Part shown: in pieces, positions 1 through 39,327 of the stretch
Numbering within the stretch: the first letter of the stretch is position 1
How the letters are laid out: each line of letters opens with the position of its first letter
Assembly (NCBI GenBank): GCA_944324495.1
Contig: CALUWN010000016.1
Location: 1 to 39,327 of the forward strand
Origin: an uncultured Mucispirillum sp.
Lineage (GTDB): Bacteria > Chrysiogenota > Deferribacteres > Deferribacterales > Mucispirillaceae
Direction of reading: 5' to 3'
Length of the DNA stretch: 39,327 nt
Notes under the pieces: model-generated
Databases searched by the model: none
What the model saw: only the letters and a program-made list of their open reading frames with translations
Told to the model about the DNA's origin: nothing
Position numbers and translations under genes: made by a program

Positions 1-75
1 TATTATTTTATTTAAAGAGATTTAACAACCACTTTTTTATTTACTACTTTTTTCGCAATCGTTTTTAGAATTTAC
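1..75. repeat. Left arm of the window-terminal inverted repeat
   Basis: These 75 bases are the exact reverse complement of 39251-39325 at the other end. The match stops sharply at position 75 and reaches the window edge, so the repeat probably continues outside. The right arm from its inner boundary to the edge is 77 bases, a common assembly k-mer size. This suggests the window is a contig ending in a multi-copy repeat. I cannot say which repeat this is (insertion sequence, duplicated gene or other). Confidence 0.9.
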
Positions 76-87
76 TATTCTTTTTCC

Positions 88-116
88 TAGAATATTTTTT
101 TCATATGGTATATAAT
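88..116 (+). promoter_or_regulatory. Probable glmU promoter
   Basis: A perfect -10 box TATAAT lies at 111-116. The only -35 candidate at 17-bp spacing is the weak TAGAAT at 88-93. The promoter lies just inside the terminal repeat and is followed by a GAGGTG ribosome binding site in front of the glmU ATG. Confidence 0.45.
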
Positions 117-150
117 AGTCAAGTATATGTTTATATATTTGAGGTGTTAG

Positions 151-1518
151 ATGTTATCAGTAATTATTTTAGCTGCAGGCAAAGGCACAAGAATGAAATC
201 AGAAAAACCAAAAGTGCTTTTTGAAGCTGCTGGCAAACCTATGATAGATTATACTATTGAGCTTAGCAAATCATTAAATCCTGATAAAATAGTTGTAGTT
301 ACAGGCAATATGGCTGAAACTGTGCAGGAACATTTACGTGATTATTCAATTGATTTTGCACTCCAAAAACAGCAGCGTGGCACAGCAGATGCTGTTATGG
401 CAGCTCAGGATTTTATAGATGATAATGGCAAAGTGCTTATTTTATGTGGTGATATGCCATTAATAAAAGAAGAAACTATTAAAGGATTTATTGAAAGTGT
501 TACTGAAAAAATAGCTTTTATTAGTGTGAAAATGAAACAGCCTAAAGGCTATGGCAGAGTTGTACGTGCTTCTGATAATAAAGTTTTAAAAATTGTAGAA
601 GAAAAAGATGCAAACGAATATGAAAAGCGTATAAATGAAGTAAATACTGGCGTTTATTTATGCGATGGGGAAGAATTAAAAAAACGTCTTGCTTTAATTG
701 ATAATAATAACGCACAAAATGAATTTTACTTAACTGATATAGTGCGTGATGGTGCTGAAGCATATTTGACAGAAGATGAAGATGAATTTATGGGTGTAAA
801 TGACAGAATACAGCTTTGCACTGCTTCTAAAATATTATATAAAAACCGTGCTGAAAAATATATGCTTAATGGTGTTTCTATTTTAGACCCAAATTCATGC
901 TATATTGATGACGGTGTTTTAATTGGCAGGGATACTGTCATCTACCCTAATGTCTTTTTAGAAAACAATACTAAAATAGATAGAAATGTTGTTATACGCT
1001 CAGGCTGCCGCTTAAATAAAGCAGTAGTTGAAGAAAATGTAGAAATAAAAGATAACACTTTAATTGAAGATTCTTTTATTGGCTCTGGCTCATCAGTTGG
1101 ACCTATGGCTCATTTACGCCCTGGCTCATACCTTGAAAAAGATAATAAAGTAGGCAATTTTGTTGAACTTAAAAAGGCAAAAATGGGTGAAGGCTCAAAA
1201 GCAAGCCACCTTACTTATTTAGGTGATGCTGAAATCGGTAAAAATGTAAATATTGGCTGCGGCACAATTACCTGCAATTATGACGGATATAATAAATATA
1301 AAACTATAATTGATGATAATGTTTTTATAGGCAGCGATACACAGCTTGTTGCTCCTGTAAAAATTGGTAAAAATGTACTTGTAGCAGCAGGCAGCACTAT
1401 TACAAAAGATATTGAAGATAATGGACTTGCAATATCACGTACTCCACAAAATAATGTGGCAAATAAAGGCAAGGAAATAATGGATAAAAACAAAGCTAAA
1501 AAAGAAAGTAAAAAGTAG
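151..1518 (+). CDS. glmU: Bifunctional UDP-GlcNAc pyrophosphorylase / glucosamine-1-phosphate N-acetyltransferase
   Basis: GlmU makes UDP-N-acetylglucosamine, the precursor of peptidoglycan and LPS, in two steps: acetylation of glucosamine-1-phosphate and then uridylylation. The 455-residue length is normal for the family. The N-terminus carries the nucleotidyltransferase signature LAAGKGTRMKSEKPK at residues 7-21. The C-terminal half is a left-handed beta-helix with hexapeptide repeats and typical acetyltransferase segments such as GPMAHLRPGS, KASHLTYLGD and GCGTITCNYDG. The start ATG is preceded by GAGGTG. The ClC transporter gene begins 9 bp after the stop, so the two are probably co-transcribed. 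The C-terminal tail is short and lysine-rich. Confidence 0.97.
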   Translation: MLSVIILAAGKGTRMKSEKPKVLFEAAGKPMIDYTIELSKSLNPDKIVVVTGNMAETVQEHLRDYSIDFALQKQQRGTADAVMAAQDFIDDNGKVLILCGDMPLIKEETIKGFIESVTEKIAFISVKMKQPKGYGRVVRASDNKVLKIVEEKDANEYEKRINEVNTGVYLCDGEELKKRLALIDNNNAQNEFYLTDIVRDGAEAYLTEDEDEFMGVNDRIQLCTASKILYKNRAEKYMLNGVSILDPNSCYIDDGVLIGRDTVIYPNVFLENNTKIDRNVVIRSGCRLNKAVVEENVEIKDNTLIEDSFIGSGSSVGPMAHLRPGSYLEKDNKVGNFVELKKAKMGEGSKASHLTYLGDAEIGKNVNIGCGTITCNYDGYNKYKTIIDDNVFIGSDTQLVAPVKIGKNVLVAAGSTITKDIEDNGLAISRTPQNNVANKGKEIMDKNKAKKESKK

Positions 1519-1527
1519 GTTTATAGA

Positions 1528-3282
1528 TTGAAAATAGTAAATTATATACGCTCTAAATTTAGCTACCTAATTACTAAATATGAAGAAGTAGTAATATTAA
1601 CGGTTGCTGTTGCCATAGGAGTAGCAGCAGGGTTTGGAAATATAATATTTCGCAGCCTTATCCACTTTCTGCAAAAAATATTATACGGTATTGAAAGTGA
1701 AGTTATGCTCTATAACTTACAGGCTGCTTCCAACTGGAAGATTGTTGTTATCCCTGCTTTAGGTGGCTTAGCTGTTGGTATAATCACTACTGTTTTTAAA
1801 TCTAACGTTCATTCTGTGGCAGATGTTATAAAAGCCATATCACTTCACAGAACATTATCACCTGTTACAGCAGTACTTAAAACTATTACATCTGCTATCA
1901 CTTTAGGTACAGGTGGTTCTGCAGGCAGGGAAGGACCAATTATAATGATTGGAGCATCTCTTGGCTCTGCTGTTGGCCAATTTTTTAAATTTTCCCATGT
2001 GAGAATGAGCTCTGCCACTGCCTGCGGTGCAGCAGGTGGTATTGCTGCCACATTTAATGCTCCTATGGGCGGGGCTATGTTTGCAGCTGAAGTATTGCTT
2101 GGAAAATATGGCGTTAAAACATTCAGCCCCTTAATAGTTTCTGCTGTTACAGCAACTGTTATAAGCCGTGCTTATTTTGGTGATGAAATCACAGTTCAAG
2201 CTCCAGAATATGTATTAAAAACTCCACTAGAACTGCCACTTTATGCTTTAATGGGAGTTTTTATTGCCTTTATCAGTGTATTTTTCATTAGGTTTTATTA
2301 TAAAGTGGCTGATGCCTTTGCTGAAATGGATATACCAAAATTTTTAAAACCTGCTATTGGTGGTCTTTTTATGGGTATTATTGCAATATTTTGCATTAAT
2401 ATTATGGGTGTAGGCTATGGCACTATTATAGAAATTTTACAAAATAAAATACCTTGGTATATTTTAATTGTTTTTGTGTTTTTAAAAATTGTGGCTACAT
2501 CATTAACTTTAGGTTCTGGTGGCTCTGGTGGTCAGCTTGTGCCAAGCCTTTTTATTGGTGCTTCTGCTGGCGGTTTTTTTGGCGGTGTATTACATTATTT
2601 ATTTCCCGGGTTTGCTGGAAACCCAGAAACTTATGCACTTGTGGGAATGGGAGCTATGCTTGCTGCTGTTATTAGAGCCCCTATTACTTCCATATTAATT
2701 CTTTTTGAAATAACTCAAAGCTACCATATTGTGCTTCCTGTTATGGTTACATGTATTATAGCTAACCTTATATCATCCCGTATTGAAAAGGACAGTATGT
2801 TTACATACAGCCTAAGCCGTGCAGGGTTTAATATTGACCATGGTATAGAAAAAAGTATATTAGAATCCATTAAAGTTAAAGATATTATGCTTACAGATAT
2901 TATAGCTTTTAATGATAATACCCCATTATGCGAAATTAAAAAATCTATTGAGAAAAAACCTCATGCTTATTTTCCTGTGGTTGATGATAAGGGGTATTTA
3001 ACTGGGGTTATATCTCTAAATGACTTAAAAGATGAAATATTTAGTGGAAAAAATATAGAAACTACTTTAGCGAAAGACTTTGGCGCAAGAAGGAATATAA
3101 TAACAGTATCACCTGAAGAAACTTTAGAGCAGGCCATGCGTGATTTTGGTATTAAAGAAGTAGGTGATTTACCAGTTGTAGAAATAGAAGAAAACGGTAT
3201 GAAGCTTGTAGGGCTTTTACGTAGAAGCGATATTATTATTGCTTATAACAAAAAAGTTGTAGATTTTGAACCAGATAAATAA
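1528..3282 (+). CDS. ClC-family chloride channel/antiporter with C-terminal CBS pair
   Basis: This is a 584-residue inner-membrane protein: a ClC transport domain of many hydrophobic segments (about residues 18-430) followed by two CBS domains (about 445-575), which in other ClC proteins bind nucleotides and regulate transport. The signature GREGP with the gating glutamate lies within TGGSAGREGP. The later motif GGSGGQLVPSLFIGA is also typical. The usual first selectivity motif (GxGxPE) is replaced by SNVHSVADVI, so ion selectivity may differ. The start is TTG at 1528, 9 bp after glmU, with a weak AGTAGG ribosome binding site; no earlier ATG fits. The physiological ion is unknown. Confidence 0.93.
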   Translation: MKIVNYIRSKFSYLITKYEEVVILTVAVAIGVAAGFGNIIFRSLIHFLQKILYGIESEVMLYNLQAASNWKIVVIPALGGLAVGIITTVFKSNVHSVADVIKAISLHRTLSPVTAVLKTITSAITLGTGGSAGREGPIIMIGASLGSAVGQFFKFSHVRMSSATACGAAGGIAATFNAPMGGAMFAAEVLLGKYGVKTFSPLIVSAVTATVISRAYFGDEITVQAPEYVLKTPLELPLYALMGVFIAFISVFFIRFYYKVADAFAEMDIPKFLKPAIGGLFMGIIAIFCINIMGVGYGTIIEILQNKIPWYILIVFVFLKIVATSLTLGSGGSGGQLVPSLFIGASAGGFFGGVLHYLFPGFAGNPETYALVGMGAMLAAVIRAPITSILILFEITQSYHIVLPVMVTCIIANLISSRIEKDSMFTYSLSRAGFNIDHGIEKSILESIKVKDIMLTDIIAFNDNTPLCEIKKSIEKKPHAYFPVVDDKGYLTGVISLNDLKDEIFSGKNIETTLAKDFGARRNIITVSPEETLEQAMRDFGIKEVGDLPVVEIEENGMKLVGLLRRSDIIIAYNKKVVDFEPDK

Positions 3283-3283
3283 A

Positions 3284-3297
3284 GGGGGCAGGCTATT
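3284..3297 (+). promoter_or_regulatory. Strong Shine-Dalgarno in front of an ATT start codon (pcrA)
   Basis: The G run at 3284-3288 follows directly on the clcA stop and precedes ATT at 3295 by six bases. An ATG at 3308 is in the wrong frame. This arrangement decides the helicase start. Rare ATT starts are known from genes such as infC, where they allow IF3-dependent control. Confidence 0.6.
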
Positions 3298-5445
3298 TTT
3301 AACGTAGATGAAGATTTAAACCAAAGGCAGGCAGAAGCTGTAAAAACCACCGAAGGTCCTGTACTTGTTTTAGCAGGGGCAGGAACAGGCAAAACAAGGG
3401 TTATTACATACCGTATAGCTCATTTAATAGTTAATAAAAATGTGCCTTCTGGTAATATATTAGCCGTTACTTTTACAAATAAAGCAGCTGAGGAAATGAA
3501 ACACAGGCTGCAGGGGTTAATTGGGCAGCTTTCCAATGCTGTTTGGATGGGTACATTTCACTCAATTTGTTTAAATATTTTACGTAATGAAGCAGAATAT
3601 ATAGGGCTTGCAAAATCTTTTTCTGTAATAGACCAAGAAGACAGGCTTTCCCTTATACGCCAGATACTTAAAAGCTTAAATATTGATACAACGCAATTTA
3701 AACCAAAAGCATATCTGCACGCTATAAGCTCATATAAAAATACAGAAAATTATGCAAGAAATGATGAAATAGAAGAAAACTATCATATGCTTAAAACTGT
3801 ATTTCAAGCATACCAAAAAGAATTAGAACTTCAAAGGCTTGTAGATTTTGATGATATGATATCATTATGTGTTCGTCTTTTTAATACCTTTCCTAATGTG
3901 CTTGAAAAATATAAAGAACTTTATAAATACATATTAGTAGATGAATATCAGGATACAAATGCTGTACAGTTTAGGCTTTTATATATGCTTGCAGGGGAAG
4001 ACGGCAATTTATGTGTTGTTGGTGATGATGACCAGTCAATTTATGGCTGGCGTGGAGCGGAAGTTAGAAATATTTTAGAGTTTGATAAAGTATTTAAAAA
4101 CGTGCAGGAAATTAAGTTAGAAGGTAATTACAGAAGTGGCAAAAGTATATTATCTATTGCAAATAGACTTATAGAAAATAACACATACAGGCGTGGAAAA
4201 ACTTTAGAAGCAAGCTCAGATAAGGAAGCAGAAGTTAGAAAATTTGAATTTACTAATGAATATGAAGAAGCAGAATTTGCAGCTGGTACAATTTTAAAAA
4301 AAATAGAAGATGATGGCATAAACCCTGCTGATATTGCCATACTTTATAGAACTAATGCCCAATCCCTAAATTTTGAACGAGCATTAAAAATGAAAAATAT
4401 ACCTCATAAAGTTGTGGGAAATATTGGCTTTTACCAACGCAGGGAAGTAAAAGATATACTTTCTTACTTAAAATTTTCCAGTAATAAAAGGGATACACAG
4501 TCATTTATTAGAAGTATAACCACCCCAAAACGTGGGATTGGTAACTCATCTATTGATAAAATATTATCTTATGCAGAAGATAATGATATTGATATTATGC
4601 AGGCTTTAAATGCTGATTTAAAATTCCTTGCAAAACACAGAGCCACTATTGAGCGATATATTGCAATTATTAATAAAACAGAAGAAATACACTCAATCCC
4701 TGAAAAAATAAAATATATAATTGATGCCCTAAATTATAAAGAATATTTAAAAGGGCTCGGTGAAGAAGCTGATGTAATAGACAGGAAAATGGAAAACTTA
4801 GATGAGCTTGTATCTGATGCTGTCCGTTTTGAAGAATCAAGCGGCTCATCATTACAGGACTTTTTAGCAAGTGCTGCCCTTGTTACTTCCAGTGATGAAG
4901 ATGCAGAACATTCTGTAAAGCTGATGACAATGCACGCTGCAAAAGGGCTTGAGTTTAAAATAGTATTTCTTACAGGCCTTGAAGAAGGGCTTTTTCCACT
5001 TGGTAACAGCGAGGGAGAAACAAATATTGAAGAAGAACGCAGGCTGTGTTATGTGGGCATAACTCGTGCTATGGAAACATTATATATTACAAGGGCAAGA
5101 AACAGATTAAGACGTGACAGGCATAACCATGCTGATGCTTCAAGGTTTTTAGGTGAACTGCAATATGGTGCTGCCTTTAAATTTAATAAAGGTACAACAC
5201 AAAATACATTTACTAATATTAATGGAAAATATGCAGATTATATAAAAAGTACTACCAATTCTCAAAAGAAAGAGTATAATAATAGTAGTGCTGTTTTTGC
5301 TCCTTCTGCAAAAGTAAGACATTCTGTATTTGGTGAGGGTGTTGTACTTTTCAGTGAGGGAAGCGGAAATGAAGAAAAAGTGACAGTACACTTTAAAAAA
5401 GCAGGTATTAAAAAGATTATTGCTGAGTTTTTAGAGCCTGCATAA
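3295..5445 (+). CDS. pcrA: UvrD/PcrA-type superfamily 1 DNA helicase, apparent ATT start
   Basis: This is an ATP-dependent 3'-5' helicase for DNA repair and clearing of replication conflicts. From 3295 it encodes about 716 residues, the usual PcrA length. The Walker A motif AGAGTGKT lies at about residues 27-34. It is followed by helicase motifs AVTFTNKAAEEM, DEYQDTN, GDDDQSIYGWRGA, NYRSG, TMHAAKGLEF and YVGITRAME. A Tudor-like tail (VRHSVFGEGVV) closes the protein, as in PcrA. The frame is closed by the clcA stop at 3280-3282. Between that stop and Walker A it contains no ATG, GTG or TTG; the first standard start is GTG at 3442, which would delete Walker A. A strong AGGGGG site sits 7 bases before ATT at 3295, so ATT is the likely start. 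Confidence 0.92.
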   Translation: MFNVDEDLNQRQAEAVKTTEGPVLVLAGAGTGKTRVITYRIAHLIVNKNVPSGNILAVTFTNKAAEEMKHRLQGLIGQLSNAVWMGTFHSICLNILRNEAEYIGLAKSFSVIDQEDRLSLIRQILKSLNIDTTQFKPKAYLHAISSYKNTENYARNDEIEENYHMLKTVFQAYQKELELQRLVDFDDMISLCVRLFNTFPNVLEKYKELYKYILVDEYQDTNAVQFRLLYMLAGEDGNLCVVGDDDQSIYGWRGAEVRNILEFDKVFKNVQEIKLEGNYRSGKSILSIANRLIENNTYRRGKTLEASSDKEAEVRKFEFTNEYEEAEFAAGTILKKIEDDGINPADIAILYRTNAQSLNFERALKMKNIPHKVVGNIGFYQRREVKDILSYLKFSSNKRDTQSFIRSITTPKRGIGNSSIDKILSYAEDNDIDIMQALNADLKFLAKHRATIERYIAIINKTEEIHSIPEKIKYIIDALNYKEYLKGLGEEADVIDRKMENLDELVSDAVRFEESSGSSLQDFLASAALVTSSDEDAEHSVKLMTMHAAKGLEFKIVFLTGLEEGLFPLGNSEGETNIEEERRLCYVGITRAMETLYITRARNRLRRDRHNHADASRFLGELQYGAAFKFNKGTTQNTFTNINGKYADYIKSTTNSQKKEYNNSSAVFAPSAKVRHSVFGEGVVLFSEGSGNEEKVTVHFKKAGIKKIIAEFLEPA

Positions 5446-5487
5446 TAAAAGTAAGACATAATTAATTATGTATATATGGAGGAAATT

Positions 5488-5889
5488 ATGTTACTGAAAA
5501 AAATTGACCACATTGGCGTAGCTGTTAAATCTATTGAAGCTGCACTGCCATTTTACAAAGCTATGGGTGCTGATGTAAACCATATAGAAGAAGTGCCAAG
5601 CCAAAAAGTTAAAACTGCTTTTATTAAAATAGGTGAAACTACTATTGAGCTTGTTGAAGCTACATCACCTGACAGCCCTATTGCTAAATATTTAGAAAAA
5701 AATAGAGAAGGACTTCACCACATTTGCTATGAAGTAGAAGATGTGGCTGCCTGCTTAAATGAACTTAAAGCTGATAATATACCATTAATTGATAATGAAC
5801 CAAAAGTAGGTGCACACAATATGCTTGTTGCATTTGTTCACCCCAAAGGCAATAACGGTGTATTAACTGAACTTGCCCAACATCAATAA
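5488..5889 (+). CDS. mce: Methylmalonyl-CoA epimerase
   Basis: A 133-residue glyoxalase/VOC-fold enzyme that interconverts the (R) and (S) epimers of methylmalonyl-CoA in propionate and succinate metabolism. Diagnostic segments are KIDHIGVAVKSIE at the N-terminus (first metal-binding histidine), the mid-protein GETTIELVEATSPDSPIAKY, GLHHICYEVEDV (second histidine) and the C-terminal NGVLTEL glutamate. I start at the ATG at 5488 because it follows GGAGG with correct spacing; the in-frame ATG at 5476 overlaps that site. No mutase gene is visible in the window. Confidence 0.93.
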   Translation: MLLKKIDHIGVAVKSIEAALPFYKAMGADVNHIEEVPSQKVKTAFIKIGETTIELVEATSPDSPIAKYLEKNREGLHHICYEVEDVAACLNELKADNIPLIDNEPKVGAHNMLVAFVHPKGNNGVLTELAQHQ

Positions 5890-5897
5890 ATCAGTAT

Positions 5898-5928
5898 TAT
5901 CCCAAGCGCGTAAACTACGCTTGGGATA
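5898..5928 (+). terminator. Hairpin after mce
   Basis: An 11-bp perfect stem (TATCCCAAGCG with CGCTTGGGATA) closes a 9-base loop nine bases after the mce stop. No run of T follows on the plus strand, so it may be a weak terminator or a processing or stability hairpin separating the helicase-mce part from the glycan-type genes downstream. Confidence 0.55.
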
Positions 5929-5947
5929 TATAATAAATGGGGACTAT

Positions 5948-6136
5948 ATGAAAAAAAATTTAGTAATTTTTCTTTTATTATTTCTTTTTGTTACTACAAT
6001 TAGCGATGCTTATGCATACATTAGACCAGGTGCTGGTAATGATTTAATACAAATTATAATTTCTGCTGTTGCAGGTATTGGTGCTTTTTTTAAAAATATA
6101 GCTAATAAAATTAAAGGTATTTTTATTAGGAAATAA
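5948..6136 (+). CDS. Small YIxPGxG membrane peptide
   Basis: A 62-residue protein starting at the ATG at 5948, which follows a GGGG ribosome binding site. It has a hydrophobic signal-like N-terminus (about residues 4-22, ending DAYA) and then the motif YIRPGAGNDLIQ. A second hydrophobic helix (about residues 33-51) and a basic tail KIKGIFIRK follow. Small proteins with a YIxPGxG motif and this two-segment layout are often found beside membrane sulfatase-like and glycan genes. The gene ends 6 bp before such an enzyme. The role is unknown; a small partner of the sulfatase is possible. A longer reading from 5873 would overlap mce and is not supported. Confidence 0.75.
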   Translation: MKKNLVIFLLLFLFVTTISDAYAYIRPGAGNDLIQIIISAVAGIGAFFKNIANKIKGIFIRK

Positions 6137-6142
6137 GCAGCA

Positions 6143-7678
6143 ATGATTAATTTTATATACCCTTTACTCTATGCTTTAATCCCTGTTTTTGTTTTTTATA
6201 ATAAAAATATTGGGGAAGTTAGAAGCAAAGATTTTGTAAAATTAGTATTTTATTGTATAATAATTTATAGCTTAATATATTTTGTTTTATATAAAGCTTT
6301 ATTATTGATTAACCAAAACTTACAGCTGACTATTCATAGTATTACAGGAGCTGTTATTTTTTATATGCTGATATTATTTTATACCCCATGGTATAAAATA
6401 AATCGTTTTAAATCAAGATATGCATATCAATATTTTATTAAATATATACTATATCTTGTTTTAGTATGCTCTATTGCTTATTTTAACTCGGTTTTACCCA
6501 TAATACTTACTGTTGTATTGAGTTTAATTTTACTTTTAAATCTTGTATATTTAACCCAAAATTATACATCAAAAAATAATTTAAGTCATATTAATAATAG
6601 AACAGAGATGAAAGCTGAAAGAGATAAACCTGATATTTACCATATTATTTTAGATTCATATATTGGCAATAAAGGACTTTTAGATATAGCCAAATATGAT
6701 AACACATCTTTTGAAAATCAATTGAAAAAATTAGGGTTTAAAATAGTTGATAATATATATTCAAATTATAATCATACAGCAGCTTCTATTCCATCTATGA
6801 TGAATATGGGCTATACAAATGATTATTTAAATGAAAACGAAAAAAACACAGAAATGTATAGAAAAGAATCACAGCAATATAGATTTATGCGTATTATTCG
6901 TTCTAAAACTGTAGAGATGCTAAAATCAATAGGTTACAAAATATCTGTTAATGGAAGTACTATTTTTACAGAAAAAATATTAGACTTATGCTCTGATATT
7001 ATTGATATATCTGATATACAAAATAATACTGCTTTTAAAAATTTTGTAATAATTAATTTTCTTAAAATGACTATTCTAAGCAGCTTATATATGAAAAAAG
7101 TAAATAATACTGGCCATGCAAAATATCTTATAAATGCATTTGAACATATATATAGTGATTATGGTATTCAGTCACCATATTATTATTTTAATCATATTTT
7201 AGCCCCTCATCCACCATATTGTTTTGACCATGAAGGAAATATTAACAATAAATATGCTGATATGATTGAATTTCCAGAGTTTAGTATGGATACAGTTAAT
7301 GCTTATATTGAACATATGAGGTATATAAACGTGTTAACGTTAAATTCAATGGAAAAACTAATAGCAAAAATTAAAGCAAAAAATAATAAAGCCATTATAT
7401 TAGTGCATGGAGACCATGGGGCACTACTTCAAGAAGCATCTTTAGCAAGATATAACATATTTTTTGCCTATTACACATATGGATATGATAACCAGGAAAT
7501 ATTTCCAAATAATATAACATTAGTAAATATATTTCCAATATTATTTAATAAAATCTTTAAAACTTTTATACCTATACATAAAGATTATTTTTATTATGAA
7601 ACATTAAAAGATTTTACATCTGAATGGGTTGAAACTGATTGTACTGATAAATTAATAGATTATCTTCATGGAGAATAA
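6143..7678 (+). CDS. Membrane-anchored sulfatase / phosphoglycerol-transferase-like enzyme
   Basis: A 511-residue protein with about five transmembrane segments in residues 1-140 and then an alkaline-phosphatase-superfamily domain. Visible motifs are YHIILDSYIGN (metal aspartate), a candidate nucleophile threonine in NYNHTAASIPSMMN, NHILAPHPPYCFDHEGN and ILVHGDHGAL (metal Asp-His). The fold and topology match enzymes that move or remove charged groups on cell-surface polymers (LTA synthase, phosphoethanolamine and related families). The substrate cannot be read from sequence. Together with the YIxPGxG peptide upstream and the Rossmann-like protein downstream it forms a compact operon, probably acting on LPS or another surface glycan. 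Confidence 0.85.
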   Translation: MINFIYPLLYALIPVFVFYNKNIGEVRSKDFVKLVFYCIIIYSLIYFVLYKALLLINQNLQLTIHSITGAVIFYMLILFYTPWYKINRFKSRYAYQYFIKYILYLVLVCSIAYFNSVLPIILTVVLSLILLLNLVYLTQNYTSKNNLSHINNRTEMKAERDKPDIYHIILDSYIGNKGLLDIAKYDNTSFENQLKKLGFKIVDNIYSNYNHTAASIPSMMNMGYTNDYLNENEKNTEMYRKESQQYRFMRIIRSKTVEMLKSIGYKISVNGSTIFTEKILDLCSDIIDISDIQNNTAFKNFVIINFLKMTILSSLYMKKVNNTGHAKYLINAFEHIYSDYGIQSPYYYFNHILAPHPPYCFDHEGNINNKYADMIEFPEFSMDTVNAYIEHMRYINVLTLNSMEKLIAKIKAKNNKAIILVHGDHGALLQEASLARYNIFFAYYTYGYDNQEIFPNNITLVNIFPILFNKIFKTFIPIHKDYFYYETLKDFTSEWVETDCTDKLIDYLHGE

Positions 7679-7682
7679 TAAT

Positions 7683-8066
7683 ATGTCAGTAAGTAAATTT
7701 TTAAATAAAAAAATCATTATTTTTGGTTCATCAAGAGAAGGGCGTATTGTGCTTGATATACTTACTTTATATAATATTATACCTTGCTGCTATATAGATA
7801 ATCATTCAAAAAATATAGGGCTAACAATTAGTAATATTCCTATAAAATCAGTTTCATTTATTAAGGAATTAAATAAAGATGAATATATTATACTTATCCC
7901 TTCTATGTACTACAACGAAATGTACAAACAACTAATGGATATGCAAATACCTAAAACAAATATTTCCAATATAGATATATATTATAAACCACTCAATCTA
8001 TTTGATATACCCTATAAAATGAAATTTTATTTTTTTATGCATAAGTATTTTATAAAAAACAAATAA
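7683..8066 (+). CDS. Small Rossmann-like protein (PglD-N-like)
   Basis: A 127-residue protein. The N-terminal segment KKIIIFGSSREGRIVLDIL is a nucleotide-binding beta-alpha-beta turn, followed by a strand ending CYIDN and later NIPIKS. This resembles the N-terminal domain of PglD-type sugar acyltransferases, but without their beta-helix. I start at the ATG at 7683, eight bases after GGAG; the ATG at 7668 overlaps the sulfatase stop and contains that site. It ends immediately next to the stop codon of the convergent methyltransferase gene, with no bases between them. A sugar-nucleotide role is inferred from the neighbours only. Confidence 0.7.
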   Translation: MSVSKFLNKKIIIFGSSREGRIVLDILTLYNIIPCCYIDNHSKNIGLTISNIPIKSVSFIKELNKDEYIILIPSMYYNEMYKQLMDMQIPKTNISNIDIYYKPLNLFDIPYKMKFYFFMHKYFIKNK

Positions 8067-9479
8067 TTATTTTCTTTTCATAAGATAGAGTGTGCGTCTT
8101 GTATGTATTATATCAGCTTTTTCTATGATAGAAAAATATTTTAAAAATGCTTTTTCAAAATTATCTATATTATAATATGAATAATCACCAAGTTTTTCAT
8201 CTATTATTTTCATTGTCTGCGAATCATCTTGTGGCACCCATTCAATTATAAGATACTTAGTAAATGAAACAAAAAATTCAGCTATCTTATAAAAAGGGAC
8301 ATTATTCGTAATTGTAAGATGATGAATAAGGGCTAATGCTAAAGTAATATCACTATTTTTTATTCTCTCTATAAAAGAATCTCGTTCTGTATTAGCCCAA
8401 CCAATACTTGCTGCAGGATTTGTTAAATCCGTAATCACAGGATATATATTTTTATATTTCTCATCACTTTGGATTAACTTGTAATTTTCATCAACTGCAT
8501 GGTAATCCATATCTGATGAAATAATAATACTTTCTAGATACTGATGGCTGACAATCCTTGAAAAATGACCATTATTTGCTCCTAAATCTACTACCTTATA
8601 TTTACTGTCACACTTATTAATAAACTCTAGCAATAGATTTTCTTTCGTATGAAAAGCTTCCTTATCATAGTTTGTAAAGCTGTAATAACCATTCCAGTTA
8701 CTTTGTCCCTTACTAGTATTATAATGAATATTTGATACAGTATTTATTAAATTTTCAATTAAATTTAATAAACTCTGTTTTTTTAGGTGCAGTTGTTTAT
8801 GATTTCCACTATCTTCTTTTACTGCTTTTTGATGTATTTTTGAGTTTAAATGTAAATGCATTAAAAGCCCCCCCCCAGCTTTAAATATAGTTTTTAAAGG
8901 AAGTAATTTTGATGCATAATCAAGCGGAATACCATCAAGGAAATTAATACTAAGATTATACATTCTGTAATCACAATAGGCTATTAATGCTAATGGTGCT
9001 AAAAAATGCCTGCAAAATTGACTATATGCCTGCCATACACTACCTTCATTATATTTTTCAAATGAAAGCGTATCAATAAAAATTGGTCTGCCTTTATAAA
9101 ATTGTATATTAAAAGCAGTTGCATCCTTTAATATCATATCACATTTTAACGATTCTAATAATATCTTTAATGTTAATAATGCTGCATCTTTAAGCTGATT
9201 AAAACTCCATTCATAAGGATATGATATATATGGAAGCTGAGTGGGCTTAATAACCTTATATACATCATTATCTTTTAAACCAAAAATGGTTAATTCATTA
9301 ATTTCACAATGAGAAACAATATAATTTTCTGCCACTAATTTATCATATAGACCAGATGCAATAAAGTGCTCATAATTTGCTTTATAAGACTTATTTATAC
9401 ACCTGTATATAATATCTTGGTGGCAAAAAACATACCCACCACAAACTGTATCACGAAATGATGAATTTAACTGCTGCAT
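8067..9479 (-). CDS. NoeA-like SAM-dependent methyltransferase with in-frame G9 tract
   Basis: The N-terminal half (about residues 5-180) has the conserved SSFRD, NKSYK, SYPYEWSFNQLKDAALL and FIDTLSFEKY segments of NoeA-type proteins. The C-terminal half is a class I methyltransferase domain with motif I VVDLGANNGHF near residue 298 and an ALALIHHLT segment. The substrate is unknown; a surface glycan is plausible from the adjacent genes. The start is taken at the ATG at 9479, ten bases after AGGA; a GTG at 9488 sits too close to that site. A run of nine G on the coding strand (8868-8876) keeps the frame open here. Loss of one G gives an almost immediate TAA, and gain of one G gives TAG about 22 codons later. 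Confidence 0.88.
   Translation of the reverse strand: MQQLNSSFRDTVCGGYVFCHQDIIYRCINKSYKANYEHFIASGLYDKLVAENYIVSHCEINELTIFGLKDNDVYKVIKPTQLPYISYPYEWSFNQLKDAALLTLKILLESLKCDMILKDATAFNIQFYKGRPIFIDTLSFEKYNEGSVWQAYSQFCRHFLAPLALIAYCDYRMYNLSINFLDGIPLDYASKLLPLKTIFKAGGGLLMHLHLNSKIHQKAVKEDSGNHKQLHLKKQSLLNLIENLINTVSNIHYNTSKGQSNWNGYYSFTNYDKEAFHTKENLLLEFINKCDSKYKVVDLGANNGHFSRIVSHQYLESIIISSDMDYHAVDENYKLIQSDEKYKNIYPVITDLTNPAASIGWANTERDSFIERIKNSDITLALALIHHLTITNNVPFYKIAEFFVSFTKYLIIEWVPQDDSQTMKIIDEKLGDYSYYNIDNFEKAFLKYFSIIEKADIIHTRRTLYLMKRK
8868..8876 (-). repeat. Homopolymeric G9 tract (contingency locus)
   Basis: Nine consecutive C on the plus strand, G9 in the methyltransferase coding strand, encode the Gly-Gly-Gly after KA near residue 205. 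It is the longest G/C homopolymer noticed in the window, and the genome is AT-rich. Tracts of this length slip during replication in Campylobacter, Helicobacter and other bacteria, switching genes on and off. Both one-base slips terminate translation before the methyltransferase domain. Confidence 0.85.
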
Positions 9480-9503
9480 ATTTTTCACATCCTTAATATT
9501 TTA

Positions 9504-10694
9504 TTAATATTCCTGATATTTTTTATAGTTTTCATCAATGATTTTTGCAATATCTTGATAATACTTTTCAGTTAATTCCATAAAACAGTACTCCATATCA
9601 CACATATCATCTGTATCCACATTATTTTGTTCAAAATAATCTATGACATAATCATCTATATCATCATAATACTGCTCTCTTATCCCTTCATCTGGGTTAT
9701 TTAAACAGTAAGCTTCTATGAAATCTATAATATCATCATTTAATATATCATACCTTAATGTTCCAATAAGGTTATCTATAATAAATTTTCTTAAATCAAT
9801 ATTTTCTGGTGATGTTTTTACATTTTTGATTACATAGTCATATTTAGATGCAAATTCATCAGACATCATATCATGCTCTATTAACCACCTTAAAAGAATA
9901 GCCATATGGTTAAAAGCATTTAATTCCCCAGACTGCTGTACAATGTTTTCTTTATAAAGGGGCAGTAAATGAAGCATACCGTCATCAAAAATATTTTCAT
10001 AATCATATAAATATCTATCTTGATATATTATAAAGTTATGGAAAATAAGTTTATGAAATATAAGGTTTCTATTTAAGTTAGCAGCACGCTCTATTTCATC
10101 AGATGTAATAGGCATAATCTGTAAAAAACCTACTTTTTGCCCATTGGGAAGCGTGCATACCTGCCCTTCTTCTGTTGTATATGCTGGAAATATTAATATA
10201 CCGCCAGAATCACTAGTGCTGTCACTAAAAGGGGTTTCATCATCCATAATGTTACCCATAACAAAGTAACTTTCGTTATTAACAGGTGCTTGAGCTAAAT
10301 TTTTTAATATTTGTATAGGGTAGTTCCATTGTGCGTTAATATTGCCAAAAAGAGATGTAATTGAACCTTCAATAATTAAAGCAGTACTTGAACCAGATGA
10401 TGATGCTTTAAATGCACTATCTATATCCCAGTTAGAACCAAGATAAATAAGCAGCTCTATTCTATCCACATTATCATCTTTAAAATCATCAGGCAGATCC
10501 ATTTTATATGCTCCCATACCTGAAGTTATTACGGTATAAAAATCACGTTCTTTTGTTGGCTCTATAACATAAAGCTTTAAATCAAGGCGTTCACATTCTT
10601 TAACCGTAATTGTTCTTGAAATATTACCATAATGCTTAATAATATGGTCTTGAATAGTTTGTGCTTCATAAGGAGTGTAAGAAAAATCTGCCAT
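9504..10694 (-). CDS. Suppressor-of-fused (SUFU) domain protein
   Basis: A 396-residue, acidic, apparently cytoplasmic protein. The N-terminal 200 residues match the bacterial SUFU domain: VDRIELLIYLGSNWDI, NYPIQILKNLAQAPVNN, then SDSTSDSGGILIFPA and PNGQKVGFLQIMPITSDEIE. The C-terminal half is helical and very rich in Asp, Glu and Tyr. Bacterial SUFU proteins are known mainly as immunity-type proteins in polymorphic toxin loci, but no toxin gene is visible here. The start follows GAGGTG. The methyltransferase gene begins 24 bp downstream, so the two are probably one transcript and share regulation but not an obvious function. Confidence 0.82.
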   Translation of the reverse strand: MADFSYTPYEAQTIQDHIIKHYGNISRTITVKECERLDLKLYVIEPTKERDFYTVITSGMGAYKMDLPDDFKDDNVDRIELLIYLGSNWDIDSAFKASSSGSSTALIIEGSITSLFGNINAQWNYPIQILKNLAQAPVNNESYFVMGNIMDDETPFSDSTSDSGGILIFPAYTTEEGQVCTLPNGQKVGFLQIMPITSDEIERAANLNRNLIFHKLIFHNFIIYQDRYLYDYENIFDDGMLHLLPLYKENIVQQSGELNAFNHMAILLRWLIEHDMMSDEFASKYDYVIKNVKTSPENIDLRKFIIDNLIGTLRYDILNDDIIDFIEAYCLNNPDEGIREQYYDDIDDYVIDYFEQNNVDTDDMCDMEYCFMELTEKYYQDIAKIIDENYKKYQEY

Positions 10695-10812
10695 AAAATC
10701 ACCTCACATATTGCTTATATCTATAAATTACCACTTACAAATAATTTTTTATAAATTACTTTTAAAATTTATAAATTATAGATATATCTTTATGCGTTAA
10801 GACGTATTTACT
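10695..10812. other. AT-rich gap upstream of the SUFU gene
   Basis: This 118-bp stretch is almost pure A and T and contains imperfect inverted copies of a TATCTATAAATTA-like sequence near both ends. It separates rmuC from the SUFU gene and probably holds the SUFU promoter. I cannot place -35 and -10 boxes with confidence. Confidence 0.4.
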
Positions 10813-11940
10813 TTATTCTATCTCATCATTTTTTAAAGCTTCAAGCTTATTCATTGATGATTCCAGCTTATTATTTCTTGTAGTTTTTAGAGTATCATAT
10901 TCAGAAGATACTTTGCCTATTAAATCCCCTAGTTTTGAAAACCCGTCAGAATATTTTATCCACTCTTTCCTAAAAAGCCCCATAGCCTGCATTAATTCTT
11001 TTGCACGCTTTTCCATTACAAAATTTTCAGCAGCCTGCCTAATAACCGCTAAAACTGATATGGTAGTAACAGGCGAACAAATCATAATACCCTTTTTGGC
11101 TGCCTCATCTAAAAGATATGGTTCTGTATCAAATATAAATGAATAAATCTTTTCATTAGGTATAAACATAATAGCACAGTTTACAGTGCCGTTTTCTGTA
11201 TCTATATACTCTCTTGTAGCAATAGCTTTTATATGGTTTTTTACATCTTTTATAAATTCTTTTTTATAATATGGCTTTTCCTGCTCAACTGATTCTATAT
11301 ATCTTCTATAGTTATCATAAGGAAATTTAACATCCATATTTAAAACAGTGCCATTAGGTAGTAAAAATGTAAAATCAGGGCGGTTGCAACTTCCTTCACT
11401 TTTTTTCTGGCGTATATAGTTTATTCCTTCTTTAAGCCCTGCATAATTTAGCACATCATCTGCCATACGCTCTGCCCACTGGCCTCTACCTTGTTTAGAT
11501 GATAATGTTTGCCTTAATCCATTTGTAACATTATAAAGCTCGCTGGTGCGTGCCCTGCTGTCATCTATTATGCTCTTTAACTCACCCATTTGCATATTTC
11601 TTGAGTTTTCCATATTATTAATAAGCCCTGTTAATTTTAATAGCTCATTATTTAATGTTTCTATACGCTTTTCAATTACTTCTTTTTGACCACTTAGCTC
11701 TTTTGAAGATATTTCACGCTCATTTTTAAGCCTGCCAGAAATCATATCCGTAGTTTTACTTAATGTATCAAGAGAAATCTCTGCAAAGTTGCTTTTCATA
11801 AGCTCTGTTGCTTCATCCATTACAGCATTAAATTTATCATCATGGCGTTTTAAGATTATTTTATAAATCAATGATACAACTACTGCCCCAAAAATAACAC
11901 CAGAAATAAATATTAGTATAATATATAAACTTTCTTCCAT
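10813..11940 (-). CDS. rmuC: DNA recombination protein RmuC
   Basis: RmuC limits recombination between inverted repeats and is related to PD-(D/E)XK-type nucleases. The 375-residue protein has one N-terminal transmembrane helix (about residues 5-27), a coiled coil (about 30-130) and the RmuC core. Core motifs are GRGQWAERMADDVL, a GINYIRQ segment, RPDFTFLLPNG and LNMDVKFPYDNYRRY. The start is ATG at 11940. Its ribosome binding site (AGGAAGGTAGG) lies inside the last codons of smc, giving a 5-bp gap and probable translational coupling. Confidence 0.93.
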   Translation of the reverse strand: MEESLYIILIFISGVIFGAVVVSLIYKIILKRHDDKFNAVMDEATELMKSNFAEISLDTLSKTTDMISGRLKNEREISSKELSGQKEVIEKRIETLNNELLKLTGLINNMENSRNMQMGELKSIIDDSRARTSELYNVTNGLRQTLSSKQGRGQWAERMADDVLNYAGLKEGINYIRQKKSEGSCNRPDFTFLLPNGTVLNMDVKFPYDNYRRYIESVEQEKPYYKKEFIKDVKNHIKAIATREYIDTENGTVNCAIMFIPNEKIYSFIFDTEPYLLDEAAKKGIMICSPVTTISVLAVIRQAAENFVMEKRAKELMQAMGLFRKEWIKYSDGFSKLGDLIGKVSSEYDTLKTTRNNKLESSMNKLEALKNDEIE

Positions 11941-11945
11941 AATAC

Positions 11946-14900
11946 CTACCTTCCTGCCCGTGCTACCTGCTCCAGTGTTACCGATAATATGGTAGATACG
12001 CCGTATTCCTGCATAGCAACACCATAGATAGAATCTGCAATACTCATAGTATTATGGTTATGTGTAATAAGAATAAACTGAGTTTTATCTGATAATGCTT
12101 TAACCATTCCCACATATCTTTCCACATTAGCATCATCAAGTGGGGCATCCACCTCATCAAGAAAACAAAATGGTGTTGGCTTTTGTAAAAATAATGCAAA
12201 TAATAATGTCATAGCAGTAAGAGCCTTTTCCCCACCAGATAAAAGCCCCATATGCTGTAGTTTTTTACCCGGTGGCTGAATATATATCTCTACACCGCTT
12301 GTAAGCATATTATCTGGGTCTGTAAGTTTTAACTCTGCCTCACCATTGCCAAATAATATATGGAAAACTTCCACAAACTTATCTTTTACAGAATTAAATG
12401 TTTCTTCAAACATTCTAACTGTTGCTTCATCTGTTTCATTGATAAATGAATTAATATCATCAATAGAGCCTTCTAAATCGCTTCTTTGGTCTGTTAAAAA
12501 TTTATAGCGTTCTTCTGCCTCTTTATAATCATTCATAGCATTTAAGTTAATAGGACCAAGCTCATCAAGTTTATTTTCAATTCTATTCATTTCTTCCTTA
12601 ATACGCCTTGGCTCTTTTTCTTTTTCTGCATGGCTTAAATAATCTTGAGAAATATCAATACCATACTTATCCATATAAGATGATGCACTTGCTTCAAGAA
12701 CTGATGTAACACCTGCTAAATCAAGCTCATGTTTCCTAACTTCATCATCTATTTCTTTAATATTATTATTTACTTTTTCAGCTTCTTTTCTAAGAGTTTC
12801 AAGTTTTTCACGCATTTCTTCTAATTTTGTGGCTACAACTTTTACTTCTTCTTCGTATGATAATGATTCTTTTTCAACTTCTAAAAGCCTTTCTTTAAGT
12901 GATGTTAAATCATTATTCCAGTTTATTGCATCCACATTTAAAAGCTGTTCCAATTTTTTTTCTAAAGCATTTAAATTTTTAATGATAGTTTCTTTAGAAG
13001 CACGTTTACTTTCTAAATCTTTCTTTAAAAACTGTACTTTTTCTTCTTTTTGTGCAAACTGTATTTTTATCTCAGTATGCTCTGATTTTTTATCATCTAA
13101 ATTATCTTTTATTATGTCTAATTTTTCTTCTATATTATGCCTTGCTTCCTCAAGCTCTAACTGTTTTGCACTAATTGAAGATATTTCCTCTTTTAAGCTA
13201 TCCACTTTTATAAGGTTATCTTCCAAGTTTTTAGTGGCTACTTCAATTTCTTTATCTATTATTTCTTTACGTTTTATAAGCCTTTCTTCTTCCTGCAGTA
13301 CTCCTTGATACTCAGTTTCCTTTTTCAAATAATTATCTCTTGAACTATTATAAAGCCCCTGCATTTCTTCCTGTACTTGAATACTTTTTTCTAAATTATT
13401 TTTAATATAGCCCATAATTTTTTCTATTTCAAATACTTCAAGCCCTGCTTTATCCTTTTTGGTTTCTGTTTCTAATATATGCTCTTTTAATGTAACTATC
13501 TGATAGCCTTTATCTTCCTGCCCTGCTTTTTTATATATATTTTTACTTAAAAAGATATTTTCATATACTTCATCTACCTGAGTATTTAAAAGATAATAGC
13601 GTATTTTTTCCACATCTGACTTAAAAGCAAATGATACCGATGATTTCAATGATGATACTTTTTCAAAAACTTCATCTCTATTACTATCATCAAAAATAAT
13701 AACATCACCAATGCCGATTAAAAGCTTATGCTCAATATCTGCAATAAAATCTATTAACAGCCCCTGCATATATGGTTTTAAAATAAGTGTTTCTTCGTTA
13801 AATGATGAGGCAGCTTCAAGCTGTTCTTGGAAAAACTTAATGCTGTTTTCACAGCTTTTAATCTCTGCCTGCAGGCTGATTAATTTATCCTGCTCTTTAT
13901 TATATTGCTCTTGAAATTCTGCTGTTTTCTCCTTTGCTGAAAAAAAGTTTTCTTCATCACGCACCATACTAAACTGCAAACTTTCAAGCTCCTGAAGAAA
14001 TAAATCTTTTTTATGGTTTGATTCTTCAACAGATTTTGCTAAATTTGCCTGCTCATATTCAAGGCGTTTTCTATCCTGCATGGCGTGCTCATGGGCAGAT
14101 TCTATTCTAATAAGCTCATTGCGTTTATTTGTTATAATGCCAGTATATTCAATATACTGCTCATCTGTTTCCTGAAATTCATCTTCTGCTGTTTCTTTTT
14201 GGTTTATAAGCTCATCTATTGCATCGTTTAATTCTTCTAACTTTTCTTCCACAAATTCTAAAGCATCCCTTGCAGTATCTAGCTCATCAGAAAGTGTTTC
14301 TATTTCTTCTGCAAAGTTTTCAAGTTTTTCTTTTTCTAAAATAATATTTTGCTGCAAATCTGCTTTTATATCATCACTTGATAATATTTTGGTTTCCAAA
14401 GCTTTAATATCACCTTCTATATTTGCTTTCTCCGTAGCCTTAAAAACACGTTTTTCCTGCAGCCTTTCATATTCTTCCTGATTATTTTTGTATTCTGTAT
14501 TAGAAAGGTTTTCTACACGCACAATATCAGCATATTCTGCAAAAAGCTTTTCCAATGACTGCTTTTTCTCTATTAATTTTGATTTTATTTTAGACGCATC
14601 TTCTGCTTTTAAGTAATATTGAGTGCATAAATATGACTGTTCCAGCCTTTTAAAATTAGTCTGTAATTCTTCATATATAATAAGTTGTTCCACTTGAGAT
14701 GATAAAGACTGCATTTGGGTTACTATTTCTTCTATAATATCTGTAACACGGTCAAGGTTATCCCTTGTTTGCTGCAACCTTCTTTCTGCTTCCTTTTTCT
14801 TATCTTTAAATTTAGTAACACCTGCTGTTTCTTCTAAGAAAAACCGTAATTCTTCCGGGCTTGCATTAATAATTTTATCTACCTTGCCTTGCTCAATAAT

Positions 14901-15326
14901 AGATATACTTCTTGCACCAAGCCCAGTATCCATAAATATATCTTTAATATCTTTAAGGCGGCATTTTCTGTTATTTATATAGTATTCTCTTTCCCCAGTT
15001 TTATAAAACTTACGAGTAATTGTGATTTCTGAAAATGTGCCATATTTTGCAGCAACAGATTCTTCAATATCTGATAATGTAAGCCCAACTTCAGCAAAAC
15101 CAGCAGGTTTGCGTTTTTGAGAGCCGTTGAATACAATATCTTCCATCTCAGCCCCACGCAGTTCTTTTGCGTTCTGTTCGCCAAAAACCCACCTAACAGC
15201 GTCCATAATGTTACTTTTACCACTGCCGTTAGGGCCAACAATAGCTGTTATTCCATCTGGAAAATCTACAGTTGTCTTATCTACAAATGATTTGAAACCA
15301 TGAAGGTATAATTTATTAAATTTCAT
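11946..15326 (-). CDS. smc: Chromosome segregation protein SMC
   Basis: SMC is the ATPase core of bacterial condensin. The 1126-residue protein has a Walker A motif GPNGSGKS at residues 31-38 and two long coiled coils. The globular hinge is near residues 500-640. The C-terminal head carries the signature LSGGEKAL and the Walker B region CFLDEVDAPLDD. Length and order are standard. No clear Shine-Dalgarno precedes the ATG. It leads a two-gene unit with rmuC. ScpA and ScpB are not in the window. Confidence 0.97.
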   Translation of the reverse strand: MKFNKLYLHGFKSFVDKTTVDFPDGITAIVGPNGSGKSNIMDAVRWVFGEQNAKELRGAEMEDIVFNGSQKRKPAGFAEVGLTLSDIEESVAAKYGTFSEITITRKFYKTGEREYYINNRKCRLKDIKDIFMDTGLGARSISIIEQGKVDKIINASPEELRFFLEETAGVTKFKDKKKEAERRLQQTRDNLDRVTDIIEEIVTQMQSLSSQVEQLIIYEELQTNFKRLEQSYLCTQYYLKAEDASKIKSKLIEKKQSLEKLFAEYADIVRVENLSNTEYKNNQEEYERLQEKRVFKATEKANIEGDIKALETKILSSDDIKADLQQNIILEKEKLENFAEEIETLSDELDTARDALEFVEEKLEELNDAIDELINQKETAEDEFQETDEQYIEYTGIITNKRNELIRIESAHEHAMQDRKRLEYEQANLAKSVEESNHKKDLFLQELESLQFSMVRDEENFFSAKEKTAEFQEQYNKEQDKLISLQAEIKSCENSIKFFQEQLEAASSFNEETLILKPYMQGLLIDFIADIEHKLLIGIGDVIIFDDSNRDEVFEKVSSLKSSVSFAFKSDVEKIRYYLLNTQVDEVYENIFLSKNIYKKAGQEDKGYQIVTLKEHILETETKKDKAGLEVFEIEKIMGYIKNNLEKSIQVQEEMQGLYNSSRDNYLKKETEYQGVLQEEERLIKRKEIIDKEIEVATKNLEDNLIKVDSLKEEISSISAKQLELEEARHNIEEKLDIIKDNLDDKKSEHTEIKIQFAQKEEKVQFLKKDLESKRASKETIIKNLNALEKKLEQLLNVDAINWNNDLTSLKERLLEVEKESLSYEEEVKVVATKLEEMREKLETLRKEAEKVNNNIKEIDDEVRKHELDLAGVTSVLEASASSYMDKYGIDISQDYLSHAEKEKEPRRIKEEMNRIENKLDELGPINLNAMNDYKEAEERYKFLTDQRSDLEGSIDDINSFINETDEATVRMFEETFNSVKDKFVEVFHILFGNGEAELKLTDPDNMLTSGVEIYIQPPGKKLQHMGLLSGGEKALTAMTLLFALFLQKPTPFCFLDEVDAPLDDANVERYVGMVKALSDKTQFILITHNHNTMSIADSIYGVAMQEYGVSTILSVTLEQVARAGR

Positions 15327-15408
15327 AATGGTATATTTTGCTTGATTTTCGCTTTTTTTTCAATACTTATTTTTATTAATTTATTTTTTAAGTACTTGCA
15401 CTACTACT

Positions 15409-15510
15409 CCATGTATAATAAGTGTCACTTACAGTGGTGCAGGTGGTGAAAACGCATCTTTTTATATCCGCACACAAAATAAAAGTTATGTAGATACTAA
15501 ATTAGATTTT
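15409..15510 (+). pseudogene. C-terminal relic of a paralogue of the downstream lipoprotein
   Basis: Translated in the frame starting at 15409, this stretch resembles the last 32 residues of the lipoprotein encoded at 15633-16475. Matching pieces include PC then an I/V-T pair, ASFYIR against ASFYLR, and SYVDTKLDF against KYIDTKINL. About half the positions are identical. No start codon or N-terminal part is visible, so it is a leftover of a tandem duplicate that lost most of its length. Confidence 0.7.
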
Positions 15511-15528
15511 TTAGCAACTAAAAAATTT

Positions 15529-15560
15529 ATCCCCACATATTATTTGTGGGGATTATCTAA
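15529..15560. terminator. Hairpin between relic and lipoprotein gene
   Basis: A 9-bp perfect stem, ATCCCCACA with TGTGGGGAT, closes a 7-base loop. A T-rich tract follows on the minus strand and a weaker one on the plus strand. It may terminate remaining transcription of the decayed upstream gene. Confidence 0.6.
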
Positions 15561-15576
15561 TTTTAAAAATCATTTC

Positions 15577-15604
15577 TTGACAAATTTTCATATATTTCTA
15601 TTTT
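15577..15604 (+). promoter_or_regulatory. Promoter of the 15633 lipoprotein gene
   Basis: A perfect TTGACA at 15577-15582 is followed after 16 bases by TATTTT at 15599-15604. The gene has a GGGAG ribosome binding site shortly before its ATG. Confidence 0.6.
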
Positions 15605-15632
15605 ATAAAAATTATGTTTAAAGGGAGATATT

Positions 15633-16475
15633 ATGAAAAAGTTAATTTTAATACCTGCTGCAATACTTCTTTTTGCTGCCTGCAATAAAGAAGAAAAGAA
15701 AATGGAAATGGAAAAAGTGGGCGAAGTAAAATCAGCTCAGCCAGCATTGTCTGTTACCACAAATATTACAGTTTTAAATAATGATAATAACTCTAATGCT
15801 GTATTTTTCATAAATGATATTTCTAAAAGTAATGATGATAATATAAGCATCACATTCTATGAGCCATACACTGAAAATGATTTTATAATCACTAAAAACT
15901 ACCCAATGAATGGAGCTTACGGCATATCCTTATCCCCAAAAAGTAAAACAACTAATGCTTATGGCTTTAATATAAAGGTTATAAATAAAGAAAATAAAGA
16001 GCTTATAAACGAAGATGTTATATTTTTTGCATTAAAAAAATTATACCCTGCTTACGCTGATAATAATACAACCCCTATGCTTGATGATGATGTATTACTT
16101 TTTAATAAAGATATTAAAGAACAGTATGTTTTACTAAACCAAGTGCAGGAAGAAAATTATACAGTTATAGAAAATGGTAAATATCAAGATAATGTAGTAA
16201 AAGATATGACACCATTAACTGAGTATGGGTTTTCAAATAAATTTACAGGCTCATTAAAGGAAAATACAAACGGTATATATATTGTTGATAATAAAACTGA
16301 TAAGTTTGAAGTTAATGGCACGAGCTATAATAACTGCCTTTTAAACAGTGGTATTCATACAAAATACCCATGTGCTTTAAAAATAACAAGTAATGGAGAA
16401 AAAAGTGAGGCTTCATTTTATTTAAGATTAAATGATAAATATATTGATACAAAAATTAACCTAAAAACAGAATAA
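15633..16475 (+). CDS. Uncharacterised lipoprotein
   Basis: A 280-residue predicted lipoprotein. The signal peptide ends in the lipobox FAAC, with Cys at residue 16, followed by a charged linker (NKEEKKMEMEK) that places the folded part away from the membrane. The rest is rich in Asn, Asp and beta-type sequence, and I recognise no family. A degraded copy of its 3' end lies just upstream. Its stop is 10 bp before the left end of the VapXD element, so it was originally convergent with the 17641 gene at very short distance. Confidence 0.8.
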   Translation: MKKLILIPAAILLFAACNKEEKKMEMEKVGEVKSAQPALSVTTNITVLNNDNNSNAVFFINDISKSNDDNISITFYEPYTENDFIITKNYPMNGAYGISLSPKSKTTNAYGFNIKVINKENKELINEDVIFFALKKLYPAYADNNTTPMLDDDVLLFNKDIKEQYVLLNQVQEENYTVIENGKYQDNVVKDMTPLTEYGFSNKFTGSLKENTNGIYIVDNKTDKFEVNGTSYNNCLLNSGIHTKYPCALKITSNGEKSEASFYLRLNDKYIDTKINLKTE

Positions 16476-16485
16476 TGCAATATAC

Positions 16486-16592
16486 GAGCCTGTGAAAAAA
16501 AGTCTGTAAATTCAGTTTTCTATGATTATATTTTTCATATCCTGCTCTATGCATACCAGAATAAAGTTATTCAGTCAAGAGCAGGAATTTAT
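16486..16592 (+). repeat. Left terminal inverted repeat of the VapXD element
   Basis: This 107-bp arm pairs with 17533-17640 at about 97% identity. It contains its own inner palindrome, TCCTGCTCT with AGAGCAGGA, separated by about 27 bases, which could form a hairpin in DNA or RNA. Confidence 0.92.
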
Positions 16593-16765
16593 CTGCTTCA
16601 CCCCCATTTTTTATTAAAAAATGCTATAACTACTTGATAATATATGTAAAAATAGAAATAATTGTAATAACTGTCATTTAATGTTCCAACTAGTAAAAAT
16701 TATAGACTCTTCGGCTCCGCATCAAGGTGACATAAGGTGTTGCAAAAAAAATGGGGGTGAAGCAG
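16593..16765. repeat. Nested 20-bp inverted repeat
   Basis: CTGCTTCACCCCCATTTTTT at 16593-16612 recurs as its exact reverse complement at 16746-16765, 133 bp away. A second TGAAGCAG unit follows the right arm directly. It may be a small inserted palindromic element or part of the control region of the toxin-antitoxin genes. Confidence 0.75.
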
Positions 16766-16857
16766 TGAAGCAGTAAATTATATTGCATTATATTACTAAA
16801 AATGATATATTTGTATATATATTATAAGAAGCAAATTTTCAATTTTGGAGGTATAAT

Positions 16858-17178
16858 ATGGATTATAAAAGAGGCACAAGAATTGTTATGGATGAAGACA
16901 AAATCAGAAAAGAAGGTAAATATGATTTAGATAAACTTTATCAAAATATTGATGAACTGGCAGAGCATGCTGGTCTTATCAAAAAAAATAAATATACTTA
17001 TATTTGCCAAGGTAATGAAAAAGATTTAGCTGCTCTTGGTATATTTAATTTTATGAATTTAGTTGAAGAAGAATGGTTTACAAAAAATGTAAAAGAGTGG
17101 ACTTGGATTGATAGAAAAGAAGGTGATACTGATTTAATAGAAAGTTGTAAAAAAAGTAATGAGGGTATTTGGGCTTAA
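16858..17178 (+). CDS. Probable VapX-like antitoxin, partner of VapD
   Basis: A 106-residue protein with a perfect GGAGG ribosome binding site six bases before the ATG. It begins DYKRGTRIVMDEDKIRKEG and ends with a VapD-like piece, EEEWFTKNVKEWTWID. That piece resembles the EWFKKSVRDI region of VapD proteins. The gene sits 3 bp upstream of a VapD-family gene, the usual antitoxin position. Antitoxin function is inferred from order, size and spacing; I see no classical DNA-binding domain. Confidence 0.62.
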   Translation: MDYKRGTRIVMDEDKIRKEGKYDLDKLYQNIDELAEHAGLIKKNKYTYICQGNEKDLAALGIFNFMNLVEEEWFTKNVKEWTWIDRKEGDTDLIESCKKSNEGIWA

Positions 17179-17181
17179 AAA

Positions 17182-17529
17182 ATGAAAGAAAAATTAACAA
17201 GAAAAGCAATTAATTTTGATTTAGATACAAAAGAATTGCTGAAACATTTTAAAAATACTCATCAAGCATATTCTGCAATAAAAGTATTTATGGAAGACAA
17301 TGGATTTGAACACAGACAGTATTCAGGATATGTTTCAACAGGTTATATATCTAATGCAGCTACAACACTTTTGACAAAGCAATTGAATAAAAAATTTAAA
17401 TGGATTAAAGATTGTGTTCAAAAATATGATATTACAGAAATTGGGGAAACATATGATTTAAAATATATTTTTGATGAAGCAAAAAAACAGGAAAAGGAAA
17501 AAAACAAAAATAAAGAAATGGAAATGTGA
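17182..17529 (+). CDS. vapD: VapD-family endoribonuclease toxin
   Basis: A 115-residue protein. The core KAINFDLDTKELLKHF, then AYSAIKVFMEDNGFEHRQYS, and a late FKWIKDCVQKYDITEI match the VapD family (about 90-95 residues in Haemophilus and Helicobacter). VapD has a Cas2-like ferredoxin fold and cleaves RNA; the aspartates in FDLD are the likely catalytic ones. This copy has a short N-terminal extension and a lysine/glutamate-rich tail of about 15 residues. It is translationally linked to the gene before it and enclosed in inverted repeats. Confidence 0.82.
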   Translation: MKEKLTRKAINFDLDTKELLKHFKNTHQAYSAIKVFMEDNGFEHRQYSGYVSTGYISNAATTLLTKQLNKKFKWIKDCVQKYDITEIGETYDLKYIFDEAKKQEKEKNKNKEMEM

Positions 17530-17532
17530 AAA

Positions 17533-17640
17533 ATAAATTCCTGCTCTTGACTGAATAACTTTATTTTGGTATTCATAGAGCAGGATATGTAAAAATATAA
17601 TCATAGAAAACTGAATTTACAGACTTTTTTTCACAGGCTC
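17533..17640 (-). repeat. Right terminal inverted repeat of the VapXD element
   Basis: This 108-bp arm is the inverted partner of 16486-16592 and begins 3 bp after the vapD stop. It includes the same inner AGAGCAGG palindrome, which may end transcription of vapD and of the opposing 17641 gene. Confidence 0.92.
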
Positions 17641-18513
17641 TTATTTACTTAATAAAGATGATTTCTTTTCATATACATACTCTGCCTTGCCATATCTTTT
17701 GTATGTGTCTCTATCATCTGGTTCTGTTCTTCTTGTTTCTATTTTCATTATAATCTTATTATCTTTTTTCTTTACTTTTTTAACTTTTGAATAAAATATA
17801 TAACCAATATGTACATCATTAAATAGTCCACGATAAAATTCTATCTGCTTAAATATTACAGGGTCATATATACCTTCATCAAGTAACGGGTAAGCATACT
17901 CTATTTCTGCTACATGGCTTATAGGTAAATTAGACCTTACTCCACGCACCTTCTCCATAACAAGACCATTTATACTTTTATAATGGCCAACCTTAGCCTT
18001 ATTATGTAATACAAAATGCTCATGCTTTGGGTATGCAATATCTGAATTTGTAATGCTCATATTATCATCTGATGGGAAAAACAAAAAGCTGCTAAAAAAT
18101 ATTTTTCTATCAATAAGCTTATTATTTTCATCATAAATATATAAGGTATTGCCTTTTCTTACTTCTTTTGTAATAGTTATATTGTCATTACTTTTATCTA
18201 TTACTTCCATTTCATAATTAAATAAATCTGTATGGCTAATATACTTATATTCTTTTTGAATATTATTTTCTTTATCTTTTAATCTGTAATATGTTAAAAG
18301 GTATGCATCATCATCTTTATTGATTTCCACATTAGCAAGTTTTTCTTCAAGTACACTTTCATCATACTCAGAACCATCTAAAAAAGCAGTGCGAGCAAGC
18401 ATTTCAACAGTAACAAAATATATAGCAGCAATCGTAATTATTATAAATAATAAAAATTTTAAATTTTCCTTTCTTATCTGTTTTTTTCGTCTTTTAATTA
18501 ATTCTTCATTCAT
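17641..18513 (-). CDS. Single-pass membrane protein, unknown (family E)
   Basis: A 290-residue protein with a basic N-terminus (KRRKKQIRKEN), one transmembrane helix (about residues 19-38) and an extracytoplasmic beta-rich domain with many Lys, Asp and Tyr. No family is recognised. The start is the ATG at 18513, preceded by AAGAAGG; a longer reading to 18531 lacks support. It is the last gene of the long minus-strand envelope run, 38 bp after its neighbour. Its stop codon directly abuts the VapXD element, so its original 3' end or terminator may have been replaced. Confidence 0.72.
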   Translation of the reverse strand: MNEELIKRRKKQIRKENLKFLLFIIITIAAIYFVTVEMLARTAFLDGSEYDESVLEEKLANVEINKDDDAYLLTYYRLKDKENNIQKEYKYISHTDLFNYEMEVIDKSNDNITITKEVRKGNTLYIYDENNKLIDRKIFFSSFLFFPSDDNMSITNSDIAYPKHEHFVLHNKAKVGHYKSINGLVMEKVRGVRSNLPISHVAEIEYAYPLLDEGIYDPVIFKQIEFYRGLFNDVHIGYIFYSKVKKVKKKDNKIIMKIETRRTEPDDRDTYKRYGKAEYVYEKKSSLLSK

Positions 18514-18551
18514 ATTTAACCTTCTTAACATTCTTAATTACTGATTATAAT

Positions 18552-19946
18552 TTATCTCATTTGCGATGAATGGATATAGCCAACAACTGCATCATCTATT
18601 TTATATGTATTTTTAGGAAAATATACCACCTTATACCAGTTGCCTATTTTTAAGTTTTTCATATTTAATAATTTATTTATTTGGTTATAATATTTTTCAG
18701 CATTATTTTTTAACTGTGATGCTATATTTATAGAATAGTAAGTGCCCTCTAATTCTTTAAAATTATAAAGCCCTTTATAATAATATACTATATAATCTTC
18801 AGAATAAGAAGAATTGAGATTTATTTTTTTTATAATTTTACCATTTGGGCTGTTCCTTATATTCACATAACCATCACGGCTGAAAAGTTCATATGTATCT
18901 ATATTATGTTGTTTAACTTCACAATCACTATCTTGATTATCGCCATACTCGTTTCTATTATATTTTACACTGCTTATAATTTTATTTAATTTTATTTCAT
19001 CTACATACATAACAAGTATGTTTTCCTCTGGGTTTCTGCTTAACATAATTTTATCATCAGGATTTATTGTTATTTCTGCATCAAAATTAACTTCACCTAA
19101 TATACCAGAGGATAATATATTTGGGTATATATTACTGCCATATGTAAATTTTTTTGGGCGTATCGATATACCATTTATTTCAACACTTTTATCATATGAA
19201 GAAAATTCTGTTTTAGGTAAATAATTATTTAAATATTCACTGTCACTGATATACACATTATTATTAATATTTGATAATGTGAAAATACCTTTTAATTTTA
19301 ATGGACTTTTTAATTTATATTCATATGTAACATGAGCATCTTCATGATGATAATATATACCACTATCATTCTTACTAAATTCTTCAATTTCTCCTGCACT
19401 ATATACATTATCATTATAATCAGCATTATTTACTATTTCTTTCAGCTTCATATACTTTAGTATAGATTGTGCAAGTTCAGGGTAATATTGTGTTAATATA
19501 TTATAGTAATACATCTTAGTATATTTATATATAACACCATCTTTTATATATACTTTATAGTACTTACGTATAAACTCCAATGTTTGCATATAATCTAGCC
19601 CACTGTTAGATACTTCATAAAGCATATCTGTAACATCATTTGCTGCTTGGTTTGCATATACTTTTATATCTTTATCTATTTTTAAGCTGATTTTTTTCAT
19701 ATCTTCATTACTTATTTTGGTTCTTAGAATATCTAATTTATCATAATCTGCGGGACTTATCACATAATCACTACTTGTTATATACTCCATAAATATTTTT
19801 ATATTTTCCTGACTCATAGAATTTTTAAAATCTTCATTATTATATTCAATTAATTTTTCTGCAATTTTTTTAGCATTATTTGATGCTGTATATCCATTAG
19901 TATTTGCAAATAGTATTATAAATAATATAATCAGTATTTTTTTCAT
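18552..19946 (-). CDS. Secreted protein with C-terminal SH3-like domain (D2)
   Basis: A 464-residue protein with a signal peptide (about residues 1-21), a helical first half, a beta-rich middle and a bacterial SH3-like domain at the C-terminus. Hallmarks of the last are DGYVNIRNSPNGKIIKKI near residue 355 and GYIHSSQMR at the very end. Such domains commonly bind cell-wall or surface ligands. The middle shares KGIFTLSN, YLPKTEFSSYDKS and IRPKKFTY with the upstream gene at 19969-21273, so the two are tandem paralogues. Function unknown; periplasmic or surface location is inferred from the signal peptide. Confidence 0.78.
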   Translation of the reverse strand: MKKILIILFIILFANTNGYTASNNAKKIAEKLIEYNNEDFKNSMSQENIKIFMEYITSSDYVISPADYDKLDILRTKISNEDMKKISLKIDKDIKVYANQAANDVTDMLYEVSNSGLDYMQTLEFIRKYYKVYIKDGVIYKYTKMYYYNILTQYYPELAQSILKYMKLKEIVNNADYNDNVYSAGEIEEFSKNDSGIYYHHEDAHVTYEYKLKSPLKLKGIFTLSNINNNVYISDSEYLNNYLPKTEFSSYDKSVEINGISIRPKKFTYGSNIYPNILSSGILGEVNFDAEITINPDDKIMLSRNPEENILVMYVDEIKLNKIISSVKYNRNEYGDNQDSDCEVKQHNIDTYELFSRDGYVNIRNSPNGKIIKKINLNSSYSEDYIVYYYKGLYNFKELEGTYYSINIASQLKNNAEKYYNQINKLLNMKNLKIGNWYKVVYFPKNTYKIDDAVVGYIHSSQMR

Positions 19947-19968
19947 AATATTGTTACCCCGCAGTTAC

Positions 19969-21273
19969 TCACTGCTCTATTATTTTTATATGTGATGAAT
20001 GGATATAACCATAACCATTATTATAAGGAATTATATACCATGGACCTATTTTAAATTCTCTTATATTTAACAGTTTTTTTATTTTGCTGTAATAGTCTCT
20101 AAACTTATTATAGTAATCTTCATTTTCTGTGTTATTAAAAAAATATTTTTCTTCATTTGATTCAAAATTCTTTAAACCATTATAATGATCAACACTAGTA
20201 TAATGACCAACTTCAATCTGACCAATCACTTTACCATCAGGAGCATTTCTTATATTGACAGAACCATTATCACTAATTAACCTATATCTATCTAATACTA
20301 CATTTAGTTCTGGAACAAAATCTCTATATTCAAAACTATTTATTATTTTATTTATTTTTATTTCATCTACACTTATTAATGCCACTCTATTATTATCATT
20401 GTGTAGATATATCATACTATCCATTCCTAATGTGATTTCAGCATCAAAATAAACTTCGCCAAACTTTCCTTGAGATATTATATTAGGGTATATATTATTA
20501 TTGTATGTAAATTTCTTTGGTCTAATAGATAAATTTTTTAATTCAAAACTTTTATCATATGATGTAAACTCTGTTTTAGGTAAATATCTATTTATATAAT
20601 ACTCTCTATCACATATCTTGTAAGAAGAAGTATTGTTTACATTTGATAATGTAAAAATACCCTTTACTTTTACTGGTTGTTTTCCTTTATATTTATAAAA
20701 TAATTCATTATCCAAGTCATGTATATCAGATGTCTTAGAAGCATGGAATTCCATTAATGATGAAAACATAACATCATATTTTTTATCATTTTCTGGGGCA
20801 GCAGGAGCGAAACTTACATATCTTCTCATAGCAGATACAAGCTCTGGATAGTTTTTTATTAAAATATTATCATAATAATCTATTGCTGATACAGTAATAT
20901 AATTCATTTTTATTATATCTGGTATAAAATATTTATCTATTGTGTTAAAAGTATATATTGAATTAACACCATGGCTTCTAAAACTATCCATATATAATTT
21001 ATATAAAGATTTTATTCTATTTACTGCATATCTTTCTATATCATTCTTATATTTAAGGCTTAATGCCCTCATTTGTTTTTCATTTAATGATTTATAGATA
21101 TTATTCATATTACCAAAACTTCCAAAATCGGTAAGATTATAATCTTTATCCATAAGGTTATTATATATATCCATATAGTTTATGATGCTTTGGTTATCAT
21201 TTTCTGCTCTTGCCTGCATATAGGTATTTGAAAAAAATATTATAAATACTATCAATAAATATTTTTTAACCAT
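19969..21273 (-). CDS. Secreted protein with C-terminal SH3-like domain (D1)
   Basis: A 434-residue paralogue of the next gene, with a signal peptide ending near QARA. Shared blocks include VKGIFTLSN, YLPKTEFTSYDKS, LSIRPKKFTY and FDAEITL. The C-terminal SH3-like domain is marked by NGSVNIRNAPDGKVIGQI and GYGYIHSSHIK. A strong AGGAGGG ribosome binding site precedes the ATG. It lies 22 bp upstream of D2 and 25 bp downstream of C3, so it is part of the same run. Divergence from D2 is large enough to suggest an old duplication. Confidence 0.78.
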   Translation of the reverse strand: MVKKYLLIVFIIFFSNTYMQARAENDNQSIINYMDIYNNLMDKDYNLTDFGSFGNMNNIYKSLNEKQMRALSLKYKNDIERYAVNRIKSLYKLYMDSFRSHGVNSIYTFNTIDKYFIPDIIKMNYITVSAIDYYDNILIKNYPELVSAMRRYVSFAPAAPENDKKYDVMFSSLMEFHASKTSDIHDLDNELFYKYKGKQPVKVKGIFTLSNVNNTSSYKICDREYYINRYLPKTEFTSYDKSFELKNLSIRPKKFTYNNNIYPNIISQGKFGEVYFDAEITLGMDSMIYLHNDNNRVALISVDEIKINKIINSFEYRDFVPELNVVLDRYRLISDNGSVNIRNAPDGKVIGQIEVGHYTSVDHYNGLKNFESNEEKYFFNNTENEDYYNKFRDYYSKIKKLLNIREFKIGPWYIIPYNNGYGYIHSSHIKIIEQ

Positions 21274-21298
21274 ATGCCCTCCTACTTAAAAAAAATTA

Positions 21299-22366
21299 TT
21301 AATGTATGGCAACTGGTACTACTATATTTTCATCATCCTGTATATGCTTATGAATAATATATTCAATGGTTTTCTCTGCCTTTACTTCTTCATCTTCACC
21401 ATATTCCACATCTTTAAATATAATTTTAACTGTATTATCATCAATTGTTTCTATATCCTTAAAATATTTGCTGTTGCTGCCTGTAATATTATCATCTTCA
21501 TAAAAATCAGTATTATAAAGTGAAGTTATAAATACACCTTCATAATAATAATCTTCATACTCTGTATGGCTTACAAGTTTATTATCAATATACTTATCTT
21601 CTATTACTTTGTTATCTGGAACAATTTGTACCATATTGGTACTACCATCTGTTTCATTATATATTTCTAAAGCTGTTGCTCCGGCTAAATAGTCTATATC
21701 TTGCAGACTTAATATGTTTGCCTTTTTATCATAATTTAAAAGCATTTTATCATACTGAATAATAGTATTTGTTTCATCCTGATACATTATTTCATTTTTA
21801 GTATATAATTTATTTACTTCCTGCCCTTTACTAAAGACTTTAATAAACTGCTCCTGATTATCCCCACGCCTTATATTATCAACTAATGTGTAATTATCTT
21901 GTGATGTAGTTATTACATAATTCATATTATAATAGGTATTATCTTTATACATCAACCAGTTATATTTTGTTTGCTCTATAATATCACCGTTCATATCATA
22001 TATTTTCATCTCTACTGGTAGTAAAATAGATTTACCATCTGGTATTACTGCCTGCATTTGCTTATTTTCTGCCTGATTATCTTGGGCTGTATTTGGCTGA
22101 GCTTTTGGTGCTGTATCTTCATCTGTGCTTTCAGCTGTATTTAATGCCTGCTCCTGATTTTGAGGCTGTATTTCTTCATTTTTAACTACTTCTTCGCTTA
22201 CACTTTGATTAGTAGTTTCACTTTGAACTGTGTCTTTATTTTCAAAATTTTTAATTAAAAGAAATATAATTACACTAACTGCTGCTATTAAAATTACTAC
22301 TAATATTCCTGCAATCAGTAATGCTCCTTTGCTTGATTTACTTGGAACTTTTTGATTATTTTCCAT
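21299..22366 (-). CDS. Single-pass membrane protein, family C (C3)
   Basis: A 355-residue protein with a short cytoplasmic start (KVPSKSSKGAL), one transmembrane helix (about residues 15-40), and a low-complexity linker rich in Gln, Glu, Asn and Thr (about 45-105). A repetitive beta-type domain follows. Pieces such as DKYIDNKLVSHTEYEDYYYEG recall the short strand repeats of YwqK/MORN-type proteins, a weak resemblance. The first 60 residues are nearly the same as in C1. The ending EYIIHKHIQDDENIVVPV is shared in pattern with C1 and C2. Confidence 0.75.
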   Translation of the reverse strand: MENNQKVPSKSSKGALLIAGILVVILIAAVSVIIFLLIKNFENKDTVQSETTNQSVSEEVVKNEEIQPQNQEQALNTAESTDEDTAPKAQPNTAQDNQAENKQMQAVIPDGKSILLPVEMKIYDMNGDIIEQTKYNWLMYKDNTYYNMNYVITTSQDNYTLVDNIRRGDNQEQFIKVFSKGQEVNKLYTKNEIMYQDETNTIIQYDKMLLNYDKKANILSLQDIDYLAGATALEIYNETDGSTNMVQIVPDNKVIEDKYIDNKLVSHTEYEDYYYEGVFITSLYNTDFYEDDNITGSNSKYFKDIETIDDNTVKIIFKDVEYGEDEEVKAEKTIEYIIHKHIQDDENIVVPVAIH

Positions 22367-22397
22367 ACCTGTTTATCTCCCATATACAACTTTATCA

Positions 22398-23150
22398 CTA
22401 TTCAATAGGTGTTACTTTTCCGTCCTTTTCACGTATATGTTTTTTCATAATATACTCTGTAACAGTTTCATCACCATATTCCTTATTTTCCTGCACTATG
22501 GTAATAAATACTGTATTCTCATCAATCAACGCCTTGCTTTCCACATACATTTCTGTTTCCATGCTTGTTTCAGCATTAATATGATACACCATATTAGTTA
22601 AGTATGTCACAAGGGTGTTTTGAAAATAATATTCCTGCTGAGTGCTTTCTTCAATTTTTATGTTATTTGCATATTTTTCTGATTTTATTACATTATCTGG
22701 GTATATAAAATATTTCATTAAAACATTTTCATTTTTATATAATATTTCAAGGTGTGTAATATTATCTTTTACTTCTTCTTTTTGCAGTATTATTTCTTTT
22801 TCACAATCATTTCCATCACAAGATATAATCTTTTCCTTTAAAAGAATATTAGTATCTTTATACATTTCAGATACTATAGGCGCGCTTGATTCTACACACG
22901 TATTATCTTCAAGATAAGCATTTGTTGTACTTGTAACAACCTGCCCCTTTCTATCTGTTTCTATATCATATGTTTCTTCTGTATTTTCAGGGTCTACCAT
23001 TCTACATATATTCTTAAAATCATCTTTGCTTATATACCGCTCCCATTTGTAACCAGACATAGCTGTATAATCATCATCCATATACTGCTTCATTACAGTA
23101 ACAAGCCATATAATATTTTCTTCATTATCATTTTTTACAAGCTCACCCAT
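22398..23150 (-). CDS. Family C paralogue lacking the membrane anchor (C2)
   Basis: About 250 residues, related to C1 and C3 in the C-terminal domain (YYFQNTLVTYLTN and EYIMKKHIREKDGKVTPIE) but without their transmembrane helix and linker. Nothing resembling the missing part lies in the 40-bp gap upstream, so it was probably cut at the 5' end or formed by an internal duplication. I favour the ATG at 23150, eight bases after AAGG; 23159 is the alternative. Without a signal it should stay in the cytoplasm, unlike its relatives. Confidence 0.68.
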   Translation of the reverse strand: MGELVKNDNEENIIWLVTVMKQYMDDDYTAMSGYKWERYISKDDFKNICRMVDPENTEETYDIETDRKGQVVTSTTNAYLEDNTCVESSAPIVSEMYKDTNILLKEKIISCDGNDCEKEIILQKEEVKDNITHLEILYKNENVLMKYFIYPDNVIKSEKYANNIKIEESTQQEYYFQNTLVTYLTNMVYHINAETSMETEMYVESKALIDENTVFITIVQENKEYGDETVTEYIMKKHIREKDGKVTPIE

Positions 23151-23189
23151 TTCATTCACCTTACATTAAACCATATTATTAATATATTA

Positions 23190-24221
23190 TTATTCTTCCT
23201 CATCAATAGGTGTAACAGTACCATCTTCTTCAAGTACATATTTTTTTAAGATATATTCTGATTTTAAAGCTATACTTGTGTTTCCATATGCACTAATTTC
23301 ACTTTTCAAGGAAATTTTTACGTTATTTTCATCTTCTTCTACATTTGTTACTTTAAGTTCAGATAATGAATCAACTTCGCCGTTTGTGTAATGTTCTGAC
23401 TTAAAAAGAGTTGTAATTAATACACCATTATAATAATAATTTTCATATAAAGTTTTCTTAAAAAGTTCATTATTGACATATAAATCTTCTGATACTGTAC
23501 CATCTGGGTTTATTTGTATCTTTTTTAAAATATTTTCTTTCTTATTATTAATTTCAAGTAAAGTCTTATCACCTTGTTTTTTTTCTATTATTTCCACATC
23601 TTCTACTTCTGATACTGCCTGCTCTCCTTGTTTAATAATTGTTGCCAGTTTTAATACAACAGTAGTATTATCATAAAATTCTAGCTTATTAACCATTTCG
23701 CCTTCTTGCATGAAATTGGTTTTTATACTAACTTCGCCTATATTATTTTTTCGTTCAATAATCATCTCTGATTGTGTATTAAGTGCACCTTTTTCTTTTA
23801 CTAATACTTTATTATCAGTTGGGCTTTTATAATAATCCCATTCATATAAAGATTCTTTTACAGTATTTCCATTTGCATTATATGCTTTTTCAATACTTGG
23901 CAAAAATATATATTTTACAGATGAATTAAGCTCCTGTTTATCTGAGCTAGTAGCTGCATTTTCTTCTTTTTTATCAATATTTACTTCATCATCCATGCTG
24001 TCATTTTGCACTTTTTTATTTTGGTTTATTTCATACTTTTGGACTACTTCTTCACTTACGCTTTGATTAGTAGTTTCACTTTGAACCATATCTTTATTGT
24101 CAAAATTTTTAATTAAAAGAAATATAATCGCACTAACTGCTACTATTAAAACAGCTATTAAGGATACTGCAATTAATAATGCACCTTTACTTGATGATGT
24201 TTTAGTTGGTTTTGTAATCAT
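23190..24221 (-). CDS. Single-pass membrane protein, family C (C1)
   Basis: A 343-residue paralogue of C3: TSSSKGALLIAVS, one transmembrane helix, then VQSETTNQSVSEEVV, a charged linker and a beta-repeat domain ending EYILKKYVLEEDGTVTPID. Its first 150 bp are about 90% identical at DNA level to the start of C3, while the rest has diverged strongly. This points to gene conversion or selection on the anchor part. It starts 81 bp after B1 in the same direction. Confidence 0.75.
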   Translation of the reverse strand: MITKPTKTSSSKGALLIAVSLIAVLIVAVSAIIFLLIKNFDNKDMVQSETTNQSVSEEVVQKYEINQNKKVQNDSMDDEVNIDKKEENAATSSDKQELNSSVKYIFLPSIEKAYNANGNTVKESLYEWDYYKSPTDNKVLVKEKGALNTQSEMIIERKNNIGEVSIKTNFMQEGEMVNKLEFYDNTTVVLKLATIIKQGEQAVSEVEDVEIIEKKQGDKTLLEINNKKENILKKIQINPDGTVSEDLYVNNELFKKTLYENYYYNGVLITTLFKSEHYTNGEVDSLSELKVTNVEEDENNVKISLKSEISAYGNTSIALKSEYILKKYVLEEDGTVTPIDEEE

Positions 24222-24302
24222 TTAACTCTCCCTGTCTTATTATTATATATATTTATTATTAATTACGCTGATTTTTCTACATAAACCATTTCTTTATGCC
24301 TT

Positions 24303-26528
24303 TTATAAATATTCAAACATGGTAGAATATTCTATAAATGTATCCATAATACATTGAAAACTCCTTTCGCATTTTAAATATTTATTATTCATATCTTTAT
24401 AAAGTATCTCAATATATTTTTTTATATTTTTAGGATAATAATATTTTTCTGCCTTTTCTAATTTCTTTTTATATAAAAGCTCTGCATATGCTTTTGCTGT
24501 CATAAGTGGGCGGAAAAAACATATTAAATCATCATTTTCATTTTTTACATTAGTACAGTCCATACCAGCTAATTTCATTAAATCATCGCTGTAATTATTA
24601 TCTGGTGAAATATTATTTACATTCTCTTTAATATTACTGTAATTATATGGTGGGTATATTTGACCATATAGTTTATTTTTATCATCTATCTGTACTAAAT
24701 AAACATTATTATCATTCCTTACATAGCCTATATTTATAGTATTATTTACTTTATATATAATAGTATCTACAAACTCTTCACTAGAAACTATATCATTTAT
24801 TTTTTTAGCTTCATTTTCATTTAATATATTTAAGTTTTTATTATCCACTAAAAACAATGCTTCTTTTTTTATACCATGCTGGTTATAAAAATAAGCCACT
24901 GCTACTATTATATTAAAATTATTTGATTTTATATTATAAAAATAAAGCTCATTATATATTAACTTATGGTTGATGTATTTTTGCAGATATTTAATGTAAT
25001 CTATTACTGATTTTTCATAATTTTTTACTGCAAATTTTGAAATATTAAATAACTTCTTCATTTTATCAGGAGATATTTTCTCACCTCTTATATCATATTC
25101 TCTTTCAATATCACCTAATATATCTGCAAAAATATTTCTTGAAAACTCTTGGGAATATATCACATTATCTTTATAAGAAAAAGTGTCCATTGATGAAACA
25201 CGGTAAAGTGATAAATTTTCAATAACCTTACTTTTGCTGTTTGTTCTAATAAGCGGCTCTATACTGTAATGATTATCATAACCTGTATTAAATAATTTTG
25301 GTGAACGCACTTCTATTTTTAATATTTTATTTTCATATTTTGTAGTGTTTATAATATAAGTTGTATTATCATAAGGGAATATATACAGGTTGCCAAAATA
25401 TACATTATCAGTACAGTGTAATGGAGTATATTCTAAACTGCTGCTTTTTTTATTTTCACCATACAGCTCTTTATAAAACCTAGGGTATAAGTAATAATAA
25501 TCTTCACTTACATATGATGAATCAAATACGGAAAGTATAGAATATTCATTAAACCTGCTAACCTGTACTGTATTATAGATACCGTCATTGAAAAAATTAA
25601 AATAACCATTTAAAAATGCCGCATATTCTACTAAATATTTTGCTTGTAATTTTCTAAATGCTTCTTCCACATTGTATGTTAAATTAGGCAGCTCATACAT
25701 AAGTGAAGATATGGCGTTACATTTATTCTCATTAAAATCACATATTCCATAGGGCATAAGGTATGACAATATAGTCTGCTGATTAACACCAGCATTTATT
25801 AATTTCTGCATCTCTTTCTGCATATTTTTGAGATTATAAAGCCCGCCGCCTGCATACTCTGCCAATATTAAGAAAAATTTATCACTATCAGAAAGCTCCA
25901 TATTCTTTTCTGATACTTTTATTATGGTATCTGTTGCTTTTTTCAAGGCTCTATTACGCCATGCATAATAATTTTTATCAGCAATTGCTTCCATTAAATC
26001 AATAAAATTATATTTTTTATATAAATTTCCTGTTATAAAATCATCAGAACAGGAAAAAGGGTCATCACTGTTTTCATCATAAAAATAACCCATTTTATTT
26101 ATATCTAATATGGCATTTGGCTTAGACTGTTTTTCCACTTCCCCTGCTGCATAGGCAATAATCAATTTTGCATCATCTACAGTAACACTATCTGCCTGTA
26201 AAAATTCATAATATTCTCCAGCATAGCCTGTGTATGTAAGATATTTTCCGTAATTATTACCACGTATATATTCTTCATTATTTTCTATCTCTATATAGTC
26301 TTTTTCATCTGGTATTTTTATTTCTTTTGTTACTTCATTTCCATAACTGTCTGTATAAGTGATTGTGCCTTTTTCAACTACAATTCCACTTCTACCTGTT
26401 AACTCTTTATCAAGCATAAGATTATTAATATAACCTTGAGCTCCTGCTGAAACTGTACTATTATTTTCTTTTGCATAAGCAATTAAATTTATAAATATAA
26501 TTAAAATAAAAAATATATATTTTTGCAT
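24303..26528 (-). CDS. Large secreted protein, family B (B1)
   Basis: A 741-residue exported protein of unknown function. The signal peptide ends near LIAYA. Blocks shared with B2 and B3 include CSDDFITGNLY, HCTDNVYFGNLYIFPY, FSYKDNVIYS and a C-terminal DC..LIC..R..LMTAKAYAELLYKKK pattern with a final Cys pair. The last pattern is faintly like LprI/DUF1311 domains. I start at the ATG at 26528, which follows GGTGG; a start at 26549 would overlap the A1 stop (TAATG) and add a non-signal extension. It follows the A1 lipoprotein, as B2 follows A2. Confidence 0.76.
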   Translation of the reverse strand: MQKYIFFILIIFINLIAYAKENNSTVSAGAQGYINNLMLDKELTGRSGIVVEKGTITYTDSYGNEVTKEIKIPDEKDYIEIENNEEYIRGNNYGKYLTYTGYAGEYYEFLQADSVTVDDAKLIIAYAAGEVEKQSKPNAILDINKMGYFYDENSDDPFSCSDDFITGNLYKKYNFIDLMEAIADKNYYAWRNRALKKATDTIIKVSEKNMELSDSDKFFLILAEYAGGGLYNLKNMQKEMQKLINAGVNQQTILSYLMPYGICDFNENKCNAISSLMYELPNLTYNVEEAFRKLQAKYLVEYAAFLNGYFNFFNDGIYNTVQVSRFNEYSILSVFDSSYVSEDYYYLYPRFYKELYGENKKSSSLEYTPLHCTDNVYFGNLYIFPYDNTTYIINTTKYENKILKIEVRSPKLFNTGYDNHYSIEPLIRTNSKSKVIENLSLYRVSSMDTFSYKDNVIYSQEFSRNIFADILGDIEREYDIRGEKISPDKMKKLFNISKFAVKNYEKSVIDYIKYLQKYINHKLIYNELYFYNIKSNNFNIIVAVAYFYNQHGIKKEALFLVDNKNLNILNENEAKKINDIVSSEEFVDTIIYKVNNTINIGYVRNDNNVYLVQIDDKNKLYGQIYPPYNYSNIKENVNNISPDNNYSDDLMKLAGMDCTNVKNENDDLICFFRPLMTAKAYAELLYKKKLEKAEKYYYPKNIKKYIEILYKDMNNKYLKCERSFQCIMDTFIEYSTMFEYL

Positions 26529-26548
26529 ATTTACCACCAAATGTATCA

Positions 26549-28015
26549 TTAAATATCATTAGCGTTTATAAAACAGTCTTTTTTATCTTTACATATAACT
26601 ATATCATGCATATATTTTGCCTTTATAAGAAGCGACCTGTTTTCGCATATATATTTCAACCTTTCATTATTATCACCATTAAGGCAGTCTATAACACCAC
26701 GAAAACGAAATAAACTTTCTTTATCAGGCTGGTTATCTTTTAGTTTCCCTTTCCATACCAGCTGTAATTTTCCATTTTCATATTTTATAAAATCTTTTTC
26801 ATTAAAGCTAAACCCATAATCATTATATATATAAATCGCTTTTTCGTTTTGTGTGTAGTCATAATTACCATAGCTTGTATCATAAAAAGCAGGGTTTCTA
26901 AATTCAACTTTTTCTACTCTATTTTCTTTCATTTCAACAATATAAACAGCCCCATTAAATGCAAAAATATAAAGTGGGTTGTCATACAGTTCATCTAAAT
27001 TATTACCAAAATCATAAGAAATCATTCCTTTTGGCTTAACAGAAGGTACAAGTTTACCTATATAATTTAAAGCGTCTCTGGCATTTTCATATTCTGTAAA
27101 AAATGGGTTAACTGCATATTTATTTTCTGCACGCTTTACAACTGCAACTGGTATATAATCATCATCATTTAAAAAATTATAAACCCCAGCAGAAGAAAAC
27201 ATTATATCACTAAAGCCTTCTTCCACTCCTTTGTTTAAAATATCTATAATGTCTATATTTTCATTTTCTGCTATATAATTGAAAAGTGTATTTAATGCTT
27301 TATTTTTCTTTTTATTAAAAAATCTTATTTTTTTACCGCCAAGTTCTTCCCATTGTTTTATATGCTCTTTGATTTTACTTAGATTATAAAGCTCATCCTG
27401 AGCTAGATAAGAAAGCGCTATCATCATATGTGCATCTGCTTTTATTTTATCCTTCTCATTTTTTAAATCATTATTAAGGGCATATAAAAGCATATTTCGT
27501 GCTTTTAGTAATGCTAGATTTTTTGCTCTGTATGTTTCTGAACCTTTTTGAAAATCTCCATAACAGCTTACTTTATAGCCATCTTTAAATTCGTTTTCTA
27601 AATATATTTTTGGATAACAGTACTGCTCAAATTTCACACTTGAGGATATATTATCTTTATTCTCGTAAAAGTATGTAATAATTTTATATGCACTTGTTAA
27701 GTCTGTGCCAACATCCAAAAAATCTTCTGCTTGCTGTTGAATTTTAGAAGTTTTATAATCACCAAGGTACTTGTCATATTCTTTTGGAAAATATTTTTCA
27801 TAATCATCTTCTTTTGACACATCTATTAAAAAATCATAATCTCTTTCGTTTTTATAAAATGATGTGCCCGCATTTATATAATCAAGCTTCGCAAATGATT
27901 CTTCAAAAATATTTATATTTTTTGGGGCATTAATTTCTTCAATATTATATTCATTATCCTGCATACAAGCAGAAAATAATATAATAAAACTAATTACAAT
28001 ACCATATTTTTTCAT
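26549..28015 (-). CDS. Lipoprotein, family A (A1)
   Basis: A 488-residue predicted lipoprotein (signal peptide with lipobox FSAC at about residues 14-17). It aligns with A2 throughout: INAPKN against IEAPKD, RKAHLGLLKARNMLKYA-type helices, ISYLAQDELY, YIVEMK and a closing DCLNG..YICENRSLL..AKY pattern with two further Cys. The middle DNPLYIFAFNGAVYIVEMK block corresponds to the YIFPY..TYIINT block of family B, so A and B are distant relatives. A GGGAG site precedes the ATG. No known family; outer-membrane location is inferred. Confidence 0.76.
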   Translation of the reverse strand: MKKYGIVISFIILFSACMQDNEYNIEEINAPKNINIFEESFAKLDYINAGTSFYKNERDYDFLIDVSKEDDYEKYFPKEYDKYLGDYKTSKIQQQAEDFLDVGTDLTSAYKIITYFYENKDNISSSVKFEQYCYPKIYLENEFKDGYKVSCYGDFQKGSETYRAKNLALLKARNMLLYALNNDLKNEKDKIKADAHMMIALSYLAQDELYNLSKIKEHIKQWEELGGKKIRFFNKKKNKALNTLFNYIAENENIDIIDILNKGVEEGFSDIMFSSAGVYNFLNDDDYIPVAVVKRAENKYAVNPFFTEYENARDALNYIGKLVPSVKPKGMISYDFGNNLDELYDNPLYIFAFNGAVYIVEMKENRVEKVEFRNPAFYDTSYGNYDYTQNEKAIYIYNDYGFSFNEKDFIKYENGKLQLVWKGKLKDNQPDKESLFRFRGVIDCLNGDNNERLKYICENRSLLIKAKYMHDIVICKDKKDCFINANDI

Positions 28016-28049
28016 TTAATCTCCCTGTCTTTTTATTATTATAAACTTA

Positions 28050-29066
28050 TTATTTATAGCATGGAAAATACATTTCAAAATCCTCCCTTTCCCCCGGGTC
28101 GTATTCCAATATCTTATCCCACACTGAAGCGTGCTCCATACAGTAGTATATAAAAGGTTTTTTCCAATTAGCCCTTATTCTATTTGTGGCAAACTCAATC
28201 ATCTTAATACGCTCTGCCTTAAAATACCTAGTTTTGCCGTCTATTCCCTTTATAAAATCCCCTTTTGTTAAAATTGAAGGGCTTTTTCGCTGCCTTATTA
28301 TATTCATAAGTTCAGCAGGGCATCTAAATGTAGATATACTTATATATTCTACCATATTTTCATCTATTTGGCTTGTTAGCTCATCAATTAGTTCACCATA
28401 AGGAAAAGTAAAATTTTCCATCATTATTAATGGGTCAAAATGAAAGCCCACTTTATAACCATAACTTGAAACTTCTTTTGCAGCCTTTAACCTTTTTTTA
28501 AGGCTTGCTGTAAATGGTTCTTCCTGCTCTATAATACTAGCAGGGTTTAAGCTCCATGAAACCATAACATTTTTTGGGTTTAGGTTAAGCAGGTTATCTA
28601 CTACATCTGATTTTGTTTTAAACTCAAATAATATATTATCCTGCTTATTTACGAAGGGCACTATTATTTTTGAAAGGGGGATAGTTTTATCCATTGCTAA
28701 ACTGTCACTTAATTCCCCACTGCCTATTCGCCTTTTCGTATCTTTTATTGAAAATGCAATATCTTCAAGCACCTTATCAGTATTTCCTGCAACGCGTATA
28801 TGCTTATGGGGAAGATAAAGCTGTAAGATACAATATGCACAGTCAAAAGGGCAGCCCTGCATAATATCTACCACGTGATAATTGCAGCACCTGTATATAT
28901 TTGTAGCAGGGCATCTGTGTACAAAATTATCTTTATGGTTAGATATTACCACATTACTTTTTTTATCTTCTACTTCTGCCCCGTCATCTATTACTTCTAT
29001 ATTATTATCCTTTGCCACCATTTGAGTAAGTGGCAAATCTTGGGCTGATTTTTCTACATATATCAT
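28050..29066 (-). CDS. SplB-like radical SAM protein (spore photoproduct lyase family)
   Basis: A 338-residue radical SAM protein. The cluster motif CPFDCAYC (Cys 72, 76, 79) binds the 4Fe-4S cluster. CPATNIYRCCNY, GFHFDPLI, EYISISTFRCP and the final YDPGEREDFEMYF are typical of the family. True spore photoproduct lyases have a catalytic Cys in a CTSD context after the cluster. Here the equivalent segment is GSGELSDSLAMD without Cys, so genuine thymine-dimer repair is doubtful. It sits between the B2 and A1 genes with short gaps, unlike its envelope-type neighbours. Confidence 0.85.
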   Translation of the reverse strand: MIYVEKSAQDLPLTQMVAKDNNIEVIDDGAEVEDKKSNVVISNHKDNFVHRCPATNIYRCCNYHVVDIMQGCPFDCAYCILQLYLPHKHIRVAGNTDKVLEDIAFSIKDTKRRIGSGELSDSLAMDKTIPLSKIIVPFVNKQDNILFEFKTKSDVVDNLLNLNPKNVMVSWSLNPASIIEQEEPFTASLKKRLKAAKEVSSYGYKVGFHFDPLIMMENFTFPYGELIDELTSQIDENMVEYISISTFRCPAELMNIIRQRKSPSILTKGDFIKGIDGKTRYFKAERIKMIEFATNRIRANWKKPFIYYCMEHASVWDKILEYDPGEREDFEMYFPCYK

Positions 29067-29081
29067 CTATTACCCAGCTAA

Positions 29082-31232
29082 TTAATATTTAAAAATATTT
29101 TCATAACTTAGTATGGAATTTAAACATGTATCATAATCTGCCCCTTCTCCACATTTTTCAGTATAGGCAGTATTAAAAGATTCATATATTTCCTGCAGTT
29201 TTATTTTTACACTTTCTGGATAGCTGTTTTTTTCTACCTTTTCCATTTTTTTACTATAAAGCCCTTCAATATATGCTTTAGATGTTAAAAACAAACGGTC
29301 TGTACATATATATGGCTGAACTTCATTTTCAACATTTTGGCAGTCAATTTTTGCTTTTTCTTCCAAACTGGTTGTAAAATCTTTATATTCTGCCATTTTG
29401 TTTATTTTTTCACTTTCACTTTCATAGTAATATATAGGGAAAGAGCCAGAGCCTGCCTTATTATCTACAATATTTACAACAAATATATTATTATCCCTGT
29501 GAATAAAACCTATAAAAATGCTGTTTTCTGTTTTATGAATTAAAGTTTTATAAAACTTATTGTTATTTAGTGCATTATCTATATCAAGCGCTATTTTTTC
29601 ATCTAAAATTTCTAAATTTTTATTAAGTATAAAAATGCCTTCAGTTTTAATACCATTGTTATTATAAAAATAAGTAGAAGCTAAAATAACAGGGTTTTTA
29701 GCATCAACTGTTAAATCATAAAAATATAGCTCATTTTCTATTAACTGCTGGCTTGAATATTTTTGCAGATAAGCCATATATTTATTTATTTCTTCCTGCA
29801 TATCACCTTTACTAAATTTATCTATACCTAAAACTGCCTTAACTTCTTTAGGACTTATTTTTTGCCCTCTGCGTTCCTTTAATTTATCCACATCACCAAG
29901 TGGTGATTGAGGCTGCTTTTTATATTCTTTGCTGTATATTATATTATCTTTATATGAAAATGTATTCATAGTAGATACTTCATGCAGTGCAAGATTTATA
30001 TTATATCTTAAAAGCACTTCTATATCATAATTTTTAGAATATTCAGTATTAAAAAATTTAGGGCTTCTCACCTCTATTTTTACGATTTTATTTTCAATTT
30101 CTGTTGTATTTATAATATATGTTACATTATTATAAGGGAAAATATATACATTACCATAATATACATTATTAGTGCAGTGCTGTGGTATATATGTTTTACT
30201 ATCCCCCGTATTTTCATTACCATAAACCATTTTATAATAATTTGGATAAGGGTTATATGTATAATAACCTATCTGGCTTAGTTCTAAAATATTTAATACT
30301 GACTGTTCATTTATTTTACTAACCTGCACAATCTCATAAAAATTATCATTAAATATATTAAAATACCCATTTAAAAAAGCAGCGTAATTTATAAGCCCGT
30401 TATCGCGTATTATATTAAAAGCTTCTGCTGGGTTATCTTCTTTAAATTCTATAGATTTACTTAATAATGATGCAACACCATAACATTTATTTCTATTATT
30501 TACACAAAGTCCATAAGTTTCTAAATATGATACCATGTTATCAACTGTAGCACCACTATCTATAACTTTTTGCATTTTTTCCTGAATATATGGCAGGTTA
30601 TTAAAACCATCACTTAAATATTCTGCTAATGCAAGAAAAAAGCTGTCCTCACTGCTTTCTTCTTCCTTATTTTCTATTGATTTATTTATTATATATTGTG
30701 CTTTTTTTAAAGCCCTGTTTTTCCAAGGAAATGTCCTTGTATTGGCTATATTATTAGTATATTCTGTCCATTGTTCTCTATACAGCTCTCCATTTATAAA
30801 TTTATCACTGCAGGAAAGCTGTGTATCTTTTTCTTCATTATATTCATAACCTAAATCAAATACACTAACAAATCTATCAGATACAGACATTTTTTCTATT
30901 TTGTATATTTCATTACCTATCAATATTTTTGCAAAAAACACAGGAACATACTCTGCTTCTAAAAAGTTTGCATACTCTTCCATTTTAACAGAGTTTGCCT
31001 TATATCTCCCAAAATTAAATTCTTTTAAATATTTTTCATAATCAAGCACATTTATCATATCTTCATTATTATGTACGATATTGTTTTTTATTTCATTACC
31101 ATGAGTATCTGTTAATGTTACTTTATTTCCTTCAACAACTATTTCTCCAATTTTTATATCTTCATCACTATTTTGTGCAAATGCTTGTAATGCAAAGAAA
31201 ACAACTGCTGATATATATAATAGCCTACTCAT
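29082..31232 (-). CDS. Large secreted protein, family B (B2)
   Basis: A 716-residue exported protein with a signal peptide ending LQAFA. It is the closest relative of B1: VTLTDTHGNEI, CSDKFINGELY, AAFLNGYFNIFND, NVYYGNVYIFPY, IVKIEVRSPKFFNT and FSYKDNIIYS. The C-terminus repeats the DC..ICTDRLFLTSKAYIEGLYSKK pattern plus two Cys. The start is the ATG at 31232, eight bases after GAGG; it overlaps the A2 stop (ATGAGTAG), so translation of A2 and B2 is coupled. No enzymatic motif was found; function unknown. Confidence 0.77.
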   Translation of the reverse strand: MSRLLYISAVVFFALQAFAQNSDEDIKIGEIVVEGNKVTLTDTHGNEIKNNIVHNNEDMINVLDYEKYLKEFNFGRYKANSVKMEEYANFLEAEYVPVFFAKILIGNEIYKIEKMSVSDRFVSVFDLGYEYNEEKDTQLSCSDKFINGELYREQWTEYTNNIANTRTFPWKNRALKKAQYIINKSIENKEEESSEDSFFLALAEYLSDGFNNLPYIQEKMQKVIDSGATVDNMVSYLETYGLCVNNRNKCYGVASLLSKSIEFKEDNPAEAFNIIRDNGLINYAAFLNGYFNIFNDNFYEIVQVSKINEQSVLNILELSQIGYYTYNPYPNYYKMVYGNENTGDSKTYIPQHCTNNVYYGNVYIFPYNNVTYIINTTEIENKIVKIEVRSPKFFNTEYSKNYDIEVLLRYNINLALHEVSTMNTFSYKDNIIYSKEYKKQPQSPLGDVDKLKERRGQKISPKEVKAVLGIDKFSKGDMQEEINKYMAYLQKYSSQQLIENELYFYDLTVDAKNPVILASTYFYNNNGIKTEGIFILNKNLEILDEKIALDIDNALNNNKFYKTLIHKTENSIFIGFIHRDNNIFVVNIVDNKAGSGSFPIYYYESESEKINKMAEYKDFTTSLEEKAKIDCQNVENEVQPYICTDRLFLTSKAYIEGLYSKKMEKVEKNSYPESVKIKLQEIYESFNTAYTEKCGEGADYDTCLNSILSYENIFKY

Positions 31233-32721
31233 TATAATCACCTCTTTTAATCATATCTTCTACTGTCATAAAGCAGTTTTCTTTATTTCTGCATTTATAA
31301 TTTTCATGCTCATATTTTGCTTGTATAAGCCTTCCTCTATTAGAGCAGAAATAAATTAACCTTACATCATTACCATGCAGACAGTCCATCATATTTCGTA
31401 GTTTAAAAAGTTTTGCTTTATCTGGCTGCTGGTCTTTTATATTACCATTCCATACAAACTCACCCTTACCATTTTCATAACTAATATAGTCTTTTTGGAG
31501 CATATCAAATCCATATTCATTTACTATAAACTCTTTATAATCATTATCTGAATAACCACCTGTATTATAGCTTGTATCAAAATAAGCAGGGTTATAAAAC
31601 TCCACTTTTAATGGTTTTTCATCTTTCATTTCCACAATATAAACAGCACCATTTAGTGGCAAAATATATACGGGGTTATCATATAATTTATCATAATTAT
31701 TTCTTACATTATATACTGATGAATCTATTTCTTTTTTAGGCTCTACCAATAATGCATAAGAAGCAAGCACATGTTCTACCCTGTGAAATTTAGTAAAAAA
31801 TGGATTAACAGCATATCTTTTTTCATCACGTTTTACTATGCTTACAGGTAAAAAGAAATCATCATTTAAGTAATTATATATGCCGCCTAATGATAATGCT
31901 TGGTTTATAAAGCCTTTATCAATACCGTCTTTTAAAAGCTCTATAACGCCTGTATTTTCATTATATGCTACATATTTTAATAATTCATTTAATTCTTTAT
32001 TTTTTTCAGATGAAAAAATCTCAACCTTATCTCCGCCTAATTCTTTCCAAAGGGCAGCGTATTTTTTCACTTCCAAGATTTGATACAGTTCATCTTGGGC
32101 AAGGTAAGAAATGGCAATATATAAATGAGCATCTGCACGTACTTTATCACTTTCTTCTTTTAACTGATTTTCTATAGCATATTTTAACATATTTCTTGCT
32201 TTTAAAAGCCCTAGGTGTGCCTTTCTATATATTTCTGCACCCTTTTGAAATTCACCAACACACTGAAGTTTTCCCTCAATAAAATCATCAATTTTATTAA
32301 AATTATAATCAGGAAAACAGTATTGGTCAAATTTTGCCAGCTCTAATAATTTACTTTTACTATCAAACATATATGCAATAAATTTATATGCACTGGAAAT
32401 GGAAGTTCCGTTATCCATAAAATTATTTATATAATTTAACATTTCATCGTCGTATTGGATTATATTAGTTACATCAAGATAGTTTTTATAAAAATATTTT
32501 TCATAATCTGCTTCTTTTGAAATATCTAATAAAAATGCAAGCTCTTTATCATAATCATAAATTGAAAGCCCAGCATTTTCAATATCTAACTTATCAGTTA
32601 GATTATCAAACAGTACATAATCTTTTGGTGCTTCTATTTTTTCAACGTTAAATTCATCTTTTCCTTTACAGCCTGTAAAGGCAATTAATGTGGCTAAAAT
32701 TATACAGTATTTTTTCATCAT
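31225..32721 (-). CDS. Lipoprotein, family A (A2)
   Basis: A 498-residue predicted lipoprotein, paralogue of A1, with lipobox FTGC and mature sequence starting CKGKDEF. Middle helices (YRKAHLGLLKARNML and AISYLAQDELY) suggest TPR/SEL1-like repeats, and the C-terminus repeats DC..YFCSNRGRL..AKY plus CRNKENC. Start ATG at 32721 follows a G5 site at good distance; the extended frame to 32748 is not supported. It heads the long minus-strand run that ends at 17641. Its upstream DNA is duplicated in front of B3. Confidence 0.77.
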   Translation of the reverse strand: MMKKYCIILATLIAFTGCKGKDEFNVEKIEAPKDYVLFDNLTDKLDIENAGLSIYDYDKELAFLLDISKEADYEKYFYKNYLDVTNIIQYDDEMLNYINNFMDNGTSISSAYKFIAYMFDSKSKLLELAKFDQYCFPDYNFNKIDDFIEGKLQCVGEFQKGAEIYRKAHLGLLKARNMLKYAIENQLKEESDKVRADAHLYIAISYLAQDELYQILEVKKYAALWKELGGDKVEIFSSEKNKELNELLKYVAYNENTGVIELLKDGIDKGFINQALSLGGIYNYLNDDFFLPVSIVKRDEKRYAVNPFFTKFHRVEHVLASYALLVEPKKEIDSSVYNVRNNYDKLYDNPVYILPLNGAVYIVEMKDEKPLKVEFYNPAYFDTSYNTGGYSDNDYKEFIVNEYGFDMLQKDYISYENGKGEFVWNGNIKDQQPDKAKLFKLRNMMDCLHGNDVRLIYFCSNRGRLIQAKYEHENYKCRNKENCFMTVEDMIKRGDYNE

Positions 32722-32860
32722 TTTAAAACCCCCATAGGATATTACCATATTTTATCTATAAAAACAAGCAACTAACTTATATATTGACAATAAAGTAAGT
32801 ACTGATATACTTTAAGCATACAATTTTTAGGAAAGGGAGTAATTTATAATGTGGAATGCA
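32716..32860. repeat. Segmental duplication, copy 1 (divergent promoter region)
   Basis: The start of A2, its upstream DNA and the first codons of the membrane gene at 32849 are repeated at 35445-35575. Shared landmarks are CCCCCATAGGATA, AAAACAAGCAACTAAC and ACAATTTTTAGGAAAGGGA. Copy 1 keeps a complete plus-strand promoter; copy 2 has lost it. Confidence 0.85.
32784..32811 (+). promoter_or_regulatory. Promoter of the 32849 membrane gene
   Basis: TTGACA at 32784-32789 and TATACT at 32806-32811 are separated by 16 bp. In the duplicate near 35500 both boxes are missing because of a short deletion, which supports that they belong together. Confidence 0.7.
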
Positions 32861-33412
32861 ATAAAAAATGTGTTTACTGTAATTTTCTCTGTGGTGCTTT
32901 TAATAGCTGTATTAGCAGTCAGAATAGTTCCACTGGCACTATTCATATTCTTAATAATACAGTCATATCTTCATAATATTGAATACCATAAAGCTATCCT
33001 TATTGCAATATTAGTATCATCTATTTTTCTTTTGTTTGGCAGCATTATTACAGGTAATGAACTATTAAAATTAAATTATAAAGAAAAATATTCAAACACA
33101 ATGATAGTAGGTGGTTCAATAATGGATATATTAAAGATTTTAGCAGTACTTGCATCTGCTGTATTGTTTTATCTTAATAATATCACATATGCTTATTACC
33201 TGGCACTATTACAGTTTGTAATATTGGATTTGTATTCATTATATACAATGCTGTATAAAGAATTCCGCACTGCTTCTATTATTTCTATTATTTTTAATAC
33301 TTTATTTTTGATTTTAGGGCTTATATTTATAAAATACGCTGAAATAATTTTAATTGTTTATTATATCGTATATTATATTAGCTTCTTAAAAACATTCTAC
33401 TTAAAACGTTAA
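32849..33412 (+). CDS. Small integral membrane protein
   Basis: A 187-residue protein with about five or six hydrophobic segments covering almost its whole length, and few charged loops (for example GNELLKLNYKEKY). No family is recognised. A GGAAAGGGAG site precedes the ATG, and a hairpin follows the stop by eight bases, so it is its own transcription unit. A remnant of the same gene (first eight codons) remains at 35552. It is the only plus-strand gene between 17530 and 37440 apart from that remnant. Confidence 0.75.
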   Translation: MWNAIKNVFTVIFSVVLLIAVLAVRIVPLALFIFLIIQSYLHNIEYHKAILIAILVSSIFLLFGSIITGNELLKLNYKEKYSNTMIVGGSIMDILKILAVLASAVLFYLNNITYAYYLALLQFVILDLYSLYTMLYKEFRTASIISIIFNTLFLILGLIFIKYAEIILIVYYIVYYISFLKTFYLKR

Positions 33413-33419
33413 AATATAA

Positions 33420-33450
33420 AAGTGGCAAATTATGCCACTTGTAATTATTT
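33420..33450 (+). terminator. Terminator of the membrane gene
   Basis: An 8-bp stem (AAGTGGCA with TGCCACTT) with a 5-base loop at 33420-33440 is followed by a T-containing tract. Half of it survives in the duplicate at about 35578. Confidence 0.7.
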
Positions 33451-33506
33451 TAACCCATAATATTAAATAAATCTTTATTAATATTTTCTATTACTTTAAC
33501 TTCAAT
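33450..33506 (-). pseudogene. N-terminal remnant of a copy of the 35594 gene
   Basis: On the minus strand this encodes IEVKVIENINKDLFNI and then a stop, nearly identical to the start of the 35594-36376 protein (MEIKVIENINKDLFNI). The start ATG has become ATT and the rest is deleted. It is the mirror event of the loss of the membrane gene in copy 2. Confidence 0.82.
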
Positions 33507-33515
33507 AATATTCCT

Positions 33516-35450
33516 TTATTTTAAAAATAATTTTTGATATTTAAAAAATAAATCACTTATACATTCTTTATTGGAGCATGATAAAACTTCCTTATTCATA
33601 TTATCATAAGAAGTAATATTACCCTGTTTTTCTTTGTATAATACTTCTATATATGCTTTATGGCTTAATAATTCTCTTGATGAACATATAAGCTGTAATG
33701 CTTTATTTGCAGAAGTTTTATTACAGTCAATATTAGCTGCAACATGCAAATTAAACAGAGTTTTTTCTTTATCAACATTATTAATTTCCTGCTTATTTTT
33801 CACATTATATGCTGGAAAAGTATTAAATTCTGCCTTTCTACCATCTTTTATATTTACTATAAGCACTTGACCGTCTTGCCTTAAATATATCAGTTGTGGA
33901 TTATTGTCTTTATATGTTATTTTAACATTATAATTCCATAAATAGCTGTCAGTGAAATCTGATACAGCGTTTGCTAAATCTTCATTTAATATGTTTAATT
34001 TTTTATCTACTATAAAGTAATGAGTAATATTTTTTGTTTTTTTATCAATAATACAGGCAACATATACTGGGTCTTTTTTACCTATATCATAAAAAAGTAA
34101 ATCATAATCATAAATTGTTATTAAAGATTTTGAATAAAAGCTTAAAAATTCCATATATTCTTTAACAGCTCTTGGGCTATCTGTATTGTTCATTATGGCT
34201 TTTTCATAATTTCTGTCTTTTACATAATCTTTCATCTGTGTATAAGTTAATGGTTTACTGTAATCATACATATTAGCTAATGTATCTACATCCCCAGCAG
34301 GCGACTGCGGCTCTTTGTCATATTTGACTTCATAAATAATGTTATCTTTATATGAAAATTTACCCATTTGGGAAACACCATGGAGTGCTTTTGCCTTTTT
34401 ATCATCTTTAAATATTTCTGCAATATTATAATTTTTACCATAATTTACATTAAAATATGCAGGGTTTTTTATAGATATTGTTTTTACATTATTTTCCACT
34501 TCTGATGTATTTACTAAATAATATTTTTTATTAAACGGCAATACATAAAGGTTGCCCTGATAAACATAACCTGTGCAGTGCTCTGGCTCATATTTCTTAG
34601 GGTCACCGCTGTTATTATCACCAAAGAGCTTATAAAAAAGGTTTGTATATAGATTCTCATTATTATCGCTTAATTTTTCTTCATCTATTATTAATATAGA
34701 GTGAGTATTATTTTTCACTATTGCAAATTTGTGATAAAATCCGTCATTATAAATGTCTACATAACCAGAAGTCATTATAATATCATCTATATATCCCTTC
34801 TCTACTGCATAGTTATAAAAATCTACAACATTATCAAATTTCATTTTAGTAATATCTGCAATTATTTCTGCTATTACTTCTACGTCTTCTGTTAAATCTT
34901 CTACTGCTGTATCACCATTTACTGATAAAAATTCATTAAAATAATAAGATATTTTATCATAATTATAAAACATATCTTTTAAGAAATACATATAGCTTAT
35001 GAAAAATAATGTTTCACCTGCTTCATCTGTATTTTCCTTAATATAGTTTTCAAATATTTTAATTGATTTATCAAGCTGGCTGTCTAATTTTAAATATTTA
35101 TCATTATTTTTTAAAAATAATTTGCTTTTTATATTTCCATTAATAAATTTATCAGAACAGGCAAGCTTGTTTATATTATTTTTTGCATATTTAAAGCCTA
35201 TATCTGCAAGCTCTTCATCACTGTATATATTTTTAATTGGGTATTGTTTTATTGAGTAAACTCTGGTATCAAATGCAAATTTAACAAAATCTGATTTCCA
35301 AAAATTTACATCATCAATATTTTTAATTTCAAGATAATTAATCGTATCTACAAGTTGTTCAGATTTTTTTAATATAGTATTAATATCATGCGCAAATACT
35401 GTTTTACCTATTAAAACCAGCAAAAATGTAATCAATAATTTTTTCATCAT
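33516..35450 (-). CDS. Secreted protein, family B (B3)
   Basis: A 644-residue exported protein, the third and most divergent B member. The signal peptide ends TVFA. Shared blocks are LACSDKFINGNI, HCTGYVYQGNLYVLPF, MGKFSYKDNIIY, EPQSPAGDVDTL and the C-terminal DC..LICSSRELLSHKAYIEVLY with CSNKEC. It lacks the VTLTD-type N-terminal block of B1 and B2. The start is the ATG at 35450 after a G5 site; the frame continues to 35522 without support. It has no A partner, but its upstream DNA is the same as that of A2, as if an A gene had been deleted between them. Function unknown. Confidence 0.76.
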   Translation of the reverse strand: MMKKLLITFLLVLIGKTVFAHDINTILKKSEQLVDTINYLEIKNIDDVNFWKSDFVKFAFDTRVYSIKQYPIKNIYSDEELADIGFKYAKNNINKLACSDKFINGNIKSKLFLKNNDKYLKLDSQLDKSIKIFENYIKENTDEAGETLFFISYMYFLKDMFYNYDKISYYFNEFLSVNGDTAVEDLTEDVEVIAEIIADITKMKFDNVVDFYNYAVEKGYIDDIIMTSGYVDIYNDGFYHKFAIVKNNTHSILIIDEEKLSDNNENLYTNLFYKLFGDNNSGDPKKYEPEHCTGYVYQGNLYVLPFNKKYYLVNTSEVENNVKTISIKNPAYFNVNYGKNYNIAEIFKDDKKAKALHGVSQMGKFSYKDNIIYEVKYDKEPQSPAGDVDTLANMYDYSKPLTYTQMKDYVKDRNYEKAIMNNTDSPRAVKEYMEFLSFYSKSLITIYDYDLLFYDIGKKDPVYVACIIDKKTKNITHYFIVDKKLNILNEDLANAVSDFTDSYLWNYNVKITYKDNNPQLIYLRQDGQVLIVNIKDGRKAEFNTFPAYNVKNKQEINNVDKEKTLFNLHVAANIDCNKTSANKALQLICSSRELLSHKAYIEVLYKEKQGNITSYDNMNKEVLSCSNKECISDLFFKYQKLFLK

Positions 35451-35593
35451 TTTAAACCCCCATAGGATACTACCATATTTTATAAGTAAAAACAAGCAAC
35501 TAACTGATATATTTATAAGCATACAATTTTTAGGAAAGGGATTAATTTATAATGTGGAATGCAATGAAGAATGTGACAGTTTGCCACTTTTAA
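35445..35593. repeat. Segmental duplication, copy 2
   Basis: Counterpart of 32716-32860. It joins the upstream region of B3 to the first codons of the membrane gene. Compared with copy 1 it has a short deletion removing the TTGACA and TATACT boxes. Confidence 0.85.
35552..35593 (+). pseudogene. Remnant of a second membrane gene copy
   Basis: This encodes MWNAMKNV followed by TVCHF and a stop. The first eight codons match the start of the 32849 gene with one difference (Ile to Met at position 5). A deletion then joins them directly to the end of the terminator hairpin, so only 13 codons remain. Confidence 0.85.
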
Positions 35594-36376
35594 TTATTTT
35601 AACCCATATTTTTCTAAGATTTCATAAAATGATGCAATATTATTCTTATTATCATGCAACAATTTTATAATATTTTCATAGTCTTCTATACTACTTATAT
35701 CAAAAGAAAAATTTAGTTTTGGTGATTCAAAGCTGTCTAAATTATTTATTTTAATATTTTTAAAATTACTAATTAATTTATTATATTCTCCATCTATTTC
35801 TTTATGGCTTGCACTTTTTACATCTGGAAAAGTAAAATCTTTATTATAGTTTTCAGGTATAATCTCTTTAAAATCGCATACTTTTTCCACAAACTTTCTA
35901 AAGCTCTGCATTGAAAATTCGTTATAAATAACTGCACCATTAATAAAATTTATTACATTTTCCTGCTGGCTTATTATTAATGATACTGTTTTTAGTGGAA
36001 TATCTTTTTTATCAACAAAATCTATTAAATTTTCTGGCAGAGTTAATGATTTTTCAAGTGTTTCAAAACTTTTCCTGCCATTTATATTCTTTTCATGAAA
36101 TATATTTATTTCATTTATATCTGCCTTTAATTTACTGCATATATCATAAGTTTTTATTAATATTTTAAATGAAATATTATTAATAAAACTAACAGCTAAA
36201 TTTACAGCTTTATTTGGAGAATATTCTCCATAATAAATATATTCATTTCCTGCATTATTAAAACCGCTTATTTGGTAATATATGTTGTTTATAGATAGAG
36301 CAAATGCAGGCATATTATTATTGTCATTAATATTAAATAAATCTTTATTAATATTTTCTATTACTTTAATTTCCAT
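35594..36376 (-). CDS. Uncharacterised cytoplasmic protein downstream of ftsY
   Basis: A 260-residue protein rich in Asn, Ile and Lys, with no signal peptide or transmembrane helix. Segments include AFALSINNIYYQISGF, KKDIPLKTVSLIISQQ and FSFDISSIEDYENII. I recognise no family. It starts 26 bp after the ftsY stop on the same strand, so it is probably co-transcribed, but the shared segment at its 5' end shows that this junction is part of the duplicated block. A truncated copy of its first codons lies at 33450-33506. Confidence 0.7.
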   Translation of the reverse strand: MEIKVIENINKDLFNINDNNNMPAFALSINNIYYQISGFNNAGNEYIYYGEYSPNKAVNLAVSFINNISFKILIKTYDICSKLKADINEINIFHEKNINGRKSFETLEKSLTLPENLIDFVDKKDIPLKTVSLIISQQENVINFINGAVIYNEFSMQSFRKFVEKVCDFKEIIPENYNKDFTFPDVKSASHKEIDGEYNKLISNFKNIKINNLDSFESPKLNFSFDISSIEDYENIIKLLHDNKNNIASFYEILEKYGLK

Positions 36377-36402
36377 AATATTCCTTTATTTTAAAAATAA
36401 TT

Positions 36403-37353
36403 TTATTTATCATTATCAAACATAGCTTCAACAAAGTTTTCAGCATTAAATGGCCTTAAATCTTCCATAGATTCACCAAAACCAATATAGCGAATAGGAA
36501 GGTGAAGTTCATTTACTATCCTTAAAGCAATACCGCCTTTTGCTGTGCCGTCTAATTTAGTTAATATTACACCATTAACATTTATAGCCTCTTTAAACAT
36601 TTTGGCTTGAGTTAAAGCGTTTTGTCCGCTTGTAGCATCAAGTACAATTATACTTTCCTGTACAGGATATGAAAGCACTTTTTCTGCTACCTTATTTATT
36701 TTTATAAGCTCCTGCATAAGATTATGTTTTGTATGCAGTCTTCCTGCAGTATCAGCTATTACTATATCAATATTTTTTGCTTTTGCACTTGTAAGTCCGT
36801 CATGAATAACTGCTGCTGGGTCACTGCCATCTGGCTGCCTTATAACTGGAATATCAAGACGGCTGCCCCATTCTGCAAGCTGCTCAGCAGCTGCCGCACG
36901 GAATGTATCTCCTGCTATAAGCATAACTGACTTTCCAGCTTTTTTATACATATTAGCAAGCTTAGCAATAGATGTGGTTTTGCCAGCTCCATTTACACCA
37001 GAAACTAGTATAACATATGGCTTATTTGTCATATCTTCTTGAAATTCTTCCACATCTGAAAGTATTTCCATTAATGTTTGTTTAAGTGCATCTTCAATAC
37101 GCTCTGCATCTTTTAATGTGCCACGAGTATATTCTGTGCGGATTTTTTCAATTATCATATCAGCAGCCTGCGGGCCAATATCTGCTGAAATTAAAAACTC
37201 TTCCAAGTTTTCAAGCAGTTCATCATCAATACTGCTTTTACCTAAAAATATGGTGGAAAGCCCCTGCATAAACTTGCCAGAAGTTTTTTTCATACCTTTT
37301 TTTAAGTTATCTTTTGCCTGTTTATCTTTTTTAAAAAAATCAAATAATCCCAT
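36403..37353 (-). CDS. ftsY: Signal recognition particle receptor FtsY
   Basis: FtsY docks SRP-bound ribosomes at the membrane. The 316-residue protein has a short basic N-terminus instead of a long acidic A domain and then the NG core. Motifs are GVNGAGKTT (residues 119-127), DTFRAAAAEQL (149-159), DTAGR (201-205) and TKLDGTAKGG (265-274). A GAGGAAG site precedes the ATG. The other SRP parts (Ffh and SRP RNA) were not found in the window. Confidence 0.97.
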   Translation of the reverse strand: MGLFDFFKKDKQAKDNLKKGMKKTSGKFMQGLSTIFLGKSSIDDELLENLEEFLISADIGPQAADMIIEKIRTEYTRGTLKDAERIEDALKQTLMEILSDVEEFQEDMTNKPYVILVSGVNGAGKTTSIAKLANMYKKAGKSVMLIAGDTFRAAAAEQLAEWGSRLDIPVIRQPDGSDPAAVIHDGLTSAKAKNIDIVIADTAGRLHTKHNLMQELIKINKVAEKVLSYPVQESIIVLDATSGQNALTQAKMFKEAINVNGVILTKLDGTAKGGIALRIVNELHLPIRYIGFGESMEDLRPFNAENFVEAMFDNDK

Positions 37354-37440
37354 TTCTTCCTCAAAATATATATGTAGTTCCCGTGTAGTTTATTATAAAA
37401 ACATATAAAATTCAATAAAAGATTATAATTAATTATTTGC

Positions 37441-37468
37441 TTGACAAAGACTAATATTTATTTATAAT
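37441..37468 (+). promoter_or_regulatory. Near-consensus sigma-70 promoter
   Basis: TTGACA (37441-37446), a 16-bp spacer and TATAAT (37463-37468) are both perfect hexamers, the best promoter noticed in the window. It points away from ftsY into a gap with no annotated gene. Confidence 0.82.
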
Positions 37469-37474
37469 ATTCCC

Positions 37475-37604
37475 ATATATTGCTAGAGAGGTTATACTTA
37501 TTTAAGGGGTGTTGAGTGAGCAGGTCAATATATCAGCACTTAATCTTTTAGGGTATAACACAAATATAGATGTAATTTAAGCCACCTTTAAAGGTGGCTT
37601 TTTT
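37475..37604 (+). ncRNA. Candidate small RNA or tiny-protein transcript
   Basis: The transcript from the consensus promoter would be about 130 nt and end at a perfect terminator. Nested stems are visible: GTTATAC (37491-37497) with GTATAAC (37553-37559), TTAA with TTAA, and GTGTTGA (37509-37515) with TCAGCAC (37533-37539), closing a 17-base loop. An open frame also lies here: from TTG at 37512 to TAA at 37576 it gives SEQVNISALNLLGYN and more, about 22 residues. An AAGGGG site (37504-37509) is two bases from that TTG but six bases from a GTG at 37516 that gives an 11-residue peptide. It does not show the SRP RNA core; 6S RNA cannot be excluded. Confidence 0.55.
37580..37604 (+). terminator. 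Strong rho-independent terminator
   Basis: AGCCACCTTTAAAGGTGGCT forms an uninterrupted palindrome, followed by six T. It ends the small transcript. An A-rich start on the left side means it may also act on the converging SIR2 gene, whose stop codon overlaps the T run. Confidence 0.88.
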
Positions 37605-39171
37605 AAAATCTGTTTACAAGATAATCATATATTCTTATAAGTCTTCTTAAATCAGAATTATTTACACCTATTTCATAATATATTTCTTTTATATATGAGT
37701 GTAGCTGCGTTAAGTTGATTTCATCTTCATTTAAAAAGCATATTTTGCGAAATGCTTTTTCCATGCCTTCAATTTTAATTATTTCATCAATTGTTTTGTA
37801 TTGTAACTTTTTTCTATAAATAATTTTTCCTTTTCTAATGGAGTTATTTAAAAAATCATCTAGACTATGTTTCTTTTCATAGTCAGCTTTTATGGTGTCA
37901 GTTATATATTCTTTACAATCTTTGATGTATTTATACATTGGTAAACCACTTGTATTTTGTTTTAAAAGAACTGGCAGTACCTCCTTTGTTATAAATTCTG
38001 GTGTAAATCTTTTATTATTAAATATTACATCTTCATACAATAAATCAGCTGTTACACTTTTTCCATAATTACTTTTATGTACACCAATAGAGAGTAATAA
38101 CTGACTATCTTCTGGCAACTTATCTAATTCATCAAAACCCATAGCATATATTTTACTAGCAGGATTAGAAATAACTGCAAGTTCATATATCTCTTTCCTT
38201 AACTGTCTTAAAATATTTGGTTTTATTGTGATTGCTGTACTTACAATTCTTTTATATACTTCAAGAAATCTATTTGTTGTAATTTTAGTCATTGGAATGG
38301 TATTTTTTTCATCTACATTAGTTTCATCATTAAAGCTTTGCTGAAATGCTTTAATTGTTTCTTCCTCATTAGAATATTCAATAAATATAAGCCTATCCTC
38401 TATTGTTTGTAATTGCTCTTTATTTAAACACTGTGTAATTGATTTGAGTATAGACTGTATATTGCTATCATTTAGACTATAACCTATAAAAATAACTGGA
38501 TTTTCAAGAAAAATTGTCAATAATTTTGCTGTTAAATAAGCATATTTTTTATTAAATATTTCATAATCTTCATTATTAATTATGATACTATTAGGCTTAC
38601 TAGCAGAACCATGTATCTTATATAACTCGCCCATATTATAAATATCTGCAAATAGTAATTCTTCTTGGCTTGAATAGATATTAAATTTATTAAATATCTC
38701 ATCAAGAATTAAATCATAATTTGTAGTAATAACACCTGCTACATGTGTAGAAATATTATTTTTAAAATAAAGAAATTCTTCATTCTCACAAGATAAAATA
38801 TCTATATCTAAAAAATAATTTGATAATGCAATTTTAAAGGGTGAAATACCTGATTGGATTACTTTTTTATTTTCCAAGCGAAATTTTTTATATTTATCAT
38901 CAGAAAATACAGCTTCATTGTAATCTTTTTCTAAAAGTGACGCAATCTGAGGATATAATATGTTTGGTATAGAAGAGTCTATTTTATTTTTATAAAAATC
39001 AAACTTAAAATCATCGCCTGAAAATTCTTCTGCAAATTTTCTTAATAATCCTTCCCAATTCAATAAATTAAAATATCTTTTTGAAAAACCTGAACCAATG
39101 AATAAAAAAGGATGTCTATTACTTTTTTTTATTATATGAGTAACGTATTCTGCAATATTTTTTGTATCCAT
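37603..39171 (-). CDS. SIR2-like domain protein, predicted anti-phage NADase
   Basis: A 522-residue protein with an N-terminal SIR2 domain (about residues 1-260) and an all-helical C-terminal region. NAD-site features are FIGSGFSKR (24-32), VITTNYDLILDE (147-158), KIHGS with the catalytic-type His at 187, and FIGYSLND (228-235). These are the hallmarks of SIR2-type defence proteins, which deplete NAD+ during phage infection, rather than of protein deacetylases. No zinc-binding Cys cluster is present. No partner gene is visible; it may be a stand-alone system or the rest may lie beyond the repeat at the window edge. Function is inferred from family. Confidence 0.82.
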   Translation of the reverse strand: MDTKNIAEYVTHIIKKSNRHPFLFIGSGFSKRYFNLLNWEGLLRKFAEEFSGDDFKFDFYKNKIDSSIPNILYPQIASLLEKDYNEAVFSDDKYKKFRLENKKVIQSGISPFKIALSNYFLDIDILSCENEEFLYFKNNISTHVAGVITTNYDLILDEIFNKFNIYSSQEELLFADIYNMGELYKIHGSASKPNSIIINNEDYEIFNKKYAYLTAKLLTIFLENPVIFIGYSLNDSNIQSILKSITQCLNKEQLQTIEDRLIFIEYSNEEETIKAFQQSFNDETNVDEKNTIPMTKITTNRFLEVYKRIVSTAITIKPNILRQLRKEIYELAVISNPASKIYAMGFDELDKLPEDSQLLLSIGVHKSNYGKSVTADLLYEDVIFNNKRFTPEFITKEVLPVLLKQNTSGLPMYKYIKDCKEYITDTIKADYEKKHSLDDFLNNSIRKGKIIYRKKLQYKTIDEIIKIEGMEKAFRKICFLNEDEINLTQLHSYIKEIYYEIGVNNSDLRRLIRIYDYLVNRF

Positions 39172-39197
39172 TTTGTATATCCAAAAAATTTTCTTTG

Positions 39198-39226
39198 ATT
39201 TTATAATAAATACTCATAATTATCAA
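39198..39226 (-). promoter_or_regulatory. Promoter of the SIR2 gene
   Basis: On the minus strand TTGATA (39226-39221) and TAAAAT (39203-39198) are 17 bp apart, about 30 bp before the ATG. The ribosome binding site (TTGGAT) is weak, consistent with low basal expression. Confidence 0.5.
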
Positions 39227-39250
39227 GCTATAATCATTTCTAATATAAAG

Positions 39251-39327
39251 GTAAATTCTAAAAACGATTGCGAAAAAAGTAGTAAATAAAAAAGTGGTTG
39301 TTAAATCTCTTTAAATAAAATAATATT
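39251..39327. repeat. Right arm of the window-terminal inverted repeat
   Basis: The reverse complement of 1-75, plus two further bases at the edge. One frame through it, opening after the stop at 39252, reads ILKTIAKKVVNKKVVVKSL and ends in a stop at 39312-39314. This could be the end of a protein, but the stretch is too short to judge. Confidence 0.9.

Follow-up and report, generated by a model that had tools for sequence, protein, structure and literature searches.

A recombining island of envelope-type protein genes with a conserved A–B core at the ftsY–SMC site of Mucispirillum

Gene content of the locus

The window analysed here, a 39,327-nucleotide stretch from an uncultured Mucispirillum sp., makes up contig 16 in a genome of 2.43 Mb. 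Its minus strand carries a run of eleven closely spaced genes, A2–B2–splB–A1–B1–C1–C2–C3–D1–D2–E, bordered by conserved chromosomal markers (coordinates are window positions):

36403–37353, minus strand: ftsY, the backbone gene that marks the left (5') side of the island, assigned from sequence (83–95% identity and synteny in other Mucispirillum species)
35594–36376, minus strand: w35594, 260 aa, a backbone gene of the ftsY/splB interval in sister genera, with orthologues at approximately 30% in loci L106–L109
33516–35522, minus strand: X, exported third member of family B, 30% to B2 (E 1e-63) and 66–79% to B of genomes G043, G045 and G047
33420–33440, no strand assigned: terminator-like stem-loop in the X/A2 interval
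31225–32748, minus strand: A2, lipoprotein (lipobox FTGC) with the A/B core domain and a short C-terminal cysteine module
29082–31241, minus strand: B2, carrying a Sec signal peptide, the A/B core domain, another beta region and a C-terminal LprI-like four-cysteine module (about residues 630–719)
28050–29066, minus strand: splB-like radical SAM protein, a backbone gene outside the island, assigned from Pfam SPL and from adjacency to SMC in sister genera without A–E
26549–28015, minus strand: A1, lipoprotein (lipobox FSAC), paralogue of A2 (47%), its stop sharing one base with the B1 start
24303–26549, minus strand: B1, exported, paralogue of B2 (40–42%)
23190–24221, minus strand: C1, N-terminal transmembrane anchor and beta domain, fold by homology with C3
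22398–23159, minus strand: C2, beta domain alone without signal or anchor, the sole C form in G043
21299–22366, minus strand: C3, transmembrane anchor, linker and 17-strand antiparallel beta-meander (AlphaFold2)
19969–21273, minus strand: D1, signal peptide, core of unknown type and SH3_3-like C-terminal end (weak match), 96% to Dc of G044
18552–19946, minus strand: D2, signal peptide, paralogue of D1 (37–40%), 82% to Dd of G044
17641–18531, minus strand: E, single-anchor protein, possibly a distant relative of C
11946–15326, minus strand: SMC, the backbone gene that marks the right (3') side of the island, syntenic in G041, G042, G043 and sister genera

An earlier note on this DNA had described eleven genes on one strand, and all of these ORFs were present on the minus strand from 17641 to 32748, separated by overlaps or by gaps of at most 81 bp. 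The stretch that it had outlined was right, but position 32721, where it had placed the end, corresponds to an internal ATG in the ORF reaching 32748. Spacing was −17 bp for A2/B2, 15 bp for B2/splB, 34 bp for splB/A1, −1 bp for A1/B1, 81 bp for B1/C1 and 20–31 bp at each junction after C1. No terminator-like site was found on the minus strand inside the run, and a single transcript for the eleven genes appears plausible.

Signals and anchors of A–E and X, called by simple hydropathy, comprised lipoboxes in A2 and A1, signal-peptide-like N-termini in B1, B2, X, D1 and D2, and a single N-terminal anchor in C1, C3 and E. The assertion that nearly all of the encoded proteins carry such a feature thus held for nine of the ten non-splB proteins, the exception being C2, which like its orthologues carries none.

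Several genes of other kinds were observed around the run. A VapD family protein (16858–17529, plus strand; NCBIfam 123.7 bits, cut-off 100) lies next to E and with its upstream 106-aa partner likely forms a toxin-antitoxin pair. A SIR2-domain protein beside ftsY (37603–39171, minus strand) matched the PADLOC candidate defence model PDC-S25 (E 1.5e-142) and is found in G044 at 97%, and a bacterial SUFU-domain protein with DUF7832 (9504–10694, minus strand; Pfam 82 bits) adjoins RmuC.

Duplicated families and their relationships

Pairwise searches bore out that families A, B, C and D each occur in at least two copies, with E values from 1e-9 to 1e-169 and similarity well beyond chance: A1/A2 (47%, E 3e-157), B1/B2 (40–42%, E 2e-169), C1/C3 (35%, E 1e-44), C1/C2 (30%, E 7e-20) and D1/D2 (37–40%, E 9e-70). 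Family B is indeed duplicated, but its third member X, lying outside the range considered previously, had been overlooked. Nor are the four families separate, as A and B form one superfamily (hhalign probability 98.9, E 1.7e-17 over 236 columns; hhalign E values throughout are those of single pairwise comparisons), and their C-terminal cysteine motifs also align.

Relatives beyond the phylum were sought in family libraries, the PDB, viral contigs and plasmids. The description of the families as unknown stands insofar as A–E gave no match over cut-off in curated Pfam, NCBIfam, PHROG or PADLOC, but has to be qualified by remote traces of LprI in A/B and of SH3_3 in D. Searches of PDB sequences with profiles for families A–D gave no match at E 0.01 or better, the closest being 3qkb to C (E 0.014). 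PADLOC models searched against nine A–E proteins (all but A1) gave no meaningful match, and in C1 and C3 two weak PD-T4-6 matches covered the anchor/linker region.

The chromosomal site and its occupation across genomes

A scan of genome contigs with the A alignment picked signal-peptide patterns and no relatives, and splB served as the locus query instead. The splB-like protein scored 81.7 bits against Pfam SPL (cut-off 27) and 97 bits against TIGR04070 of NCBIfam (cut-off 400). Relatives of its neighbourhood were found in Mucispirillum MAGs at 80–96% identity and, more distantly, in other Deferribacteraceae. Five sister-genus loci had the order ftsY–(w35594)–splB–SMC–RmuC, in which no gene separates splB from SMC; w35594 was recognisable in four of them (L106–L109), and in L107 ftsY lies beyond the contig end. 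As these genera show the frame uninterrupted, gene order indicates that splB is inherited backbone outside the island and that A–E is a Mucispirillum-specific island within the sampled phylum. The earlier inclusion of splB in the system encoded by the run is accordingly withdrawn.

Among 51 genomes sampled from the phylum, A was found in nine, B in eight, C in six, D in four and E in three, all of them Mucispirillum, and A–B was syntenic in eight genomes of the genus; contigs of G040, G045 and G047 end near the locus, and the absence of D and E there was not counted. The ftsY–w35594–splB–SMC frame was kept in every readable Mucispirillum locus, but its filling differed. The window reads ftsY–w35594–X–(plus-strand gene)–A2–B2–splB–A1–B1–C1–C2–C3–D1–D2–E–…–SMC, G043 reads ftsY–A–B–w35594–splB–C2–lipoprotein (opposite strand)–SMC, and G041 reads ftsY–[A–B fused]–w35594–splB–SMC. 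In G042 and G044 the order is A–B–splB–C–C–(C)–D…D–E, and w35594 precedes A where the contig extends that far.

These arrangements bear on the proposal that the eleven genes encode an undescribed envelope machine of fixed composition. Tight spacing on a single strand, the lack of an internal terminator and the co-occurrence of C, D and E in this genome, G042 and G044 are in keeping with such a machine, but D and E are missing from the ftsY-to-SMC interval in both G041 and G043, where it is intact, C is missing as well in G041, copy number and order differ between the near-identical species G042 and G044, and splB belongs to the older backbone. A fixed eleven-component machine is therefore highly improbable. 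The layout is unusual, as first noted, but the eleven-gene set is not constant, since G043 holds only A, B and C2 and G041 only the A–B fusion. On comparison across genomes the eleven-gene form is an elaboration of one lineage, and the reduced forms together with piecemeal exchange of C, D and E identify the locus as a variable island.

The ORFs scanned in the ftsY-to-SMC interval included no integrase. A mobile origin of the island was also considered and was set aside, as no family B relative was found in viral contigs or plasmids.

The A–B unit

The A stop and B start overlap by one base in the window (A1/B1), G042, G044 and G040. In G041, A and B are joined in one lipoprotein ORF of 1199 codons from which the B signal peptide is gone, the A C-terminus (…KKDCFIKSSDI) continuing into B (…NGRYMNKNVSENTENTDF…). 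This fusion was seen in one genome and may be an assembly error, although its reading frame is clean; it suggests that A and B would be able to function while tethered to one shared lipid anchor. From its sequence features the conserved core of the island is a translationally coupled pair, lipoprotein A and exported protein B, that arose by an old duplication and was re-duplicated in this genome as A2–B2, A1–B1 and X, while C, D and E are by the same comparisons accessory cassettes that species have acquired, lost and exchanged with one another. The island and its A–B unit are held with high confidence.

A paralogue of A also occupies a second fixed site in most genomes of the genus (L091 4713–6077, L093 5853–7202, L094 5108–6478), and it carries the clearest LprI-like end within the A/B superfamily.

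Sequence variation and recombination

The splB tree placed the window with G042 and G044 (support 100/100), in conflict with the B tree, where X grouped with B of G047, G045 and G043 (support 100/100). D1 and D2 grouped with Dc and Dd of G044, apart from the D sequences of G042; G042 and G044 share 97–99% identity in A, B, splB, C1 and C2. Between the window and G044, dS was 0.57 for ftsY, 0.61 for w35594 and 0.37 for splB in comparison to 0.09 for D1 and 0.22 for D2, and between G045 and G043 it was 0.33 for ftsY and 0.35 for splB in comparison to 0.02 for C2. By their lower dS, single cassettes share a common ancestor more recently than their flanks do, which, in addition to the conflicting B tree, points to recombination between species. 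Alternatively, the grouping of X may reflect ancient paralogues and differential loss.

Values of pN/pS ranged from 0.2 to 0.7 in A–E in comparison to 0.03–0.09 in ftsY and splB; the higher values are rough, owing to long branches and saturation, and are no proof of positive selection. A lipoprotein gene (15633–16475, plus strand) faces the island before SMC and has two relatives in G042 (72% and 29%), and G043 has an unrelated-looking lipoprotein at the equivalent position. These differing lipoproteins suggest that variation reaches the SMC side as well.

An LprI-like module at the C-termini of A and B

The C-terminal pattern of A and B, DC-x11-IC…LY…C…C, resembles that of LprI (PF07007), and the B sequences and the paralogue at L091/L093/L094 have the LprI four-cysteine order and rough spacing, keeping two N-side and two C-side cysteines. 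When an HMM of B residues about 624–719 was searched against six-frame ORFs of 17 loci, two Pfam-called LprI proteins ranked first (E 2e-4 and 4e-4). Six LprI domains aligned to B by hhalign with E 9e-4, score 30.6 and probability 22–42% over 74 columns, the expected cysteines being aligned, and 100 column shuffles reached a maximum of 18.8. The L091/L093/L094 paralogue matched LprI better (probability 85–92, E 7e-6 to 7e-7, 82 columns, shuffle maximum 20.5) and also matched A (E 1.8e-13) and B (E 7.8e-12). The Pfam LprI model gave no match over gathering score in A1, A2, B1, B2, X, their C-terminal pieces or this paralogue, and an LprI HMM search of the window did not list B, so that any homology is remote. 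Taken together, the C-termini of A and B are likely remote homologues of LprI.

AlphaFold2 predicted three helices at mid confidence for the end of B2, in a model whose pLDDT was only 69 and for which a fold search gave no PDB match; the LprI domain of Salmonella ScwA is likewise predicted as three helices (PMC7933661). Most of the A/B length matches nothing.

The C, D and E modules

The AlphaFold2 model of C3 comprised a helix anchor, a disordered linker (residues 42–108) and 17 beta strands; most residues from 112 to 350 had pLDDT above 90. Fold search with C gave no convincing PDB match; a WD40 match (E 3e-4) was rejected as spurious at TM 0.14. The top match among viral structures (BFVD) was a MORN-repeat protein (E 3.6e-4) with a low TM-score of at most about 0.2, and two C members reached MORN_2 at E 0.03. 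E, which has a relative in G047, aligned to C by hhalign with a score of 36 in comparison to 21 for shuffles and 30 for the reversed profile, and is possibly a distant C relative on this profile evidence. D1 scored 18.2 bits against SH3_3 as a whole protein and 23.3 bits as an isolated C-terminus, both below the cut-off of 27, and weak SH3_3 matches occurred in three of eight D members. D-like proteins of about 790 aa were also observed in several species, where they share a neighbourhood that follows an mnmE-like gene (L090 4737–7097, L095 4575–6944, L096 6262–8622).

The A–E proteins could be surface-variable antigens or adhesins, facing host or mucus and varying for immune evasion or mucin binding, with the LprI-like end merely a stable disulphide fold. 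The genus dwells in mucus, its island combines lipoproteins with rapid protein evolution and the exchange of cassettes between species, and much of A/B and all of C are predicted to be novel binding-type beta structure. On the other hand, the C form of widest distribution, C2, lacks an export signal, the anchors of C1, C3 and E are of inner-membrane type, and the SH3-like end of D and the LprI-like ends fit the periplasm rather than the surface, which leaves a surface role rather doubtful.

Proposed function of the island

Little is known of how Mucispirillum, a core bacterium of mouse-gut mucus, withstands attack by its host and by other microbes. For that interface, an envelope island that spans the genus, recombines rapidly and retains an A–B core is a concrete candidate.

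M. schaedleri has a T6SS (PMC5285517). In the genome studied here, a T6SS cassette adjoining T6SS structural genes was observed on contig C28 (L122, 1–6920), encoding a VgrG C-terminus (Gp5_trimer_C), a 395-aa LprI protein, a 1316-aa effector ending in Phage_lysozyme and Peptidase_M23, and two small exported proteins. A relationship between B and a 150-aa protein beside the T6SS effector was rejected, the alignment being mostly signal peptide. A variable LprI island was also seen in this genome between tpx and a MacAB-like efflux operon (L123 4299–7456, L125 2046–4628), where two Mucispirillum species have different LprI and exported proteins and the 351-aa protein of L123 has a second LprI-like stretch.

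Published work describes LprI proteins as candidates for immunity to wall-cutting effectors of the T6SS (PMC8867033, PMC12135965), and M. tuberculosis LprI has been reported as a lysozyme inhibitor, as cited in PMC8867033. Because of this literature and the VgrG–LprI–[Phage_lysozyme + M23] cassette in the same genome, protection of peptidoglycan by A together with B is our best-supported guess. A would serve B as its lipid-anchored partner, and at the ends of both proteins the LprI-like four-cysteine modules would protect the wall by binding enzymes that cut peptidoglycan, whether lysozyme from the host or lysozyme-type effectors that rival or sister cells inject. D, with its SH3-like end, and the beta-meanders of C and E may be further binding modules held at wall or membrane and directed at different targets, and changing attackers could drive the rapid change and swapping of island genes. 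The reading of A–E as a recombining envelope-protein island whose A–B core shields peptidoglycan from cutting enzymes falls somewhat short of probable, and the assignment of a protective role, judged from remote homology, is a tentative one.

Several observations speak against protection. The LprI domain of ScwA neither inhibits lysozyme nor confers resistance to it, ScwA acting instead on MltD (PMC7933661), and none of the A–E relatives found in this genome (contigs C3, C17 and C36) lies beside a T6SS effector, so that only the remote LprI module connects A/B to the T6SS cassette. It is also important to note that usual immunity proteins are far smaller than A and B.

As a periplasmic LprI-domain protein, ScwA provides a precedent for endogenous envelope housekeeping, in which A–B would regulate the cell's own lytic transglycosylases or wall assembly and lineage-specific expansion would account for the paralogues. 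The presence of A–B in nearly all sampled species of the genus agrees with this, but rapid evolution, additional diverged copies and the exchange of cassettes are atypical of housekeeping regulators, and such a role is unlikely. A bolder form of peptidoglycan protection, an undescribed modular immunity system in which lipoprotein A presents B and swappable C/D/E modules of a new beta-meander fold add specificity against host and competitor enzymes, is quite unlikely.

If the remote homology is true, LprI-like modules would extend to large envelope proteins of Deferribacterota. The C domain, predicted at high confidence with no close solved structure, is in itself a good structural target.

Comparison with known systems

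A/B share with LprI/DUF1311 proteins (PF07007; M. tuberculosis LprI, Salmonella ScwA) a helical C-terminal module with the cysteine order DC…IC…C…C, occurrence in exported or lipid-anchored proteins, and remote profile similarity that exceeds shuffles, though at low probability for B. They differ in lying below Pfam detection, in carrying the module behind 400–600 residues of genus-specific domain and, for A, in its shortening; lysozyme inhibition by A/B is putative only, and ScwA lacks it.

D1 and D2 resemble bacterial SH3 proteins (SH3_3, PF08239) in their weakly matching end, VNIRNAP…GKVI…GYIHSS, but score under cut-off, contain a large insertion and match no curated family over the rest of their length. 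C is an antiparallel beta-meander as in MORN_2/MORN-repeat proteins but has low TM-scores and a weak Pfam score, and C1 and C3 add a transmembrane anchor.

Orphan T6SS immunity gene arrays are acquired interbacterial defence islands of gut Bacteroidales. The Mucispirillum island differs from them in its fixed chromosomal site, its large proteins and its conserved A–B core, with no integrase in the interval and, within this genome, no family member beside an effector. Like these arrays, it consists of fast-evolving, duplicated and laterally exchanged genes of a gut bacterium that lie apart from the T6SS.

Follow-up and report, generated by a model that had tools for sequence, protein, structure and literature searches.

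The window analysed here, a contig of 39,327 nucleotides from a Mucispirillum genome (G000:C16), carries two copies of a gene pair in which a lipoprotein gene (A) is followed by a gene for a larger secreted relative (B). This arrangement raises the question of whether the two proteins cooperate in the cell envelope and, if so, on what. An earlier note on this DNA proposed that A and B descend from one ancestor, may form disulfide-stabilised partners on the cell surface and end in a tail weakly resembling LprI/DUF1311.

Two A-B modules on one contig

One module is formed by A2, a 498-aa lipoprotein with the lipobox FTGC and its Cys18 (31225..32721, minus strand), and B2, a 716-aa secreted paralogue of A with a signal peptide, judged by eye, that lacks a lipobox (29082..31232, minus strand). 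The other comprises A1, a 488-aa lipoprotein with the lipobox FSAC (26549..28015, minus strand), and B1, a secreted protein of 741 aa (24303..26528, minus strand). All four open reading frames are thus present on the minus strand as the two modules originally described, and their reported spacing was also reproduced: A2 and B2 overlap by 8 nt (ATGAGTAG; 31225..31232, minus strand), and the ATG of B1 at 26528 lies exactly 20 nt past the A1 stop. B1 has an alternative in-frame ATG at 26549 that shares bases with the stop codon of A1. The Shine-Dalgarno-like sequence AGAGGTGAT is located within A2 immediately 5' of the B2 ATG, as expected under coupled translation, and from this arrangement we infer that translation of B2 is probably coupled to that of A2.

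The two modules are separated by an SPL-type radical-SAM gene (28050..29066, minus strand; PF20903, E 6.2e-23). A remnant of the start of this gene, eight codons long (MVYVEKSA, then a stop; 24263..24289, minus strand), follows B1 and shares with the intact SPL gene a 17-mer found nowhere else in the window (at 29060 in the gene and 24283 in the remnant, minus strand). Because of this remnant, the A1-B1 and A2-B2 modules most likely arose by tandem duplication of an A-B-SPL unit, the second SPL copy having nearly disappeared. The duplicates are old, as A2 and A1 are 47% identical and B2 and B1 41-43% identical (43% over positions 33-719). A third B-type paralogue in the window, C (33516..35456, minus strand), has no adjoining A.

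Common descent and the C-terminal tail

A2 consists of a helical N-terminal region, a middle beta block (residues ~280-385; 31567..31884, minus strand) and a shortened four-Cys tail akin to that of B (31273..31386, minus strand). B2 has a helical region, the middle beta block in common with A (residues 289-401; 30030..30368, minus strand), an extra beta region absent from A (approximately 430-612 in the B2 model) and an LprI/DUF1311-like tail with the pattern DC-x11-IC-x14-LY ... C ... C (29085..29348, minus strand). The origin of both proteins from one ancestor is supported by significant similarity at two levels. BLASTP aligned A and B with E 5e-9 over 133 aa of the middle block, and hhalign gave a probability of 99.0 (E 5.2e-18, 270 columns), which became 99.1 (E 3.8e-19, 388 columns) once the B-type paralogue from contig 17 was dropped and the sequences were realigned. 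The C-terminal pattern with further cysteines noted earlier was likewise recovered, as DC-x11-(I/F)C occurs in the tails of both proteins; its continuation differs, being R..LIxAKY in A and R..L...KAY in B. At the N-terminus of A, the lipobox cysteine after the hydrophobic signal, Cys18, is invariant in all nine A sequences, two of which are matched by LPAM_1 (best E 0.017). The lipobox implies membrane anchoring; it does not tell on which membrane face, so the proteins may or may not be exposed at the cell surface as the earlier note suggested.

Structure models, each built on an 8-row alignment, reached pLDDT 62.8 and pTM 0.74 for A2 and 66.5 and 0.54 for B2, with the middle beta block at low confidence in both. 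A fold search with A2 returned a best Z of 6.8 among rows that included TPR and 14-3-3 chains; B2 gave no Foldseek match at E <= 0.001 and a best Z of 5.2 at a second look. Since all these values are within the chance range of the tool, no fold is claimed for either protein, nor a TPR fold for the helical N-terminal region of A. Comparison of the A and B profiles with PDB sequences yielded nothing credible (best E 1.9), and the same was true for an LprI piece.

Assignment of the tail depended on the profile used. Pfam and NCBIfam contained no credible family for A or B, and PF07007 matched none of the 10 members of the B alignment or nine of the A alignment at E up to 10, nor any of seven proteins of the related families E and F. 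With PF07007 alone the LprI idea would have been rejected; an external profile and the E and F intermediates reversed this verdict. We constructed LprI profiles from 10 plasmid-borne proteobacterial LprI proteins, with or without four LprI proteins of the genus, and left the contig-17 paralogue out of the B tail and full-length B profiles. Against the LprI profile of 14 sequences, the B-tail profile reached 83.7% and a score of 33.8, compared with a maximum of 14.8 in 60 column shuffles. When the profile of the 10 plasmid proteins only was run over 426 ORFs, the four LprI proteins of the genus ranked first, followed by 10 tails of the family under study, all C-terminal: first three from F (E values from 7e-11 to 3e-9), then seven from E (E values from 1.5e-8 to 3e-4). 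The B-types scored E 0.0067 to 0.76, where the best reversed sequence reached 0.15, and the B proteins of G001 and G006 fell among unrelated ORFs (E 5.4 and 5.6).

The E family (~450 aa, seven loci) and the F family (~650 aa, three proteins) belong to the same genus and were found via the A and B profiles. Their tails match external LprI at 97.5% (E 6.5e-12). In profile alignments B was connected with both (98.2% with E, 97.4% with F), whereas A was connected with E over its whole length including the tail (98.6%, E 7.7e-16, 419 columns) and with F at only 10.7%. The A tail, half as long as that of B, aligned with the B tail at 87.7%; compared with LprI directly it gave 0.3% and a score of 10.7, under the best of 60 shuffles. 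Judged by these profiles, the C-terminus of the family is a domain of the LprI type that is whole in B and E, devoid of the first two cysteines in F and shortened in A, the A tail being tied to LprI only indirectly, through the B tail and E. The resemblance suggested in the earlier note is thus confirmed despite the silence of Pfam: it is significant for the E and F relatives, weak but correctly placed for B, and reaches the A tail by way of relatives only.

Pairing of A with B and divergence of B

We detected A in eight of the 10 Mucispirillum genomes; completeness is 86% and 57% for the other two. A B-type gene follows A directly on the same strand in all nine cases (eight genomes, both copies in the window counted), the opposite of the missing pairing in other genomes that the earlier note had named as evidence against a partnership. 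The A-B junction is a one-base overlap in G001, G006 and G009 and the 8-nt overlap in the second copy of the window; a gap of a few bases separates the genes in G003, G004 and G008, the B-type gene of the last being cut by the contig end, and 20 nt separate them in the first copy of the window. The rest of the neighbourhood includes ftsY, a gene for a 260-aa protein, SPL and further genes for secreted proteins, in varying order. Exceptions to strict pairing are C and a 530-aa B-type protein on contig 17, neither of which has an adjoining A; relatives of C that are 65-79% identical to it directly follow an A in G003, G004 and G008.

The best evidence for the partnership of A and B, which we consider likely from these sequence comparisons, is a natural fusion. 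In G007, a single-contig genome, A and B constitute one frame of 1199 codons with a short stretch in place of the B signal peptide. Because the fused B can dispense with a separate export signal, a sequencing frameshift is hard to invoke here, and the fusion is good evidence that the two proteins work jointly, on one side of the membrane.

The cysteines bear on how such partners might be stabilised. All four tail cysteines of A are invariant in nine of nine sequences, and the C135/C154 pair has been lost jointly in G003 and G004. B contains two invariant cysteines (141 and 353), four tail cysteines and a pair (243 and 250) that has mostly been lost jointly. Such even sets in the mature proteins, mostly co-retained or co-lost, fit intrachain bridges like those reported for Salmonella ScwA (PMC7933661); by the same reasoning an interchain bridge from A to B has no support and was set aside. 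The genome encodes one DsbA-like protein; searches of it for DsbB and VKOR gave no match.

The family appears confined to the genus as far as the searched genomes extend. The B profile found no relative in 40 genomes of the phylum from outside the genus, and at a limit of E 0.01 the plasmid records contained nothing related to A2 or B2. Matches of the A profile in this outside set (G014 and G020) had the length of a signal peptide only and were taken as chance. A scan of genome contigs with strict peptide patterns detected six loci, all in Mucispirillum; owing to the strictness of the patterns, it supports a wider absence weakly.

B has diverged far more than the genes around it, an observation that is new here, as is the SPL remnant. 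Between the window and G006, from the nearest species, protein identity is 95% for ftsY and SPL, 74% for A2 and 41% for B2; nucleotide identity is 79% for A2, 58% for B2 and 92% for SPL, the last A codons being 87-88% and the first SPL codons 97% identical. Similarly, A2 shares 73-74% with the A proteins of G001 and G006, whereas B2 shares only 40% with their B proteins and is no closer to them than to the B proteins of G007 and G009 (43%). B has thus either been swapped whole, its flanks being conserved, or is diverging very fast. Separately, the gene at 23190 diverges much as B does (63%).

Across the genus the identities of A and B are correlated (r 0.87, Mantel p 1e-4, eight pairs), a relationship that owes much to two pairs of nearly identical species and to common phylogeny; G008 was omitted from this distance comparison, its B-type gene running off the contig, and B2 is an exception to the correlation. 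In two close species pairs, dN/dS was 0.06 and 0.07 for SPL, 0.17 and 0.29 for A, and 0.31 and 0.56 for the B-type gene, a pattern that points to relaxed or variable selection; positive selection is not proven.

Proposed role and comparison with known systems

The above analysis suggests that A and B may form a two-subunit module of the cell envelope whose LprI-type tails contact peptidoglycan-cleaving enzymes, a reading to which we give even chances as a whole. Its structural part is the more solid, and we consider it probable that A anchors B in the membrane, the heteromer arising through coupled translation and each chain carrying its own disulfides. A would then tether B within the envelope, both folding with intrachain bridges, the helical and beta regions serving as the body and the LprI-type tail holding the partner. 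The nature of that partner is a guess by analogy with known LprI partners, which are peptidoglycan-active in the excerpted accounts (PMC7933661, PMC8867033, PMC12135965); binding of a muramidase or other peptidoglycan-cleaving enzyme by the tails is put forward tentatively. It could be an enzyme of the cell itself, in line with the proposal for Salmonella ScwA, or come from outside, such as host lysozyme or the effector of a rival. Since B diverges so strongly, we suggest that it is the subunit exposed to a partner that changes. In a bolder version, which we regard as improbable, A is the conserved anchor and B a subunit exchanged or rapidly diversified between conserved flanks, serving as a changeable muramidase inhibitor or receptor directed at host lysozyme or rivals' effectors.

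It is rather doubtful that A and B adjoin merely through local tandem duplication and divergence, as independent envelope proteins with no mutual binding. They are paralogues at a locus where the SPL remnant records a tandem duplication, the F genes are likewise in tandem in G004, B-types without A exist, and B2 was replaced or diverged while A2 was conserved; nevertheless, the tight same-strand order of A and B is kept in all nine cases despite rearranged surroundings, and the G007 fusion dispensed with the B signal peptide. An adhesin or mucus-binding pair, with the LprI-like tail as a stabilising cap only, would suit a mucus-dwelling bacterium (PMC5285517, as excerpted) with a lipoprotein and its secreted companion, and also the variability of B, but seems very improbable given that Pfam and NCBIfam revealed no adhesin domain in A or B and the fold searches no match above chance level.

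The remaining alternatives differ in whose enzymes are at stake. An orphan defence against muramidases, by LprI-type immunity to T6SS effectors of rivals or inhibition of host lysozyme in the mucus layer, is in our opinion a weak candidate. LprI-domain proteins have been proposed as T6SS immunity proteins (excerpts of PMC8867033 and PMC12135965), and a similar arrangement is found elsewhere in the same genome (L001/L120), where an LprI protein is flanked by a VgrG C-terminus (PF22178, weak DUF2345) and by a frame of 1316 codons whose start weakly matches phage lysozyme (E 0.0033, short of the Pfam cut-off). The duplication of the module and the dN/dS of A and the B-types, above that of SPL in both species pairs, would also fit. 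However, no toxin or muramidase gene, and no recognised effector, was found adjoining A-B, the locus is syntenic across the genus by ftsY and SPL, dN/dS stays below 1, and the LprI immunity protein in the excerpt of PMC8867033 measures 146 aa, far less than either A or B. Synteny would agree with an endogenous periplasmic regulator that, like ScwA, sets the levels of peptidoglycan hydrolases, as would the same layout with a C-terminal LprI domain and conserved cysteines (PMC7933661, in part), but the strong divergence of B suits a housekeeping role poorly and we consider this analogy unlikely to hold.

The two-subunit module with LprI-type tails, our preferred reading, can be set against several described systems. 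It shares with LprI/DUF1311 (PF07007) the tail arrangement of DC-x11-IC, an LY-containing helix and then C...C; it differs in that this tail stands behind ~400-600 residues of genus-specific protein and is shortened in A. Salmonella ScwA (SL1344_0490), a periplasmic protein of 275 aa, ends in an LprI domain and contains two disulfides; it regulates MltD and, in the excerpted report, confers no protection from lysozyme (PMC7933661). The likeness to A-B is one of layout; ScwA is a single protein for which the excerpt describes neither a lipoprotein partner nor a duplicated pair. The proposed LprI-domain T6SS immunity protein of S. Dublin, a signal peptide followed by the LprI domain, adjoins a LysM effector (PMC8867033, as excerpted), whereas A-B is a syntenic two-gene module with no recognised effector as neighbour. 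Mycobacterium tuberculosis LprI is a lipoprotein with an LprI domain, a claimed inhibition of lysozyme and an MliC domain (as recounted in part of PMC7933661); Pfam scans of A and B found no MliC domain.

No paper naming both Mucispirillum and LprI was found in the literature searched. LprI-type domains are annotated as lysozyme inhibitors on thin evidence, and not every member passes the test, according to the excerpted account (PMC7933661). A fast-diverging, two-subunit version with a natural fusion, in a genus of the mouse gut, offers a compact system for finding the ligand of the LprI domain, and A-B could show whether a mucus bacterium targets host lysozyme, as claimed for M. tuberculosis LprI, its rivals, as proposed for the T6SS immunity proteins, or its own cell-wall enzymes, as with ScwA.

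Duplication traces and neighbouring genes in the window

The first 8 codons of the gene for the SPL-type radical-SAM protein, which lies between the two modules, recur as a remnant at 24263-24289, 3' of B1; this remnant is the scar left by a tandem duplication. Further tandem paralogues occupy 18552-24221 and form two groups, the genes at 18552 and 19969 (about 37-40% alike) and those at 21299, 22398 and 23190 (about 25-33% alike). They are also present in the Mucispirillum genomes G001 and G006, where they are rearranged. The SIR2_2-domain protein encoded at 37603-39171, adjoining ftsY, is 97% identical to its G006 counterpart, whereas the nearby A and B are strongly divergent.

LprI-type tails in related families

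The E relatives (loci L111-L116 and L037) are LprI-tailed proteins of about 450 aa, conserved in position. In several genomes they are convergent with an apparent set of TonB receptor and ABC uptake genes, the neighbours being named by eye. The F relatives (L117 and L118), of about 650 aa, include a tandem pair in G004, and their LprI tails lack the first two Cys.

LprI domains elsewhere in the genome

A 410-aa protein encoded on contig 1 near 44300 (L047) carries a full, four-Cys LprI domain mid-protein, scoring below the Pfam cut-off. On contig 28 (1-5717; L001/L120), a VgrG C-terminus, identified as Gp5_trimer_C, is followed by a secreted LprI-domain protein of 395 aa and then by a 1316-codon frame, whose start weakly matches phage lysozyme. 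This arrangement has the appearance of a T6SS effector paired with immunity of the LprI type.
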